This document shows, piece after piece, positions 1 to 64,000 of a stretch of DNA of 64,000 bases. The notes beneath the pieces were generated by a model. The model made no database searches and was not told the DNA's origin. It worked only from the letters and a program-made list of their open reading frames with translations. The position numbers and the translations under genes were made by a program. The stretch's first letter is position 1. Every line of letters starts with the position of its first letter. Source of the DNA: Sulfolobales archaeon Acd1 (GTDB lineage Archaea; Thermoproteota; Thermoprotei_A; Sulfolobales; Sulfolobaceae); assembly GCA_000389735.1 (NCBI GenBank), contig APJY01000001.1:372001-436000 (forward strand). The letters are read 5' to 3'.

Positions 1-59
1 AAGAATAATACAACTAATGACGTTATAATTGAGACTATTACGGCGTCTTTTACTCTCAA
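1..59 (-). CDS. pstA: Phosphate ABC transporter permease PstA, N-terminal fragment
   Basis: Only the first 19 codons lie inside the window. They open with TTG at 59-57, whose last two bases overlap the TGA stop of pstC (56-58), an arrangement typical of translational coupling. The peptide (MRVKDAVIVSIITSLVVLF) is a short charged start followed by a hydrophobic stretch, as expected for a permease. The identity rests on operon order pstS-pstC-pstA; the fragment alone could not be assigned. Confidence 0.6.
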   Translation of the reverse strand, partial: MRVKDAVIVSIITSLVVLF

Positions 60-940
60 AGTCTCACCCTCAGAATCAACCTAGATATTATCACGAAAGC
101 AATCCCTATTACGACGAGGAACAACGCGAGCGCGAACATCACGTTGTACTGGATTCCGTACGCGGTTCCGAACTGACTGATGATCAAAGACGGTATCGTG
201 TAGCCCGGGTCGAGCAGGTTCGGTGAGATGTTCAGTATGTTGCCTATTGTAAGGCTCACCGCCACGGTTTCCCCGACAGCTCTTCCGAACGCTAGTGCGT
301 ACGCACCTAAGAAGGCCCTTTTAATGTAGGAAAGCTTCAGCACAACTAACTCCCATTTACCTAAACCTAGGGAGTACACGGCCTCGTCAACGGACTTAGG
401 GACCTGAGAGTAGACTTCCCTGAGGAGGGAGGATGCGAACGGCGTTATCATTATCGCCAACACTATTGAGGCCAGTAATATGCTGGGTCCGTTAGTGATC
501 CGGTGAAGCCCGAAGAGGGAGTCCAAAAACGCGAACAGCGTGTGGGATAAAAACGGGCCGAGCGACAGAAGACCCCAGAACCCGTATACCACTGTAGGAA
601 AGGCCGCGAGGAGATCGGAAAGGTTAATTATGAAGCTTTTGATTTTTTTAGGAGAAATATCGTTAACGAAAACGGCAATAGCCGTAGCGAAGGGCGCGGA
701 TATCGCCACGCTCAGCACTCCCGTCACTACCGTACCGTAAATCGCAGCTAAACCACCGTACTGGTCATTAACAGGATCCCATACGTTTCTAGTGTAAATC
801 GAAAGACCGAATCTGCCCAGTGCAGGAATAGAACTGTAAACCAATGCACTCAGCAACGACATAAAGGTTAATACTACTAGGGAGGATGGTATAAGTAGAA
901 AGTAAAAAATTCTTTCTCTTTTTCTCTTGAGTATCATCAC
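56..940 (-). CDS. pstC: Phosphate ABC transporter permease PstC
   Basis: Inner-membrane permease of the high-affinity phosphate importer, pairing with PstA and taking phosphate from PstS. The 294-residue protein has about six hydrophobic segments. Near residues 45-75 is the PstC-type segment with an aromatic-Trp-Asp-Pro stretch and Tyr-Gly-Thr, and around residues 110-125 the family's Phe-Pro-Thr-Val-Val-Tyr-Gly motif. The cytoplasmic coupling loop follows (EAVYSLGLGKWE), the usual EAA contact with the ATPase. The start is GTG at 940 or ATG at 937, only two bases after the pstS stop, so the genes are co-transcribed. The matching ATPase gene is divergent at 2303. Confidence 0.9.
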   Translation of the reverse strand: MMILKRKRERIFYFLLIPSSLVVLTFMSLLSALVYSSIPALGRFGLSIYTRNVWDPVNDQYGGLAAIYGTVVTGVLSVAISAPFATAIAVFVNDISPKKIKSFIINLSDLLAAFPTVVYGFWGLLSLGPFLSHTLFAFLDSLFGLHRITNGPSILLASIVLAIMITPFASSLLREVYSQVPKSVDEAVYSLGLGKWELVVLKLSYIKRAFLGAYALAFGRAVGETVAVSLTIGNILNISPNLLDPGYTIPSLIISQFGTAYGIQYNVMFALALFLVVIGIAFVIISRLILRVRL

Positions 941-942
941 TT

Positions 943-2160
943 CTAGCTCACCATAGTGTAGACGGGCATGTTGTTGTAAGATATTAACTTGAGATTTTCT
1001 AGAACTAGTTGTTGAATGTTTGACGGTAACGGGAGGTAACCCGTTGGTAGTTCAGTCTGACCCGTGGTTACCATGTACTTCAGGAATAGGTAGATCGCTT
1101 CTGCCTTAGACTCATCGCTGTAATTGACCTTTACGACTAGCCACGAAAACGTCACTATAGGGTAGGCGTTGTGCGCTTTAACGTTCAGGAAGACTGAGAG
1201 ATACTGAGACAAGTCTTTCGTCAGTGATGATGGAAGTTGAGTTAGATTGGCGTTCTGAACCGCGGTCTCTATGGAAGCTTGACTCGGCTTAACGTACTCG
1301 CCGGTGGACGGGTTCAACACAGCCGCTGCAGTTAAGTTATTCGCTATCGCGTACTGTGCCTCGACGTAGCCAATTGAATATGGGTTTTGTTTTACGTACG
1401 CTGTAACTCCATCGCTTCCCTTACCTCCTAACCCGTTTCCGAGCTGATCAACAGGCCAGTTAACGGTGAAACCGTAACCAACGCCTGAGCTCCTCCAAGA
1501 CTGGGACGAGATGTAGAGCCAGTATGTGAAGACGAAGGTGGTACCGCTACCGTCGCTCCTGTGAACCGCTATTATCTTCTGGTGAGGGAAGTTGAAATTA
1601 GGATTCAACGCCTTTATGGCTGGATCGTCCCAGTACTGAATCTGCCCCAGATAGATCTTCGCTAAAACGTCAGCCGTCAAGTTCAAGGTGCCAGTGAAGC
1701 CTGGAATGTTGTATATTATGTCTACTGCACCCACCACATCGGGGATCGTGAGAATCTCACCGTACTTTTGAGTTAATTGTTGATACAAATTACTGGGCGG
1801 GGGGACATCCGTGGCTCCTATGTCATAAGCACCTTGTAAGAAGTTGTTCACACCCGCTCCACTGCCCACCGCGCTATAAGTCACTTGGATTCCGGGATAC
1901 TTCGACTGAAAGTCCTTTATCCAAACCTGCATGGCCGGATTGACAAACGTGGATCCACCGGCTACGATGCTCGCCGAGATCTGTGGTGGGGCCGTAGTTG
2001 TAGATGTCGAAGTCGTTGAACTCGTTGAACTCGTCGAAGTCGTTGAAGGAGTTGTAGCGCTGTGACCACCTTGGGAACTCATTGCGAAATAAATCCCTAC
2101 TACAGCTACTATGACTATTACTACAATTGCTATAGCGGCCCAGGTTGAGATCCCTTTCAT
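943..2160 (-). CDS. pstS: Phosphate-binding protein PstS
   Basis: Extracellular phosphate receptor for the Pst importer. Residues 7-27 are a hydrophobic anchor. Residues 34-58 are an almost pure Ser/Thr linker, a common tether on archaeal surface binding proteins and a likely glycosylation zone. The binding domain starts near residue 62. Phosphate-contact motifs are visible: AGGSTF (67-72), GSGAG (99-103) and RSDGSGTT (201-208). Length (405) is typical once the linker is allowed for. The ATG at 2160 is preferred; an overlapping ORF in another frame covers the linker only. First gene of the minus-strand pst operon. Confidence 0.92.
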   Translation of the reverse strand: MKGISTWAAIAIVVIVIVAVVGIYFAMSSQGGHSATTPSTTSTSSTSSTTSTSTTTAPPQISASIVAGGSTFVNPAMQVWIKDFQSKYPGIQVTYSAVGSGAGVNNFLQGAYDIGATDVPPPSNLYQQLTQKYGEILTIPDVVGAVDIIYNIPGFTGTLNLTADVLAKIYLGQIQYWDDPAIKALNPNFNFPHQKIIAVHRSDGSGTTFVFTYWLYISSQSWRSSGVGYGFTVNWPVDQLGNGLGGKGSDGVTAYVKQNPYSIGYVEAQYAIANNLTAAAVLNPSTGEYVKPSQASIETAVQNANLTQLPSSLTKDLSQYLSVFLNVKAHNAYPIVTFSWLVVKVNYSDESKAEAIYLFLKYMVTTGQTELPTGYLPLPSNIQQLVLENLKLISYNNMPVYTMVS

Positions 2161-2302
2161 AACCGGCTCGAGACTTCACGCTAGGAGTAAACTATAATCC
2201 TTATGTATATAGAATATAGTATTCCCAATAGAATATAGTGAAATATGTAAACTATATAGATCGCCTTTTTAACGTCGAAGACGTGAGTGTGGTTAGAACG
2301 CG
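2161..2302. promoter_or_regulatory. Divergent pstS/pstB promoter region with a direct repeat
   Basis: This 142-base gap carries both divergent promoters. An 11-base direct repeat, tagaatatagt, occurs at 2210-2220 and 2229-2239, 19 bases apart. TATA-like stretches lie toward pstB (actatata near 2251-2258) and toward pstS (around 2200-2212 on the minus strand). Sites placed between both promoters could bind a phosphate-responsive regulator acting on both directions. The repeat is seen directly; its function is inferred. Confidence 0.5.
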
Positions 2303-3076
2303 ATGGAAGCTGGAAAAGGTACTGAGGACGTGTTCAACGTTCACGGATTACATCTGTACATAAACGACAGGGTTATACTGAAAGATATCACCTTTAAAGT
2401 ACCTAATAATTCAGTGTTTGGCATAATGGGGCCTTCGGGTTCTGGAAAGTCAACACTGTTGAAAGTTTTGAATAGATTAATAGAGATCTACGACGGCGAA
2501 ATAAAGGTCGAGGGAAAGGTTCTTTATTTCGGCAAAGATGTCTTTCAAATGGAAGCCTCAAAACTCAGGAAAGAAGTAGGGATGGTGTTTCAAATACCTA
2601 ATCCGTTTCACCATCTCAGCATTTACGATAACATCGCGTACCCGCTGAAGTCACACGGGATCAAGGACAAGAGGGAAATAATGAGAATAGTGGAGGAAAG
2701 CTTGAGAAAGGTAAGGCTGTGGGATGAAGTACACGATAGGCTCCACGCTCCGGCCTCTCACCTCTCAGGCGGGCAACAGCAAAGGCTCACGATAGCCAGG
2801 GCGCTAGCGCTCAGGCCGAAAGTGCTTTTGATGGACGAGCCTACCTCTATGATTGACGTAGTTAGCGCCCAAGCTATTGAACAATTAATAACTGAGCTGA
2901 AGAAGGAAATGACTATAGTTCTCGTGTCGCACAATCCTCAGCAAGTCAAAAGGGTCGCCGACTACGTGGCCTTCCTGTACAACGGAAAACTAGTGGAGTG
3001 GGGACCTACTGAAGAAATATTCGACTCGCCGAGGAACGAACTAACTCAGAAATACGTTGTAGGCTTGATAGACTAG
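2303..3076 (+). CDS. pstB: Phosphate ABC transporter ATPase PstB
   Basis: ATP-hydrolysing subunit of the phosphate importer. Walker A GPSGSGKST lies at 43-51, the ABC signature LSGGQ at 154-158 and Walker B LLMDEP at 175-180, with a His switch (SHNPQQ) near 213. The stretch DEVHDRLHAPASHLSGGQQQ is characteristic of PstB within ABC ATPases. Length (257) is normal for the family. It is transcribed away from pstS-pstC-pstA, an unusual split, since pstB normally follows pstA in one operon. No phoU-like gene follows within the window. Confidence 0.9.
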   Translation: MEAGKGTEDVFNVHGLHLYINDRVILKDITFKVPNNSVFGIMGPSGSGKSTLLKVLNRLIEIYDGEIKVEGKVLYFGKDVFQMEASKLRKEVGMVFQIPNPFHHLSIYDNIAYPLKSHGIKDKREIMRIVEESLRKVRLWDEVHDRLHAPASHLSGGQQQRLTIARALALRPKVLLMDEPTSMIDVVSAQAIEQLITELKKEMTIVLVSHNPQQVKRVADYVAFLYNGKLVEWGPTEEIFDSPRNELTQKYVVGLID

Positions 3077-3397
3077 CTCAATTTCGTTTCTTCGAAGAAC
3101 GTAGCGAAGTTGCAAAAGTTCGACAACCTGATGAAACATTTTCACATTTTCATCTGACTGAAGCATTGGCTTAAAAAGCTAGCTTAAAAGTTCGAAATTC
3201 ACAGGGAACCTTCGAATCCACCCCTTCAGTAAAGGGAGGACCGTCGTCAAAGGAACTGTCAACTCTGGGGACAGCCTTCGATGTAAGGATACCCCGAAGC
3301 GCTTAGTGGGCACTAGGAGAGTTAACTAAAGATTCGGGCGTTTCCAAAATAAACTTACATACTAGCTAAAAAATACTATCGTGTAGTAAATTAAAAA
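3077..3397. other. Gene-free stretch after pstB
   Basis: No convincing gene here. A plus-strand reading around 3235-3310 gives an open stretch without a start codon that might be a decayed coding fragment, but I do not recognise it. A short segment at 3128-3160 contains ctgatga and ctga, loosely like C/D guide RNA boxes, without the second pair of boxes. Confidence 0.3.
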
Positions 3398-4132
3398 TCA
3401 ACCGGTTAAGGAACTCAGAACTCCGAGTCCTATCAAGAAAATTCCCAGAAACAACAGGGACAGTCTCCCTACCTTAGCTAGAACTCCGAAATTAGCTTTG
3501 GTTACGATACTTTTGTATATCAATAAAACGACTGCGGATTGGGCTATCCATGAGCCTACTCCGAACAACAGCCCGATCAAGAAGGTGAGGTTAACGCTGA
3601 TAAGCGTGCTTAGGGCGACGGTTAATAGCAACACCACTATGAAATCCCCTCCGAAGGCCGCGGCTAGGCCGTGGATCCAGATCAGTCTGTAATCAGGATT
3701 GTTGTCTTTATCCGCTGCTTCGCCCTTGTCTTTAATAAGGAAAACCGCGGCCACTCCTATCATCGTCAGCCCTACTATAACGTCTACTATTGGATCCAAG
3801 TCGTAGTTCTGAAAGAACGAGAGAACTTGCCCGGTCAGTGCGCTCAAACTGGTCCAGACGAGTGTCAACGCCCCTGCGAAGACTCCCGTGGAGGCCATCG
3901 CGCCTTTCACGCTCCTCTGCATTATCCCGTATGACACGGTAATCGGCCACGTGTGCTCGTCAGGTTTGAGTCCGTGGATTATGCCGATTATAAAGATCGC
4001 TAAAGGCCAATAAACGCCTAGGACTAGTAACATTTCACGCGCAATTGGCTCCAGTATATCTGGCAACGATAATATTGCGATCGCGATCCCAAGAGATATA
4101 GAAAGCGCGATTACGAGTTCCTTCCCTCTCAT
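3398..4132 (-). CDS. NicO/RcnA-like polytopic membrane protein, possible nickel/cobalt permease
   Basis: A 244-residue membrane protein with about six hydrophobic segments. Segment two carries HGLKPDEHTW (near residues 53-62), which resembles the His-x4-Asp-x-His metal-binding signature of NicO/NiCoT transporters. A later segment has a related HGLAAAFGGDF motif. Both repeats in one protein fit the internal symmetry of that superfamily. It stands alone, with pstB upstream and convergent and an AT-rich island beyond, so neighbours do not tell the substrate. UreH-type or cytochrome-biogenesis-like proteins share the fold, so nickel/cobalt transport is only the best guess. Confidence 0.5.
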   Translation of the reverse strand: MRGKELVIALSISLGIAIAILSLPDILEPIAREMLLVLGVYWPLAIFIIGIIHGLKPDEHTWPITVSYGIMQRSVKGAMASTGVFAGALTLVWTSLSALTGQVLSFFQNYDLDPIVDVIVGLTMIGVAAVFLIKDKGEAADKDNNPDYRLIWIHGLAAAFGGDFIVVLLLTVALSTLISVNLTFLIGLLFGVGSWIAQSAVVLLIYKSIVTKANFGVLAKVGRLSLLFLGIFLIGLGVLSSLTG

Positions 4133-4705
4133 ACAACCTTAGGGTAACCCTAAAGTATATAAATTTTTCTGTTAATAACGGGAGTGTGGACGACAATTTC
4201 ATTCATTTGAAATATTTACATTCATTATCACTCCCTTATCCAACAAGCACGTTGGGGTGTTAATATGTTATATATAGGAAGAACGTTGATAACCACCTAG
4301 TTATTGTCTAGTTGTTGTAAAGTTGTTAGAACTCCAAGGGGAGCGGAAGTCCTTTGGTGCAAGTGTTTTAAGCTTCTGAACCCCCGTTCTGCGTAATCCC
4401 TCTCGTCGAACTTCTCGCGTCCCACGTTTAACCGTGAGAAGGCTTTGCATGCGGTTGCCCCACCTCCTGTGATAGTAGAGCGGAGTGGAATGGGGTAAAA
4501 CGATGCATAGGCTGAGGTTTCCCTAGAGCAAAACCTCGGAGTAAGGTCAACATACTCCATTAAAACTAGCATAATTTGGGTGAGCACGGGAACCTTCCGC
4601 CCGTTTCCACGCGCTCACCAAAGTTCTGTTAATAAGGCACAAACAATTCAAATAATTCATTTTAGATTAACAAAATTGTTGTCCACACTCATGAAAAGTT
4701 ACACA
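4133..4705 (-). other. Mostly gene-free stretch with a doubtful 96-codon ORF and a hairpin
   Basis: Minus-strand ORF 4587-4297 is the only long reading. Its composition (many Arg, Ser and Thr, no hydrophobic core) and lack of an obvious promoter make it doubtful; it may be the decayed right end of an IS200/IS605-type element, but I cannot prove that. At 4580-4618 a nested hairpin forms: GTGAGC pairs with GCTCAC, and inside it ACGGG pairs with CCCGT. At about 4620 base composition changes sharply to AT-rich, so this looks like the edge of acquired DNA. Confidence 0.3.
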
Positions 4706-4762
4706 AAAATTTTTAAGCTGGATAAGCTATCCATCTATAGGCTGGATAAGCTATCCAGGTGA
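4706..4762 (+). promoter_or_regulatory. Promoter with two copies of a 17-base dyad operator and Shine-Dalgarno
   Basis: The 17-base sequence gctggataagctatcca occurs exactly at 4717-4733 and 4741-4757, 24 bases apart. Each copy holds the dyad TGGATA-AGC-TATCCA. A T-rich TATA-like box (attttta) sits just upstream at about 4709-4715, so the repeats cover the expected start of transcription. The second copy touches the Shine-Dalgarno AGGTGA (4757-4762). This is a classic repressor layout for the iron/cobalamin transporter operon that follows; a metal-dependent DtxR- or Fur-type repressor is the likely ligand (inference). Confidence 0.7.
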
Positions 4763-4770
4763 GTTCGAAA

Positions 4771-5724
4771 ATGATGAAGACAATCGCGTTGATATTGGGT
4801 GTAATCATAATTGTAAGTTTAATATCGATTTTTTATTATTTTAGTAATCATAGCAACACAACGATATCCGAAAACAGGACGGGCAATATCAGAATAGTAG
4901 TCTTGGCACCAAGCGAAACTCAAATCCTAATCAGTCTTGGATTAGGTAAATATATTGTAGGAATGGATCGTTATTCTTATCAATTATTAAAATATCTTAA
5001 TATGATTGATTTAATTCCAAATAATGTTACGGTATTTAATGATATATATCCGCCAAATATTTCTGGGATATTATTATTACGTCCTACTGTAGTAATTGTA
5101 GAAAAAGGACTGATTGGCAGCTACTTGCAACAATTAGAAGAAGCTGGACTTAATGTGTTGGTGACTAATAACGATTTCGCTACGTCATATTTACAAATAG
5201 AGAATACAATATTACAAGTAGGAAAATACTTTAATCAAACTCAAAAAGCTGAGGAGCTAATAAACTGGATGAATGAGAGAATTTCTGAGTATTCGTCCCC
5301 CGGAAACGTCAGCGTAGCGTATTTGCTGTGGATTAACCCTGATTTAACCTTTTATACTGTTGGCGGAAACGTCTTTATAAACTCAATTATTACTCTTGCA
5401 GGTGGCGTAAATGTATTTTCAAACTACTCCGGTTATCCTGTACTAACTCCCAGTAATCTAATACTTTCGAGGCCTTCAATAATTATAGCTCAAGAGGAAT
5501 ATAACTTAACTTATACAAATTATTTAATCTCTCAATATCATTACATTAATGAAAGCAAGGTGTATATACTGGACAATTTTGCTACATATCTGCTCAACGA
5601 ACCTGGACCTCTGTCTGTATATTCCATTAAAATGATAAACATGATAATCAAGGGAGAGACTCCAAGATATATATCAGACTCGTGGATTATGGCTAACCTT
5701 AATGTAACATTACCGGTGTTTTAG
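4771..5724 (+). CDS. Iron-siderophore/cobalamin-type ABC transporter substrate-binding protein
   Basis: Surface receptor of an iron-chelate or vitamin B12 type importer. An N-terminal hydrophobic anchor (about residues 2-22) is followed by an Asn-rich stretch, then by the class III binding fold with the hallmark start VLAPSETQILISLGLG, seen in BtuF/FecB/FhuD proteins, and a second lobe near residues 185-280. ATG 4771 is chosen because AGGTGA lies eight bases before it; a GTG at 4759 falls inside that ribosome site. Codons are AT-rich, unlike the chromosome around the island. First gene of a three-gene transporter operon; the cargo cannot be told from sequence. Confidence 0.8.
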   Translation: MMKTIALILGVIIIVSLISIFYYFSNHSNTTISENRTGNIRIVVLAPSETQILISLGLGKYIVGMDRYSYQLLKYLNMIDLIPNNVTVFNDIYPPNISGILLLRPTVVIVEKGLIGSYLQQLEEAGLNVLVTNNDFATSYLQIENTILQVGKYFNQTQKAEELINWMNERISEYSSPGNVSVAYLLWINPDLTFYTVGGNVFINSIITLAGGVNVFSNYSGYPVLTPSNLILSRPSIIIAQEEYNLTYTNYLISQYHYINESKVYILDNFATYLLNEPGPLSVYSIKMINMIIKGETPRYISDSWIMANLNVTLPVF

Positions 5725-5725
5725 G

Positions 5726-6703
5726 ATGAAACTGATAACTATAATTTTTATAATATTATTTGCATTTTCTTTCTTTCTTTCTCTAATTTATGGAGATGTC
5801 GATATTCCCATATCTCAACTAGTTCATCCAAATAGTATTTATGCGTACATCTTATATGAAATAAGATTACCCACGGTACTTTCAGCCGTATTTATAGGTA
5901 TAATTTTATCCGTATCTGGCGCAATTTTACAGATGCTTTTAAGAAATCCACTCGTAGACTCATACATAAGCGGCACCGCATCCGGAGGAGCTTTTGGAGC
6001 CGTACTGGCTTATTTCTTATTACTTTTCAATTTACCCTTCTCGTGGATCGTCTTCTTTCAACCGATTATAGCGTTTATAATGGCATTACTTGCTACTTTA
6101 ATTACTATTATAATTGGGAAAAGAAGTGGTTTTTTAGGGCTCATAATTGGTGGTGTACTAGTTTCCTTCGTGTTCTCCTCCTTAGTTACTATCCTTTTAT
6201 CATTCATGAGCTTAAAATACCCCCAAATACCCTCACTTACATTCTGGCTGTTAGGCGATATTAGTGTAATAGGCTGGTTTGACGTAATTGTTTTAGCTAT
6301 CTTGTCTACATTGCTGCTCTCTTTAGCAATACTTAAGTCAAGAATTATCGATTTGTTAGCGATAAGTGACGAAATATCTTACGCCCACGGTTTAAATCCC
6401 GATAGCCAAAGAATACTTTGGCTAGCGTTAGTAAGTTCTGCAGTAGCTTATTGTGTTTCAATAGCTGGTACAATAGGATTTTTAGGTTTAATAGTTCCTC
6501 ATATAATCAGAAGGTTAGTAGGGGGGAATACGAAGGCTTTGTCTATTTATTCTTCATTAATAGGCTCTACAATTTTAATGTTGAGCAACATCGTATCTCG
6601 CGGATTACTAGGTTATTACATTCCCCTAACCGCAGTTATGTCTCTAATAGGCTCACCGATAATGATAATGGCATTAGTGAGGAGAAATGCTAGTGCTGAA
6701 TAA
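5726..6703 (+). CDS. FecCD/BtuC-family ABC transporter permease
   Basis: Membrane channel of the iron-chelate/cobalamin importer. The 325-residue protein has roughly nine to ten hydrophobic segments. The FecCD signature is clear: RLPTVLSAVFIGIILSVSG, then QMLLRNPLVDSYISG with GGAFGAVLAY. The cytoplasmic loop GTIGFLGLIVPHIIRRLVG (near 250-268) is the family's ATPase contact. The start ATG follows the previous stop by one base. Length matches the family. Confidence 0.88.
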   Translation: MKLITIIFIILFAFSFFLSLIYGDVDIPISQLVHPNSIYAYILYEIRLPTVLSAVFIGIILSVSGAILQMLLRNPLVDSYISGTASGGAFGAVLAYFLLLFNLPFSWIVFFQPIIAFIMALLATLITIIIGKRSGFLGLIIGGVLVSFVFSSLVTILLSFMSLKYPQIPSLTFWLLGDISVIGWFDVIVLAILSTLLLSLAILKSRIIDLLAISDEISYAHGLNPDSQRILWLALVSSAVAYCVSIAGTIGFLGLIVPHIIRRLVGGNTKALSIYSSLIGSTILMLSNIVSRGLLGYYIPLTAVMSLIGSPIMIMALVRRNASAE

Positions 6704-7352
6704 TATTAATGTTAACATAAACGGAAAGAGGATTTTGTCAGACATCTCTTTTTCTGTAAATCACGGCGTAAACGTTGTTCTGGGACCTAACGGTAGTGGG
6801 AAAACTACCCTGTTAAGAGCGATAATAGGAATGGTGAAATACAGTGGGGAAATCAGGGTATCTGGCGGCGTTTCATTCGTTCCAGCAGAGTTCTCATCCC
6901 CTCAAATGAACGTAATTGATGTTCTTTTATCTGGTAATAGGAAAGCTGATTATTTGCATTTCGTCAAGGAATTGGATTTAGAAAAGTTTCTCAATAGAGA
7001 GTTTTCCACACTGAGTTCGGGTGAGAAAAAATTAGTTCTAATAGCAAAAGCTTTAGCTGAGGGAGAAAACGTGATCATGGATGAGCCGTTATCTAATTTG
7101 GATGTAAAAAATAGATTAAAGATAATGAAAATAATGAAAAAATTTAAGAAAACTTTCCTCATAACATCCCATGAATTAGATATAGTGAATTATTCAGATA
7201 AGATAATTCTTCTTAGTGAGGGCAAATTAGTTTACGACGGAAGCTCGAGCGACCTCTCAGAAGATCTAATTTCTAGTGTGTACGGTGTAAAGATTAAAAA
7301 GGTCGAAATAAACGGCGACATATACTTTAGGCCCATAGAATATTCACTGTAA
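6687..7352 (+). CDS. ABC transporter ATPase of the iron/cobalamin-type importer
   Basis: Powers the FecCD-type permease just upstream, overlapping it by 17 bases. Walker A GPNGSGKT is at 33-40, the signature LSSGE at 109-113, Walker B VIMDEP at 129-134, and the switch His in TSHELD. At 221 residues it is shorter than typical FecE/BtuD proteins (about 250). The Q-loop reads VPAE where a Gln is normally found (VPQ), an odd substitution that may change coupling to the permease. AT-rich like the rest of the island. Confidence 0.85.
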   Translation: MLVLNNINVNINGKRILSDISFSVNHGVNVVLGPNGSGKTTLLRAIIGMVKYSGEIRVSGGVSFVPAEFSSPQMNVIDVLLSGNRKADYLHFVKELDLEKFLNREFSTLSSGEKKLVLIAKALAEGENVIMDEPLSNLDVKNRLKIMKIMKKFKKTFLITSHELDIVNYSDKIILLSEGKLVYDGSSSDLSEDLISSVYGVKIKKVEINGDIYFRPIEYSL

Positions 7353-7428
7353 TTATCCTTTACAATTTTGTTTAAACTTCTTACTTGACTAACCAGATTT
7401 TAATGTAGGCGAATAGTAGTTGCTTCTA

Positions 7429-7485
7429 ATGAGAGTTTCAGGAGTTAAAGGAGGAGTAGGTAAAGTTACAACATCGTTATGTTAA
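7429..7485 (+). pseudogene. Relic of a ParA/MinD-type ATPase start
   Basis: From ATG 7429 the reading is 18 codons ending at TAA 7485, and contains VKGGVGKVTTS. That is the deviant Walker A of ParA/MinD/Soj ATPases (KGGVGK-S/T-T) almost unchanged, with one Val where Ser or Thr belongs. Everything after it is gone. It marks a lost partition-type gene from a plasmid, virus or island. No partner ParB-like gene is visible. Confidence 0.55.
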
Positions 7486-7623
7486 TCTAAGCGACTGTCT
7501 TTAAACGGCGAACGTTTATCTTTTTATCAAATATTTGTATGTCTAATGAAGGAGGATTCAGGAAAATTTTAGCAAAATTTTGAATGGATGAAAACACTGC
7601 CGTGCTCTTCTACTTGTTAGATA

Positions 7624-7668
7624 GCTATAAAACTTGGGAGGGGGTAAGTTACTTACCAGGGGGTAAGT
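7624..7668 (+). promoter_or_regulatory. Promoter with palindromic operator before the ATPase gene
   Basis: A TATA-like box ctataaaa lies at 7624-7631. About 20 bases on is the palindrome GGTAAGT-T-ACTTACC (7643-7657), and a further direct copy of the half site, with its leading G run (gggggtaagt), at 7640-7649 and 7659-7668, ending two bases before the ATG. Three half sites over the start of transcription suggest repression, possibly by the gene product or a companion regulator (inference). Confidence 0.6.
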
Positions 7669-7670
7669 AA

Positions 7671-8762
7671 ATGTTATTCGACCCGAGACCGAAGGACAAT
7701 TTGAAGGACTTATTCGACAGAGAATCGGAAATCTCATTGCTCAAAAATTCGCTAGACTCTCCTTTAATTGTTGTAGTTGGACTTAGAAGAACAGGGAAGA
7801 CGTCATTGATAAAATCAGTTTTAAACAATACTAGGTCAACCTATATTTATTTAGATATGAGAAGGTTTGAAAATAAAGATTATATCGTATACAAAGATTT
7901 CATTAAATCTCTTGAAAGGGAAATAAACGAGATTACCAGAAAAAACAAGGATCTCCTGTCTTATCTTCGCCACATACAGGGAGTTCAGGTCATGGGGTTT
8001 TCAGTAAGTTTCAGTTGGGGAGAAGAAAAAGTCGAATTATCCGACTTGTTTTCGGAATTGAACGATTGGGCAAGTGAAAGGGAAAAAACTGTGCATATCG
8101 TAATTGATGAGGCACAGGAGTTAATAAAGCTTAGAGGATACAGTATTTTACCTTCCATCGCTTATGCTTATGACAACCTAAGGAATTTAAGTTTTATAAT
8201 AACTGGTTCAGAAGTCAGAGTAAGAGATAAATTTTTAAAATTAGAAGACGAAAATTCGCCCCTCTTCGGAAGGACACATGTAGAAATTAACTTGCTGCCC
8301 TTTAGCAAGGAAACGGCAATTAGGTTCTTAGAGGAGGGGTTCAAAGAACAAGGAATAAATTTCCAAGATTCAGAGAAAATCTTTGATGTTCTAGGAGGAA
8401 ATCCAGGCTGGCTAACTTATTTCGGTTACATCTACGTAAAGCACGGGAGAGACGAGGAAAAGGCTATCTTAGAAACGAAGAGATACGCAAAGAGGTTGCT
8501 CTCTAGGGAATTCTGTAACTTCATAAGGGAAGGGAATAGAGACAAGAGGAGGTATTTAAAGGTAATAGAAACCTGCAGGAAAGGATGCGGTTGGAAGGAT
8601 ATTAAAAACTCTCTTGAAGCTCTGGAAGGCAGAGAGATAAACGACGGAACCGTGAGCGACATAATAAATAACTTAATAGAGTACTCCTTCTTTGTGAAAG
8701 AGGATAGAAAATACATGATTACAGATAAGTTATTAGAAGAAATAATTGACGTAAGATGCTAA
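7671..8762 (+). CDS. Archaeal ATPase (ATPase_2/STAND-like) with C-terminal winged helix
   Basis: A 363-residue member of the archaea-specific P-loop ATPase group. Walker A GLRRTGKTS is at 37-45, Walker B VHIVIDEAQE at 141-150, and a sensor segment IITGSE near 183. The last 80 residues look like a winged-helix domain. Such proteins are abundant and often mobile in Sulfolobales; roles proposed include defence and plasmid-type functions, none proved for this one. The start is ATG 7671, right after the operator. AT-rich codons tie it to the island. Confidence 0.75.
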   Translation: MLFDPRPKDNLKDLFDRESEISLLKNSLDSPLIVVVGLRRTGKTSLIKSVLNNTRSTYIYLDMRRFENKDYIVYKDFIKSLEREINEITRKNKDLLSYLRHIQGVQVMGFSVSFSWGEEKVELSDLFSELNDWASEREKTVHIVIDEAQELIKLRGYSILPSIAYAYDNLRNLSFIITGSEVRVRDKFLKLEDENSPLFGRTHVEINLLPFSKETAIRFLEEGFKEQGINFQDSEKIFDVLGGNPGWLTYFGYIYVKHGRDEEKAILETKRYAKRLLSREFCNFIREGNRDKRRYLKVIETCRKGCGWKDIKNSLEALEGREINDGTVSDIINNLIEYSFFVKEDRKYMITDKLLEEIIDVRC

Positions 8763-8802
8763 TGCCAGTTTCAGAATAATAATTCTTGACGAAGCCTATC
8801 CT

Positions 8803-8884
8803 CCCCGCCCTGGAAGGGCGAGGGTTCTCCTCTCTGTAAGTGATAACTATCATGAATTTCTTCTCGGTAAACCTGGGGGTTTAC
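8803..8884. mobile_element. Remnant of an IS200/IS605-type right end
   Basis: A GC-rich hairpin at 8803-8823 (arm CCC-C-CGCCC, loop tggaa, arm GGGCG-A-GG) has the look of the right-end/omega-RNA hairpin that follows tnpB in archaeal IS200/IS605 elements. A second perfect hairpin, GTAAACC/GGTTTAC, lies at 8867-8884. No tnpA or tnpB remains next to them, so this is debris or a non-autonomous copy. Confidence 0.4.
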
Positions 8885-9023
8885 TGAATCTTTCTAACGA
8901 GAGTAGAAAGCCGGGATCCCACATATGCACTTATACTGCTTACTTAACAATTTTTCAAAATTCAATGAGAAGAAATTCTATTGGCCACATTATTTTATTA
9001 ACCTCTGTGAGAAGTTCATACAT

Positions 9024-9173
9024 ATGAGAATTGTTGAGGACGAGTACGGTAATAGGTTTCTAGAGATTGAGAATAAGGAAGATTTTAGGAAATTTAAGGA
9101 GGATTTATTGAAGAGGGCTAAGGAAAAGGCTAACGCCCGTAAACCTTCTTATGAGATCCAATCTCCCAAATGA
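9024..9173 (+). CDS. Small charged protein, 49 aa, unknown
   Basis: ATG 9024 is preferred over the upstream ORF start at 8925, because a TATA-like tattttatta at 8991-9000 lies about 26 bases before it, giving a leaderless message, and because the upstream codons give an unlikely aromatic-rich leader. The product is highly charged and helical (KEDFRKFKEDLLKRAKEKA), the style of a small antitoxin or DNA-associated protein. It is convergent with a RelE-like gene three bases away, which is not the usual order for a toxin-antitoxin pair. Confidence 0.5.
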   Translation: MRIVEDEYGNRFLEIENKEDFRKFKEDLLKRAKEKANARKPSYEIQSPK

Positions 9174-9176
9174 AAA

Positions 9177-9434
9177 CTATACAGTTTTTGAATCAACGCT
9201 ATAAAGTATTCTCATATCCCCAGTTACTTCTAATAAAAACATAGTATTTCCGTGTACATCTTTTCCCAACTTCTCCCTGGAGTATTTGAAAGGGTTCTCT
9301 TGCAACAACTCCAATTTCTCTAAAACCAGCATGAGCAATTTATCATTGAATTCATCAGTAGCGAATTCTATGAATTCCTCATAGCTCTTAGCCTTCTTCA
9401 GCTGAAACCTTAACTTCCACTCTTTGCAAACCAC
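9177..9434 (-). CDS. RelE/ParE-like protein
   Basis: An 85-residue protein whose second half, LLQENPFKYSREKLGKDV followed by FLLEVTGDMRILYSVD, follows the RelE/ParE pattern (NP-x-KLK ... YRIRVGDYRIIYEID). RelE-type toxins are mRNA interferases. Here the chain ends just after the Arg-Ile-Leu-Tyr strand, so the last strand and catalytic tail of active RelE are missing or very short. Start taken as GTG 9434. No antitoxin gene lies upstream in the same direction; the nearest small gene is convergent. Could be a degenerate toxin. Confidence 0.5.
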   Translation of the reverse strand: MVCKEWKLRFQLKKAKSYEEFIEFATDEFNDKLLMLVLEKLELLQENPFKYSREKLGKDVHGNTMFLLEVTGDMRILYSVDSKTV

Positions 9435-9497
9435 ATTAAAAGATATAGAGAACTTACTTTGAAAATCTATTTCTATCTCTTTTGGTATATTATCTCG

Positions 9498-9710
9498 TTA
9501 GAAATAATAGTCGTTAAGCTGATAGTCATGTAGATAAAGGGCCACAAATAACTTTAGTATTCCGAGGAGAATTGCTGAACCGTTTACTGCCGGGTTGTCG
9601 TAAGGGAAGTGGGCTAGGGCTACCCTCCTCTACCTTCCGTGATAAATCCCAAAAGGAACACTAACGCTCCTTCCTTATTCCTCCCTGTAGAGAATTAGAA
9701 TAAACTCTCC
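9498..9710 (-). pseudogene. Frameshifted remnant of a hydrophobic protein
   Basis: Minus-strand translation shows ALVFLLGFITEGRG and then, one frame over, RVALAHFPYDNPAVNGSAIL followed by a hydrophobic segment and a stop at 9498. The two pieces join smoothly if one base is gained or lost near 9625. A further stop lies upstream near 9700. I do not recognise the family. This is a decayed membrane-protein gene inside the AT-rich island. Confidence 0.4.
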
Positions 9711-9741
9711 AGTTTAATAAGAAAAAATTCTATCTTATCAT

Positions 9742-9909
9742 TCACTGTATAACCATTCTGATCCTGTCCTTTACCGCCGAAATCTCTACTGAAATTTCGT
9801 CGTTATGTAGCTCATTTATAGTGAAGTTCACAGCTTCATCTAGCTGGAAGCAAACCCTCAACAACTTAACTAACTTTTCTAAGTTTCCTCTGATACTGTA
9901 AAGTCTCAC
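9742..9909 (-). CDS. Small acidic protein, 55 aa, overlapping partner gene
   Basis: Starts at GTG 9909, whose GTGA overlaps the stop of the upstream 60-residue gene (9906-9908). It reads 55 codons to TGA 9742. The product opens MRLYSIRGNLEKLVKLLRVC and has an acidic, beta-prone second half (EISVEISAVKDRIRMVIQ). A four-base stop/start overlap strongly implies translational coupling. I do not recognise the family; it resembles the small paired proteins found on crenarchaeal islands. Confidence 0.55.
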   Translation of the reverse strand: MRLYSIRGNLEKLVKLLRVCFQLDEAVNFTINELHNDEISVEISAVKDRIRMVIQ

Positions 9910-10088
9910 TCGTAGTCCATCACCTGTGATATTAAACAGTATATTAAGGATTCCCTAGCTTTTGTTAGGTATTCGTATGCCTCATCGTCATAGCTCATTA
10001 CAACCTTCATAGCCTCATTAATGTGATAAATAGCGTTAATAACTTCTAACAGCTCTTCGTCTTTCACTTCTCTCTGACTCTGCAACAA
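9906..10088 (-). CDS. Small helical protein, 60 aa, unknown
   Basis: Reads from TTG 10088 (or GTG 10067, giving 53 residues). The product is almost entirely amphipathic helix (EELLEVINAIYHINEAMKVV, then DEAYEYLTKARESLIYCLIS), a two-helix hairpin shape reminiscent of HEPN-like or CopG-partner small proteins, but no motif confirms this. It is coupled by overlap to the 55-residue gene downstream. Together they look like a two-protein module beside tRNA-Glu. Confidence 0.5.
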   Translation of the reverse strand: MLQSQREVKDEELLEVINAIYHINEAMKVVMSYDDEAYEYLTKARESLIYCLISQVMDYE

Positions 10089-10141
10089 TTACTGATGTTA
10101 ACTTCCCTAGCTATGTAGGTGGTCTATTTATGAGGAATTAG

Positions 10142-10232
10142 TGCCGCGGCCGGGATTTGAACCCGGGTCTCGGGCTCGAAAGGCCCGAATCCTCTCGGCC
10201 CGCCTCCGTTGACCGGGCTAGACGACCGCGGC
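10142..10232 (-). tRNA. tRNA-Glu (UUC) with a probable D-loop intron
   Basis: Acceptor arms GCCGCGG and CCGCGGC pair perfectly. The anticodon stem CGGGC/GCCCG closes the seven-base loop CTTTCGA, giving anticodon TTC. The T arm is CCGGG-TTCAAAT-CCCGG; the discriminator is A and no CCA is encoded. The gene is about 17 bases too long. The surplus, roughly aacggaggcgggccgag, sits in the D loop between GGTC and AGGAT, where removal restores a normal 73-base tRNA. CGGGC in the insert can pair with GCCCG of the D loop to build a bulge-helix-bulge-like splice site. A TATA-like ttttaaat lies upstream near 10258-10265. Confidence 0.88.
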
Positions 10233-10469
10233 GAATTAATTGCCTCCCCAGCGGATTTAAAATTTAGACGCTACTATGCAACGAGGAGCTGGGAGGCCTT
10301 CCTTCGGGAGGGTCGTTAGTCCGCTCTCATCACTCGCTGCTTTCTCAATTCGTTAATTACATTAAGTAGGTCAATTTTTGGCCTTTAAAGAATACTGAAA
10401 ATGAATACGAATATTTTAAAATCCCTCTAACAATATAACAATAAGGACAACAGCACGGAGGAAAGACAG
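10233..10469 (+). promoter_or_regulatory. Gene-free stretch ending in a promoter and strong ribosome site
   Basis: The left part holds the minus-strand promoter of tRNA-Glu and a GC-rich segment with a small hairpin (ccttccttcgggagg, near 10301-10315). The right part holds a TATA-like attttaaaat at about 10412-10421 and the Shine-Dalgarno GGAGGA at 10457-10462, seven bases before ATG 10470. Nothing else is recognised. Confidence 0.5.
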
Positions 10470-10577
10470 ATGATAACGTTCAGAGAGAGTCCAGTGAAGG
10501 TCAGCGAGCGTTTGTATATTCCTTTAGCCTTGAGAGCTTGGGGGTTGGTTGGAGGGGTTCAAATTGAACATCAATGA
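10470..10577 (+). CDS. Leader ORF, 35 aa, coupled to the next gene
   Basis: ATG 10470 follows GGAGGA at ideal spacing, a stronger ribosome site than most genes here have. The 35-codon frame ends at TGA 10575-10577, overlapping the start of the following gene (TTG 10564). The next gene's own ribosome site (ggagggg, 10552-10558) lies inside this ORF. The peptide has no recognised motif. It is either a genuine small protein or a leader whose translation opens the next start. Confidence 0.5.
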   Translation: MITFRESPVKVSERLYIPLALRAWGLVGGVQIEHQ

Positions 10578-10908
10578 TCAGTACGGCGAGACCGCCACCG
10601 AGAGGCCCAGGACGGCGGAGGGTGAGAGGAGCGATTCGAGACTCATCATTACGATGCTGAGGCAGATGGGCTACAAGAACGAAATCCTGCTGAACTTGAA
10701 CATGTTCTCCGATCCGGCCAAGTTCATTCTTCTCGCGGCGCCTCCGGGGACAAAGCAGATAGCTCTCTTGTATAGCGAACTCCTTGAAGGGAAAGTGAAC
10801 CAGATAGTCCAGAGGATGACGTCGCTTAGGCCGGACATAGGCGTCATGAGGTTTGTTGTTAACGAGTTAGACCGCGACAAGATAATCGTGGCGTTCAGGA
10901 CTGATTAG
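10564..10908 (+). CDS. Conserved-looking small protein, 114 aa, unknown
   Basis: A TTG at 10564 preceded by GGAGGGG is the likely start; TTG 10549 is possible. The first 30 residues are polar and probably disordered. The rest (LLNLNMFSDPAKFILLAAPP ... MRFVVNELDRDKIIVAFRTD) looks like a compact alpha/beta domain. No family is recognised. The gene is coupled to the 35-codon ORF upstream, and its last 14 bases overlap the end of the convergent membrane HTH gene. Confidence 0.6.
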   Translation: MNINDQYGETATERPRTAEGERSDSRLIITMLRQMGYKNEILLNLNMFSDPAKFILLAAPPGTKQIALLYSELLEGKVNQIVQRMTSLRPDIGVMRFVVNELDRDKIIVAFRTD

Positions 10909-11797
10909 ACCCACTCTCGTCGGTCTCGTAAACTACCCTCCCCTTCTCCCTGACCTCCCTCACTAGGCCCAACTTAACCAGCTTCTTAACCCTCCTATAG
11001 GCAGTCGTCTTCGGGAGACCCGTGGCCCTGACTATGTCCGACAGCGTCTTGTTGCCTGCCCTTATCGCCTCGAGCACTTGTTTGTCCCTCTCGTTGAGCT
11101 CCGACTCTTCCAACGAGACGGCCTCCTCGTCTTCGTCTTCGACCCTCTCGGCCTGAACTCCCTCCTTGACTGGAGGGAGCCGTTCAGCTGAGCCCGAAAC
11201 CGGTTCCGCCTTCCTTGTCCTCTCTATCTCCCTCCACAGCTTGTACACCAGGTAAGCTAGGGCTGAGTTCGTGACGATCAGGGCGGCTATGAGGTAAAAG
11301 GTACTGGTGGTGCCGTAACCCCCCTGAGAGCTTTGGACTTCCGATGTAACTGGAGGCGAGGGAGAGTAGGCGGCGCTGACCTCAGTTCCGGAGAACGTGA
11401 GCACGTAGTAGCCCGTGGAGCTCAACACGGAAACCGGGCCCGGGTTGGAGTAAACTAAGGAGTAGGAGGAGGGCAACACCAGCCTCAGAGTGAAGTTGAA
11501 GGGTTCCCTCACTTCTATCTCGTTCCCGGGGAAATAGGCTGAGTACGTTACGGTGGCGTAGGTGGAGTTGCGGAGAATTATCGTACCGTTCTCCATCATA
11601 TAGGCCGAGCCGGAAACCCTCAAGTCGGTGACGTTCTGCCCGAAGAGCACGAAGTCGTTCACTCCCTCTAACTCGGCGTAGACGGTGCCGTTGTAATACA
11701 CGGTGATAACGGCGTAGCTCTGGGAGGCGGCGTGAACCGCGGCGAGGGACGAGAGCGCGACCAAGATCAGTATCGCGGTTGCCCCCACCCTAAGCAA
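10895..11797 (-). CDS. Membrane-anchored winged-helix regulator
   Basis: A one-piece sensor-regulator. Residues 1-23 are a signal peptide (ending AAVHA); residues 24-165 are a beta-rich outside domain with many N-glycosylation sequons. One transmembrane helix follows near 167-187, then a charged Glu-rich linker and a C-terminal winged helix (about 235-290: NERDKQVLEAIRAGNKTLSD, then ATGLPKTTAYRRVKKLVKLG). This is the architecture of archaeal membrane HTH proteins of the DUF7343 kind. TTG 11797 or GTG 11788 is the start. It sits beside two secreted-protein genes which it may control (inference). Confidence 0.75.
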   Translation of the reverse strand: MLRVGATAILILVALSSLAAVHAASQSYAVITVYYNGTVYAELEGVNDFVLFGQNVTDLRVSGSAYMMENGTIILRNSTYATVTYSAYFPGNEIEVREPFNFTLRLVLPSSYSLVYSNPGPVSVLSSTGYYVLTFSGTEVSAAYSPSPPVTSEVQSSQGGYGTTSTFYLIAALIVTNSALAYLVYKLWREIERTRKAEPVSGSAERLPPVKEGVQAERVEDEDEEAVSLEESELNERDKQVLEAIRAGNKTLSDIVRATGLPKTTAYRRVKKLVKLGLVREVREKGRVVYETDESGSNQS

Positions 11798-11878
11798 GGG
11801 CCATCGAGCTCGCCATATGTGTATTCATCGGAGGAATTAAAGAGTGCGATTTCCGGGTCCGTAGGCCCTCGTTAGCCT

Positions 11879-12403
11879 TCAGTCCTCGTCGTCGTCGCCT
11901 ACCTTGACTATCTTAATCAATTTCTCCAGGTCCTTCGGGTTCACGTGCCCCTTCGACACGAAGGACACTAACACCTGGACCACATAGTGCCCTCTATCCA
12001 GGTGGATCAGGGCTACGGGGCTCTGGCTGGTGAGCGTTACCGTGGTCCCGTCCGGGAAGTGAACGACCACCACCTCGTCCTGGTACTTCATGTTTGCGAT
12101 AATTTCGTACGTACCGCCTTCATCTACGTCTAACTCCGCCAAGAACGTGAAGTTGTAAACGTTACTTCCATTAGACCCAGGCTGGGAGGTCGTTGTAGTA
12201 ACGGTATTGGCCGTCGTGGTCGTGGTCACCGTCTTAGTGACGTTGGTGTAATTCGACCCTTGGATCACGGTGATCGGGAGAGTAGTGTTCACGGACTGGC
12301 CCAGTGTGACTGGCCTATTGAGGGCGTTGTAGAGCTCTATCCCCAGGACCACGTTTACCGCTAGGGTTACGACGATTAGGCCGACCAGCAGGTCGGTTCT
12401 CAC
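11879..12403 (-). CDS. Secreted or anchored surface protein, 174 aa
   Basis: Residues 5-24 are a hydrophobic signal anchor. A Thr-rich linker with repeated Asn-x-Thr sequons follows, then a beta-rich domain of about 90 residues and an acidic tail ending DDDED. GTG 12403 is the start, and a TATA-like catataagg lies about 30 bases upstream on the minus strand. Its C-terminal domain resembles that of the divergent gene at 12622 (VTLTSQSPVALIHLDRGHYV against MAIIYLNKGEYNV), so the two are probable distant paralogues. Function unknown. Confidence 0.6.
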   Translation of the reverse strand: MRTDLLVGLIVVTLAVNVVLGIELYNALNRPVTLGQSVNTTLPITVIQGSNYTNVTKTVTTTTTANTVTTTTSQPGSNGSNVYNFTFLAELDVDEGGTYEIIANMKYQDEVVVVHFPDGTTVTLTSQSPVALIHLDRGHYVVQVLVSFVSKGHVNPKDLEKLIKIVKVGDDDED

Positions 12404-12621
12404 GATGTAGAACTTCCGGTTTCAGTCCTTATATGCAACACCTTTACACAGAGAGAGACACTTGGATAAGGTTTAGGCCTCGGGATATGAATATCTTAAC
12501 GTGAATTGAACTCGTTTTTATTGTTATTTCTTTAGAATTTCTTCGGTGTTCCGGTGTTTCACCGCCGTGCCCCAACGGCTTCCTTATATGGACGGAACGC
12601 CTAAGACTCATCCGAGGCGGC

Positions 12622-13173
12622 ATGAGCAAAGTCCTAACCGCCCTGGCTGTAGTCCTGGTGGCCACAGCTGCTGGACTAGCCATAAGCGCAACCAACGGAA
12701 GCCTGCCGCTTGCTACTATATCCTATAAGGTAATTAGTAACAACCAGAGCAACAACTCCTCCTTCCTGGCCTCCAACGGCTCAGTGGTCGTGATCACGGC
12801 CTCACAGCTGAACCTCGGGAACCTCACCGCGAACCAGAAGGGTAACGCTACAGGTACGGCCGTCATTCAGGTCAACTCGTCGGGCTACTTCGTGATAGAG
12901 CTCAACGACAGCGTGCTTCATGACGTCTTCTCCCACTTCATGGTGAAGCTAACAATAGGCAACCAGACGGTGACCCTAGCTGAGGGCGGTCACGGCAAGG
13001 GGCACGATATGGCTATCATCTACCTCAATAAGGGAGAGTACAACGTTACCATAACCATCTACTACAGAGTATCTCCGCACCCCCACAGCGTGACCGTTGA
13101 CAACGCCCCGCTCCTGATAATAAAGCCCTACCACGGTCATGACCACGACGACCAGGACGAGTCCAACAGCTGA
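12622..13173 (+). CDS. Secreted protein with His/Asp-rich tail, 183 aa
   Basis: Signal sequence at residues 1-22 (LTALAVVLVATAAGLAISA), then a beta-rich domain dense in N-glycosylation sequons. The C-terminal part carries GGHGKGH and the tail YHGHDHDDQDE, which could bind metal ions. A TATA-like cttatatg lies near 12582. Related in its last 90 residues to the divergent gene at 11879-12403. It probably sits on the cell surface; a role in metal capture is speculation from composition alone. Confidence 0.6.
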   Translation: MSKVLTALAVVLVATAAGLAISATNGSLPLATISYKVISNNQSNNSSFLASNGSVVVITASQLNLGNLTANQKGNATGTAVIQVNSSGYFVIELNDSVLHDVFSHFMVKLTIGNQTVTLAEGGHGKGHDMAIIYLNKGEYNVTITIYYRVSPHPHSVTVDNAPLLIIKPYHGHDHDDQDESNS

Positions 13174-13216
13174 GGTTCCCCGATCTAAAGCCCTCTAAGT
13201 TATTAAGGAAAGACGG

Positions 13217-13222
13217 TTTTTT
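13217..13222 (+). terminator. T6 terminator after the His-rich secreted protein
   Basis: Run of six T on the plus strand about 44 bases past the stop at 13173, typical of archaeal intrinsic termination. Confidence 0.4.
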
Positions 13223-13347
13223 GCCCTCCATTCCCGTTTTCTAAGGGCTTCAGTCGGTAAGGAGCTCTACCTTACTGAGAGAGCCATCCGCAAGGGAAAC
13301 GCTTAATGTTAACTCCTCAACGCTTTCGTAAGGAAGGTGGGGAGACG

Positions 13348-14394
13348 TTGAAGGTCGCAATGCTCACCCCCCTGTTCCTGCCCGTTCGCGGGGGGACAGA
13401 GGTCCACGTTTACAACTTGGCGAAGAGGTTGATCGGGCTGGGGGTTCAGGTGGAAGTCCACACCAGTAGGGACACCTACACCGAGAGGGGCGTCCTGCCT
13501 CCCGAGGAGGAGATCGACGGGATAAAGGTGGTGAGACGCTCCAGGGGTTGGGAGCTGAAGGGGGACTTCGATCTGGCTCACTTCCACAACATGCACAGGA
13601 TGTTCACTTTGTGGAACGCGAAGACCGTAGCCTTCTTCCTGTCATCGAGCCGAAGGAAGGTTTTCACCCCCCACGACTCCATGATAGCCGAGCGCCCTCC
13701 TCCGGTCAGGTGGTTACAGAGGCTGATGATAAGTAGGGCGGACAGGTGGATCGCGGTCTCAGAATGGGAGAGGAAAGAGATGGCCGAAAGGGGGTTCAGG
13801 GTTGACAACTCTGTGGTCATTAACAACGGGGTTGAGGACGAGGCCTTCGAGTTACCCAGGCAGGACCCCGTGATCGAGGGCGACTACCTCCTCTTTTTGG
13901 CCAGGATCTCCCCTGAGAAGAACCAGCTCTTCGCCGTAGAGTGCCTAAAACGTTCGGGCCTGAACGTTAAGCTCGTTTTGGCAGGAGAGGTCAGGGATAG
14001 GGCGTACTTCGAGAGGATCGCGCCGCTGCTGAGCGATGAGGTGATCTACTTGGGAAAGGTCGATCAAAGGACTAAGTACTCCCTGATAGACAACGCTCTG
14101 GCTTTGGTCCTCACCTCCCTCATGGAGGCGGAACCAATAGTCGTGAAGGAGGCGTTCGTCAGGGGACCCCCCGCCATAGTCAAGGACACCGCGGGAGGCG
14201 CCGTGGAGCTGGTCAAGGACGGCCTTAACGGCTTCGTTGTGAGGGACTGTGAGTCCTTCGAGAGGGCGGTGAGGGAGGTTATGAGGAACAGGGAGGAGCT
14301 GTCCAAAAACGCGAGGGCGGGAACCGAGACCTTCAGGTGGGAGTACGTCGCTAAGAGGACTCTGGAGGTCTATAACGAAGTGGTTAAGGGCTGA
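13348..14394 (+). CDS. GT4-family glycosyltransferase
   Basis: Transfers a sugar from a nucleotide-sugar donor to an unknown acceptor, likely in glycan or glycolipid synthesis at the membrane. The N-terminal Rossmann half opens VAMLTPLFLPVRGGTEVHVY, with the Gly-Gly acceptor loop. The C-terminal half has FLARISPEKN, then the conserved Glu region (LTSLMEAEPIVVKEAFVRGP) and ELVKDGLNGFVV. TTG 13348 is preferred because GGTGGGG stands just before it and the fold begins there; the ORF itself opens at 13306. About 348 residues, normal for GT4. No neighbouring glycan genes. Confidence 0.8.
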   Translation: MKVAMLTPLFLPVRGGTEVHVYNLAKRLIGLGVQVEVHTSRDTYTERGVLPPEEEIDGIKVVRRSRGWELKGDFDLAHFHNMHRMFTLWNAKTVAFFLSSSRRKVFTPHDSMIAERPPPVRWLQRLMISRADRWIAVSEWERKEMAERGFRVDNSVVINNGVEDEAFELPRQDPVIEGDYLLFLARISPEKNQLFAVECLKRSGLNVKLVLAGEVRDRAYFERIAPLLSDEVIYLGKVDQRTKYSLIDNALALVLTSLMEAEPIVVKEAFVRGPPAIVKDTAGGAVELVKDGLNGFVVRDCESFERAVREVMRNREELSKNARAGTETFRWEYVAKRTLEVYNEVVKG

Positions 14395-14397
14395 ATC

Positions 14398-14403
14398 TTT
14401 TTT
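14398..14403 (+). terminator. T6 terminator after the glycosyltransferase
   Basis: Six T residues starting four bases after the stop at 14394. They also lie near the presumed left end of the IS607 element. Confidence 0.4.
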
Positions 14404-14450
14404 CACGTTAATTGATATCTTTTTATATTCATTTATCGTCAACTAATCCT

Positions 14451-15092
14451 GTGGAGAGGCTGCTGAGGCCTAAGGAGGTCTGCCAACTGCTCGGAATCTC
14501 GTACTCTACACTCCTGCGGTGGATTAGGGAAGGGAAAATAAGGGCGGTAACGACTGAAGGAGGGAAGTACAGGATACCTTACAGCGAGATAAAGAAGTAC
14601 TTAGAGAGGAGGGAGGAAACAAGGGCTGTAATTTACGCTAGGGTCTCGTCAGCGGACCAAAGAGAGGACTTGGAGAGGCAAATCAACTACCTGGCGAATT
14701 ACGCGACAGCGAAGGGTTACAAAGTGACCGAGGTATTGAAAGATATTGCAAGCGGGTTGAACACGCAGAGGGAAGGGTTGCTCAAGTTGTTCAAGCTAGT
14801 TGAGGGAAGGAGCGTCGACGTCGTACTAATAACGTACAAAGACAGGTTAACGAGGTTCGGTTTCGAGTACATCGAGGAGTTCTTCTCGACCTTGGGAGTT
14901 AGGATTGAGGTAGTTTTCGGGGAAGAACCTAAGGATGCCACACAAGAGCTAGTTGAGGACTTGATCTCAATCGTAACCTCGTTCGCTGGGAGAATTTACG
15001 GAATGAGGAGTCATAAGAAAACACTCCTCGTTCAGGGCGTGAAAGAGCTGATAGGTGAGCTGAGTGGAGAGGGCAGTGAAGTTAAGGGTTAA
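14451..15092 (+). CDS. IS607 serine recombinase (TnpA/resolvase)
   Basis: Catalyses excision and insertion of the element by serine recombination. Residues 4-52 form a MerR-like helix-turn-helix (RPKEVCQLLGISYSTLLRWI). The resolvase domain follows with YARVSSADQ; the nucleophile is the first Ser (residue 66) after the conserved Arg-Val. GTG 14451 is chosen because the HTH begins there; codons upstream add nothing. At 213 residues it has the normal length and no frame breaks. Overlaps tnpB by 29 bases. Confidence 0.9.
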   Translation: MERLLRPKEVCQLLGISYSTLLRWIREGKIRAVTTEGGKYRIPYSEIKKYLERREETRAVIYARVSSADQREDLERQINYLANYATAKGYKVTEVLKDIASGLNTQREGLLKLFKLVEGRSVDVVLITYKDRLTRFGFEYIEEFFSTLGVRIEVVFGEEPKDATQELVEDLISIVTSFAGRIYGMRSHKKTLLVQGVKELIGELSGEGSEVKG

Positions 15093-16302
15093 AGTAGACT
15101 ATAAGACCTACCAGAAGTTGAGGGAAGTCGAGGAGGAGTACAGAGAGGTTCTGGAGGACGCAATGAATTATGGGCTGTCAAACAAAACTACTTCCTTCAC
15201 CAGGATTAAGGCGGGGGTTTACAGGACTGAGAGGGAGAAGCATAAGGACTTACCGTCCCATTATATTTACACAGCTTGTGAGGACGCAAGTGAGAGGTTA
15301 GATAGCTTTGAGAAGTTGAAGAAGAGAGGTAAGGCTTACACTGATAAACCGTCAGTGAGGAAGGTCACTGTTCACCTCGATGATCATCTGTGGAGGTTCA
15401 GCCTCGATAAAATCTCGATTTCGACGAAGAAGGGCAGGGTTTCTATTTCCCCAGCCTTCCCTAAGGTCTTCTGGAGATATTACAACACGGGGTGGAGGAT
15501 TGCGAGTGAGGCCAGGTTTAGGCTATTGAAAGGTAACGTGGTGGAGTTCTACGTCGTTTTCAAGAGGGATGAGCCTAAACCTTATGAGCCTAAAGCGTTC
15601 ATTCCCGTCGACCTTAACGAGGATTCGATCTCTGTATTAGTTGATGGAAAACCGACGCTTTTAGAGACTAACACTAGGAAAATCACTCTGGGCTATGAGT
15701 ACAGGAGGAAGGCGATAACTGCTGGCAAGTCAACTAAGGTTAGGGAAGTGAGGAGGAAGTTCATGAGGCTGAGGGAGAGGGATAAGAAAGCGGACATCAG
15801 GAGGAAATTAGCTAAACTAATCGTCAAAGAGGCTTATGAAAGCAGAAGTGCAATCATCTTGGAGGACTTGCCGAGGAGGGCACCAGAGCATATGGTTAAG
15901 GATATTAAGGATAAACAGCTCAGGTTGAGGATTTACAGATCCGCGTTTTCCTCCATGAAGAACGCTATTATTGAGAAGGCTAGAGAGTTCGGCGTACCAA
16001 TACTCTTAGTCAACCCATCTTATACTTCTTCAACTTGTCCAGTTCATGGGGCGAAGGTCGTTTACCGACCCGATGGGGGCGATGCCCCAAGGGTCGGCGT
16101 TTGCGAGAAGGGGAAGGAAAGGTGGCACAGGGACGTGATTGCACTGTACAACTTAGCGAAAAGGGCTGGAGATGTGAGCCCCGTGCCGTTGGGCTCGAAG
16201 GAGTCCCATGACCCGCCTACCGTTAAGTTCGGTAGGTGGTTGAGGGCTAAGTCCCTACACTCGATCATGAATGAACGTAAAATGATTGAAATGAGAGTGT
16301 AG
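15064..16302 (+). CDS. tnpB: TnpB, RNA-guided endonuclease of the IS607 element
   Basis: TnpB proteins cut DNA matching a guide in the omega RNA from the element's right end, helping the element persist. RuvC residues are in place: Asp183 (FIPVDLNEDS), Glu267 (IILEDLP) and Asp357 (HRDVIALYNLA). The zinc finger between them is reduced: Cys325-Pro-Val-His328 and Cys347 ... His355 rather than four Cys. The last 40 codons coincide with hairpins of the presumed omega RNA. Starts at GTG 15064 or GTG 15076. 412 residues, apparently intact. Confidence 0.9.
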   Translation: MERAVKLRVKVDYKTYQKLREVEEEYREVLEDAMNYGLSNKTTSFTRIKAGVYRTEREKHKDLPSHYIYTACEDASERLDSFEKLKKRGKAYTDKPSVRKVTVHLDDHLWRFSLDKISISTKKGRVSISPAFPKVFWRYYNTGWRIASEARFRLLKGNVVEFYVVFKRDEPKPYEPKAFIPVDLNEDSISVLVDGKPTLLETNTRKITLGYEYRRKAITAGKSTKVREVRRKFMRLRERDKKADIRRKLAKLIVKEAYESRSAIILEDLPRRAPEHMVKDIKDKQLRLRIYRSAFSSMKNAIIEKAREFGVPILLVNPSYTSSTCPVHGAKVVYRPDGGDAPRVGVCEKGKERWHRDVIALYNLAKRAGDVSPVPLGSKESHDPPTVKFGRWLRAKSLHSIMNERKMIEMRV

Positions 16303-16352
16303 GGACAAACGGTCGTAGATCCAGGGCCACTCTTCACCCATCCGCCATGGGT
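16190..16352 (+). ncRNA. Putative omega RNA / right end of the IS607 element
   Basis: Three hairpins in a row cover the end of tnpB and the bases after it. CCTACCG/CGGTAGG pairs at 16216-16236. A perfect 12-base stem, GTCCCTACACTC with GAGTGTAGGGAC, spans 16251-16306. ACCCAT/ATGGGT pairs at 16336-16352. Selection for RNA structure across the coding end is the known mark of TnpB guide RNAs. The 5' end and the guide start are not defined here. Confidence 0.6.
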
Positions 16353-16427
16353 TCGCCACTCATCCCCTCAAGTTACTCTATGGGCTCTAAGCTCAGTTAA
16401 ATAAAAGGATGGGGAAAAAGCTTGGGG

Positions 16428-16796
16428 TTACTTCATTGCGGCCATCAGCTTGTTCCTCACGCTCTCGTCTAAGCTCGCGATGGCCTCTTGGGCAATCCTG
16501 TTTAACCTGTCCGCCTTCTCCTTGGGGAGCCTGGACAACGCCTTCGACCTGATCTGAAGAACTGTTTTGATCGTAGGGATGTCATAGGAGCTCAGTACCC
16601 TCAGCATGCTGTCGCACCAGCCCCTGTACTCGTCGTCGGTAGCCTTCGTGGCCAGCGCGTCCGCTATCTGGTAGATCACGTTCTCGGCTTCCTCCGGTTT
16701 CATCCTCAGGAGCATTGGGAGAATCTGCATGAGGGTTTGGTTCCTCTGGGTGTAGGGCATCCTGGCGATCTGAACCGGGTCCGGGAGGCCAGACAT
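16428..16796 (-). CDS. Conserved-looking helical protein, 122 aa, unknown
   Basis: ATG 16796 (MSGLPDPVQIARMP) is favoured over a TTG three codons earlier. The product is all-helical (MKPEEAENVIYQIADALATK, then LPKEKADRLNRIAQEAIASL) with one Cys and no membrane segment. No catalytic motif and no family recognised. Stands alone between the IS607 element and a divergent membrane-anchored gene. Confidence 0.6.
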   Translation of the reverse strand: MSGLPDPVQIARMPYTQRNQTLMQILPMLLRMKPEEAENVIYQIADALATKATDDEYRGWCDSMLRVLSSYDIPTIKTVLQIRSKALSRLPKEKADRLNRIAQEAIASLDESVRNKLMAAMK

Positions 16797-16991
16797 AGCT
16801 ATCAACGAATTTTCTCTTATACAGGTTAAAAGGCCTGTTTATTTTCGATTTGACAATTCAATTATAAATTTTTCTAATTCATGAAATTAAATTAGCTTTC
16901 CTTACGACCTGATCGTTCGTATCAGGAAAGGCCGCGTTTTATGAGATTCGGGATTTACAACCTTTTATTCGTCTGTACGCGAATAAGAGCT

Positions 16992-17507
16992 ATGAATAAG
17001 GTTCTAGTCGCGATCGGAGTAGCCCTCATATTGGTTGCTGTAGCCTACTTCGCTTACGGTTACCTATCCTCCGGCCAGGTGAACGTCTACATCCAGGACC
17101 CTGGGGGCAATCAGGCGGCGTCGAACTCCTCCTACGTGAGGATATACCTGACTGTAACCTCGATCATGCTCCACAAGGAGAACGCCACGGGGAACCCGTG
17201 GGTGACCATATCGAATGGCACCGAAACGGTTCTCCTCTCCGGGAGCCCCACCTTCCTGGCCTCAGCCAAGATACCCCCAGGGACCTACAACGAGGTGAGG
17301 CTAGTGGTGAGCTCCGCTGAGGTAGAGATAGGCGGAGTGAACGTATCCGCCACTCTGCCCAGTGCCGTGCTCAAGATCCCCATCGTCGGTTCCCTTAAGC
17401 TGAGCGGCGGTTCCAACGTTAACCTGATCATAGAGCTTCCGGGCGTGCACTACGCCAACGGGATGATAATAATCAACCCCGCCACGGAGGCTTACGTGCA
17501 GGGCTGA
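16992..17507 (+). CDS. DUF4382-domain membrane-anchored protein
   Basis: Signal anchor at residues 4-23 (VLVAIGVALILVAVAYFAYG), then a DUF4382-type beta domain: VNVYIQDPGG, YVRIYLTVTSIMLHKE, ASAKIPPGTYNEVRLVVSSA and a Leu-Lys-Ile-Pro strand. Such domains are secreted and of unknown function, often with carbohydrate-binding-like folds. ATG 16992 is chosen because a TATA-like cttttatt at 16963-16970 sits about 25 bases before it, giving a leaderless message; the longer ORF from 16941 is unlikely. Confidence 0.7.
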   Translation: MNKVLVAIGVALILVAVAYFAYGYLSSGQVNVYIQDPGGNQAASNSSYVRIYLTVTSIMLHKENATGNPWVTISNGTETVLLSGSPTFLASAKIPPGTYNEVRLVVSSAEVEIGGVNVSATLPSAVLKIPIVGSLKLSGGSNVNLIIELPGVHYANGMIIINPATEAYVQG

Positions 17508-17515
17508 AAAACTCC

Positions 17516-19486
17516 TCAGTTACTTAGCGGTGTCACGGTCACTGCTGTGGACTTGTATAGCGGAATCCTCGTTTCGGGATCCAGAACGTCACAAACGACG
17601 TAATTGACCGAGTCCAGAGAGTTGGGCATGAAGGCGATTCCCTTCTTCAGGCCCTCCATTTTTCTGGCCTTGACCCTAGCCTCTCCGCACCGGCTCCTCA
17701 CCAGGACCTCCTGGCCCTCCCTTATCCCGAGCTCCCTCATGTCCTCAGGGTTAAGGTAGATCGCCTCCTCTATTTCCCCCATATATCTCGAGAGGGAGTC
17801 CGTGTTGTAGTGCGTCACTACCCTTCCTGTAATGAGTACCAGACCATTGCCCCTCCTATCTATTTCCCTGTACTCGACGGGAACGAAGTGCGCTAAACCG
17901 TCCTTCGTCAGGAACTTCTCCGAGTACAACACGAGCTCACCGTTGGGATACCTGCTGTTCTTGGAGTGATCCATCACGTCCGCTAAACTGAGCTTGGAGT
18001 AAAGCGGTACTACCTCCTTCATCTCCTCGAAGACCTCCTTAGGATCCCTACTAGTCCTCAATCCGAGCCTCTCGCCCAAGTCCGCGAGGACGAAGAGGGT
18101 TTGCCTCGCCTCCCCGGGGGGATCGACGGCCTTGAACCTCCACTTCACCAACCTATCCAAAGACGTCACCGAACCCTCGCTCTCCGCCCACATCGCTACG
18201 GGGAGCACGTAGTGGGCCAGCTCGGCGGTCTCCGTCATGTAGGCGTCTAAAACCACCAACAGGTCGAGCTCCCTAAGCCTCCGGATCACCTTCGCCTTGT
18301 TGGGCATGCTGTGGGCCACGTTGAAGTTCACGAGTATCATCGCCCTGACGCTGTTGTCATTGAGCAAGGCGTCGGTTACGGTTAGGCCCCTCTCCAAAGG
18401 CACCGGAAAGCCCCAAATCCTGGAGAGCCTCTCCGCGTTCTCAGGAGTTAAAGGCCCGTTGGGTAGCTGCCAGGGCTTGAGAAGGTCTCCCGAGCCCTGG
18501 ACGTTCGACTGGCCCCTGTAAACTATAGGCCCAGCGCCACTGAAGCCCACGTTCCCGGTGAGGAGCATTAGGTTCAAGTAGGCCCTGACCGCGTCGACTC
18601 CCCCTCCCTCGCTTAAGCCTAGACCCCAAGAGAAGATCACGCCCTTCTGGGATATCAGCTCGGCGAACTCGATTATCTTACCCTTCGGCACGCCCGTTAC
18701 CTTCTCGGCTTCCTCGATGGTATACTTGGAGACCACTCTAACGTAATCCTCGAAGCCCTTCGTCCTCTTCATAACGAACTCCTTATCGTAGAGGTCGTTC
18801 TGTATCAGGTAGTTCGCCACGGTGTTGTAGAGGTAAACGTCAGTCCCCTGGTTCACCTGGAGGAAGAGGGTGGCGTATCTCGCTGTCTTCGTGAAGACTG
18901 GGTCTATGACCACTACCTTGGCTCCCCTCTCCTTCGCCTTTAGGAGGTAGTCCACCAGGACCGGGTGGCTCTCCGTTAACTGCTCCCCAGCTATCACGAT
19001 CACCTTAGCGTTGACCATTTCCTCAACCGAGGTTCCCGAGGCCCCTACACCTACCGTCTCCCTGAGCGCGGTGGCTGAAGGCTCGTGGCAGACCCTGGCA
19101 CAGGAGTCCACGTTGTTGCTCCCCAAGAACCTGACCAGTTTGGACATCAGGTAAACCTCTTCCAGGGTGTTCTGACAGCCCCCGTAGATCGCTATGGCTT
19201 TACCGCCGTATCTCTCCCGGATCTCCTTGATCTTGTCGGCTATTTCGTTCAGAGCTTCGTCCCATGAGACTTCGACGAAAGAGCCTCCGACCCTCTTCAA
19301 GGGCTTAGTTAGCCTGCTTGGTAAGTAGAGCGACTTGTGGGCTGAAGCTCCTTTGCCGCAGACTTTGCCCTTGCTTAAAACGTGGTTCCTGTTGGGGATA
19401 ACCCTAACGACCTTGCCGCCCTCCACGTCGAGGAGTAAGCCACAACCGACCCCACAGTAGGGGCAAATGGACGGAACGAGGGGCAT
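17516..19486 (-). CDS. Formate-dehydrogenase-like molybdopterin oxidoreductase
   Basis: A 656-residue member of the DMSO-reductase superfamily, closest in look to FdhF/NarB/NasC cytoplasmic enzymes. A [4Fe-4S] cluster is bound by Cys8, Cys11, Cys15 and Cys43. The active site reads SCARVCHEPS, with Cys133 in the position that is selenocysteine or Cys in formate dehydrogenases, and His134 beside it. No Tat signal, so it is cytoplasmic. The C-terminal cofactor domain is complete (LITGRVVTHYNTDSLSRYMG). No electron-transfer subunit or FdhD lies next to it, so the partner is unknown. Formate oxidation is likely, nitrate reduction less so. Confidence 0.75.
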   Translation of the reverse strand: MPLVPSICPYCGVGCGLLLDVEGGKVVRVIPNRNHVLSKGKVCGKGASAHKSLYLPSRLTKPLKRVGGSFVEVSWDEALNEIADKIKEIRERYGGKAIAIYGGCQNTLEEVYLMSKLVRFLGSNNVDSCARVCHEPSATALRETVGVGASGTSVEEMVNAKVIVIAGEQLTESHPVLVDYLLKAKERGAKVVVIDPVFTKTARYATLFLQVNQGTDVYLYNTVANYLIQNDLYDKEFVMKRTKGFEDYVRVVSKYTIEEAEKVTGVPKGKIIEFAELISQKGVIFSWGLGLSEGGGVDAVRAYLNLMLLTGNVGFSGAGPIVYRGQSNVQGSGDLLKPWQLPNGPLTPENAERLSRIWGFPVPLERGLTVTDALLNDNSVRAMILVNFNVAHSMPNKAKVIRRLRELDLLVVLDAYMTETAELAHYVLPVAMWAESEGSVTSLDRLVKWRFKAVDPPGEARQTLFVLADLGERLGLRTSRDPKEVFEEMKEVVPLYSKLSLADVMDHSKNSRYPNGELVLYSEKFLTKDGLAHFVPVEYREIDRRGNGLVLITGRVVTHYNTDSLSRYMGEIEEAIYLNPEDMRELGIREGQEVLVRSRCGEARVKARKMEGLKKGIAFMPNSLDSVNYVVCDVLDPETRIPLYKSTAVTVTPLSN

Positions 19487-19663
19487 AAGCTCACTTCACC
19501 TATATTATTGGTTGTGCTCTTAAAGTAATAATTCATAACTTTAAGCTTTCAATTACTAAGTAATGAATTTCATATACCAGGTTGTTCTTGTTAATGGACC
19601 GCCGAACCTCAAACTCGTAAACGGCTGATCGGTTGTTAATCACACCTATTACTAGAACTCCCT

Positions 19664-20221
19664 TCAAGTTGTCGGCACTCCAGTGAAGGTATACCCGATC
19701 CTGAACCAGTACCCGTTAGCCTGATACAACACCCAAACGACTAATATGTCGTTGCTATTAGTTCCATTGACCACCACAGTTACTGGCGTGTTAACAGGCA
19801 CGGTGTAAGCCGTTAAGCTACCGGCCATCTGCTGCCCGTTGAGGTCGTATAACTGATTTATCGTGAGCGTTTTAGCCTGAACACCGTTGGGCAGGTAAAC
19901 CCGGAACTTAGGGGTAGAGGTGGGGCCGATTATCCCGACTGAGGGCTCGAGGTACTGCGGGGCAGGGAAGACGAATATCGAGACGTTGCCCGAGAGCGAG
20001 GGGTTGTAGAACTCTATCACCGCGCTCCCCACCCCACTACTATTGACTAGGAGAGGACCCACGGAGATCGAGGAAGAGGAAGCGATTGTTGAAGCCACCT
20101 GTTGACCTATAGCGAAGGTCTCCTGGGGGATCAGTACGCTCGTCACGAAGGCGAATACTACGAGGCCGATTATTAGTGCCGCTATCACAAGTAGGAAGTC
20201 GTCTACGGCAAGCGAACCCAC
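19664..20221 (-). CDS. Pilin- or archaellin-like secreted protein, 185 aa
   Basis: Short charged N-terminus (MGSLAVDDF) followed by a hydrophobic helix (LLVIAALIIGLVVFAFVTSV) and then a beta-rich, Ser/Thr/Asn-rich body. This is the layout of type IV pilins and FlaF/FlaG-like proteins, though no perfect class III signal peptidase site (Lys/Arg-Gly before the helix) is present. GTG 20221 is the start. No pilus assembly ATPase or membrane platform gene is nearby. Could also be a single-helix-anchored surface protein. Confidence 0.5.
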   Translation of the reverse strand: MGSLAVDDFLLVIAALIIGLVVFAFVTSVLIPQETFAIGQQVASTIASSSSISVGPLLVNSSGVGSAVIEFYNPSLSGNVSIFVFPAPQYLEPSVGIIGPTSTPKFRVYLPNGVQAKTLTINQLYDLNGQQMAGSLTAYTVPVNTPVTVVVNGTNSNDILVVWVLYQANGYWFRIGYTFTGVPTT

Positions 20222-20405
20222 GGTTCGTCTATATATAGCTTGTGTCGAACGTAAAAATAATTTTTCCTTATGCTGGCTTCAAGTCGACAGATGTGGAGAT
20301 CTCAGTTGTTGCCATTGTGCTTATCAGCGTCACGGTAGCACTAGCCTGCCTAACCCGTTTTCCCCTTCACAGTTACTTGAAGGCGGCTAGGGCGTAAAGG
20401 CTTCC

Positions 20406-21065
20406 TTAAATAAGCTCCCTTATCCGAGGGCACAACTCGAGGTCTTTATAGTAGTGAACTTCTCTTCCCACTAACCTGAAGCTCCTTATTTCCACCTCTA
20501 CGCCCTCCTTTAGGGCCCTCAGGAAGGCCTCGGAGAACCTCCTGTCCGTCTCGAAGTTCGGTGAGAAACAGTAAGCGTCGGGCCTCATGACGAGGATAAG
20601 CACCTTCGCCCGGTAACCCCTCATAACTAAACTCGTTAATTCTTCGACGTGTTTCCTTCCCCTCTCCGTCGGTGCGTCCGGGAACAGCGCAACGCCCTCT
20701 TTAACTAAGGTGCATCCCTTCACCTCAACGAAGGTGTCACCGTACCTGAAGTCTATCCTGCTGTTCCCGACCTTCACCTCGGCCTCCACGTCCTCCGGCA
20801 GGAACTTCCTCGCTATTGAAGCGTGTATACTCGAGTCCGTTATGGCCCAGTCGGAGCCCGTCCAAGCGGCTGTGAACTGGCAGTCAGTCCTCCTTTTACC
20901 TTCAGCCTTCCTGACCAGGATCCTGTTACCTGGGAATATGAGTTCGGGGAGCCTCCCGGGGTCGTGGAGGTGGCATCTCCTCCCGGACTCGGTAATTACT
21001 AGGAACCTGTTGGGCCTCTCCCTAACCCTCTCCTCCCAGAGCTCGGGGAACTCGTAGACCTTCAA
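20406..21065 (-). CDS. sfsA: SfsA-family nuclease/DNA-binding protein
   Basis: The C-terminal nuclease-like domain has the family signature: VEVKGCTLVKEGVALFPDAP, then TERGRKHVEEL. Upstream are the OB-fold start (LHDPGRLPELIFPGNRILVR) and IDFRYGD, with the acidic pair expected of the restriction-endonuclease-like fold. 219 residues, close to the usual 230. TTG 21065 is the start; ATGs are absent from the fold's beginning. The physiological role in archaea is not established. Twenty bases downstream of the thiamine-diphosphate enzyme gene and read the same way. Confidence 0.85.
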   Translation of the reverse strand: MKVYEFPELWEERVRERPNRFLVITESGRRCHLHDPGRLPELIFPGNRILVRKAEGKRRTDCQFTAAWTGSDWAITDSSIHASIARKFLPEDVEAEVKVGNSRIDFRYGDTFVEVKGCTLVKEGVALFPDAPTERGRKHVEELTSLVMRGYRAKVLILVMRPDAYCFSPNFETDRRFSEAFLRALKEGVEVEIRSFRLVGREVHYYKDLELCPRIRELI

Positions 21066-21084
21066 GGCGCTTATCCCCTAAAAG

Positions 21085-22575
21085 CTACTCTATCACCCTG
21101 ACCGCGGCGTTCCTCAGCTTCATGGCCTGTTCTACGGCCTGAACCGCCTCCTCCCGGCCCTTGGCCTCGAAGTAGGGGATCTTGGCCGAGCTGAAGAGCC
21201 CGCTGAGGTCTAACCTCTCGAGCTTAGCGGTTTGGGGCTCGTAACCGTAGAACCTCTCGAACTCCCTGGCGACGCTCCCCCACTTGGCGTCGTCGAAGAT
21301 TATCAACAGGTTCTCGCTCTTCCTAGCGACGTAAATCACCGACTCCGGGGAGGACAGGTAGAAGGACCCGTCCCCCGTAACGGCTGCCGCCTTCCTGCCT
21401 GTAGAGAGGTAGTAGCCTATTGAGGCTCCCCAGGCCCAGCCCAGGTGATCCGCCCCCAGGTCGCCGAAGTAGGTCCCGAACTCACCCTTCGTCACGCACC
21501 TCCTGTCCAGCTGATACTCGTTGAACACGGTTAACCCCGAGGAGCTCAGGACCTTAGCTACCTCGCACCTTACGCTCCTGTTGCTCTCCCTGAACCTCTC
21601 CAGCTCCTCCCTCTTCGCTTCGGCCCAGGCCTTATCTTGTTCCTTGAGCTTCAGCCTCGCCAGGAACTCCTCGGGGACGGACTGCACGCAGAGGTCGCAG
21701 TCGAAGTCGTGGTTCTCTATTAGGAAGTAGAGCGGGTCCGGGTCGACCCAGACCTTCACTCCCTCCCTTCCTTCTCCCACCCAAGGGGCCTCATGCTCGA
21801 CTATCACGTAACCCTCCGCGTCCTTCACGGTCAAGGCGGAGAGCCTGCCGTCGCCCGGGTAGTTAACCCTCTCCCCCACGGGGTTCTCCACGGGGGTGCC
21901 GAAGGTTTCGGCGAAAGCCCTTAACGCCTCGTATGCCTCCCTCCTCCTCCCCGCTCTGTAGGTTATTACAGCCACCCTGGAGAGCCTCGAGAGGATCTCC
22001 TTAGCCCTATCAATCGCCTTACTCGAGGCCCCCGGGTAGTAGGGTGACTTCCTGGAGTCGTCCTCTATCCGCATAGTCAAGAGGTCCCTCCTGAAGGTCA
22101 CGATTACAGGGCCCTGAGGCTCACTCAGGGCGATAGCTAACGCCCTCTCGAGTTTGGCGAGGGGCTTGTCGTCGTCCAACCTCACAGTCCTCTTGGCGGG
22201 GACCTCGGGGATCCTAACGTCCGCAGCGTAGTGGACCCTCAAGGTCCTCGAGAAGTCGCCCGACGTCCTCGGCTGTTCCCCGGCCAAGACCAGAAGGGGG
22301 ATCCTGGAAGTCAAAGCGTTGAGCAGGATTCCGGAAGCGTTCAGGAGCCCCGGGACGTTGTGGACTAAAACTACCCCTAACTTTCCACCTAAGGACTCCC
22401 CCACGGCCATGGAAGCCGCGACCAACTCGTGGGGGACAATGACCAGGGAGACCCCCTGTGAGGTCTCGAACTCCTTCATCAGCGTGACGTGATCCGTGCC
22501 CAACACCGCGTAGACCCTCTCAACTCCCCACCTCCTGAGCTTCTCCAGCATCGCTTTGCCGAGCGATTGGGCCAT
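21085..22575 (-). CDS. Thiamine-diphosphate-dependent enzyme, acetolactate-synthase-like
   Basis: Three-domain ThDP enzyme of about 496 residues, like acetolactate synthase, benzoylformate decarboxylase and relatives. The N-terminal PYR domain holds the catalytic Glu region (VPHELVAASMAVGESLGG). The C-terminal PP domain has GDGSFYLSSPES followed by LLIIFDDAKWG. The usual metal-binding Asn pair (NN-x-x-x-G) is replaced by Asp-Asp, which makes true acetolactate synthase less certain. Shorter than ALS (about 560), with a reduced middle domain. The reaction remains unknown; a 2-keto acid decarboxylase is possible. Confidence 0.65.
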   Translation of the reverse strand: MAQSLGKAMLEKLRRWGVERVYAVLGTDHVTLMKEFETSQGVSLVIVPHELVAASMAVGESLGGKLGVVLVHNVPGLLNASGILLNALTSRIPLLVLAGEQPRTSGDFSRTLRVHYAADVRIPEVPAKRTVRLDDDKPLAKLERALAIALSEPQGPVIVTFRRDLLTMRIEDDSRKSPYYPGASSKAIDRAKEILSRLSRVAVITYRAGRRREAYEALRAFAETFGTPVENPVGERVNYPGDGRLSALTVKDAEGYVIVEHEAPWVGEGREGVKVWVDPDPLYFLIENHDFDCDLCVQSVPEEFLARLKLKEQDKAWAEAKREELERFRESNRSVRCEVAKVLSSSGLTVFNEYQLDRRCVTKGEFGTYFGDLGADHLGWAWGASIGYYLSTGRKAAAVTGDGSFYLSSPESVIYVARKSENLLIIFDDAKWGSVAREFERFYGYEPQTAKLERLDLSGLFSSAKIPYFEAKGREEAVQAVEQAMKLRNAAVRVIE

Positions 22576-22653
22576 TACTGCCTCAAAGTTAGGCTAGTGC
22601 TTTAAAAGTGGGGCGTGGGGAAAGTTTAAAAAGTATAAGCTAATTTAAACCCG

Positions 22654-23202
22654 ATGTCCAAAGTCCTAGAAAGGGAGGACAGACAGGCGAAGTTCCTGGG
22701 CGAGCTCCAGGCCTTGGTTAAAGAGATAGAGAACTCGACCGAAGACCTGAAGGTAGTCGCCTTCATGGAGTACACCGCGCCTCCGGAAACGGTCAAGCCG
22801 AAGGTCATCAAGTTCTCGAAAGTACTGGAGCTCCTGAGGAAGTTGGCTGAGAGGAACGACGTTCAGGAAGGGGTATCGAAGGTCATGTTCTACTCCCCTA
22901 CCACGGGGAGGAGCAGGGGACTTACGCCCTCGATGATGGCGGGCTTCCAGTACATAAAGCCCGGAGTTGCCACCAAGCCCCACTCGCACAACATGGCCTC
23001 CATTTACTTGGTGGTCAAGGGTAAGGGCTACTCGATAATTGACGGCAAGAGGTACGACTGGGAGCAGGGTGACGTCTTCGTTGTACCCGCGAACGCCGTT
23101 CACAGCCACGTGAACACGGGCGAGGAGGAGGCCATACTCTTCGACGTCACCGACTCTGGGCTATTGGAGAACCTGGGCGTACTCGAGTTCAAGGAGGATT
23201 GA
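22654..23202 (+). CDS. Cupin-domain protein, gentisate-dioxygenase-like fold
   Basis: The first 70 residues are helical; the cupin barrel follows. Motif one is [20 protein letters not shown]: two His are present, the usual Glu is missing. Motif two is [16 protein letters not shown] with the third His. A three-His metal site is typical of cupin dioxygenases such as gentisate 1,2-dioxygenase, although this protein has one cupin, not two. ATG 22654 follows a TATA-like tttaaaaag. Convergent with the Mo-pterin gene that ends two bases away. Substrate unknown. Confidence 0.65.
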
Positions 23203-23204
23203 AA

Positions 23205-23798
23205 CTAGAGGATGGGCCTCCTCGACATCCCCTCGTGACTCATTCCCTCGTTTTTGAACCTCTCCTCCAGAAAGACGTTGCCCCTCTCGTGATAACCCCT
23301 CTCTTCCCAGAACCCGTCCACGTAATCCTTCCTGAACTCTATTTCGGTCAACCACTTCGCGCTCTTCCAGGCGTATAGGTGGGGAATAATGGGCCTGGCC
23401 GGAAACCCTTCCTTCAGCTCGAGCCTTCTTCCGTTTATCCTCAGGGCGATTACGGAGTCCTCGTGTAGGGCGTCCTCAATGGGGACTACTGAACCGTATC
23501 CGTCCAGTGACTTGAAGAGAACCCACTTAGCTTCCTTACTGACTCCCGCCAGCTCAGCCAGCCTCCTTATTTTTACCCCCTCCCACTCCACGTCCTTAAC
23601 GCTCCACCCAGTGACGCAGTGGAAGCCCCTAACGTAACGCGTGTCTATCATCCTCTCCAGCTCCTCGTAAGTGAACTCCGAAGGTCTCTCGACGAGACCG
23701 GACACTCTCAGCCTCCAGGAGCTAATGTCGACCCTCGGGACGCCCAAGGCCGCGTAATAGATGAACTTCTTCACGTAGTGCTGGTTGGGGGGATCCAC
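23205..23798 (-). CDS. Sulfite-oxidase-fold molybdopterin oxidoreductase (MsrP/YedY-like)
   Basis: A 197-residue single-domain Mo enzyme. The molybdenum-binding Cys is in [18 protein letters not shown], the canonical SUOX/MsrP context. It is followed by [19 protein letters not shown], the conserved cofactor loop, and the terminal [12 protein letters not shown]. No dimerisation domain and no Tat signal, so it is a minimal cytoplasmic form. Related enzymes oxidise sulfite or reduce methionine sulfoxide; which applies here is unknown. GTG 23798 is the start. Confidence 0.8.
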
Positions 23799-23907
23799 AG
23801 GAGTTCGCGGGAAACCCCTCTAATAAGCGGGAGTTTAATCTTCTAAAAATTAAAGGAAAAGACACAGGAAGGGATTAAATCCGGCTCGTCTTGCCTAAGT
23901 AGTCTTC

Positions 23908-25257
23908 ATGAAAGCGACTCTCTTCAGCTTCCTACCCAACGTCTTCCCCATCCGAATCAAGGAGAACGGCAAGGCTGAGGCCGACTACGAGCTGAAGTGG
24001 AGGAACTTCATCGTCACAGGCCTAGGCTCTGAGGAGGTAGAGCTCAGGGCGAGGCTCCCGGCGACCGTTGAGGCTGAAGCTTTGGCTAGACAGGGGTACG
24101 AGGTGAGGAAGGTGCTTTTGGTTCCGATCACGTTATCGGTCTACCTTAGCGATCCCCCTGATGACGTTAACCACCTCAGGAGGGACGTGATCTCCCTGAT
24201 CAAGGTACACCTGGAGGAGAAATTCGACGAGGTTTACGTGCTCCCTGCCTCGGGACACTTCAGACTGACCGTGAGCGGACTCCCTCTTGTAATTGCGGCA
24301 CCGTTGGGCGACCTAAGGTTCGAGGCCTTCTACGCCCTGAGATCCGAGCTTCTTTCATCGAAGCCCGACCTAGCAGTTTTTGACGTGACCTTCCTGAGCG
24401 GGCAGGTCTCAACCACTCTTTTGGAGGCCTTTGACTTCGCGCTCGCGGACTACTCCTTCTTGGCGGAGAGGGAGGTACGCTCTTACACTTTCTCCGCCGA
24501 GAGCTTTGACGAGTTCTCAGCAGCCGTGAGGGTCCAAAGAGCCTCGACCATCACCGTGAGCCCTCAATACGTGAGGATCAAGCTGGAAAAGGTCGAGAAC
24601 ATCGGTAGGATAAGGGACAAACCTATAGAGACTAAGGGGAGGAGCTTCTTCGGCGAGCTCGCGGCATCGCTCGACGCTTGCTCCCCGCTCTACTTCCTCC
24701 AAAGGCTCAGCGAGGAGGACCTCTCTGGGCTCTACAGTCCGGAGGAGTTTGAGGCTATGGTCTGGGACCAAGCCAGGGTGGAGAAGAGGGCCGAGTACAG
24801 GGTAGAGTTCGAGACCTCCCTAACCAGGGAGGCCGTTAAGTACGTCCTCTGGAGGGACGTGGTGAAGAAGCTGAGGGACTCTATCGGGAATCCGCCGTTC
24901 ACCCTGGACAAGATCGAGGGTCTCAACGCCTTCTTCCCTAAGGCGTGCTTGGACCACTTCGCGAACTCGATCAAGCGACCCCTCAAGCTCCTGGAGGGGT
25001 GGAGCACTGAAAGGGACGAGTTCAGCCTAGCCGAGCTGGACGACTTACTCTATTCCCCCCTGGCGGATCACATAGGCTCTTTGAAAGAAGGGAAGTTAAT
25101 AGTCCCGGAGAGGAAGAGGAGGTGTCACGATCAGGAGTGGAGACCCTTCGGCCTAATAGAGGAAGCAATCACGGTGACTAAAGATGGCAAAGTAGCGTAT
25201 TTCGACGAGTGCTGGAAGGGGATTATCAAGGCCTTCAGGGAGGTAGCGGGCCTCTAG
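23908..25257 (+). CDS. Probable CARF-HEPN ribonuclease, Csx1-like
   Basis: At 449 residues this has the length of crenarchaeal Csx1. The N-terminal two-thirds looks like a Rossmann-type CARF domain with a switch-like segment DLAVFDVTFLSGQVSTTLLE (near 155-175), where Csx1 proteins carry Asp-x-Thr-His-Gly; the His-Gly is not conserved. The C-terminal part is helical and contains Arg402-x4-His407 (ERKRRCH) followed by a strand TVTKDGKVAYFDE, the arrangement seen around the HEPN active site of Csx1. Such enzymes cut RNA when cyclic oligoadenylate binds the CARF domain. No CRISPR array or cas gene is nearby. Assignment is by pattern, moderate confidence. Confidence 0.5.
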   Translation: MKATLFSFLPNVFPIRIKENGKAEADYELKWRNFIVTGLGSEEVELRARLPATVEAEALARQGYEVRKVLLVPITLSVYLSDPPDDVNHLRRDVISLIKVHLEEKFDEVYVLPASGHFRLTVSGLPLVIAAPLGDLRFEAFYALRSELLSSKPDLAVFDVTFLSGQVSTTLLEAFDFALADYSFLAEREVRSYTFSAESFDEFSAAVRVQRASTITVSPQYVRIKLEKVENIGRIRDKPIETKGRSFFGELAASLDACSPLYFLQRLSEEDLSGLYSPEEFEAMVWDQARVEKRAEYRVEFETSLTREAVKYVLWRDVVKKLRDSIGNPPFTLDKIEGLNAFFPKACLDHFANSIKRPLKLLEGWSTERDEFSLAELDDLLYSPLADHIGSLKEGKLIVPERKRRCHDQEWRPFGLIEEAITVTKDGKVAYFDECWKGIIKAFREVAGL

Positions 25258-25399
25258 GAGGAACGCCTTCACTTTATCTAACCTCCTTTCATCCTCGAGC
25301 CCCTTGAAGGCTCGCCTTCCATGTTCGGGAGTTTTATAGAGGAAAGCCTGAGGGCGGTTCGTTTTTTAAATCACAGTGCTCAAAGAACCGAAAGTAGCG

Positions 25400-25495
25400 A
25401 TGAACCTGGGCTTCTTAAGGGCGCTCCTGAGGAGGAAGGCAACCGACGAAAGGGTAGCCGAGGCCTTCAGGAACGAGATCGCCAGAAAGAGCTGA
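25400..25495 (+). CDS. Possible leaderless small protein, 31 aa
   Basis: ATG 25400 lies about 27 bases after a TATA-like ttttttaaatc (25364-25374), the spacing of leaderless messages. The product is basic and helical (MNLGFLRALLRRKATDERVA). It ends 22 bases before the DUF123 gene, so it may be the first cistron of that transcript. No family known; it may be only a leader. Confidence 0.45.
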   Translation: MNLGFLRALLRRKATDERVAEAFRNEIARKS

Positions 25496-25517
25496 GCCCT
25501 TAGGGAGCGAAGGGCGA

Positions 25518-25916
25518 ATGGGAGGGGCTCTAGTCTCATACTTGCTGCTCGTGAAGTGTAGGGAACCGGTTAGGGTGAGGGTAAGGTCAAAGGAGTTCGA
25601 GGTCCTCCAGGGCGAGTTGGTCTACGTCGGCTCGTGCAGGGTTAATTGCGACAAGAGGGTTTCCAGGCACTTCTCGAAGGACAAAAGGAGCTTCTGGCAC
25701 ATTGACTACCTGTTGAATCATTGCGAGGCCATCTCCGCCCTCCTTACCCCTCTCGAGGAAGCGGAACTGGCCAAGGCCTTTGAGGGCTGTAAATACGTGG
25801 CTGGTTTCGGTAGCAGCGACGATCCGCTAAACCCCTCACACCTGTTCGTCTGCGACTTTAAGGAAGCCGTAATCAGGGCGCTGAGGGTTACACACAATTA
25901 CAAGTCGAGGGGATGA
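25518..25916 (+). CDS. DUF123 / GIY-YIG-like nuclease-fold protein
   Basis: A 132-residue stand-alone DUF123 domain. Hallmarks are YLLLVKC, FEVLQGELVYVGSCRVNCDK, then FWHIDYLLNHCEAISALLTP and GFGSSDDPLNPSHLF. DUF123 is distantly related to GIY-YIG nucleases and is often fused or adjacent to endonuclease III in archaea; the biochemical role is unproven. Here it sits beside a TatD-family nuclease gene (convergent, five bases away), which fits a DNA-repair neighbourhood. Confidence 0.85.
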   Translation: MGGALVSYLLLVKCREPVRVRVRSKEFEVLQGELVYVGSCRVNCDKRVSRHFSKDKRSFWHIDYLLNHCEAISALLTPLEEAELAKAFEGCKYVAGFGSSDDPLNPSHLFVCDFKEAVIRALRVTHNYKSRG

Positions 25917-25921
25917 ACTCG

Positions 25922-26647
25922 TTAAGCCAGCTGGAAGGCCTTCAGGAAGTTGCTCGCCACCGTTTTCCTTAGCTCCTCTACGTCCATTCCCTTAACGTTA
26001 GCCAGGTACTCTAGGGTCTCGGGGATCATGTCAGGTTTGAGGAAGACGCCCCTGTACTCGTAGCCCCCGTCGCTCTCCGTGAGCAGGATCGAGGGGTCAG
26101 CCCTACTCACTGCAAGGCCGTGCTTCCTCTGAACCTTAACGAAGGGGTTCACGGAGATGAAGTAGCCTGCTCCCTCTATGTCCTTAAGCAACTCAGGTGG
26201 ACCGCTGTACCAGTGGAAGATCGCCCTCCTAACGTTCAGCTTCACTATCAGGTCGAGGGCTTCCCTCCAGGCGTCCAGGGCGTGGACGTTAAAGGTCTTG
26301 TCCGGATAGGCCTCAGCGAAAGCCCTGAGCACCTCCGCCTGCCTCTCCTTACTTGCCTTGGAGAACCTGAAGTCCAGGCCTATCTCGCCTATGAAGTCGG
26401 CCTCTTTCGCGAGCTCTAAGACCCTGGCGTAATCCTCCTCGTGAACCTCCCAGGGGTGGACTGCGACGCCGACGAGAACCCTCTCCGACTTGAGGCTGAG
26501 GTTCCTGCGTGCGGAAGCGTAATCCGTGGAGACGCAGGCTATGACGAAGCCCTGGTAGTTCAGGTTGGGCAGACCGTCACAGTGACAGTGAGCGTCGAAG
26601 TACCTCACGCCCTCTAGGGAGAGCCTCCTGGAGGTCATGGACGACAT
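25922..26647 (-). CDS. TatD-family metal-dependent hydrolase
   Basis: TIM-barrel metal-dependent DNase family. FDAHCHCDGLP gives the first His pair; VAVHPWEV and FIGEIGLDFRF follow with the bridging Glu; FNVHALDAW and AIFHWYSGP supply further His ligands; LLTESDGGY supplies the last Asp. All metal ligands are present. 241 residues, about the usual 260. ATG 26647. Members of this family have 3'-5' exonuclease activity; the cellular job in archaea is not settled. Confidence 0.85.
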   Translation of the reverse strand: MSSMTSRRLSLEGVRYFDAHCHCDGLPNLNYQGFVIACVSTDYASARRNLSLKSERVLVGVAVHPWEVHEEDYARVLELAKEADFIGEIGLDFRFSKASKERQAEVLRAFAEAYPDKTFNVHALDAWREALDLIVKLNVRRAIFHWYSGPPELLKDIEGAGYFISVNPFVKVQRKHGLAVSRADPSILLTESDGGYEYRGVFLKPDMIPETLEYLANVKGMDVEELRKTVASNFLKAFQLA

Positions 26648-26718
26648 GATCCGACGTGGCTTAATTTTAGTTTACGAGGATAAATTCGAAGGCCTTAACG
26701 AGGAAAGGGAAAGGCGAT

Positions 26719-28056
26719 TTAAGCGCTCAGCTCGGCTCCCTGAGCTTTCGTCTGACCCTTCGCCTCGCTCCCAAGTCCTAGGGCGTTCAAGAGCTTAGCT
26801 AGAACCACCTCAGAATCACCTTTAGAGACCCTTATCAGCTCGTGGGTCTCCAGGTAAACCGTGATCGCTCCCTCAACCTTCAGGGGGTAATTGGTTATGA
26901 GGAACCTCCCCTTCACGGGCCTCTTCGCCTTCTCGTGTTCGATTTCGAGGATCTTGGCCAGGGCCTCGACGTCGGGATCCAGTGACGGGAGTCCCGCGAA
27001 TATTCTGACGTCCCCCACGTACGCCCCTTCCTCGGTCAGGAAGAACAGGTCTACTATCACGCTCTTGCCGTCGCTCGTCTCCGCCCTCTTCCCCCTCTGG
27101 TGGACGTAAGTTACGCCCTCAACCTTGGCCAGCCCGCTCCTCAGCGTAGACTCGACGGTCTTTATCAGGTTGTCCACGTCCTTGAATATGTTGTTCTCTA
27201 TCAGCCTCCTCTTAATGCACTCGTTGTCGCCGCATTCCTTCTTCGCGTTCTCCAGCTCCATCCTCGCGTAGTTCAGGAGCTGATGCACCGTCACGATCTC
27301 CTTCCCCTTCCAGAGTGGTATTACCAAATCCGTCAGCTCGGCCGAGAAGTCGGGGCAGTAGGAATCGAGTATTTCCCTTATGTCCTCTTCCGTGAGTATG
27401 TAATCGAGGGAGACCCTGGACTCCTCTATCCTTCTCCTGATCGCTAAGTCAGTGACCTTGCTGTAAGCCTCGGTCGGCATCGAGAACACTAATGGGACGC
27501 CAACGCCGCTGTTAACGAACCTCAGTATCTCCTGCGAGTGCGTCTCCCTGACCTCGTCCACGAGGAGAACGGGCTTCCCGAAGACCGCGGAGTAGTCCTT
27601 CAGGGCCCTCAGCATCCCGTCGAAGTCCCTGGTGTACTTGTTACAGTAAAGCCTCAGCCTGGGGTCGTCGTACTTGTCGCAAACCCTCAGCAGGTGATCC
27701 TCGAACTTCCTGCCCAAGAGCCTGCTGAGGAGGCCGTAGCCGAACTTACGCCTCTCAGGTAGCAACATTTCGAGGATCTCCTTACTCCTCGCCTTCGGGT
27801 CGAACTTGTCCCAGAACTCGTCCGCCAGCCTCTCCTTGTTTGCCATGTCCATGAAGACGTGGTTCTGAACCAGGGACGCCAAAACCCGAAGCAGGGTGGT
27901 CTTGCCCGTACCGGGTTGCCCAACTATGGCCGCGACCTCCCCCTTGTTGATGGCTTCAGTCAGCTCCTGCAGCGCCTTCCTGTAGGAGGGCCCAGCGAAC
28001 TTCGGGGACCCTGTCCAATTGGATACCGAGACACGCGGGAACTCGCAGGGCATCAC
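26719..28056 (-). CDS. AAA ATPase, partner of the winged-helix gene upstream
   Basis: A 445-residue P-loop ATPase. Walker A GQPGTGKTT is at 46-54 and Walker B VLLVDE at 163-168. An AAA lid and helical region fill 230-330; the C-terminal 120 residues look like a beta-rich nuclease- or ligand-type domain (IVDLFFLTEEGAYVGDVRIF) with an acidic strand that recalls restriction-endonuclease-like folds. It begins at GTG 28056 (or ATG 28053), overlapping the stop of the winged-helix gene, so the two are made together. No family name recognised. Possible roles are segregation, defence or DNA processing. Confidence 0.65.
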   Translation of the reverse strand: MMPCEFPRVSVSNWTGSPKFAGPSYRKALQELTEAINKGEVAAIVGQPGTGKTTLLRVLASLVQNHVFMDMANKERLADEFWDKFDPKARSKEILEMLLPERRKFGYGLLSRLLGRKFEDHLLRVCDKYDDPRLRLYCNKYTRDFDGMLRALKDYSAVFGKPVLLVDEVRETHSQEILRFVNSGVGVPLVFSMPTEAYSKVTDLAIRRRIEESRVSLDYILTEEDIREILDSYCPDFSAELTDLVIPLWKGKEIVTVHQLLNYARMELENAKKECGDNECIKRRLIENNIFKDVDNLIKTVESTLRSGLAKVEGVTYVHQRGKRAETSDGKSVIVDLFFLTEEGAYVGDVRIFAGLPSLDPDVEALAKILEIEHEKAKRPVKGRFLITNYPLKVEGAITVYLETHELIRVSKGDSEVVLAKLLNALGLGSEAKGQTKAQGAELSA

Positions 28057-28508
28057 TTCCTCACCTTCACTATCCCGTAGATCGCCCCCTTCCTGACGAA
28101 GCCCTCCTCTCCGCCCGCTATGAGGTAGTAGGCCTCCTCTATGTGACTCCTCAACGCCCTGTAGAACACCTCCTGGCTCAGGCCCAATTCGAGCCTTATC
28201 GTCTTCAATTGGGCGTAACCTGCGTTGTCGGCGACTTTCGCGTAGACCTCGTCGAAATGCCTCGCCAACTCCTTCGGGTCTGGGAAGTAGAACCTGAAGA
28301 CCTCGCTGAACCTCCTTATCTCCTCCGAGACCTCCTTGTTCCCGTAGGCTGGAGCGTAATACTTCCTACCTTTCTTCTCCAATACCCCGAGGCCCCTTAG
28401 AGCTTCTAGCACCCTCCTCGCCTGTTCCTCCTCAACTCCGGCGAGCTCCGCTACTTCAGTTGCCGTGAAGCTGTTGGCCTTGATGGGAACGTCAGCGGTC
28501 ACCGACAT
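28053..28508 (-). CDS. Winged-helix DNA-binding protein, 151 aa
   Basis: ATG 28508 is preferred; the ORF opens far upstream at 28595 inside the divergent promoter. Residues 14-60 form a winged helix (FTATEVAELAGVEEEQARRV, then GVLEKKGRKYYAP). The rest is helical and ends in a small beta piece. Its stop overlaps the AAA ATPase start by four bases. It is divergent from the RHH gene across a promoter with a strong palindrome, so it may regulate that promoter or act as a DNA adaptor for the ATPase. Confidence 0.7.
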   Translation of the reverse strand: MSVTADVPIKANSFTATEVAELAGVEEEQARRVLEALRGLGVLEKKGRKYYAPAYGNKEVSEEIRRFSEVFRFYFPDPKELARHFDEVYAKVADNAGYAQLKTIRLELGLSQEVFYRALRSHIEEAYYLIAGGEEGFVRKGAIYGIVKVRK

Positions 28509-28569
28509 TGTAAAGATAACCTTACGACCTGAACCGCTTATAAGGGAAGGGGCCGAGAGGCTAAACAAG

Positions 28570-28602
28570 GTAAAACATTTAAGTATGTAAAACATGTTTT
28601 AC
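28570..28602 (+). promoter_or_regulatory. Palindromic operator over the RHH gene promoter
   Basis: A perfect 16-base palindrome gtaaaacatgttttac at 28587-28602 touches the ATG at 28603. The half site gtaaaacat also occurs at 28570-28578, 17 bases before its copy at 28587. A TATA-like catttaag lies between them at 28576-28583, about 25 bases before the start codon, so binding would cover both TATA box and start. Ribbon-helix-helix proteins bind such repeated half sites; autoregulation is likely (inference). Confidence 0.7.
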
Positions 28603-29106
28603 ATGATGTCCAGCAATCAAAACGACGGAGGGGAAGAGGAGAAGAAGACAGTAACGATAAGGGGGATAGACAAGAAGCTTTACGAGATGGCGACGGAGAC
28701 CGCCAGGAAGACCGGGAAGACCGTGGGGGAGGTCGTGAACGAGTCCCTGAGGCTGTTCTTGGCTGCCACAGGGAAGATAACGGAGCTGGCCGACGAGGCT
28801 GCCGCGAGGATGGCGGGGCTCAAGGAGAGCTTCGAGTCTGGCCTCAAGGAGTCCAAGGGAGAAGTCCAGGTAATCTCCAACGTGGACGAGCTCACCATAA
28901 GTAGGGCCGAACTGGAGTCCCTGGGGAAGAGAGTCTCCTTCCAGAACATAAAGAGGCTAGTGCTGGAGGACTTAACCGAGGACGACGTTGAGAAGCATAT
29001 TCAATCCATCATCAACGTCGACGAACTGGTGTTGCCCAAGGGGGTCAACAAGCTCAAGGTCTTAGCTAAATGCAAGCTGGTGAGGAAGATAACCACCCTG
29101 GGCTAA
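28603..29106 (+). CDS. Ribbon-helix-helix protein with beta-repeat C-terminal domain
   Basis: ATG 28603 (or 28606) follows the palindrome and gives a leaderless message. After an acidic tail, residues 13-53 form a ribbon-helix-helix: KKTVTIRGIDKKLYEMATET then RKTGKTVGEVVNESLRLFL. The last 75 residues carry three similar strands (NVDELTIS, NIKRLVLEDL, NVDELVLP), an LRR-like or small solenoid pattern that may drive assembly. Divergent from the winged-helix/AAA pair and followed by a T6 terminator. Probably a DNA-binding regulator or partition-type protein. Confidence 0.7.
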   Translation: MMSSNQNDGGEEEKKTVTIRGIDKKLYEMATETARKTGKTVGEVVNESLRLFLAATGKITELADEAAARMAGLKESFESGLKESKGEVQVISNVDELTISRAELESLGKRVSFQNIKRLVLEDLTEDDVEKHIQSIINVDELVLPKGVNKLKVLAKCKLVRKITTLG

Positions 29107-29128
29107 CAGCTCTCCACCTTATCCCTTC

Positions 29129-29134
29129 TTTTTT
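29129..29134 (+). terminator. T6 terminator after the RHH gene
   Basis: Six T on the plus strand, 22 bases past the stop at 29106, before the tRNA-Asn promoter. Confidence 0.4.
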
Positions 29135-29190
29135 CAGCTCTCAGATCTCGGAAAGCAAACATTAAAAGGAGTGCCTCATTGAGTTATCTC

Positions 29191-29266
29191 GCCGGGGTAG
29201 CTCAGTCGGCAGAGCGTCCGGCTGTTAACCGGATGGTCGGAGGTTCGAGTCCTCCCCCCGGCGCCA
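29191..29266 (+). tRNA. tRNA-Asn (GUU), CCA encoded
   Basis: Acceptor stem GCCGGGG/CCCCGGC with discriminator G and an encoded CCA at 29264-29266. D arm GCTC/GAGC, anticodon stem TCCGG/CCGGA with loop CTGTTAA giving anticodon GTT, T arm GGAGG-TTCGAGT-CCTCC. No intron. A TATA-like attaaaag lies about 27 bases upstream. The ORF across it is an artefact. Confidence 0.97.
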
Positions 29267-29274
29267 TTTCGAGG

Positions 29275-29832
29275 TCACAGAAGGTTCTCGTGAACCCTCG
29301 CCCTTACCTTCACTTTACCTCCCTCCCTCCAAGCCTCGTACTCCACCACGACCCTACCGCACTCCTTTCTAACGCTCGCCCTGTTTTCTCCGAAGAGCCT
29401 CATCTCCCGCGTTTTACAATCCGCCAGGTCCCTCGTGAGGGTGGAGTCCGCCTCCTCCAGGCTATCCGCGTAGAACTCCAGCTCAAGGGCCCCCGCTGTC
29501 AGTCGGACGGTGGCGGATCGGACGGTCGAGAAATAGGCGAAATAAACGGACAGAGAGGTGCCCAGGGCTGAGATAAACAAGAGCAAAGGGTAGTGCCCGA
29601 TCAACGGTATCCTTAGGACGAACGTGTCCACCGCTATGTAAACCGCGGAGGCTGAGAGCGAGCCGAAGAGGGACGTGAATACCGAACCCCTCACGGTTCT
29701 CTCCAAGGTCGATGAGTAGAGACCCGTTATAACCCCGTTAAGGACGGGGATCCACCAGACCGCCAGGGCCACAGAGAGGGCCTTAAGCGCCTTCCTCAAC
29801 CTTCGGCGTGTGCCGTTTTGACCTAATAACAT
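29275..29832 (-). CDS. Membrane protein with C-terminal soluble domain, 185 aa
   Basis: Three or four hydrophobic helices occupy residues 17-105 (ALSVALAVWWIPVLNGVITG among them). A cytoplasmic alpha/beta tail of about 80 residues follows with two Cys. ATG 29832. Convergent with tRNA-Asn, ending nine bases past its CCA. No family recognised. Confidence 0.55.
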   Translation of the reverse strand: MLLGQNGTRRRLRKALKALSVALAVWWIPVLNGVITGLYSSTLERTVRGSVFTSLFGSLSASAVYIAVDTFVLRIPLIGHYPLLLFISALGTSLSVYFAYFSTVRSATVRLTAGALELEFYADSLEEADSTLTRDLADCKTREMRLFGENRASVRKECGRVVVEYEAWREGGKVKVRARVHENLL

Positions 29833-29865
29833 ATAGTGTTCCTCGAGCGGAGGCGCGTCGCTCCC

Positions 29866-31332
29866 TTATTCAACCTTGGGAAGCGGATAGCCGTAATACT
29901 CGTGGATTAGCCTGTCCATGCTCGCGAACTCCCTGAAGGTCTGAAGCGCGTTCCAGGCGATCTCCCAGTACTCCCCGCTGTTGAACGAGTCCAGGGCCTC
30001 CCTGAGCTTATCCTTCAGATGAACGTACTCGTGGTCCACGTGCGTCGGGTCAACGAGCTCGAACCTGTTCTCCCCGAAGAGCCAACCGTTGTAGCCGTCC
30101 CTGATCACCTCAGGGACAGCTCCGTCCATCGAGGCCACCGAGGGAACCCCGTTGATTCCCGCCTTCATGAAGCTCGTACCTGAGGCCTCCCAGCCCGAGA
30201 AGGGAATGAATAGCCAAACGTGCGAGGCCCAGATGACCTTCCTCTCGGTTTCAACCGTCGGATTGAGCACAAAACTAGCTTTCCCCTCGTCCGAGAGCCT
30301 CTTGAACTCCTTCAACAAATTCACGCCGAAGCCCTCAGTGGGGTGCGGCCTTCCCCCGAGCACGAACTCCGCGTCGCCCCTGAACTCCTCCGCCAGCTTA
30401 GCGGCGAAGTCGGGCCTCTTGTAGCGCGTGACCCGCCTGACCCAACTCACCACGGGCCCTTTGGGTTGCCTTCCGAACAGAGCCCTGAAGCTGGACTCGC
30501 TTATCTCCTTCCTGGCCTGTACGAACTCCCCCCTCGTCTTAACGTCCTTGAGCTTCTCGTGTTGCCATCTAGGAATCTCGACCGCGTTGGTTACGGCCCT
30601 TATTTTGTGCGAGTGATGTGGGAAGCTGGTGAGCACGAAGTTGAGCATCTTCTTGCTGACCACTACTCCCTCCTGAGAGGCCGAGAGCGCGAGCTCCGTC
30701 ATCACGACCGGGTCGAAGGGGAACTGGTAGCCGAACTCCTCCTCGAAGAACCTCAGGGGGAAGGAGGGGTGTCCCCAGGGAGCCGGGGTGTGAATAACGA
30801 TCCTGTACCTCGGGAAATTCCTTAATAGAACCATGAATGCCGGGTAGGACTCCTGTAGGTCTATCCACTCGACCCTGTCCCAACCCACGAAGTCCTCAAT
30901 GTACTTCAGGGCCGCCTTGGCCAGGATGAGGTACTTGTAGAACTTATCTTCCTCTGAGTATTCGATGTAAAGCCTTTCCGTGGCCTTGACCGCCCACTCC
31001 GGGGAGACGGTCTTCACGAACACCGTCCTCGCCTTACCTAACTTGTACTCGAGGAAGTTCACCTCCACCTTTCCCTTCTTCGTCTCTATCAGGGCGGAGC
31101 CCACGTCCTGGAGCTTTCTCTCTAATTCGCTCGTGTCCTCCTCCAGGGGGAGTAGGTTGCCGTCCTTAAACTCGTACCTGACGTATCCCTTAGGGTAGAA
31201 GGGGGTGATCACGGTATATTCGAGGCCGAGCCTGGCCGCGGCGTAGAACTTGTCTCCCTCCAGGACTCCTAGGCCGCCGGCGAAGGGGGTGCCGAACTCT
31301 AAGGCGAGCTCCGCCGTTACGCTGATTATCAC
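29866..31332 (-). CDS. Alpha-glucan (glycogen) phosphorylase family
   Basis: Releases glucose-1-phosphate from glycogen or maltodextrin. 488 residues, the short archaeal GT35 form. The N-terminus AELALEFGTPFAGGLGVLEG matches the phosphorylase substrate loop. WVRRVTRYKRPDF is the phosphate/sugar region. SGWEASGTSFMKAGINGVPS contains the PLP-binding Lys context (Glu-Ala-Ser-Gly-Thr-x-x-Met-Lys), followed by a DGAVPEVI motif. GTG 31332. With the debranching enzyme at the window's right end, it shows that this organism stores glycogen. Confidence 0.82.
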   Translation of the reverse strand: MIISVTAELALEFGTPFAGGLGVLEGDKFYAAARLGLEYTVITPFYPKGYVRYEFKDGNLLPLEEDTSELERKLQDVGSALIETKKGKVEVNFLEYKLGKARTVFVKTVSPEWAVKATERLYIEYSEEDKFYKYLILAKAALKYIEDFVGWDRVEWIDLQESYPAFMVLLRNFPRYRIVIHTPAPWGHPSFPLRFFEEEFGYQFPFDPVVMTELALSASQEGVVVSKKMLNFVLTSFPHHSHKIRAVTNAVEIPRWQHEKLKDVKTRGEFVQARKEISESSFRALFGRQPKGPVVSWVRRVTRYKRPDFAAKLAEEFRGDAEFVLGGRPHPTEGFGVNLLKEFKRLSDEGKASFVLNPTVETERKVIWASHVWLFIPFSGWEASGTSFMKAGINGVPSVASMDGAVPEVIRDGYNGWLFGENRFELVDPTHVDHEYVHLKDKLREALDSFNSGEYWEIAWNALQTFREFASMDRLIHEYYGYPLPKVE

Positions 31333-31462
31333 GTCCGTACTTAGGAGAGTCTAACTTTAATTTCTACCCAGACGAGTGTTAATCTGAACCCGAGGGGTAG
31401 GCATCGCTACCCCCGTACATCACGACGCTTACAGCAACGGAGGTATTACGGGAGGAAGAGAG

Positions 31463-32296
31463 TTGGCGAAGGTGCTCTTTCGGAAGGAAAGGGACAGGGC
31501 AGTGATATACACGAGGCTATATCAAGCGGCGTTCAAGGGAAACGGAGTGAAGGGTAGGATAGAGGACTCAGGGCTGAAGGTCCTCTTCGTGGGGAAGGTC
31601 GATAAGCTCCCGGAGACCCCTGAGGAGGCCCACAACGCGATAGCGTCGCTCTTCAACGAGCGCCCCACCAGGGTTAAGCTCGGCGCCGTAGTCCTGGCGG
31701 AGAACTCGAAGGTTAAGGTGAAGGCGTGGGGAATAAGAATAAACGACGTCAACAGCCTCTTCGACAGGCTCTCGACCCTGAAGTTCGTCCCTGTGGACAT
31801 CAAGGACCTCTCAGACGTCTACGGCATGAGGATAGGGGAGATCAAGAAGGCCGTGAAGTCGGTCGAGCAGTACGACCTGGGCTCGCTTGCGACTAAGGAC
31901 AGGGCAAGGAGGTATAAGGTCGAGGTCAAGAGGGCCAAGGTGGGGGACTTCGTAGTTAGACTAGTCCTCAAGGGGAGGCTCCCTAGACTAGTTCTGAGCG
32001 TGGGAGGGGTGAAGCTCTACGAGGGTCAAGTAAGCGCTCAAGCGGTAGACCAGTACTTCAAGATGGGCGGAAAGGAGCTAGTTGAGGAGGCCCTTTACCA
32101 CCTCGAGGGGTTAGTGAACCTGCTCGGCAAGGCCGGAAACGCGATGCTGATCCCTGGCGTGGTAGAGGCCAAGGTCAAGGACGGGAAGGTGATGATAAGG
32201 ACGGCCAGCGAGATGGCGGTCCTCCCGTGGGGAGGTTACGGCTCGCTTGTGGAGTTCGTCGCGAGTCTGAGGAAGCTCATCAGCGGGGGACCGTAA
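31463..32296 (+). CDS. Unknown soluble protein, 277 aa
   Basis: TTG 31463 follows a good ribosome site (gggaggaag). The product is basic, with several short beta strands (VLFVGKV, KVKAWGIRIND, VVRLVLKGRLPRLVLSVGG) and no membrane segments. No catalytic motif and no family recognised. Alone between the phosphorylase (divergent) and a membrane-protein pair. Confidence 0.5.
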   Translation: MAKVLFRKERDRAVIYTRLYQAAFKGNGVKGRIEDSGLKVLFVGKVDKLPETPEEAHNAIASLFNERPTRVKLGAVVLAENSKVKVKAWGIRINDVNSLFDRLSTLKFVPVDIKDLSDVYGMRIGEIKKAVKSVEQYDLGSLATKDRARRYKVEVKRAKVGDFVVRLVLKGRLPRLVLSVGGVKLYEGQVSAQAVDQYFKMGGKELVEEALYHLEGLVNLLGKAGNAMLIPGVVEAKVKDGKVMIRTASEMAVLPWGGYGSLVEFVASLRKLISGGP

Positions 32297-32599
32297 GTTA
32301 ATTAAGATCAGCTTTCCGATGAGTCCCTCTAAGGCCCTCCTCGCTACAACCCTCGTCCTGTAATTCCGCGACTGCCTTTCTCAGACTCGTAAAGTCGCCA
32401 AGTACGGTACGTTTTCCTCCCACATGCGTCCATCAGTCCTCGCTCAAGGCGTAACGCTTCCTGAACTCATTGAAGCAAAAGTCATAAACAAATGCCGAAT
32501 TACGTCACAGAGCGAGACCGGGTCGCTCCTTATAGTCTTTATACCCTTCGAGGGCCCTTTCCGTCGCGCTTAAAATCGGTGGGCCTTGAGTGTTAGGCG
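32297..32599. other. Gene-free stretch with a leaderless promoter at its end
   Basis: The right end has a TATA-like cttaaaat at 32569-32576, about 25 bases before GTG 32600. On the minus strand around 32436-32500 a short open stretch ends FNEFRKRYALSED but has no start; it may be the last trace of a lost gene. Nothing else is recognised. Confidence 0.4.
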
Positions 32600-33013
32600 G
32601 TGAATCAGGAGAGCCTGGTGAAGCTCGTAGCGCTTACGGCCGGAGTGCTCGTCTTCATAGCACTAGGCTACCCTTACTTGAACGCCTCGTTCGTCCGGCA
32701 CTCGATCGACCAGCCGATGAGAGAGATATCAGAGCTTCAGAACCTACAATACACGGCCTCCGTTATTCCCAGCAACATGTCGATAGTGATGCATGTCTAT
32801 AACCCTACCGACTTCCCGATAGTGGTGTTGAACGTCACCGCTCCGGGGGCGAAGTCGCTCGAGCCCGTAACGATAATGCCGGAGAGCAACGGAACGGTAG
32901 TGGCGAAGATCTACGATTATCAGGAGCTATACAATGCGTACGTGAACAATCACTTCTACATGAGCGTGACTTTGAGGTTCCTTAACACGACCTTGGTTGT
33001 GAGGGGAGGCTGA
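32600..33013 (+). CDS. Single-helix membrane-anchored surface protein, 137 aa
   Basis: Residues 7-28 form a signal anchor (LVKLVALTAGVLVFIALGYP). The outside part is a small beta domain with several N-glycosylation sequons. Leaderless GTG 32600 about 25 bases after the TATA-like box. The stop TGA shares a base with the ATG of the next gene (33013), so the two are coupled and probably form a membrane complex. Function unknown. Confidence 0.6.
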   Translation: MNQESLVKLVALTAGVLVFIALGYPYLNASFVRHSIDQPMREISELQNLQYTASVIPSNMSIVMHVYNPTDFPIVVLNVTAPGAKSLEPVTIMPESNGTVVAKIYDYQELYNAYVNNHFYMSVTLRFLNTTLVVRGG

Positions 33014-33561
33014 TGGTCTGGAGAACGTTGCTCTCAGTCTACTACTTGGCCGGTATCTTCGTGACCTTAATTCCCCTGTATTGGTGGCAGGTCGACGTAG
33101 GAGGAATCCTAGTCGTGGAGGACTCCCCGTTCCAGATATCGTTGCAGTTCCTGGGGGCACAGCTGGAGATAACGAACTTGGTGAACGCGGCCCTCACAGC
33201 CTTCAGGGTATACCTCCTGATAATCCTTGCTTACGGCCTTTACTCCACCATAAGGGGCAGGAGGTTCCTCAACTCCACCCTCTTCGCCGTGACCGTGCTC
33301 TACATGATAGAGCCAGCCCTCTTCTTCGTTATCGTTGAAGTCCTGAAGGCTTTGGGGCAGCTACCCGCCGGTTACGAGCCAATATTCATAGGGACTACCA
33401 GCTTAGTAGTGACGCAACCCGACGCCGTCGCGGTTTTGACAGTGACCTTCGAGCCCACGGAATTCTACTGGGTCGCCCTAGCCGTGGCAGTGCTTTACCC
33501 AATAGCTAGGCTGAGCCTTCGGCTAAATGAGAGGAGAGAAAAGGGGACGACTAAAACCTGA
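33013..33561 (+). CDS. Polytopic membrane protein, 182 aa
   Basis: Four hydrophobic segments (near 7-25, 60-82, 93-117 and 150-170) with an outside loop holding a short beta region. Begins at ATG 33013 overlapping the previous stop. No family recognised. Its partner is the single-helix surface protein upstream; the pair could be a receptor or anchor for an unknown complex. Confidence 0.6.
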   Translation: MVWRTLLSVYYLAGIFVTLIPLYWWQVDVGGILVVEDSPFQISLQFLGAQLEITNLVNAALTAFRVYLLIILAYGLYSTIRGRRFLNSTLFAVTVLYMIEPALFFVIVEVLKALGQLPAGYEPIFIGTTSLVVTQPDAVAVLTVTFEPTEFYWVALAVAVLYPIARLSLRLNERREKGTTKT

Positions 33562-33574
33562 AAACGCACCAACT

Positions 33575-34066
33575 TCACGTGTAGGCGACGGGCAGGGCCT
33601 TCTCACAGGCCTCCTTGACCCCACCCCTGCAGGCAGAGTTAAGAACGCTCGTGGCGAGGTTTCTCTCACCGATCAGCTCCAGGGCGTCTACGAGGGCTTT
33701 AATGGTCTCGTAATTACTCGAGGAGGCCGCTTCAATGAGCTTGTTACCCCTCCCCTGGGCTATCACCGTCTTGACTATGGGGGCCAGAACCTTCACGTCT
33801 ACCTTACTTGCCAAGCACGTGGCGAGCTTGTTCAGGTTCATGCAGTTCCTCAAGTCGAACCTGTTCCCGAACTCTAGGTGGAACTGAACCAGAGTCTCGC
33901 AGTCAGCCACGTCTATGACGTTGCAGCCGAACCAGTTCACGTCGGCGTCCGAGGGGATCTCCTTGAGGACCCTCCTGAGCTCCTCGAACGCCTCCTCCCT
34001 TTTCTTAAGAAAGAGGGACTCCTTAATGTGGAGGAGCGACTTGTACTGGTCCAAAGATAGGGACAT
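33575..34066 (-). CDS. Helical Cys-containing protein, 163 aa, unknown
   Basis: A soluble protein of repeated helices, five Cys spread through it (GCNVID, ADCETL, NCMNL, ATCLAS, SACRGG). The spacing suggests a helical-repeat fold rather than a metal site. ATG 34066. No family recognised. Convergent with the membrane-protein pair. Confidence 0.5.
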   Translation of the reverse strand: MSLSLDQYKSLLHIKESLFLKKREEAFEELRRVLKEIPSDADVNWFGCNVIDVADCETLVQFHLEFGNRFDLRNCMNLNKLATCLASKVDVKVLAPIVKTVIAQGRGNKLIEAASSSNYETIKALVDALELIGERNLATSVLNSACRGGVKEACEKALPVAYT

Positions 34067-34141
34067 CGCCAGGAAATGTTATCTCCTTCAGGGGTATTAT
34101 ATCCTAATCTAAGTCCCTGACGAGTACCCCCCAATCGACCC

Positions 34142-35245
34142 TCAAAGCTCGGCCAATCCCTCGAGCCTGTTTAAGCCCGAAATGTAGCCGAAACCCTTCT
34201 CCCTCCCTAAGGCCAAGTCACTGGCCATTTTGCCCATGGCGGGGGCGAAGCTCCACCCCAGCCTGCAGGCCCCCGTGGCTACTACAAGCCCCTTAAACTT
34301 GCCCACTAAGGGGAATCCGTCGTGGGTGCAAGGCCTCCAGCCCTCCAGACCGTCGATTACCCTGACCACCTCTATGGCCCTTGAGGCCAGCTTGAAGACC
34401 CTCTCACCTTCGCTAATCCCCCGGCTGAAGTCGGCCTCGAAACCGGCGGTGAGCTTCACGTAACCGGAGTTCTTAACTATCGCTAAGCCGTAGTCGTTCA
34501 GTACCACGCTTACGGGGAGCTTAACCCTTTCGTTACCGATCACCCTGAAGCCGTAGCCTTTGAAGGAGGTTATCGGTAAGCCTAAGGATCTAACGTTCAC
34601 ACCGCTCGCCACTACCACCTCGTCGAACTCCCCCTTCAGGGAAAGGTAGTCCGTCACTTCCTTCTTAGCGACGGTGACCCCGTTCAGCTCCCTCCTCATC
34701 CTCTCGATGAACGCCTCGGTAGATACCTTGGCTAGCTCGGGGAAGTAAACGGCCCTCCCCAAGCCCTTTATTTCTGCCTCCTCGCACTTCGGCCTTAAGG
34801 GGCTGTTGAGGCAGTCCCTGAAGTTGTCCTCGAAGTCCCTCTCGTTCAGGGAGACCTCGTAAAGGCCCGACTCGTCGTAGTCGAAGTCGTTCCTCTCCTC
34901 AGCCAACCTCCTGTACTCCTTAAGGGAGAACTCGGCCATCCACCTGGCCCTCTCCCAGGCCTCCTGCGGAGGGCTCCTGTTCAAGGTCCTGAGCAGGGCC
35001 TTCAGCCAGAGGGGATCCACCTGCCTTACCCTAGTTATCCCCCTGGCCATGTACCTCAGCATCTTCACGATCATGCCCAGGCTGTTTATCCTGTCGAACC
35101 TGTAGGGTTCAATGAGCCCAGCGGCGTGAATCGACCCCCTGCCCAAGTACTCCCTCTCGAATATCGTTACCTCAGCCCCGTCCCTCTTCAAGTAGTACGC
35201 CGCGAACAGACCGACTATTCCTCCGCCGATAACTGCGACCCTCAA
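34142..35245 (-). CDS. FAD-dependent oxidoreductase, DAO family
   Basis: A Rossmann start, VAVIGGGIVGLFAAYYLKRD, binds FAD, followed by the acidic ribose-binding segment VTIFERE. The C-terminal signature GWRPCTHDGFPLVGKFKGLV, then GACRLGWSFAPAMGKMASDL, is that of DadA/glycine-oxidase-type enzymes. 367 residues is normal for the family. TTG 35245. Likely oxidises a D-amino acid, glycine or imino acid; the substrate cannot be told. No neighbour gives a pathway. Confidence 0.78.
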   Translation of the reverse strand: MRVAVIGGGIVGLFAAYYLKRDGAEVTIFEREYLGRGSIHAAGLIEPYRFDRINSLGMIVKMLRYMARGITRVRQVDPLWLKALLRTLNRSPPQEAWERARWMAEFSLKEYRRLAEERNDFDYDESGLYEVSLNERDFEDNFRDCLNSPLRPKCEEAEIKGLGRAVYFPELAKVSTEAFIERMRRELNGVTVAKKEVTDYLSLKGEFDEVVVASGVNVRSLGLPITSFKGYGFRVIGNERVKLPVSVVLNDYGLAIVKNSGYVKLTAGFEADFSRGISEGERVFKLASRAIEVVRVIDGLEGWRPCTHDGFPLVGKFKGLVVATGACRLGWSFAPAMGKMASDLALGREKGFGYISGLNRLEGLAEL

Positions 35246-35343
35246 TCGCGAACAGCCTTCAGTTGATAAGAGCCCTATAATTTTACCTTGTTTCAGGCGG
35301 CGAGTCGTTCAGTAAGGAAGTTTTAGATAAAGTTAAAGGAATG

Positions 35344-36021
35344 TTAATGGAATCCCAGGGCCTTGGCTACCCTTTTGGCCCTCTTGCTCACACTGCTCTC
35401 GAACCGCGTCAGCTCCAGGAGGTAGTCCTTAAGCTCCCTCAACTCCTCCGGGCTTATGAAGCCCAGATCGGCCAGCTCCTTGGCCCTCTCCCAGGCCAAT
35501 ATCCTGACGTTGGCCTTCCTCGCCCTCAAGAAATCCTTGTACCTCTCCCTGTCTTCAGCGGTGAACACTCCGTCCTTCACTAGATCCACGAATAGCCTCC
35601 ACGACTTCTTCCTTACGGTAGCCCACCTGCTTCTCAGGAGCCTCCAGTAGGATGTCCTGACCTCCCTGAGAGTGTCGAACGATATTATCCCCAAGCTGAG
35701 CAGGTTCCTGTAGTTCCTCCACGCAGACCACTTTATGGTGTCCTTATTGGCGGTTAGGGACCTCTCTATCCCTTCAACTCCGACACTCTTCATTAACTCT
35801 AGGTTACTCCAAGCGTCGTCCCTGACCCCCTGAAGCCTGTGCCATAGCAGGGACCTCAGGTAGCCCCTGTGGGGTAGCAGATACCGGACGTTCCCCGTAT
35901 CGACCAGGAACTTTACGTCGTCCCAGGCCCTCGTCCGTGCCTCAGGGTCAGGGGAGGCCAAGCTCTCGAGAACCTTGGGCAGGTTCCTGATTATTGCATT
36001 TATTTTACTTAGCTCAGCCAC
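35344..36021 (-). CDS. HEAT-like helical-repeat protein, 225 aa
   Basis: Five or six helical repeats of about 38-40 residues, each with a Trp at the same place: RTRAWDDV, RDDAWSNL, KWSAWRNY, RKKSWRLF, RILAWERA. The pattern fits HEAT/ARM-like solenoids that bind other proteins. Starts at GTG 36021, eight bases inside the end of the ubiquitin-like gene, so the two are translated together. Probably a scaffold or recognition partner of the modifier protein (inference). Confidence 0.65.
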   Translation of the reverse strand: MAELSKINAIIRNLPKVLESLASPDPEARTRAWDDVKFLVDTGNVRYLLPHRGYLRSLLWHRLQGVRDDAWSNLELMKSVGVEGIERSLTANKDTIKWSAWRNYRNLLSLGIISFDTLREVRTSYWRLLRSRWATVRKKSWRLFVDLVKDGVFTAEDRERYKDFLRARKANVRILAWERAKELADLGFISPEELRELKDYLLELTRFESSVSKRAKRVAKALGFH

Positions 36022-36220
36022 CCGATGCCACCTGGAACAGGTTTAACTCCCCTTCGGTCAACACCTCGTCCTCCAACAGGGGCCTGGAGTCCCTAGTCAC
36101 GACTACCCCAGTCGTGGGGTATCCCAACCTCTTAATCAGGTCCCTCACCCTGGAGCCCTCCGGCATCTCGAGCTCTAAGGTCCTTCCTTGCCTGACCAAG
36201 TTGACCTTGACCTTAATCAT
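36014..36220 (-). CDS. Ubiquitin-like sulfur-carrier/modifier protein (MoaD/ThiS/SAMP type)
   Basis: A 68-residue beta-grasp protein ending in Gly-Gly (FQVASGG), the C-terminus that is adenylated and thiocarboxylated in ThiS/MoaD, or joined to lysines in archaeal SAMPs and Urm1. The strand pattern (VKVNLVRQGRTLELEMPEGS, then VRDLIKRLG, then VTRDSRPLLEDEVLTEGELN) is right for the family. ATG 36220. Its gene overlaps a HEAT-like repeat gene; no E1-like activating enzyme is nearby, so that must be encoded elsewhere. Confidence 0.82.
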   Translation of the reverse strand: MIKVKVNLVRQGRTLELEMPEGSRVRDLIKRLGYPTTGVVVTRDSRPLLEDEVLTEGELNLFQVASGG

Positions 36221-36351
36221 TATCCAAACGTCTGTTCCCCTCAGTCCTATTAATCGTTTGTCGACCAGGTTCTCTATGTGGGAACTACGGGCGTCAATGC
36301 GGAGAGGGACACGTTTAAAATGAGGTAAAATAACACATCAGTTAGAGAATC

Positions 36352-36738
36352 GTGGCTCTGCACGCTCTCGGCGTGGCCGATGCGGTGCTTGGTGTATTAG
36401 GTTTCATCGTCCTCTGGGTCTTGATCTCGCTTTCACTCTACTTCGCCTCTAGGTTGACGGGAGTGCGCACCTCATTCGGGAGCGCGATGGTCACTTCCCT
36501 ACTCGCTGCAATAGCGTTCTTCCTAGTGGACATGATCTTCAGCTTGATTGGGCTTCACGCGATCGGGGTCCTCCTTGGCATAATAGCGATACTTTTCGTG
36601 ATAAAGAGCAGGGAAAGGATAGGATGGCTTCACGCCCTAGGGATAGGCGTCCTCACGATCATAATCCTGGTTATCGTTTTAGTAGTGGTGGGCGCTGTGT
36701 TGGGACTAGGCCTATTCGCCGCGCTTAGACTACTGTAA
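36352..36738 (+). CDS. Four-helix membrane protein, 128 aa, unknown
   Basis: Four hydrophobic segments (near 10-32, 43-63, 66-84 and 95-125) and almost no loops. GTG 36352 follows a TATA-like gtaaaata by about 25 bases, suggesting a leaderless message. No family recognised. It stands between the ubiquitin-like gene (divergent) and a DUF2299-like gene. Confidence 0.55.
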   Translation: MALHALGVADAVLGVLGFIVLWVLISLSLYFASRLTGVRTSFGSAMVTSLLAAIAFFLVDMIFSLIGLHAIGVLLGIIAILFVIKSRERIGWLHALGIGVLTIIILVIVLVVVGAVLGLGLFAALRLL

Positions 36739-36890
36739 GGCTCCGTAAGTAACGTATAGGATCCCCGATGCCTCCCTGCCTTGAATTACCTCCCTCAAGT
36801 GTTCTTAGAACAACACGGCTGAAATCCTCACTAAGGAAGGTTCGGCTTCCTTCGAAGGGGCGAAGTTTCGTTAACCCCCCGTTCGCATAA

Positions 36891-37484
36891 ATGTTAGTTC
36901 CACCGTTCATGCGTGGCGTAAGGAAGAGGAGTTATCCCGTCAATTCCCTCGATCGTGATAGCTTAATTTCCGTAAGAGGTCAGAGTGACGTAGTAGAGGT
37001 ATCGGCCTTGAACCCCGCGGACTCCATGATAATGGACGTCTTCAAGAGGTTGGGCCTCACGGTAACGATCCCTCCTGGAGCCAAGGAGGCATTCAGGGTA
37101 GCCACTCAGCCCCCTAACGGGGGGCCCATAGTGGAGGTCATAAGGCCGACGCCGGAGGCGGACTTCTACATAATCGCTATGGGGATAGCCGTGGCCAAGG
37201 AGCATCAGGACGCCCTGAGGTCCCTACCCCCCGAGCGGAGGAGGGAGTTCCTGCTGAGGCTCAAGAAGGACATCTTGAGGTATGAGGTCGACATGGCCTT
37301 TCTCCCCCCTGACAAGGAGGTTCCGGAGGCCGTTCAGGTAACTAGGCTGGTGTTCGCCGACGGCCTGGATCCCAACAGGCTCCTGGATAATTATTATAAG
37401 GTTAGGAACGCAGGCCTCGACTTCATGATCACCCTAGCAGACACCTTCAGGGACGTCCAAAAAGGCAGGACTACCTACCTCTAA
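36891..37484 (+). CDS. DUF2299-like protein, paralogue of the gene at 48463
   Basis: From about residue 47 this matches the smaller protein at 48463: MAFLPPDKEVPEAVQVTRLV and FADGLDPNRLLDNYYKVRNA here, VFMPPDREVPRTVQIAKLAF and DGLTSNEMLNLVTLVKNAAY there. DUF2299 is a small alpha/beta family of unknown role. The start is uncertain: ATG 36891, ATG 36909 or a later codon; the first 40 residues may be an extension. The two copies bracket the NrfD/molybdoenzyme region, hinting at a shared job there. Confidence 0.6.
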   Translation: MLVPPFMRGVRKRSYPVNSLDRDSLISVRGQSDVVEVSALNPADSMIMDVFKRLGLTVTIPPGAKEAFRVATQPPNGGPIVEVIRPTPEADFYIIAMGIAVAKEHQDALRSLPPERRREFLLRLKKDILRYEVDMAFLPPDKEVPEAVQVTRLVFADGLDPNRLLDNYYKVRNAGLDFMITLADTFRDVQKGRTTYL

Positions 37485-37524
37485 GCTTTGAGGTTCGAGG
37501 CCAAGCGATCCAAAGACGCTCCCC

Positions 37525-38169
37525 TTAACGACCGGGAGCGGAAACCTCCGAACCGAAAGCCTCGATCTTCGGGATTTCGTCACACGCGAAGTTGAGTCTG
37601 TAGCCGTGTTTCGGACACCTCACCGCTATCCAGCACGGCCTTCCCCTCTCGTCTAAGGAGAGTATCCCTTTACATGAACCGTTCAAAACGATCGAGGGGA
37701 GGAGGCTTACTAGGAAGTAGGCGACCACCCGCCTTGCCCCTTCAGGCATCATTTCAGCGAACCTGTACAGGAATCCGGCGAGGGCCTCGGGCCTGTTGAA
37801 GCACAGTCCGTCGAGGTCTAAACCTAGGTCTTCTGCCTCGGATGACAGCCAATCTAAGAGTTCCCTCAGGTCGTCAACATCCCCTTCGTATCCCCACGCC
37901 TCTTTCAAGGCTTCGAGCGCCTTAATTTTGGTCGCCCTGTCGCTACAGCTCCGATAAAGGGCGATCACACCTTTCGGGGTGATCTTAAACGTCTTGCCCT
38001 CCTTCAAGACGTAGCCCTTCGTCGAGAAGACCTTCAAGACCCTCCAGGCGGTCGCGAAGGGGATGTCGGCCTCCAGGGCCAGCTTATAGGAGGAGAGGGG
38101 CCCGGTGAGGAGGAGGTACTTAAGGGCCCTCTCGAGCTTGTCCGAGGCCTTGGTCGACGTCGATGACAT
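37525..38169 (-). CDS. Winged-helix regulator with Cys-rich C-terminal domain
   Basis: Residues 10-65 form a winged helix (YLLLTGPLSSYKLALEADIP, then TAWRVLKVFSTKGYVLKEGK). After a helical linker the C-terminal 50 residues hold clustered Cys (GSCKG, PCWIAVRCPKHG, FACDE), a likely zinc or redox-sensing site. It lies just downstream of the NrfD gene on the same strand and ATG 38169 is 101 bases from it. A regulator of the Mo-enzyme cluster is a natural guess. No direct proof. Confidence 0.65.
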   Translation of the reverse strand: MSSTSTKASDKLERALKYLLLTGPLSSYKLALEADIPFATAWRVLKVFSTKGYVLKEGKTFKITPKGVIALYRSCSDRATKIKALEALKEAWGYEGDVDDLRELLDWLSSEAEDLGLDLDGLCFNRPEALAGFLYRFAEMMPEGARRVVAYFLVSLLPSIVLNGSCKGILSLDERGRPCWIAVRCPKHGYRLNFACDEIPKIEAFGSEVSAPGR

Positions 38170-38270
38170 CTTTAGAACACGTTAAATGCTTAAGGTAAAC
38201 AAAATATAAAAGTGTTATAATTAAAAATTCTAATATATATTCTAATACATAAATAAAAAATTTATTTAAG

Positions 38271-39320
38271 TCAACCTCTCCAGCCGAAGGATCCGATGGG
38301 TATCGGTTGGTTGCTGACGATCTGGAAGGGCGTCATAGGGGCGGTCTGATAGGCTATCTGCCCTGCTATCAGCACGTCCGCCCTCGTCAGGTAGGCTGCC
38401 ACTATCGCGAAGATCGCCGCTACTACTATGGCGTACTTAACGGCGCTCGGTAAGTCCCCGACCTTGACCTCTCCGGCCTTGCTCTTGCCGAAGATTGTAC
38501 CCAGCGGTACAGACGCTAGGTAGCCCCCGCCCGAGATGATGACAGCCAACGCGGAGATCACCAGGTCCACGTAGAACGTGGCTTGCGAGGTCAGATAGGC
38601 GTAACCTACCTCGTTGAAAACATACCCAGTGTTCAGCGTGGCGAGGTAGAGGAACCACGAGGCCAGCTCCGCTATTCCGGCGAAGGTTATCAGCTTGGCG
38701 AGCGTCCTCCTGGCACTCACCCCCTCGTCCCCCTTAACGGCTATCGAGAGTATGTAAGCTACCCCGGCTCCGACGAACACTCCTCCGGCCAGGAAGAGGA
38801 GGGGGATAGCGCCGCTGTTCCACATCGGCACTCCAGGTGCCGCCGCGAACTCGAAGCCGCTGTAAACCGTTGAGAATATCCCGAAGAGCATTGCGATGGT
38901 GGAGAAGGCGACCCTCAGCCACAGAGGTACCTTACTTAAGTACACGGCTATCGTGTACAGAATCGCGAACAGCAGGAGGCCGCTTACGAAGATAATACCC
39001 CTCGCCATCCAGGAGTGACTGAAGTTGGCCAGTGCCTCAACGGGGGCTGATGTCGCGGCGTACGGCCTCCCCAAGTCCATGGCGAAGAAGGCGAAGGCCA
39101 GGATAGCGGTCACTACAACAACTGGGGCGCCGAGTCTCGGTAGGCTCCTATACTTGCCCGTGAACTCCATGATCCCTAGGATCGCCATAAGCATGCCGGC
39201 GAGCTCGGTGAAGAAGAGCGCAAGGGCCACGTACTCTCCCCACAGCGGGTACCTGTTTATCTGAATGATCGGCGCCTGCACACCGAAGGGTAGGTTAGGC
39301 GGCGACGTGAACAGGCCCAT
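38271..39320 (-). CDS. NrfD/PsrC-type membrane subunit
   Basis: Membrane quinone-interacting subunit of a complex iron-sulfur molybdoenzyme. 349 residues with about nine hydrophobic helices. The first part matches the NrfD family: LWGEYVALALFFTELAGMLM, a conserved Asp in AFFAMDLGRPY and the SHSWMARGIIF segment. It has no haem ligands of its own. Encoded divergently from the catalytic subunit, separated from it by the TPR gene, which is unusual; NrfD normally follows the Fe-S subunit. Most likely partner is the Mo enzyme at 40462. Confidence 0.85.
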   Translation of the reverse strand: MGLFTSPPNLPFGVQAPIIQINRYPLWGEYVALALFFTELAGMLMAILGIMEFTGKYRSLPRLGAPVVVVTAILAFAFFAMDLGRPYAATSAPVEALANFSHSWMARGIIFVSGLLLFAILYTIAVYLSKVPLWLRVAFSTIAMLFGIFSTVYSGFEFAAAPGVPMWNSGAIPLLFLAGGVFVGAGVAYILSIAVKGDEGVSARRTLAKLITFAGIAELASWFLYLATLNTGYVFNEVGYAYLTSQATFYVDLVISALAVIISGGGYLASVPLGTIFGKSKAGEVKVGDLPSAVKYAIVVAAIFAIVAAYLTRADVLIAGQIAYQTAPMTPFQIVSNQPIPIGSFGWRG

Positions 39321-39485
39321 TTCCTTTCAGGCGATAATTGCTTAAAATATTATAAAAAACGTTCTCTCCAACAATCCGATATGAAATACCTTACATATAT
39401 CCCTACGTGCAATCGTTATTTTGGTTAATTTCCTAAATAGGGAAAAGAAACGTTTATTTAGGCTAAGCGCAAACGAACTAAGAGT
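39321..39485. promoter_or_regulatory. Divergent promoter between NrfD and TPR genes
   Basis: An AT-rich gap with TATA-like boxes toward both sides: ataatattttaa on the NrfD side near 39340-39355 and gtttattta at 39452-39460 toward the TPR gene. A seven-base inverted repeat, CCTAAAT (39432-39438) and ATTTAGG (39456-39462), encloses the right-hand TATA box. Could be an operator for the neighbouring winged-helix regulator; function unproven. Confidence 0.4.
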
Positions 39486-40391
39486 TTGACCGACAACATC
39501 GAACAACTGATGGAGCAGGGTAAGTACGATGAAGTGTTAAGCCTCGTTCAGGGGGACGATCAGAACTCCAGGCTCGTCAGGGCGTTCGTCCTCATGAAGG
39601 CCGGAAGGCTGAACAAGGCCTTGAAGGAACTTGAGGGGTTAGAGGTCCCAGAGGCCTCCTACCTGAGGTTCGAGATATACAGGGGCCTGGGAGATAAAGA
39701 GAAAGCCGCGAAGGAAGCCATGAAGTTACTCGAGGGCCGCGAGGACGACCACTTGGCCAACTACTTCGTGGCTCAGTACTTCTACGATGGCGGGAACCTA
39801 GAGGAGGCCCTGAGGCACATCGACAGGGCCCTGGCAGTAGTTCCACACAGCTACGAGTACAAGAAGCTCAAGGCGAAGATCCTCTTCGACCTGGGTGACT
39901 ACGAGGGGGCCTCCGTTGTCCTGACGGACTTGCTCGCCATGAACCCCAAGGACGTGGAGGCCAGGAAGATGAAGGCGATGTGCTACTATAACTTGGGGCT
40001 GAGGATGGACGCCCTGGCGGAAATCAACAAGGCCCTCGACGTTAGGAAGGACGACGTTGAGCTGAGGGTTCTCAAGGCCAGAATCTACTACGAGACGGGG
40101 TTCTACAAGCTGGCCTTATCGGACTTCAAGGCCGCCCTCAGGCTAAGGCCTAATGACCCAGACATAGCTTACAGCGTAGCGGCCTGCTACTATCATATAG
40201 AGATGTATAGGGAGGCAGAGGAGTACGTGAACATGGCGTTAAGGCTCTCCGAGAAGGGGGAGTACTACGCCCTGAAGGCCCTGATAAAGAGGGCTGAAGG
40301 TGACACGAAGTCGGCCAAGGAACTGGCGAAAAGGGCCGTTCAGTTAGAGCCTTCAACTAAACCTAAGGTATTGGACTTACTTACCGAGTAG
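39486..40391 (+). CDS. TPR-repeat protein, 301 aa
   Basis: A solenoid of about eight 34-residue TPR units (YFVAQYFYDGGNLEEALRHI, LKAKILFDLGDYEGASVVLT, LKARIYYETGFYKLALSDFK and others). No membrane segment or enzyme domain. TTG 39486 fits a leaderless start about 25 bases after the TATA-like box. Placed between the NrfD and catalytic-subunit genes, it could be an assembly factor holding the large apoenzyme before Tat export (inference). Confidence 0.85.
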   Translation: MTDNIEQLMEQGKYDEVLSLVQGDDQNSRLVRAFVLMKAGRLNKALKELEGLEVPEASYLRFEIYRGLGDKEKAAKEAMKLLEGREDDHLANYFVAQYFYDGGNLEEALRHIDRALAVVPHSYEYKKLKAKILFDLGDYEGASVVLTDLLAMNPKDVEARKMKAMCYYNLGLRMDALAEINKALDVRKDDVELRVLKARIYYETGFYKLALSDFKAALRLRPNDPDIAYSVAACYYHIEMYREAEEYVNMALRLSEKGEYYALKALIKRAEGDTKSAKELAKRAVQLEPSTKPKVLDLLTE

Positions 40392-40461
40392 GGATTGTTT
40401 CCAGCCGGACATATCGTTTGATTGAAGCGAAGCCATATAAAAGGATTAAATTAACTAATTT

Positions 40462-43400
40462 GTGAGAAAAAGAATGAGTAGCCTAAAGCTGACGAGGAGG
40501 GACTTCCTAAAGGTAGCTGGAATAACGGCCGTCACAACCGCCATAATGCTTGAGGGAGGGTCGATAGTAGATAAAATATTCAAGGCTCAACAGACCGGCT
40601 ACGTCCTCGAGTACCCCAACGACGAGGTCGTCTACGGGAACTGCTTCCAGTGCCTCGGAAGGTGCGCCATAGAAATAGTAAGGACTCCCCAGGGCTACCC
40701 GAGGTTCGTGACCGGAACGATCGGTTGGCACATAAACGACGGCGGCGTTTGCCCGAGAGGTGCCGCAGACGTTTATTACTACTTCGCGCCCGTAAGGACG
40801 AGGTTCCCCCTAATTAGGGCCGGGGATAGGGGCTCGGGCAAGTGGATGGCGGTTGACTACGATACCGCCTTCGACATAATCGTGAACGGCGCTAACGCGA
40901 AGAGCTGGCAGAAGCTGGGCCTTGATCCGAAGGCGCTGGGTGTTGGCAACTTCCCCGGTTTGTTACAAATTAGGCAGACCAACCCCCACGCCTTCGCGTA
41001 CTTCCAAGGAAGGGACCAGCTGATACCGGGAATTAACGCGGGCTTCTTCGCGGGGAACTTCGGAACCGCCAACGCTGGCGCTCACGGTGGGTTCTGTTCC
41101 ATGAACGTCTACACGGCGGGGAACTACGTTACTGGAGCTCCGGTCTGGGAGTACGCGGGTCCGGACGAGCAGAGGGCACAGTACTTCATCCTCGCAGGGC
41201 TCGCCGGCGACCACTTCCCTAACTGGATGAGAAGGATAATAGCTAGGATAAGGGAGAACGGAGGGAAGGTCTTAACTATAGCCCCTGAGAGGTTCGGCTT
41301 CTACTCGGTGTCGGACGAGCACCTGTTCATCAACCCCGCCACCGACGGAGCCCTGGCCATGGGTTGGATAAGGGTTCTCGTCGACTTCCACTATTACGTT
41401 TACAAGGCGTACCTCGCCGCTAATGGGCAAGCAAGCCCCGTTTTGAACCCGCAGACCTTACAGCCTGTAACGCCGGCGTACGATCCTACGACGAACCAAC
41501 TCATTATGCAGACTATAGCCCCCAACGGGCAGGTAGTCCAGTTGCCCCAGTTCGGTGACATACCCTCAACCGCGAATCACCCCCATATAGACGAGGAGTT
41601 CCTCAGGTACTACACCAACCTGTCCTGGCTCGTGATAGTCAACCCCAACCCGCAGAACGGGGACTGCTTAGATCCCTCTGACCCGAACGCTGGGAACAAC
41701 GTCGGGCTCCACGTGAGGATGCCCGTGAATAACCCGGAGTACGCCAGTCAGCACCCCTGGCTAGAGGCCGTGATGGGAAGCGACGGCAACGTCTATGCCT
41801 TCGTGGACATCCCGTGGCAGAATGGAGTATACCCCATACTGACGTTGGACGAGCTACCCCAGAACATGTTGTCCAATATAGTGCAAGTGCCGTACAAGCT
41901 GAAGAACGGCACGGTCGTTAAGGTTCCCGCGGTTCAGGTCACCGTCCCCAAGGCCCTAGGGAGCAACGAGACGATCACGTTGACCGTCACCACGGCCTTC
42001 GAGCTGCTGAGGGCCGAGCTCATGAACTACGATCCGTACACGCCCTCCAACCAACCGGCACAGTACGGTGCCCTCAACGTCGCCTCGGTCACAGGTATAC
42101 CCCACCATACCGTAGTCAGGATAGCCAACGAGATAGCTAACGTGGCGTTCCAGAAGGCCATATATGAGCCCGTGAAATGGATCGATTACCTGGGAAGGTT
42201 CCACGATCACGTGGTGGGGAGACCAGTATCCATTTACTTCATGAGGGGGTTGGCGGCCCACGCTAACGGTTTCCTCAGCGCGGCCTCCCTCTACTACCTC
42301 GTCCTCATGATCGGCGCTTGGGACAACCCTGGGGCGACCAGTTACAAGTACCCGTACCCTCACTACTTCCCTGGCCATGCCGTTCCTCCCCACCCCTTGG
42401 CTAATACCCCCACGATAGACCCAGACGTGGCTTCCGCCATCTCTAGCTTGAGCAACGTGAGCTTCCCCAAGGGCAGGTCGGGCTTCCAGAAGACCGAGTA
42501 CATCTATAACGACGGTACCGTGGACGTCAAGGACGTTAAGATAGTCTCCGCGGGAGCCTACGGCTTCCCCGACGGCCCTGACGACCTGGTAATTTACAAG
42601 ACCGGGAGGCCCCTGCTGGTCGACAGGGCCTACAGCTGGGAAATGCCTCTGACCACACAGAGGTCCTTTTCCGCTGTCCTCCTCACGACGTACTTCATGA
42701 ACAAGTACCCTGGGATCGTTCCGTATAACATCCAGGCCATGATGTGGTACATTGCCTCTCCCTTCTGGAACAACGCTTACACCTTATCGGAAGTTTTGTC
42801 GAAGATGACGGAGAAAGACTCGAACGGCAATTACGTCATACCGTTTACCATCAGCATAGACCTCTTCATGCAGGAGACCAACAACGTCGTCGATATGGTG
42901 ATACCCGACCTATCCTTCCTGGAGGTCTACGGTTTCCACTCGACGTTCGACAGGCCGACCAGCCTGCCTTCTGGGCCCTCGGACTCCCTGAACTGGCCCG
43001 TGCTTCCCGCGCTTTATCCTGTCCTTTCAGTAGGCGACTTCCTCCTGACCTTACTTTGGCTGGTTAGAGGCTACCCCAACCAGGGGGACAACATTGACCC
43101 AACTAAGAACCCGCACTACACGACGCAGGACCCAGTGACGGGGCTGCCCCTGATAAGCCCAGTAACGGTCCACGACCCAGTGACGGGGGCCACGGTCTTA
43201 CAAGAGAAGCAGCCAGGTCTGATATCGACGGCGATGTTCATATTGAAGAGCAGCATACTGATCGCCGGCTACGGAAACAACTTCGAGTACATACTGAAAA
43301 ACGCTGAAGACAAACAGTCCCCGAACCCGCAGCAGCTGAAGCTCTACGCGTCCTTTGTGCCAGCGGGTGCAAAGCAGGATGACGTGATTAACCAGATCAA

Positions 43401-44787
43401 GAGCAACGTCCCGTCCGGCCAACAGTTCTCAACGGCCAAGACCTACGTAATACCCGCCAACCAGAGGTCTCAGGGGGTAGAGCACTACTTCAGGATACCC
43501 GTGAAGTTCCAGCCCACACTACAACAAATGCTCCAAAACATCATAAACAAGTACGCGCAGGGCAACATGACCCTGGAGGACATCAACCCAGGTTATGTCA
43601 AGGTGGGGAAGGGAGGGGCCGTATACGTACTACCGTCATCCCTGAGGTACATGAGGAACGTGAACATGCTTTACTTCAAGGGCTGGGGCGCTTACATGCC
43701 AGGCGCTTACGGTCCTATAGGTCTACCGTACTTGCATAGGATCTACCTGGAGTACTTACAGAAGTTCAGGCTAGCTGCAGCAGGTAAATGGACGGGATAC
43801 AACGCGGCCTACTATTACTTCTACAAGCTGACCAATAACCCCAAGTTCCTGGTAAAGAGCGTTGTCCCCAACGACTCCTACGGCAAAGCGTTGGCCAAGA
43901 ACATACTGGACTACTTCAGGCCGTTCGGAGGCTACTACCCGCCGCCCACCTGGAAGTCCGACATCACCCCCGACGGCGTAAACCTCAGCGAGTACCCGCT
44001 GACCATGGTCGTGAGAAGGCACGACAGAATGTACCAATCCTGGTCCTTCAACGTCCCCTGGCTTGCCGCCACGGTGCCCTACACTCCGGTAATGTTGAGC
44101 TCGGCCGACCCCTACGTGCAATCGATGGGGATTAAGTCGGGCGACTTCGTCCAGTTCGAGGCCGTGAACGAGCCTTGGGCTGGAGGTCTGAGGACTACCT
44201 TGACAGCGATAGCGTTCCTAGACAACGCCACCAGACCGGGCGCCGCTTGGGTGGTGGTGAGCGCGGAGGGACTGGCGGGCTTCAGGGGTATGAACCCGGA
44301 CGCGCCATACGTGAAGTACAGCACGATGCAGAACTGGGCCAACATTCTCTACATGCCGCCCTCGAGGGGAGGAACGTTGGATCCCGTGAAGGACAACGCC
44401 TTCCCCATATTCAACTTAGATCCGATCACCGGACAGACGGCCTGGCACGACACCAGGATCAAGATAATTGGGAAGGCCAACGGGGCCACGAGTTCAGGGG
44501 TAAGCGCCAGCAGGTTCGTCTACATGGGCACGGACTTCTCCAATCAGGACATCAAGACGGTCATCCTCAACCAGATGGGAGGACAGATCAGCGTGAGCGG
44601 TGCCAGCAACGGCGCTCCGTTCGCGGAGCAGGTAAACGTTCCCCACCTGAGGTTCAACGCCAACCAGATAGAGAACACCAGCATCTGGAGCTACGTGGCT
44701 CCCTACAGCCTGGCCTCGAACAACTACCAGCTAGGTAACTTCAGGGTCAGGTACGGGTTCGCGGGTGAGCCCCTTGGATCTAGTTAA
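40462..44787 (+). CDS. Giant Tat-exported molybdopterin oxidoreductase, catalytic subunit
   Basis: A 1441-residue DMSO-reductase-superfamily enzyme, much longer than PsrA/PhsA/SreA-type relatives (about 750-1100). Tat motif TRRDFLK is at 11-17. [4Fe-4S] ligands are Cys61, Cys64, Cys68 and Cys97. Cys212 in [10 protein letters not shown] is the probable molybdenum ligand. The C-terminal cofactor domain follows near 1130-1400 ([20 protein letters not shown]). The extra length lies in several insertions rich in Pro, Asn and Tyr between 330 and 1100. The enzyme acts outside the membrane. GTG 40462 (leaderless, TATA-like atataaaa at 40435-40442) or ATG 40474. Substrate unknown: sulfur, polysulfide, tetrathionate, sulfite or another oxyanion. 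Confidence 0.85.
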
Positions 44788-44826
44788 ATTTTTTGAAAAT
44801 TTTAAAATAAATAGGAGGTGGTGAAT

Positions 44827-45684
44827 GTGTCGAGCTCCCCCATAACCCTGGACATAAGGCAGGGAGGAGTGCAGCACTCTCCACCCTACACGCCCAAAAA
44901 GAACTACGCGATAATCACGGATCTCAACAAGTGCTTCGGTTGCGCCGGCTGTCAGATGTCGTGCAAGGAGTGGAACACCTCGGGCATGTTCGGTCCGCTA
45001 CCTGACCTCAACCCGTACGGAGACCTGGACGTGATGTTCTGGCTCAGAGTACTCTACGTGGAGGTCGGTAACTACCCGCAGACCAAGGTCTACAACATCC
45101 CCATAAACTGTTACCACTGCATGAACGCACCGTGCGTTCCGGTCTGCCCCGTGGGGGCCACGTTCAAGAGGACAGAGGACGGGATAGTGTTGGTGGACTA
45201 CAACGAGTGTATCGGAACGAAGTACTGCATCTACGCGTGCCCGTACGGCAACAGGTTCTTCGACTACATAGAGGGGGTAACGAAGAAGTGCACCCACTGC
45301 TTCGACAGGATCTACGACCCGAACCTGCCGCCGGAGGAGAGGATCCCGGCCTGCATACACGGCTGCATGGTTCAAGCCAGGATATGGGCTGACAGGCTCG
45401 ACCCGACCGACCAAGGCAACATACTCTTCATAGACAAGGGAGGCTTCGTAATGGGACCCGAGACAGGAGCGGATCCGGCCAGCGGATACCTACCGTGGAG
45501 GAGCATTTACGCAGGTAACGACGTCCAGATCCTCACCCAGGAAGAGTACTACAACGTGTGGACCTCCAACGGCGTGGTGATACTGGGGGCTCAGGGCAAT
45601 AACTCCACCTACACGGAACAAGTCACTAACTCCACCAACACTGGAGGGAACCAGGGCTCCTCGGGAAGCAGCTCGAGCGGTTGA
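44827..45684 (+). CDS. Four-cluster Fe-S subunit (PsrB/NrfC type)
   Basis: Electron-transfer subunit between the Mo enzyme and NrfD. Four groups of Cys are present: [41 protein letters not shown] and CTHCF ... CIHGC, the standard pattern for four [4Fe-4S] clusters. The last 30 residues are an Asn/Ser/Gly tail with sequons, which suggests the protein is exposed outside the cell with the catalytic subunit. GTG 44827 is chosen because the perfect Shine-Dalgarno GGAGGTG (44814-44820) stands six bases before it; the ORF opens at 44818 inside that site. Confidence 0.88.
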
Positions 45685-45739
45685 AAGGGGTTAAAATTAA
45701 GCTAAATTAATTAAGTTAAGTCATACTGGTGTTTTTTAG

Positions 45740-46384
45740 ATGTCTCAAGCACTAGACACGGCTACGTTCAGGTTCCTCGTCTACGACGTGTTCTCCACGC
45801 TCTTCTATTACAACTTCAGGGAAGAGGACTACGAGTCCATGACGAAGAAGCTGAAAGCTTTATCTAACCTCACCGTTGAGGGCGTTGATATCGGCAAGAT
45901 CGCGGAGAAGGTTCTGAAAGCTGAGAAGAAAGACCTGCTCATAGAGTACACAACACTGTTCTTGACCGGCACCGGCGTTAAGCCCTTGACGCCAGTGGAG
46001 AGCAAGAGGTTCTACTCCCTCATGGGCGAGGGGGTGGCCACCTTCAGGTATAACGACATCCTGAGGTTCTACGGGTCGAGGAACTTGAGGCTCAACAGGC
46101 TGGACTTCTTCGCGCCCGAGCCCGACCACGTGGCCACTATATTGGCCTTCATGGCCTATTTGATAAGGGAGGAGGCGGAGCTGAAGGAGAAGGGGGGAAC
46201 GGAGCTTCAGAGGAACCTGATGGACCAGAGGAACTTCTTCACGACCCACGTTTACGGCTGGATACCCGACTGGGCGAACGACGTGGTTCACGACCCCAGG
46301 GCTGATATCTACAAGGTGGTCTGCGAGGAGTTGGGCAAGTGGCTTGAGCTGGAGAGGCGGTACCTGCTGGGTGGCAAGAATTGA
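45740..46384 (+). CDS. TorD/NarJ-family molybdoenzyme chaperone
   Basis: Helical 214-residue protein that binds the Tat signal and helps insert the molybdenum cofactor before export. Family marks are LLIEYTTLFLTGTGVKPLTP, then ESKRFYSLMGEG, and the second-half motif LDFFAPEPDHVATILAFMAY (usually E-P-D-H-x-x-x-E-L-x-F-M). ATG 45740. Its TGA overlaps the TTG of the next gene (TTGA, 46381-46384). Its presence supports assembly and export of the giant enzyme upstream. Confidence 0.82.
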   Translation: MSQALDTATFRFLVYDVFSTLFYYNFREEDYESMTKKLKALSNLTVEGVDIGKIAEKVLKAEKKDLLIEYTTLFLTGTGVKPLTPVESKRFYSLMGEGVATFRYNDILRFYGSRNLRLNRLDFFAPEPDHVATILAFMAYLIREEAELKEKGGTELQRNLMDQRNFFTTHVYGWIPDWANDVVHDPRADIYKVVCEELGKWLELERRYLLGGKN

Positions 46385-47850
46385 GGGTTGGGCTAGTGGT
46401 ATCCAAGAGAGCCAGGGAAGTTTTGGGCGACCAGTTCCTCAAGGGGATTTACGAGGAGAGCGGAGTCCCTTACTTGGCCGAGTACGGGGACTACCTCAAG
46501 CAGGACGTCAGGGACAACGACCTTCAGGGGCTATTGATCGTCTCGGAGACGCCTTTCGGTGAGGACGTTAAAGCCAGGGCCGACGAGCTACTCGGCCTCA
46601 ACCCCTTCGCGGTCGAACTCCTCCCCCTGGAGTGGCTGAGCGACAAGGGAGAGGACTACAGGAGGGCCTTGATTCTAGCTTACCTATCGAAGCTGGAGAG
46701 GCACGACTTAGTTTACAGGCTCCAGCCAGTGAAGGCCACGACCATAAGCAGGAGGTCGCTCATAAGGTTCAAGCTATATGAATACAGGGCCTACCCGGTC
46801 CTTTTTGACTCCTTCAACTTCGAGAGGGAGATCAACACCCTTATAGAGTCGTGCCCTAAGGGGCTGGTCGCCAGGTCGATAGAGGGCGTTTCCGTCACTA
46901 ACCCCTCGGACTGCTCGGGCTGCGGCTATTGCACGGCCAAGGGGTACTTGGGTTACCTGGAGATGCCGAACTTCACGACGGATCAGTTCGTGGCCTTCGT
47001 CAACTCCGTCGTGAGGAACTACCCCAAGGCCAGAGGGTTGGTGTTCACTGGGGAAAAGGACGTTAAGCTGAGGGAGGACATGGTCCCGCTGACCGTTCCC
47101 AGTATCGCCTCGATCCCCGACAGCTTCGTTATGGCCTCCTTCGCGGCGGGTCTAACGCCGGTAATTGTGGTTCCGGAGAAGCCCTCAGACCTCGAGCTCA
47201 AGAGGCTGGCGGAGATCCCGGACCGGTTCCCTGGGACGGAGCTGAAGGTTCACAAGGTCAAGAAGGGGGAGATCGAGAAGCTAACGCTCCCGGAGTTGGG
47301 GAAGGCCGCGATCCCGGAGGACGTTCCGCTCTCGAAGTACAGGCGGAGGAGCCTCTACGCCTGGGCCTTGGAGGAGATGGCCAGGAAGGTCAAACTGAAC
47401 GAGGACGACCAAGTCCCGGGAGTTTACTACGTCGAGGTTGACCCCTCCAAGTGCGTCCTGTGCGGGGTCTGCGTCAGGGCGTGTCAAATGATGGTTCCCG
47501 ACATGAGGACGACGAACGACCTCACGTACCTGGAGTACAACATCCCCTTCTGCATCGGCTCCCAGCGATGCGTGAGGAACTGCCCGGAGAACGCGATAAA
47601 GGTGGAAAGGTTGGCCAAGGTTAAGGAGCTAAAGAAATTCAGGTATGTGGAGGCGAAGGTGTTGAGGTGTAAGTACTGCGGGAAGCCCATAGGGAACGTC
47701 AAGATTAGGGGGAGGGTGGACGACCTGCTGGACAAGCACAACTACAATAACGTGACCCAGTACACTGACGTCTGTAACGACTGCAAGCAGAAGGTCTTGA
47801 CCAAGATGTGGCTGGAGAACTACCTCAAGCTGAGGGGACAGCTCAAATGA
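46381..47850 (+). CDS. Multi-cluster Fe-S protein with zinc ribbon, 489 aa, novel architecture
   Basis: Not a standard subunit of PsrABC-type enzymes. Cys178, 181 and 184 (CSGCGYC) suggest one site in the N-terminal half. A ferredoxin domain follows: Cys358, 361, 364 and 368, then Cys391, 397 and 401. The C-terminus has Cys430-x2-Cys433 and Cys465-x2-Cys468, a zinc-ribbon-like pair. The first 170 residues form an unrecognised alpha/beta domain. No Tat signal, so cytoplasmic. TTG start overlaps torD and its TGA overlaps the next ATG: three genes in tight translational coupling. May feed electrons or act in assembly. Confidence 0.7.
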   Translation: MRVGLVVSKRAREVLGDQFLKGIYEESGVPYLAEYGDYLKQDVRDNDLQGLLIVSETPFGEDVKARADELLGLNPFAVELLPLEWLSDKGEDYRRALILAYLSKLERHDLVYRLQPVKATTISRRSLIRFKLYEYRAYPVLFDSFNFEREINTLIESCPKGLVARSIEGVSVTNPSDCSGCGYCTAKGYLGYLEMPNFTTDQFVAFVNSVVRNYPKARGLVFTGEKDVKLREDMVPLTVPSIASIPDSFVMASFAAGLTPVIVVPEKPSDLELKRLAEIPDRFPGTELKVHKVKKGEIEKLTLPELGKAAIPEDVPLSKYRRRSLYAWALEEMARKVKLNEDDQVPGVYYVEVDPSKCVLCGVCVRACQMMVPDMRTTNDLTYLEYNIPFCIGSQRCVRNCPENAIKVERLAKVKELKKFRYVEAKVLRCKYCGKPIGNVKIRGRVDDLLDKHNYNNVTQYTDVCNDCKQKVLTKMWLENYLKLRGQLK

Positions 47851-48461
47851 TGGTCGTGTTCCTCAACTTCGCGGACTCCTTGGTTAGACTGGACGACGAA
47901 ACTAAGAGGTTGATAGAAAACGTCAACTGCGTCGTGAGCTCTTACGTTACCTCAGGCGTTCACCTGCCTTATGAAACGATTCTCGAGTCCTTGCAGAAAG
48001 GGGTGACCGAGAGGATAGCCAAGATGCCCCCGTGGGATGACGCCTTCCTCGTCGAGGAACTGAGTTACAGGGCCAGGATATTCGTCGTGAGCAACTTCAG
48101 TCAGAATGTGGTCAAGGACTTCCTGATCCGGAACAACCTCGACGCCTTCGTCGACGGAGTGATATCGAGCGGGGACGTTATGAGGCTCAAGCCGTCGAGG
48201 GAGTTCTTCGAGATGGCCTCTAAGAAGGCCAACGTTCCTTTACAGGCGATAACCCTAGTCTCCTCCAACCCCTTCGACGCGCTCATGGCCAAGTCGCTTA
48301 GGATGAGGGCGTTCTGGCTGAACAGGAGGGGGTCAACCTTCCCGTTCCCCGCAGGTCTCCAGCCTGATAGCGTCGTGAGTAGCTTGAGAGTCGTCGCCGA
48401 GATTACCGCGGAGAAGAAGGTCGACTCAAGGATGGGGGACTCCGCCCTGAGGTGTACCTGA
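47847..48461 (+). CDS. HAD-fold protein with replaced catalytic residues
   Basis: ATG 47847 overlaps the previous stop (ATGA). The HAD core is recognisable: VVSNFSQNVVKDFLIRNNLD (motif II), RLKPSREFFEMAS (motif III Lys) and LVSSNPFDALMAKSLRMRAF (motif IV). Motif I, normally Asp-x-Asp-x-Thr, reads NFADSL at residues 7-12, so both catalytic aspartates are gone, and motif IV has Ser where the first Asp should be. A pseudophosphatase that binds rather than hydrolyses is likely. Its place inside the molybdoenzyme operon suggests a structural or chaperone role. Confidence 0.65.
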   Translation: MMVVFLNFADSLVRLDDETKRLIENVNCVVSSYVTSGVHLPYETILESLQKGVTERIAKMPPWDDAFLVEELSYRARIFVVSNFSQNVVKDFLIRNNLDAFVDGVISSGDVMRLKPSREFFEMASKKANVPLQAITLVSSNPFDALMAKSLRMRAFWLNRRGSTFPFPAGLQPDSVVSSLRVVAEITAEKKVDSRMGDSALRCT

Positions 48462-48462
48462 A

Positions 48463-48876
48463 ATGGCCTCCGATGCGGAAGTCGTCGACTGGTTCGTAGA
48501 GTTGGGGATGAAGGTCGAGAAGGTCACGTCGGGCAATTACTACTTCCACATAACGATAGGCCCGCCGGTCGGGGAGGGATTAAAGGTCTCGGTCCTGAGG
48601 AAGACCCCCACCAGTAAGTACTACGTAATAGCGGTCAACCTAGATCTGCCTGAGGACAAGCTGAAGGAGAGGCCAGAGCTGCTCAAGGAGTTGAAGTTGG
48701 ACTTGCTCAGGATGAACGTTGAGTTCGTCTTCATGCCCCCAGACCGGGAGGTGCCGAGGACGGTTCAGATAGCCAAGTTGGCGTTCCTCGACGGTCTGAC
48801 CAGCAACGAGATGTTGAACCTAGTGACCTTGGTCAAGAACGCGGCCTACTTAGTGCTAACGAGGATTTACGGTTGA
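48463..48876 (+). CDS. DUF2299-like protein, 137 aa
   Basis: Starts at ATG 48463, one base after the HAD gene's stop, as last gene of the molybdoenzyme operon. A small alpha/beta protein with the shared core VFMPPDREVPRTVQIAKLAF, paralogous to the longer protein at 36891-37484. DUF2299 has no known function. The second copy near the NrfD end makes a link with the respiratory complex more plausible. Confidence 0.68.
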   Translation: MASDAEVVDWFVELGMKVEKVTSGNYYFHITIGPPVGEGLKVSVLRKTPTSKYYVIAVNLDLPEDKLKERPELLKELKLDLLRMNVEFVFMPPDREVPRTVQIAKLAFLDGLTSNEMLNLVTLVKNAAYLVLTRIYG

Positions 48877-49000
48877 CCGCTCCGAGATCCCTCCGCGTCG
48901 TTCAAGGCACAGCCTCCAGATTTCTTTATTATTCTCATCATAAATTCATAATTTTCTTGACACTCAAAGTTATTATCGATGGCGTGAAGACACCTACATC

Positions 49001-50989
49001 ATGGAGTCACCCTCCTTAGCCAAGCTATTCAATCCCGACTCAATAGCCGTCATTGGCGCTTCGAGGCACAAGGAGAAGGTGGGGAACGTAGTCTTCAGGA
49101 ACCTCATGGCGACCTTCAGGGGGAAGCTCTACCCGGTGAACAACAAGGCCGAGGACGTGGAGGGGGTTAAGGCTTACAGGTCGGTCAAGGACGTCCCCGG
49201 CGACGTTGACCTGGCGGTGGTTACCGTCCCGAGGGACTTCGTGCCCGAGGTGCTGGAGGAGTCCGGGGAGAAGGGGGTTAGGGCCGTCATAGTGATAACC
49301 GCCGGCTTCAGGGAGGTGGGAGAGGTCAAGCTAGAGGAGGAGATAGTCAGCATAGCGAGGAAGCACGGGATGAGGCTCTTGGGCCCCAACACGTTCGGCA
49401 TCATATCCCCCTCGTACAACTCCACCTTCGCGTTCGCGGACGTCAAGAGGGGGAACATCGGGCTGGTGGTGCAGAGCGGCGGTCTAGGGGTCTACATGCT
49501 GGACTTCGCCAGGAAATCCAGGATGGGGATAAGCTACATGGTCAGTTTAGGGAATCAGGCGGACGTCAAGGAGTACGAGGTGATAGAGTACTTAGCCAAG
49601 GACTCCATGACCAAGGCGATCTTCGTTTACCTGGAGGGAGTATCGGACGGGCAGAAGTTCCTCGACGTTCTGGCGGAGTCCACCGTGAGGAAGCCCGTAG
49701 TGTTCCTGAAGGGAGGGAGGACCTCCAAGGGCTCCCAGGCTGCTAAGACCCATACGGGGAGCATGGCGGGGAGCTACGAGGTCTTCAAGGCTGCCGTAAG
49801 GACGGGGGGCGGCATTCTGACCGAGGACCTGAGGGACTTCCTGAACTTAGCGAAGCTCCTCGAGTTCAGCGAGCCGATAAGCAACGACGTCCTTATAGTG
49901 ACGAACTCAGGAGGCCACGGGGTGTTGACCGCGGATGAGGCAAGCAGGGTGGGGCTCAACCTGATAGAGTTGCCCAACTACGTCAAGGACGAGCTGAGGA
50001 GGGTGTTGCCGCCTACCAGCGTTCCCGCTAACCCCTTGGACCTGACCGGTGACGCCACGAGGGAGAGGTATAACGCCGCGCTGAAGGTGGTCCAGGACGT
50101 GAACGCGACCAAGGTGGTCGTGGTCGAGTCCTTGCCGTTCATCTCGAGCGCAGAGGTGGCCAGGTCCGTTTCTAACTTCAAGGGCAAGGGGGTTGTGGGA
50201 GTGGTCATGGGGATGGACGAGGAGTTGGCCATGAGGGTCTTAGAGAGCGCCGGGGTGCCCGGTTTCTACTTCCCCGAGGACGCCGTTAGGGCCATAAGCC
50301 TCGCGAGCCTCAGGCCGAGCCCGAGGAGGAAGATAAGGACGAAACAGCCTATAGAAGCGGCGTTGGAGCTGGTGAAGGGAAAGACCTCGCTCAGGGACTT
50401 CGAGGCCTTTAAGCTCATGGAGATCTACGGCATCAGGACCCCCAAGTGGGGGATTGCGGAAAGCGAGGAGGAGGCCGTCAGGGTCGCGGACCAGATAGGC
50501 TACCCGGTGGTCATGAAGATCTCCCCGGAGGAACCGGTTCACAAGACGGAGCTGAAGGGCGTGGCGCTGAACGTCACGAAGGAGCAGGTCGCGGAGACCT
50601 ACAGGAGGCTCTCCCAAATAACCAAGAGGGTGCTGATTCAGGAGCAGCTCACAGGCTTGGAGATATTCATAGGCGGTATGAGGGATCCAACCTTCGGCCA
50701 CGTGGTTCTTGTCGGGCCTGGGGGGATCTACGTCGACGTCCTGAAGATGGTGAGCTACGGCATAGCCCCCATATACGAGGACGAGGCGTACGACATGCTG
50801 AAGGAGAGCAAGGTCCTGGACATGCTGAAGGCCAGGAGGAGGGGCTACGACGAGCACTCGCTGATAAGGACTCTGGTCACAGTCTCGAGGATGATCGTGG
50901 ACTTGGACGTGAAGGAGCTCGACCTGAACCCCGTGTTCGTGAACGAGATAGGAGCTTTCGCGGCTGACGTGAGGATCACCTTCGGATGA
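49001..50989 (+). CDS. ADP-forming acyl-CoA synthetase, fused alpha-beta
   Basis: Interconverts an acyl-CoA and an acid with ADP or ATP. Domains in order: CoA-binding Rossmann (about 8-130, NPDSIAVIGAS), succinyl-CoA-ligase-like (130-450, with the phospho-His in KTHTGSMAGS), and ATP-grasp (about 455-660, YPVVMKISPEEPVHKTELKG). 662 residues is near the usual 700. ATG 49001. Relatives include acetyl-CoA synthetase (ADP) of archaea and the 4-hydroxybutyryl-CoA synthetase of ammonia oxidisers. The exact acid is unknown. Confidence 0.82.
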   Translation: MESPSLAKLFNPDSIAVIGASRHKEKVGNVVFRNLMATFRGKLYPVNNKAEDVEGVKAYRSVKDVPGDVDLAVVTVPRDFVPEVLEESGEKGVRAVIVITAGFREVGEVKLEEEIVSIARKHGMRLLGPNTFGIISPSYNSTFAFADVKRGNIGLVVQSGGLGVYMLDFARKSRMGISYMVSLGNQADVKEYEVIEYLAKDSMTKAIFVYLEGVSDGQKFLDVLAESTVRKPVVFLKGGRTSKGSQAAKTHTGSMAGSYEVFKAAVRTGGGILTEDLRDFLNLAKLLEFSEPISNDVLIVTNSGGHGVLTADEASRVGLNLIELPNYVKDELRRVLPPTSVPANPLDLTGDATRERYNAALKVVQDVNATKVVVVESLPFISSAEVARSVSNFKGKGVVGVVMGMDEELAMRVLESAGVPGFYFPEDAVRAISLASLRPSPRRKIRTKQPIEAALELVKGKTSLRDFEAFKLMEIYGIRTPKWGIAESEEEAVRVADQIGYPVVMKISPEEPVHKTELKGVALNVTKEQVAETYRRLSQITKRVLIQEQLTGLEIFIGGMRDPTFGHVVLVGPGGIYVDVLKMVSYGIAPIYEDEAYDMLKESKVLDMLKARRRGYDEHSLIRTLVTVSRMIVDLDVKELDLNPVFVNEIGAFAADVRITFG

Positions 50990-51016
50990 AACGATTTATT
51001 TTAATTTAAGTAAAAA

Positions 51017-51622
51017 TCACGTGCTTACGTAGATTACGTATATCCCTTCCCAGTTGTTCACAACCGCGTAATCGATGGCGTTCTGGTCGGCGAGGTAGCT
51101 CTGGAACACCGGGTCGTTTGCAACGTTAATCACTTGCCCGTTGTAGACCGTCTTCATGAGTCCCAAGGGTATCACCGTGATCTGGTTCACCTGCTTGCCG
51201 GAGACGTTGTAAATCAACCCGAGGTCGCCGAAAACGTAGGGGTTCATGGTGAAGTTGGCGTTAGAATCCGCTACCGCTATCACGAAGAAGGCGGAGCTGA
51301 CGTTCGGGGCCAGGTAGATGCGGTCCATGAGATCCTGCGGTATCCACGCCTTGATGTAAAGGGTCGAGCCGTTCTTCACGTTGTAAAGCTCGATGGTTAC
51401 GTTAACGTGGTTCACGAGGTCGTAAAGCGTGTAGTACGCGAGGTCAGGTGAGGTCGGCAGGCCCAAATAGGTCACGTTAATCACGTTGATCACGGCGTAG
51501 CTGTACTGCGTGTTGAGAGCCAAGTATATGGGGTTCGCGCTGATCGCGCTAGTCTGAGCGAAGACTACGAAGGCCGCAGCAACACTAAAGACAGCCATAA
51601 TAGCCAGGGCTCTCCTTAGCAT
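51017..51622 (-). CDS. Secreted protein, 201 aa, unknown
   Basis: Signal peptide at residues 1-28 (ALAIMAVFSVAAAFVVFAQT). The mature part is beta-rich with many Asn-x-Ser/Thr sequons and aromatic residues, as usual for surface proteins of acidophiles. ATG 51622. Alone, divergent from the rubrerythrin-VIT gene. No family recognised. Confidence 0.6.
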   Translation of the reverse strand: MLRRALAIMAVFSVAAAFVVFAQTSAISANPIYLALNTQYSYAVINVINVTYLGLPTSPDLAYYTLYDLVNHVNVTIELYNVKNGSTLYIKAWIPQDLMDRIYLAPNVSSAFFVIAVADSNANFTMNPYVFGDLGLIYNVSGKQVNQITVIPLGLMKTVYNGQVINVANDPVFQSYLADQNAIDYAVVNNWEGIYVIYVST

Positions 51623-51679
51623 ATTGAAATTATTACGAAGAACAGGTTATATAAACGTAATCGGAGGCCCGAGACGACG

Positions 51680-52735
51680 ATGGAAGCGAAGGAGATTGTA
51701 ACGAACTTCAGGCAGGAGTGTTTCGATCGCCAGCTCTACTTGAGCCTGGCTAAGAGGGAGAGGGACGAGGACCTGAGGGCGGCCTTAATGAGGATAGCCG
51801 AGATGGAGGGCGGCCACGTAGAGGTCTGGAGGAAGTTGGCTGAGGCCAAGTCCGTCAGGCTGCCCTCCAAACCCTTGGGAACCCTCGACAAAGCGAGGCT
51901 TAGGTTCTACCTTCTGATGAGGAGGCTTATGGGCAGTAAGCTGTTCTATCGGTACTTGGACTACAAGGAGACGGGGGACGCTGAGAAGTACCTGAAACTC
52001 GCCGAAGCCCCCGACCTGCCTGAAGGGCTCAGGGAGGACATGAGGAGGTTGGCCGTAGAGGAGGCCGTCCACGAGAGGGTCTTCAGGACGTTAGAGCTCG
52101 GCTACTCGGCGGAGTTCGTTTACGGCATAAGCGACGGCTTGGTGGAGGTCTTAGCAGCGGTCTCGGGGCTGAGCGGGGCCATAAGCTCAGCGCAGTTAGT
52201 GGCCCTCGGAGGGCTGATAATAGGGGTCTCGGGAAGCCTGTCCATGGGCATAGGGGCTTTCCTTTCCACCAAGGTGGAGGAGGAGGGCAGGAGATCGGAG
52301 AGGAGGATAGTGGAGCTCGAGAAGAGGCTCGACCCCAAGGCGGTGGAGAGGAGGCTTGAGGAGTTCCTGAGATCCGCCGGCCTCGAAGGGAGGATAGACC
52401 CGGAGTCGCTGGTTCACGTGGCGGAGAACGTCCTGTTTAAGGAGGAAGGGGCTGACGCAAGGAAGGCCGCTCTGGTTACGATGGCCTCCTATTTCACTGG
52501 CGCTATAATACCGACCCTTCCCTTCGCCTTAGGCCTATCCGGGCTAAGCGGAGTTCTGGCTTCCTACGCGATTAGTCTCGCTTCCGTAGCCATCGTGGGC
52601 TACTTCATAGGGGTCATAAGCATGGCGAACGCGAGGAGGAAGTCGCTCCAGATGACCGCTCTCGCGCTAGGAGCGGCGTTAGCTACTCACTTCATAGGCC
52701 TCTTGGCCAACGCCCTCCTCGGCCTGAGGGTCTAA
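51680..52735 (+). CDS. Ferritin-like (rubrerythrin) domain fused to VIT1/CCC1 metal transporter
   Basis: Residues 1-140 are a four-helix ferritin-like domain with Glu and Glu-x-x-His ligands (ECFDRQLYLSLAKRERDEDL, then IAEMEGGHVEVW, VEEAVHERVF). Residues 145-351 are VIT1-like with five helices, beginning GISDGLVEVLAAVSGLSGAI, the family's helix one with the metal-path Asp. An internal helical metal-binding loop follows (KVEEEGRRSERRIVELEKRL). Such fusions are thought to sense or oxidise Fe(II) and export Fe/Mn. 351 residues. ATG 51680. Confidence 0.85.
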   Translation: MEAKEIVTNFRQECFDRQLYLSLAKRERDEDLRAALMRIAEMEGGHVEVWRKLAEAKSVRLPSKPLGTLDKARLRFYLLMRRLMGSKLFYRYLDYKETGDAEKYLKLAEAPDLPEGLREDMRRLAVEEAVHERVFRTLELGYSAEFVYGISDGLVEVLAAVSGLSGAISSAQLVALGGLIIGVSGSLSMGIGAFLSTKVEEEGRRSERRIVELEKRLDPKAVERRLEEFLRSAGLEGRIDPESLVHVAENVLFKEEGADARKAALVTMASYFTGAIIPTLPFALGLSGLSGVLASYAISLASVAIVGYFIGVISMANARRKSLQMTALALGAALATHFIGLLANALLGLRV

Positions 52736-52837
52736 ACGCTCCAGCCTTAGATCTCAGAGCTTGTCACGACTTCACGCTCTAAAGCCGAGGATGCAAGAGA
52801 TTCTGAAATAACATTAATTTTAGGAAAAGAAAAACGT

Positions 52838-54820
52838 TCAGCTCGAGCCGGAAACCTCCTTCTTGAACTCCTCCACAGCCTTCTTTATCTCGTCCATCGA
52901 CGCCTCGTCCTCTAGCGTGCTTACGTCCCCCGCTGACTGCCCCATCATGACGGCCTTTATGACCCTTCTCATGACCTTCCCAGACCTCGTCTTCGGGAGC
53001 TTCCCAACGAAGTGGATGTCCGGGGTCACTATGGCGCCCATGAACTTCCTCACGTGCTCCTGTATGCTCTTGGCCAGCTCGGGGGACGGCTTGTAGCCCT
53101 CCTTCAGCACCACGAAGATGTGGACCTGCTCTCCCTTTACTGGGTCGGGAAGCCCTATCGCTGCGGCCTCCGAGACCGCAGGGTGAGCGGTGACTATGGA
53201 CTCCACCTCTCCAGCTCCTATCCTGTGGGCCGCTACCTTTATCGTCTCGTCTGCCCTTCCGGTCACCCATATGTAGCCCTCCTCGTCCATCATCGCGAAG
53301 TCTCCTGGGTAGTACACGCTGGTGCCGAACTTGCTGAAGTAGGTCTTCTTCAGCCTCTCGTTGTTCGGATCGTTCCACATGCCTATCATCATCATCGGCG
53401 GGAACGGCGGGTACATCACTAGGTAGCCCCTCTGCCTCGGCTTGGCAGGGTTGCCGTTCTCGTCCACAACCCCTATCTTGTTTCCGGGCAGCGGGAAGCC
53501 CACGGCCGGGCCGCTCTTCATGGGCAGGTAAACTAGCCCGGGCAGGTAACCGATGTTGGGCCCGCCGGTCTCGGTCTGCCACCACTGGTGCGACATGAAG
53601 ACCGCCCCTCCTCCCACGGCCTCCAGCCCGAACTTCCACGGGGCGTAGTTGAGGGGCTCTCCGTTGGTCACAATCACCCTAAGCGAGGACAGGTCGTGGG
53701 CCTTGATGTAGTCCTCACCGTACCTCATCAGGTACCTCAGGAACGTAGCGGAAGTGCCGAAGGTCGTGGCCCTGTACCTCTCAATGAGCTCGGCCCACTT
53801 GTCGGGGTAAGGATAGTCGGGGGCGGACTCGTAAATGACGACGGTCCTACCCATGACCAGAGGCGAGTAGGTTATGTAGGAGTGCCCGACGATCCAGCCT
53901 ATGTCGCTGGTATTGAAGAGCACGTCGTTCTCCTGGCTCAGGCCGTAGCTCCACAGGAGCATGAGCGAGGTTCCAACCAAGTAGCCTCCGGTGCTGTGAA
54001 CTATTCCCTTCGGCTTCCCCGTGGTTCCAGAGGTGTAAAGGATGAACATGGGATCGGTGGCCTCAACCGGTACGGGCTCTATGTACTTGTACTTGCCCAC
54101 CTCCGAGAACTCCACGTCCCTGCCCTCCTTCATGTTGACGTCTATCCCGGACCTCCTCCAGACCAGGACCTTCTGAACGGTGCTCTTGCTCCCCAGCTTG
54201 TCTAAGGCCTCGTCCACTATGGCCTTTAGGTTGACTATTTTGCCCCTCCTGGGGAAGCCGTCCGCGGTAACGACGACCTTGGAGCCCGCGTCCTCTATCC
54301 TGTCCGCCAACGCTTGAGCGCCGAAGCCGGCGAAGACCACGCTGTGTATCGCACCCAGCCTCGCCGTGGCGAGCATCGCTGTGACCCCTTCAGGCGTCAG
54401 GGGCATGTAGATGGTGACCCTGTCTCCCTTCCTCACTCCCAGCTCCCTCAGCGCGTTGGCCCACCTGTTGACCTCGTAGTAGAGGTCGTTGTAGGTGACT
54501 ATCCTCCTCTCTCCCCTCTCGCTTTCCCAAACGACGGCGGCCTTGTTCCCTCTCCCCGACCTAACGTGCCTGTCCACGGCGTTGTAGGACGCGTTGAGCT
54601 TGGCCCCCACGAACCACTTCGTCATTGGGTCCTCCTGGACGAAGACCTTCTTCCAGGGCTCGAACCAGTCAATTAACTGCTCGGCCACGTCTGCCCAGAA
54701 CTTCTCGGGTTCCTCCACGCTCCTCTTGTAAACCTTCTGGTAAAGCCTAAGGTTGTAATCGGCCTTCTCCTCGAACTCCTTCTCGGCTTGCTCAGGGGTT
54801 ATTTGGGCCTGCTCCACCAT
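52838..54820 (-). CDS. acs: Acetyl-CoA synthetase, AMP-forming
   Basis: Activates acetate (or a related short acid) to acyl-CoA via acyl-AMP. 660 residues, the normal length. Core motif YTSGTTGKPKGIVHSTGGYL (near 265-285), then HQWWQTETGGPNIG, WVTGRADETIKVAAHRIGAG, and the C-terminal Lys motif PKTRSGKVMRR. ATG 54820; a TATA-like gtatataaac stands about 25 bases upstream. In Sulfolobales, close relatives serve as propionyl- or 3-hydroxypropionyl-CoA synthetases in carbon fixation, so acetate is not certain. Confidence 0.88.
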   Translation of the reverse strand: MVEQAQITPEQAEKEFEEKADYNLRLYQKVYKRSVEEPEKFWADVAEQLIDWFEPWKKVFVQEDPMTKWFVGAKLNASYNAVDRHVRSGRGNKAAVVWESERGERRIVTYNDLYYEVNRWANALRELGVRKGDRVTIYMPLTPEGVTAMLATARLGAIHSVVFAGFGAQALADRIEDAGSKVVVTADGFPRRGKIVNLKAIVDEALDKLGSKSTVQKVLVWRRSGIDVNMKEGRDVEFSEVGKYKYIEPVPVEATDPMFILYTSGTTGKPKGIVHSTGGYLVGTSLMLLWSYGLSQENDVLFNTSDIGWIVGHSYITYSPLVMGRTVVIYESAPDYPYPDKWAELIERYRATTFGTSATFLRYLMRYGEDYIKAHDLSSLRVIVTNGEPLNYAPWKFGLEAVGGGAVFMSHQWWQTETGGPNIGYLPGLVYLPMKSGPAVGFPLPGNKIGVVDENGNPAKPRQRGYLVMYPPFPPMMMIGMWNDPNNERLKKTYFSKFGTSVYYPGDFAMMDEEGYIWVTGRADETIKVAAHRIGAGEVESIVTAHPAVSEAAAIGLPDPVKGEQVHIFVVLKEGYKPSPELAKSIQEHVRKFMGAIVTPDIHFVGKLPKTRSGKVMRRVIKAVMMGQSAGDVSTLEDEASMDEIKKAVEEFKKEVSGSS

Positions 54821-55005
54821 CGGACTTAAATCGCTTTAAATTGTTTATATACTTTCACGCTAAGCCGTTTGGTCCGCCCTTCGGAGGGTTTCCTGCCTCA
54901 AGAGACAGGATCAGCTTCGGCCCGACTTCACCAGCCTCAGGCAAACCGAGGCGGAAGTTGAGGTAAAGTGTAGGCGTTTTAAGGATACGTTCTGACCGTT
55001 AGGGC

Positions 55006-56037
55006 ATGCGGACGAATGAGGCTAAAGTCTTCACATTGAGTTGGCTGATATGGGGAGCGGGCTATGCGGTGTATTACCCTTTCTACCCACTGTTCGCCGA
55101 GAGGTTCGTGGGCCAGGAAGGCCTCGGACTTCTGTACGCCGAGCTCGCGGCGTTCGGGATGCTTTTCCCAATCCTCGGCGCGGAGTTAGGGGCTAGGATC
55201 GGACCACGGGGTGTTATAGCTCTTGGGATGGCTTCGAGCGGTCTCGGACTGGCCCTGATCCCCCTCGCGTGGAACTATCCCACCTTCTTAGCCTTCTCAG
55301 TTGTGTCGTACGCTTTCTTCATTGCCTTACCTAACTTCTACTCGTGGATGGCGAGTTTGGGGGAGGGCACGATCTCGACCGCTTGGGCCGCCTCTATCTT
55401 GCCTATGGTTATCTTCCCCCTTGTAGGCGGAGGAGTCGTGCAGTACTTGGGCTTCACCTTCGTCTTCTTGGTCGGAGGTTTACTCACCGCCCTCTCGGGG
55501 TTCGTGGTCCTGAGCCGAGGCAATCCCTCTGTGGAGGCCGGGAAGTACCAGAGGATAAGCCCCGTCCCGATGGCCTGCGTCGTTCCCATCGCTATGACCT
55601 TCCCCTACCTGACGCCCACGCTCAACGACCTGGGGCTTAACTACTTAGCAGTGGGCCTCCTCATGAGTCTGGCGGAGTTCCTGGGCATGGTCCTCAGCTA
55701 TTCGATGCCGAAGCTCAGAACGTGGGGGCTGGTGGTCTCACTCCTTGTCTTCTCACTGGTGCCCTTAGTCTACATCAACGTTGGGTTCGGCGTGGCCTTC
55801 GGCGCGTGGGAGGCCATCATCCCCCTCTCGCTGGAGTTCGCCGTGTTCAATAAGAGCCTCAGGGGATACGCCGCAGTCAACTCCAGCCAGCAGTTCGGGT
55901 GGCTCTTGGGCTTCTTAATGGACTCGGCCCTCAGGGCTCCCGAGCAGTCACTGTTGCTCAGCTCAGCTGTCTCGATAGCGCTGGCCTTCACTGTCTGGTT
56001 GGCGTTCGGGAGGAAGGGGAGGAGGGTGAAGTCTTGA
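55006..56037 (+). CDS. MFS-family transporter, 343 aa
   Basis: About 10-11 hydrophobic helices; the first is WGAGYAVYYPFYPLFAERFV. A cytoplasmic loop with Gly-Ala-Arg-Ile-Gly-Pro-Arg-Gly after helix two recalls the MFS motif A. At 343 residues it is short for the superfamily (usually about 400 with 12 helices). ATG 55006. The substrate cannot be told and the gene stands alone. Confidence 0.65.
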   Translation: MRTNEAKVFTLSWLIWGAGYAVYYPFYPLFAERFVGQEGLGLLYAELAAFGMLFPILGAELGARIGPRGVIALGMASSGLGLALIPLAWNYPTFLAFSVVSYAFFIALPNFYSWMASLGEGTISTAWAASILPMVIFPLVGGGVVQYLGFTFVFLVGGLLTALSGFVVLSRGNPSVEAGKYQRISPVPMACVVPIAMTFPYLTPTLNDLGLNYLAVGLLMSLAEFLGMVLSYSMPKLRTWGLVVSLLVFSLVPLVYINVGFGVAFGAWEAIIPLSLEFAVFNKSLRGYAAVNSSQQFGWLLGFLMDSALRAPEQSLLLSSAVSIALAFTVWLAFGRKGRRVKS

Positions 56038-56070
56038 GCGTGCTCCCTTCGAATCACGTCGTCGAGTAGG

Positions 56071-57991
56071 TTACTGATTCCTTCTTAACCTCTCCTTGAT
56101 CCAGTGCCTAACGTCGTAAAAGAACACGTTCTTGTGCGGGCAGGCGTCCACACACTCCCCTATCCCTACGCACTTAATCGACCTGAACTCGCCCTTCTTT
56201 ATGAACTCTCCCCTCATATCGGTTAAACCTACTGGGCAAGCGTTGGCACAGTCCACAGTCCTGCAACTCGCGCAAACCTGAGGGTCTCTGACCTTCAGCC
56301 TGAAAAGCCCTATCCTACTTACAGCCTGGTTAAAAACTCCCCAGTAACACCAACCTTGAGTCACGCAAGCGAAGGTCCCCGTGAAAGGTATCGATATGAA
56401 CACCACGTACCACAACACGTCGAACCACACGAAATAGATCAGTGAAGTTATGTCTACACCTTCAACAGTGAAGGATATCACGCCCGAGTTATTGAGGTAG
56501 GAAACGACAGCGCTAGCTAAAACTCCGACGGAAACCCCGACGGCCACTGCCTTATACCACTTCCCTGTCTTCGAAGTGAGCGTCTTCCTACCCAACTTCG
56601 ACGTCCTATTAAACACCTTCAAGGAGTCGTAAAAGTTGCCTTGGTACATCAAAGGAGCGGTGCAAGTCACGGCGCACAAGTTCCTCGAACCGAACAGGAA
56701 GCTGAGAACGGCGTAGACCACGTAAGTCCCTATTAGACCGAACAGGACTGAGTTGGTGACTCCCCCCAGGGTCCCTATTCCCATGCTCCACATGTAGGGT
56801 ATGTAAGGTAGTTGGGATGAAATAGGTGAGAAGTTAGGTAAATAAATTGAGTAAATTGCGTAAGCTATTATCATTAAACTCATCCTGACCCTCACTTCCC
56901 TAACCTTGATCTCCAGCATCTTCTTGAACGCCAGGAAGCCCATTTCAATTCCCATCATTATCAGGAACCACACGCTACCCAACACGCTCCCGACTACATC
57001 TACTCCGTCCCACAACACGTTCAACGGCGTGCTGGGAGCCAACCACGGTAAAGTCAGGCTACTTAAGAAGCCGTTCACGCCGGCACTGAAGACGCCGTTC
57101 ACGAAGTCCAGAACGGCTCCCATGAAGAACTCCATTACGAACGTGGAGAGAATTATCGCGAAGGCGGTTTTGGCGTCTCTCAAGTAGTTCCCCTTAACGG
57201 GGTTAGGCCCGACTGAAGCCCTGTAGACGAACCACACCATTGCGACGATCATTGAGAGGTCGAAGAGCAAGAGCGATGAATACAAGAAGTACAGGAATTC
57301 ACCAATCATCATTAAGGAGAAAATCCAGAGGAGCTCTAACACTGTGAAGGTGTCTTGCGTAGCCTTGAGCCTGTCTTTATACAGAGTCTCATAAATTACT
57401 ATCGTAGCCGCTATCATGATGAAAGTTGATAACCAAAAGGCGTAAACCCCGAAGATTTCCGGAAACCAAGGCATCAGCAGGAGGAGGGCTATTAGGTACT
57501 TCCTCATGTTCCCATTAAGCCTACTGAGGGAGAAGAGGAGCGTTAGACTCATTTCTACCATCATTACCCCTACGAACCAAGGGTTCTCGACCGAGGAGTC
57601 GATGGTTGCTGGCAACCCGGTTTGTAACGTGAATACCAAGGAACCCATCGAGGCTTCGGAACTGACCATGAGCACTGAGAAAATCAGGTAAGCGAGCTCC
57701 TTCTTGACGTTCGTAATTTGCAGAATCAAGTAGAGGACAAAGACCATGTACCCCCCCGTTTATTATGAGGAAGTAAGTCACGTCGTGGTACAACAAATAG
57801 AGGTAAGCGCCCAGGTTCATCGTCAGCATCATTCCCTCTACGTAGAGACTTACCAGAACTCTTCTATCGCTTCTCCATTTTTCAACCTCGTAGATTACGT
57901 AGACCATTACAGCCAACATTAGGACTGAGATCAGCAACGAAAGAGCCATTGGATTTACAACCGCAAGAACCATTGAATTTTTGACATACAA
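56071..57991 (-). pseudogene. Polytopic membrane protein with two C-terminal Fe-S clusters, split by a frameshift
   Basis: Two ORFs belong to one gene. The first reads from TTG 57991 (or ATG 57973) to the end of LLYHDVTYFLIING; the second continues with YMVFVLYLILQITNVKK. They join exactly if the run of seven G on the minus strand (57757-57751) is read as six. The rejoined protein has about 13 hydrophobic helices and then CASCRTVDCANACPVG and CVGIGECVDACPHK, two ferredoxin-like [4Fe-4S] sites, with TFACVTQGWCYWG before them, recalling NapH/CcoG-type electron carriers. Either a mutation, a sequencing slip, or controlled slippage. Confidence 0.7.
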
Positions 57992-58215
57992 AACATGAAA
58001 GCACTAAAAAACGTGTCTTCCGAGTGAATGAGTGTGGGTAACGATTTTGTTAATTCATTAATTTAGGTAATAATAATTTTAATTACTATTAAAATTTTCA
58101 TTATAAAACTAAAGTGTCTAAAGGAGTAGACTTTTAGGCGATTTCTAACTTCTTGCCTTTCAACTCTTTCTCCGATTTAAACAACGCTTGAATCCCGCGC
58201 TCGCACCTTCACCGT

Positions 58216-58986
58216 TCACTTGCCAGGAGTCGCGTTCCGAGCGACCGAGAAGATCGTCGTATAATATACGTACATGGAATACAAAAGAGCGAGTTCGTAG
58301 ATTACCGGCGTAAAGAACGTGGTTAGGAGCGCAACAGCCACGGCTATGTATAAGTAATGAAGCTTAGACCTAAGACCCATGGCGCAGAAAGCGAGGGAGA
58401 TGAGCAGAGAGGAGTAAAACCAAGTCTTGTCGTCTAAAAGTATCGGAGGAAACGCCGTTATGCCTACTATCGGGAGCAACTGGCCAAGTGCTTCCCGCCT
58501 AACCCCCCTCAAGTAGTGTATCAGGAAGAGGGCGAACATTTCGGCCATCATAGGGTAATAGAACCAATAGTTGTTTATCGATAGTGTGAAATAAGAGAGG
58601 GGATTAGAGAAGACGGACTTACCGTACTGTGCGAGTTCGAAAGTGTAACCCATTATCACCTCGTTTAGTATCGCTAAAGCCGAAATAAGGCCGTCATCCT
58701 TCCCGTTATAACCCCTTGAAGCTAAGTCCTTAATCTTAAGGAGGAACGGGGCTAGGAACGCGATCATCACTATCGAGTTCGTGAGAAAGGCTAGGGCTAA
58801 GGATACATTTGACGGTGAGTTCAAATAGATCGAGGCACCCACGAACATGCTCATCATCATTAACAAGAGGAACGTTATGAACCAGAAGCCGGCGTAATTC
58901 CTGACTCTTTCTACTAAGTAAAGGATCACGACTAAAGCCACAACCATCGATGACGCGACTAATGAGAGTAGAAAAAGAGAGACCAC
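58216..58986 (-). CDS. Polytopic membrane protein, paralogue of the split Fe-S protein's N-terminal half
   Basis: 256 residues with about seven hydrophobic helices. It resembles the N-terminal half of the neighbour downstream: VVILYLVERVRNYAGFW against VMVYVIYEVEKWRSDRR, and YYPMMAEMFALFLI against VGVMMVEMSLTLLF, in the same order. The ferredoxin part is absent. GTG 58986. Tandem copies of one membrane core with and without Fe-S clusters suggest a heteromeric membrane electron-transfer complex (inference). Confidence 0.6.
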   Translation of the reverse strand: MVSLFLLSLVASSMVVALVVILYLVERVRNYAGFWFITFLLLMMMSMFVGASIYLNSPSNVSLALAFLTNSIVMIAFLAPFLLKIKDLASRGYNGKDDGLISALAILNEVIMGYTFELAQYGKSVFSNPLSYFTLSINNYWFYYPMMAEMFALFLIHYLRGVRREALGQLLPIVGITAFPPILLDDKTWFYSSLLISLAFCAMGLRSKLHYLYIAVAVALLTTFFTPVIYELALLYSMYVYYTTIFSVARNATPGK

Positions 58987-59098
58987 GCGAGAAAGGAGGG
59001 ACAGGGAGGATTTTAACTTATGATAAACGTGACGTTTGCCTTATCAGTTCTTATCAATGTACTTCTTTCACTAAATGGCTTACTAGAATTTTTAAAGC

Positions 59099-59950
59099 TC
59101 AGAAAAATATCCCGGTGGGATCTAAGAGCCTTTTCACCAAGTACTTCCCCGTGCTGAGGTTGCCCCACTTCGTTAACGGCTCCTCGTTCTTCGGGTCCTC
59201 GAAGAACGCGTAGCTCCCTCCGTGGACGTAAACGGCCAACCTGGGCTCAACTCTCTTAACCAGCTCGACGAACTCCGTAAAGCCGTTCGGCCTAGCGATG
59301 AAAGTCCTCTTGCTGGGCTGATAGGTGAGCCCCACAGCTCCCTCGTCGACCGAGAACCCCTCGAGGTCGAGCTTCCTATCGTAAGTCACGTAGACCCTCC
59401 AAGAACCCTCGTACTCCACTAGGGTCGCTAAGGGCCTCATTTTAAGGGCTTTCTCCACTTCCTCCAAGGCTATACTGTCGTAGGTCTTCGAGTGGGTGTA
59501 AACCCCCTTGGGCCTGGGGAAGAGCTTTAACCTAACCTCTAGGACAGCGCCCAGTTTCCCGAAAGTCCCCGCGAGGGCTTTCCAGGAAACCACCTTACCA
59601 GGGAAGGCGACCTTCAGCTCGGTTATCCAGTCGGAGGGGTTGCCGAAGGCCGTGGAGAGGGGTGAGGGCATGTCGCTAGCCACGAGCCCGCCAGCGGTAC
59701 CGTCGTAAGTCGTTGGTATCATGTACCCCAAGGACAGGGCCTCCTCCTGGGCCTTGGTTACGGAGGCACCGGCCTGGGCTACGAGCTCCTCCCCTGAGAT
59801 CTCGTAACCCTGTAGCTTCCTCATGTAGAGCTTCTTGACCCCCCTCACGTCGGGGGAGTGCTTGCCGAACCCCCTCACTACGACCTTGTCGCCTGACCGC
59901 CTGACCTCCTCGAGAAGCAAAGGAACCTCATCGATGCTGGCGGGCTCCAC
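59099..59950 (-). CDS. FAD-binding PCMH-type oxidoreductase subunit, GlcE-like
   Basis: A 283-residue protein with the PCMH FAD fold: VVVRGFGKHSPDVRG replaces the pyrophosphate loop, then SLGYMIPTTYDGTAGGLVAS and the FGNPSDWITELKVAFPGKVV strand. Shorter than full GlcD/lactate dehydrogenase (about 460), like GlcE, the second FAD subunit of glycolate oxidase. It ends LLDPTGIFF, the family's usual C-terminus. GTG 59950. No GlcD or GlcF partner is nearby. Confidence 0.78.
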   Translation of the reverse strand: MEPASIDEVPLLLEEVRRSGDKVVVRGFGKHSPDVRGVKKLYMRKLQGYEISGEELVAQAGASVTKAQEEALSLGYMIPTTYDGTAGGLVASDMPSPLSTAFGNPSDWITELKVAFPGKVVSWKALAGTFGKLGAVLEVRLKLFPRPKGVYTHSKTYDSIALEEVEKALKMRPLATLVEYEGSWRVYVTYDRKLDLEGFSVDEGAVGLTYQPSKRTFIARPNGFTEFVELVKRVEPRLAVYVHGGSYAFFEDPKNEEPLTKWGNLSTGKYLVKRLLDPTGIFF

Positions 59951-60033
59951 GGCTTCATGCTTATAGTTACAATACTCTTTTAAGGGATAAGACAGGGGTT
60001 CAGGATTTAAGCGGTCAATCGGCTCCTAGAGCC

Positions 60034-60366
60034 GTGGCGTCCCCTTCGGATCACCTAGCCAACGAGAGGACCTTCCTGGCCTGGGTGAGGACCGGGATAG
60101 CCCTAATCGGCTTCGGCCTCGTCATAGCTAAGTTCGCGATCTTCATATCGTTGATAAACGCCTCGAAACAGCCCACGGGCTCCGTCAGGCTCGGGGAGCT
60201 CCTGGTGCTGATGGGAGCCGTCGTGATAGTTTACGGCCTCTACGATTACCTAACGGTGGAGAGAATGCTGAAAAGCGGTAACTTCAGGGCGAGGACTAAC
60301 TCTCACGTCACGTTCATAGCCGTAGTGATGGCCTTGACTATCGCCTTAGCGCTCCTCGTGCTATAG
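60034..60366 (+). CDS. DUF202 membrane protein
   Basis: A 110-residue protein with three hydrophobic helices. The N-terminus DHLANERTFLAWVRTGIALI is the DUF202 (YidH) signature. GTG 60034. The family has no established function. It stands alone between a divergent FAD protein and an ABC transporter. Confidence 0.85.
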   Translation: MASPSDHLANERTFLAWVRTGIALIGFGLVIAKFAIFISLINASKQPTGSVRLGELLVLMGAVVIVYGLYDYLTVERMLKSGNFRARTNSHVTFIAVVMALTIALALLVL

Positions 60367-60454
60367 GGGTTCAGGCTATCTAACGAATAACGAGAACAAC
60401 CCTTTTACCTACGCGGCGGGCTGTATAAGGAAAGGTCCGAAGAGGGAGTGAGGG

Positions 60455-61168
60455 ATGCTGTGCATAGAGGCCAAAGACCTCCACAAGAGGTACGGGAAGG
60501 TAGTGGCCCTCGATGGGCTGAGCTTCGGGGTGGAGTGCGGGGAGAAGGTAGCGCTTATAGGCCCTAACGGGGCCGGGAAGTCCACCACCCTGAAGGTCCT
60601 GGTGGGCTTGATTTCCCCCGACCAAGGCTACGCCAAGATAGCGGGTTACGACCCTGACAGCATAATGGCACGGAAGGTCATAGGTTACTTGCCCGAGGAC
60701 GCGAGCCCTTACCCGATGCTCACAGTTAGGGAGAACCTGGAGTACATAGCCGCCCTCAGGGGTGTTGAGGACGTGAAGGAGAGAGTCGAGGAGATGTTGG
60801 ACCTGCTTGAGCTTAGGGAGGTGGAGAGGAGGAGGGTGATGGCGCTCTCCAGGGGGCAGAGGCAGAAGGTCGCCATAGCGTTAGCCCTGATTCACAGGCC
60901 GAAGGTCCTGTTGCTAGACGAGCCCCTCAACTACCTGGACATCCCTACCCAGGAGAAGGTGATAAGCTATCTGAACTCCCTGAAGGACGTAACCACGTTG
61001 GTGGCCACGCACATAATGTCCATAGCGGTGAGGCTCACCAGCAGGGTTCTTATAATATCTCACGGTAAGCTGATCTGGACAGGGACAGTTCAGGAGCTCA
61101 GACATATGGGGAAGGAGGACGAGCCCATAGAGAGCGTGGTGGCGAGAATGATGAGAGGGTCAGGCTGA
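60455..61168 (+). CDS. ABC transporter ATPase, exporter type
   Basis: Walker [10 protein letters not shown] (near 36-44), Q-loop IGYLPED, signature ALSRGQRQK and Walker B VLLLDEP. The DrrA/CcmA-like layout with a long C-terminal tail indicates an exporter or membrane-remodelling ATPase. 237 residues. The Q-loop Gln is replaced (YLPED), as in several archaeal members. Followed by its permease at 61308. Cargo unknown. Confidence 0.88.
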
Positions 61169-61307
61169 ACGTTTTCCCTAAGAGTTATTGAACGGCCCGA
61201 ACTTCGAGCACTTCATCTTCCTACTAGATTACTGAGAGGGTTTGCGTCTGAGCCAACGAATTGGAACAACTGAGCTTATTGGTCTACGTTCACTCAATTC
61301 TCAAACG

Positions 61308-62705
61308 ATGCTCTGGAAGCTCATCAAATTCGCAGTACTCAGCAGGATCTCGAAGAGGGGCCTAATCCTGTTAACTCTACTTAACGCCTTCATACTGCTA
61401 ATCGGTTTCGGAGCCTATTTCCACGGTGTGACCTCACTGCAGTACGAGTCGTACGCCACCCTTTACGTGGCCTTCATTTACGTGCTCCTCGGTCTTCAGG
61501 CCAGAATAGGGATCCTCAAGTCCGACTTCGACTATTACTTCACGTTGCCGATTGACAGGAAGACGCTAGGAACGGCTTTGATAATAGCCAACCTGATCTT
61601 CATGTCGGTTCTAAGCTTGTCCTTCGTTACAATAACCTTATCCCCCTACGGATTCGCCGTAGCCCCATTCCTAGGGATTTCCCTGGCATCCCTGACCTTG
61701 ATGACCTACGGTATGAGCCTGAAGGAAAGGGTAGCGATATTCGGGATCATTGGGCTCTGGCTCTCCTCCGCTTTCTTAGGCTTCCCCTTCAGCCCGTTGG
61801 CAGCCGATACCGGACACCCGATCGAAGGGTTACTGTCAGCGGCGGCCTTCGCGATAATCACTCTCTACTTCGGCGTGAGGAGGGCCGGAGCTTTGGACGT
61901 CGTGACCATGAGGGAGGTCAGCAGGAGCGAGACAGTCAGGGAGGCTTCAGACACAGTCTCTTTCACGGGTACAAGCCCGTTCCTAGCTGTTCTAAGGCTG
62001 AAACTACATTACGTAGGGATCACGAGCAGGTACGGCTTCATGGGAGCCACGGCGAGCGTTAGGGCCAGGGCAATCCCCCTCAGAACCGCGATGCCGATAG
62101 TTGCGGCCATAGGGGTGATTTACTTCATCGTGCTGAGCATCCTGAGGGCATCGGGTACCGAGAGCGTCACCACGGCCATGATTATGGGCACTGTTTACAT
62201 GTTTACCTTCGTCATGACCACTGCAGGGTCATCTAGCGTGACCATGGAGAGGTTCTGGCCCACAGTTGTTAGCTTGGGGCCGAAGTACCTGAAGTACGTT
62301 ATCTTATCCTCAGTGATCCAGGCCATGGTGTTGATCTCGCCCGTCGGAATAGCTCAATTAACCTTCCTCCTCCTTTACGAGACCTCTTACTTCATCGATT
62401 CGGCGTTAGTGCTCTTCGGCTACATACCGTTGGCAACGGCGATATCCATAATGATCTTCGCTTACTTCATTCCAGTTCAGCTGAAGGACGACCTCAACGT
62501 GACTTATCAGGAGTTCAGGCCCATCGGGTTCGTTGCGGGAATGCTGACGGGGCTTCTCTTCATGCCCGCCGCGTTATTCACGTTGATCCCCGCCTGGGTT
62601 ATGGTCGTGGCGATAGCCTTAATCGCACTCATCCTCGCAGCCCTTACCTCGGAGGACGTGCTGAAAATCCTGATTGAGAAAATGACAGAGAGAGGTTACA
62701 TCTGA
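61308..62705 (+). CDS. ABC-2-like transporter permease, 465 aa
   Basis: About 11-12 hydrophobic helices. The likely start is ATG 61308 ([20 protein letters not shown]); the ORF from 61242 adds an implausible polar leader. Downstream of the ATPase in the same direction, so together an ATP-driven exporter. No substrate clue. The protein seems to hold two similar membrane halves separated by a charged loop near residues 205-260. Confidence 0.75.
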
Positions 62706-62737
62706 GAGCTTTTTGCCTCAAGCCTTTACTCTCTCTC

Positions 62738-63217
62738 GTGCCGAAGGTCGCGGTCATAATGGGCTCGAAGTCGGACTGGGAAGTGATGAAGGAGGCGGTT
62801 CAGGTGCTGAAGGAGTTCGGGGTGGAGGTGGAGGTCAGGGTCGTCTCAGCCCACAGGACTCCTGACTTCATGGCGGAGTACGCCAAGACCGCGAGCGAGA
62901 GGGGCATCGAGGTGATAATAGCGGGAGCCGGAGGGGCCGCCCACTTGCCTGGAATGACCGCCAGCCACACCCACTTGCCCGTGATAGGGGTGCCTGTACC
63001 TTCGAAGCACCTGAACGGCTTAGACTCGCTCCTCTCAATAGTCCAGATGCCTTATGGAATCCCTGTAGCTACTGTGGCCATAGGCAACGCCAAGAACGCG
63101 GCCCTGCTGGCGATAAGAATCCTCTCCATAAAGTACCCCGAGCTCGCCCAGAAGATGAAGGAGTTCATGGAGAGAATGAAACAGGAAGTCCTCAGCACGG
63201 AACTGCCGGAGGCCTGA
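62738..63217 (+). CDS. purE: Phosphoribosylaminoimidazole carboxylase catalytic subunit PurE
   Basis: Purine biosynthesis, carboxylation of AIR/N5-CAIR to CAIR. Signatures are [22 protein letters not shown] and [20 protein letters not shown]. 159 residues, a complete protein. GTG 62738. No purK neighbour, and the class (I or II) is not decided here. Read the same way as the ABC exporter 32 bases upstream. Confidence 0.95.
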
Positions 63218-63281
63218 GGGATATCGAGCGTCACGAGGGCTACGATAGCTCGTTTTAAAGACGTGATGCTTAGCGAGGCCT

Positions 63282-64000
63282 TCATACAGCTCCCAGCAGG
63301 GCCCTTAACGCCCTGTAAACCTCGGCGACGCTCCAGGCCTGGGCGAAGGCCCCAGCGGGTCTATAAGGCGGTACGTCCTCGAAGAGCTCGGGCAGGAAGC
63401 CGTTCCTCGACTTCACCGTCTCGATCATGGGGTACAGGTAATGCAACAGCTCGAGGGCTTCCTCCCTGAAGTACCTGAGCACGAAGTCGACGTAAGCCCC
63501 GAGAAGCCAGGGCCAAATCACGCCGTTATGATAGGCCAGATCCCTCTCCGCCCTGGGCCCCCTCCAGGTGGGCCTGTACTTCGGGTCCCTCCTGCTCAAG
63601 GTAGAGAGGCCGTAAGGCCTGAGGAGCTCTGCCTCAACGGTGGTCTTCACTACGTTAACCATCTCCTCGGGGCCCACGGGGAACGGGAGGGAGTAGGCGA
63701 ATAACATGTTGGGCCTTACGCTCCGGTCGGGAACCCCCTCGGGGGAGATGTAGTCGTAAAGGCCCCAGGGCGCGGTGAACGCCTCGGCGAAGGCAGACTT
63801 GAGCCTCTCCGCTCTACTGCTGAACTCCTCGACCGGCTCATCACCTAGGGACTCCCGCATGTCGTTGAACGCCATCAGGGCGTTGTAGAGCAGGGCGTTG
63901 ACATCAACCGCAGCCCCCTCCCTGGGTGTTACCACTGTACCGTCGAAGCTGGCGTCCATCCAGGTCCTCGGCGCCCCTGAGTGGTAAAGAAGGCCGTCTC
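63282..64000 (-). CDS. Glycogen debranching enzyme, C-terminal part (runs off the window)
   Basis: Hydrolyses alpha-1,6 branches of glycogen. The frame stays open to the window's right edge, where the codons read YHSGAPRTWMDASF, the typical debranching-enzyme catalytic stretch, then TPREGAAVDVNALLYNALMA, LRPYGLSTLSRRDPKYRPTW and YHNGVIWPWLLGAYVDF. This is the (alpha/alpha)6 barrel of amylo-1,6-glucosidase (GDE_C, GH133-like). Only about 239 residues are seen. With glucan phosphorylase at 29866, it makes up a glycogen-use pathway. Confidence 0.88.
   Translation of the reverse strand, partial: DGLLYHSGAPRTWMDASFDGTVVTPREGAAVDVNALLYNALMAFNDMRESLGDEPVEEFSSRAERLKSAFAEAFTAPWGLYDYISPEGVPDRSVRPNMLFAYSLPFPVGPEEMVNVVKTTVEAELLRPYGLSTLSRRDPKYRPTWRGPRAERDLAYHNGVIWPWLLGAYVDFVLRYFREEALELLHYLYPMIETVKSRNGFLPELFEDVPPYRPAGAFAQAWSVAEVYRALRALLGAV

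Follow-up and report, generated by a model that had tools for sequence, protein, structure and literature searches.

Genes of the locus and their conservation

The window, meaning the whole 64,000-nucleotide stretch of DNA analyzed here, was taken from an assembly of 1.5 Mb that was 93.5% complete. Between positions 36,891 and 48,876 it holds ten open reading frames, all at the positions given by an earlier sequence-only reading, whose family assignments agreed with our family matches; the locus proved to be real, and nine of its genes recur together in relatives. Two genes lie on the reverse strand, namely a winged-helix regulator (wHTH) with four conserved cysteines (37525..38169, −) and an NrfD-type membrane quinone subunit with eight hydrophobic segments (38271..39320, −; PF03916, 8e-12). 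They are followed on the forward strand by a TPR-repeat protein (39486..40391, +), the 1441-aa Mo-bisPGD catalytic subunit, which is predicted to be Tat-exported and belongs to a SoeA-like clade (40462..44787, +), and an Fe-S electron-transfer subunit of the SoeB-like clade with four cluster sites (44818..45684, +). The remaining forward genes encode a TorD/NarJ-family chaperone of the family of SreE (45740..46384, +), a SreD-like polyferredoxin with a C-terminal zinc ribbon that has lost several cluster cysteines (46381..47850, +), a HAD-like protein with a 2-haloacid dehalogenase fold and an eroded active site (47847..48461, +), and a cluster-specific, second DUF2299 protein (48463..48876, +). 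The listed start of the HAD gene at 47808 is probably too early, judging from the orthologues, most of which begin near the ATG at 47847. The first DUF2299 gene (36891..37484, +) is a housekeeping copy that lies outside the module.

Across 229 genomes searched in the class (Thermoproteia), close full-length relatives of the 1441-aa catalytic subunit were found in 22 of the 31 genomes of its own archaeal family and in none outside it. The gene was unbroken in 20 of the 21 other carriers, encoding 1428–1461 aa with 73–83% identity. In the remaining carrier (G203:C1:198716-204189) the orthologue is in two parts, with about 1.2 kb of other sequence between them. Candidatus Aramenus sulfurataquae AZ1, Metallosphaera yellowstonensis MK1, and M. 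javensis AS-7 could be named as relatives through a peptide-pattern scan of contigs, which used narrow patterns and gave four named loci. The module was present in all six genomes of the genus containing the named Metallosphaera loci.

The gene-neighborhood comparison proposed by the sequence-only reading was carried out on 20 relatives, with 16–20 kb per neighborhood. Nine core genes (wHTH, NrfD, TPR, Mo, Fe-S, TorD, polyferredoxin, HAD, and DUF2299) were present in 20/20 neighborhoods, the regulator and the TPR gene being linked in every one. Two gene orders were seen, the first largely contiguous and the second with a TPR-polyferredoxin-HAD-DUF2299-NrfD block separate from Mo-Fe-S-TorD. That gene content was kept while order varied speaks for a functional module, and the recurrence of all nine in every neighborhood, together with the 21 other family genomes that carry the Mo gene, excludes a chance association.

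Two further observations were made on the surroundings. In 13 of the 20 loci the wHTH gene has a conserved neighbor of about 295 aa (for example at L056:5703-6602 and L058:12299-13177), whose sequences form two groups; it had no Pfam match and was not seen in the window or in loci of the L049 type. Elsewhere in the window, at 4001-10000, the G+C content falls to about 36–38% beside a tRNA-Glu (10143-10208), as in an integrated element.

Core subunits and their phylogenetic placement

The catalytic subunit carries the Tat motif LTRRDFLK, and RRDFLK occupied residues 12–17 in every aligned sequence. Both a cysteine Mo ligand and a CxxCxxxC...C motif for the FS0 cluster, which are features of the Cys-ligated DMSO-reductase family, could be recognized: the FS0 motif CxxCxxxC(28)C comprises C61, C64, C68, and C97, and Cys212, invariant in 13 sequences, is the predicted Mo ligand from its alignment with Cys173 of Thermus thermophilus PsrA. 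The claim that large insertions lengthen this subunit was borne out, as 13 stretches, about 365 residues in all, are missing from the nearest bacterial SoeA-like relatives; judged from the alignment, these insertions are lineage-specific. Within the clade of the Mo subunit 137 columns were invariant, 49 of which are rare outside it, including several that flank the Mo cysteine.

Among plasmid records, the Mo subunit was matched best by proteins of about 1000 aa from Azospirillum, Paraburkholderia, Burkholderia, Rhizobium, and Indioceanicola. The three annotated bacterial loci that were examined had Mo/4Fe-4S/DmsC operons. In Azospirillum the gene xsc, whose product releases sulfite, adjoins the SoeA-like operon, and in both Azospirillum and Indioceanicola transporter, aldehyde dehydrogenase, and CoA-ligase genes stand beside it, which look like sulfoacetate catabolism. 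Because this is a gene context in which sulfite must be disposed of, the bacterial relatives were read as SoeABC, the "SoeA/SoeB-like" label of the branch being drawn from gene context only and the trees containing no proven SoeA (that of Allochromatium vinosum or Aquifex aeolicus).

In the alpha-subunit tree, the window protein, a group of 1230-aa paralogues, and the bacterial SoeA-like proteins formed one clade (SH-aLRT 100), and the beta-subunit tree gave the same grouping with SoeB-like proteins (support 94/98). The enzyme, which the sequence-only reading took to be distinct, therefore does have recognizable kin for both subunits. Grouping with SreA was rejected, since holding the window group, the paralogues, and SreA together in one tree cost 142.5 log units (AU p 2.75e-41). 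Membership in TtrA was likewise rejected, with the whole SoeA-like clade sister to, and outside, the TtrA-like branch and the TtrA model giving a score of 58 bits, where its cut-off is 1750. One Metallosphaera genome (G201; loci L041 and L094) also encodes a 1222-aa TtrA-like Mo enzyme on a long branch alongside the Soe-type module.

The Fe-S subunit (43% identity to the Azospirillum beta subunit, E 2e-58) was described as a four-cluster protein, and four cluster sites are indeed present, though with 15 instead of 16 cluster cysteines. The tenth, Cys134, is replaced by Thr in the window protein and in 14 relatives, is retained in six relatives that show the other gene order, and is Tyr or Phe in the paralogue operons. 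The Thr forms included in the beta tree made up one group (98/99), so that a single cysteine loss suffices. We equate this position with that of the tryptophan in NarH that accompanies a [3Fe-4S] cluster. The membrane anchor is NrfD-type by Pfam, with a DmsC score just below the cut-off, and it gave no pairwise BLAST match to the bacterial DmsC-type anchor.

Accessory proteins and likeness to known systems

The window polyferredoxin is homologous (21% identity, E 3e-12) to the fourth gene of a hyn-linked cluster, L034. The NiFe hydrogenase genes of this cluster precede those for a Tat Mo protein of 1036 aa, an Fe-S protein with four clusters, an NrfD protein, a polyferredoxin of 489 aa whose C-terminus forms a Cys-rich ribbon, and a TorD-like protein. 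From this layout we infer an sre cluster, which fits the sreABCDE and NiFe hydrogenase operon reviewed in PMC8551704, where the functions of SreD and SreE are given as unknown. The window module resembles SreABCDE of Acidianus ambivalens in its Tat Mo subunit, NrfD anchor, SreD-like polyferredoxin with zinc ribbon, and TorD-like SreE, but its catalytic and Fe-S subunits belong to other clades. Homologues of the TPR, HAD, DUF2299, and wHTH proteins were not found in L034, and a linked hyn/hyp NiFe hydrogenase is absent at the window module, the hydrogenase-family hits of this genome lying outside the window, at two main places. Consequently, the claim that these parts are foreign to Psr/Phs/Ttr/Sre/Soe operons applies to the overall combination and not to the Fe-S/zinc-ribbon protein. 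To our knowledge, the gene combination is unlike any such operon described.

The 1230-aa paralogues are encoded in three operons of the same family (L038-L040). Their Mo subunits form a sister clade, about 200 residues shorter and with 37–38% identity. Mo, Fe-S, NrfD, and polyferredoxin genes were present in 3/3 of these operons, a wHTH homologue in 2/3, and a TorD homologue in 1/3; TPR, HAD, and DUF2299 homologues were not found in them.

The alpha and beta subunits share their clade with bacterial SoeA/SoeB-like proteins, and a membrane subunit of the NrfD superfamily is common to the window system and SoeABC (A. vinosum, Aquifex aeolicus). According to PMC8076601, the known SoeAB presumably faces the cytoplasm and SreAB the outside. 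The window enzyme differs from SoeABC in its Tat signal in place of a cytoplasmic location, in the extra residues of its Mo subunit, in an NrfD-type anchor that has no BLAST match to the DmsC-type one, in six extra conserved genes, and in a third Fe-S site that is one cysteine short. No RRDFLK-type Tat motif was found within the first 60 residues of the bacterial SoeA-like relatives. The module was not filed as a member of SoeABC, since the cytoplasmic location that marks known Soe does not apply to it. By kinship, the window system would nevertheless behave as a quinone-linked dehydrogenase of the Soe type.

The additional genes give the impression of a maturation set private to this system. 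The HAD-like protein, called dead in the sequence-only reading, does have drifting catalytic motifs on its 2-haloacid dehalogenase fold, the predicted structure being only moderate (pLDDT 69). A C-terminal tail [MI]GDS[AS]LRC (MGDSALRC in the window) was present in 20 of 21 HAD-like sequences, with an identity of 0.85 compared with 0.37 for the remainder; one 8-residue stretch of the body reached 0.79.

The cluster DUF2299 protein gave a predicted structure with pLDDT 92. Its best match was the uncharacterized Methanothermobacter protein 3cxj (E 2e-8), the only one to pass E 0.001; weaker matches, at E about 1e-3 to 1e-2, were to type III secretion chaperones and YbjN proteins, so its predicted fold may be described as like that of these proteins. 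A literature search found no paper on the DUF2299 family. The cluster copies of the relatives matched the second window copy best in 20/20 cases (38–60% identity) and the first at about 30%. A DUF2299 gene lies elsewhere in most genomes of the class, and it is this gene that the first window copy matches. Of the two paralogues claimed for the system, the second, found in all 20 relatives, was thus retained and the first (36891-37484) was recognized as an accidental neighbor. A further reading, which we regard as speculative and rather improbable, makes the DUF2299 protein a holdase like type III secretion chaperones that would keep the Mo subunit competent for Tat export and lets the HAD-like protein act through its MGDSALRC tail, which might for instance carry sulfur or serve as a docking peptide, in an outward-facing, sulfite-oxidizing Soe branch with its own maturation set.

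Substrate, rival explanations, and meaning

Reading the direction of the reaction, the substrate, and the accessory roles from the observed gene content, clade, Tat motif, ligand pattern, and conservation, we somewhat favor a Soe-type complex that oxidizes an external sulfur oxyanion, most probably sulfite, and passes the electrons to quinone. The Mo subunit would fold and receive its cofactor in the cytoplasm, assisted by the TorD-like, TPR, DUF2299, and HAD-like proteins, and would then leave by the Tat route along with the Fe-S subunit and dock on NrfD. Outside, it would oxidize a sulfur oxyanion, most probably sulfite from the low-pH breakdown of thiosulfate or tetrathionate, and two electrons would run by way of FS0 and the Fe-S subunit into the quinone pool and on to the terminal oxidase. 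In the Metallosphaera genus group, an open reading frame about 8 kb upstream of the module (locus L056) matched tetrathionate hydrolase (6l8a, E 6e-49), and a homologue co-occurred in four further loci of the group. The window's genome encodes a thiosulfate:quinone oxidoreductase (DoxD). Against sulfite as the substrate stand the Tat signal, when the known SoeAB presumably faces the cytoplasm, and a rival candidate in the same genome, a sulfite-oxidase-type molybdopterin protein (PF00174; window 23205-23798, −), which makes a second candidate for sulfite oxidation.

The opposite membrane side from known Soe, the large insertions near the SoeA core, and the upstream tetrathionate hydrolase of the Metallosphaera group would also suit an oxidase of another external sulfur compound, such as thiosulfate, polysulfide, or the sulfane of tetrathionate hydrolysis products. 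The extra residues and the split from the SoeA-like proteins could mean a different substrate, but the SoeA-like branch shares the signature positions that surround the Mo cysteine, and we consider this reading unlikely. Similarly doubtful is a terminal reductase that carries quinol electrons to an external acceptor (tetrathionate, polysulfide, or sulfur), as in Sre and Ttr. Tat export combined with NrfD anchoring, which Sre, Psr, and Ttr share, an Sre-type accessory pair, and the sister position of the SoeA-like clade to TtrA-like proteins are consistent with it; however, the window enzyme lies outside both the SreA and the TtrA-like branches, no hydrogenase is linked, unlike in the sre locus, and the carriers all have a heme-copper oxidase and mostly lack SreA (15 of 22). 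SreA was not found in the window's genome at E 1e-50. The oxidase distribution was uninformative as a test of oxidative versus reductive function, because all 31 family genomes have the heme-copper oxidase COX1. On the view of the sequence-only reading, this would be a respiratory system not described before, acting on a new kind of external substrate and having no relation to the known sulfur enzymes. This view draws on the unique accessory set and the insertions, but it appears highly improbable, as the catalytic and Fe-S subunits are clearly akin to SoeAB-like proteins, and two accessory proteins to SreD and SreE.

The module had probably been met before. In the M. sedula transcriptome of Auernik and Kelly (2008), Msed0812-0818, a "PSR/SR/DMSO reductase-like complex," was reportedly raised by sulfur compounds. 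These seven co-directional genes with a tetrathionate hydrolase upstream are presumably the same locus; a full-text literature search for the tags Msed_0810-0818 returned nothing relevant. In favor of the Soe-type reading that we prefer, SoeAB was reported in all Metallosphaera genomes studied (Wang et al., 2020; PMC7325606); the window module is the best candidate for it, and the system is therefore probably not an undescribed one. It had been noticed before but was uncharacterized; the Soe-like placement, the outward orientation, and the analysis of the accessory genes are new here. The module joins to a Soe-type core predicted Tat export, about 365 additional residues, an Sre-type accessory pair, a DUF2299 protein, a decayed HAD protein with a near-invariant tail, and a lost cluster cysteine.

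According to a review, it has yet to be established that the direct Soe pathway operates in archaea (PMC8551704). DUF2299 gains a predicted fold and a concrete gene context. For sulfite oxidation in the sulfur-oxidizing Sulfolobales, a conserved nine-gene Soe-like module, predicted to face the opposite side of the membrane from bacterial Soe, is now a named candidate.
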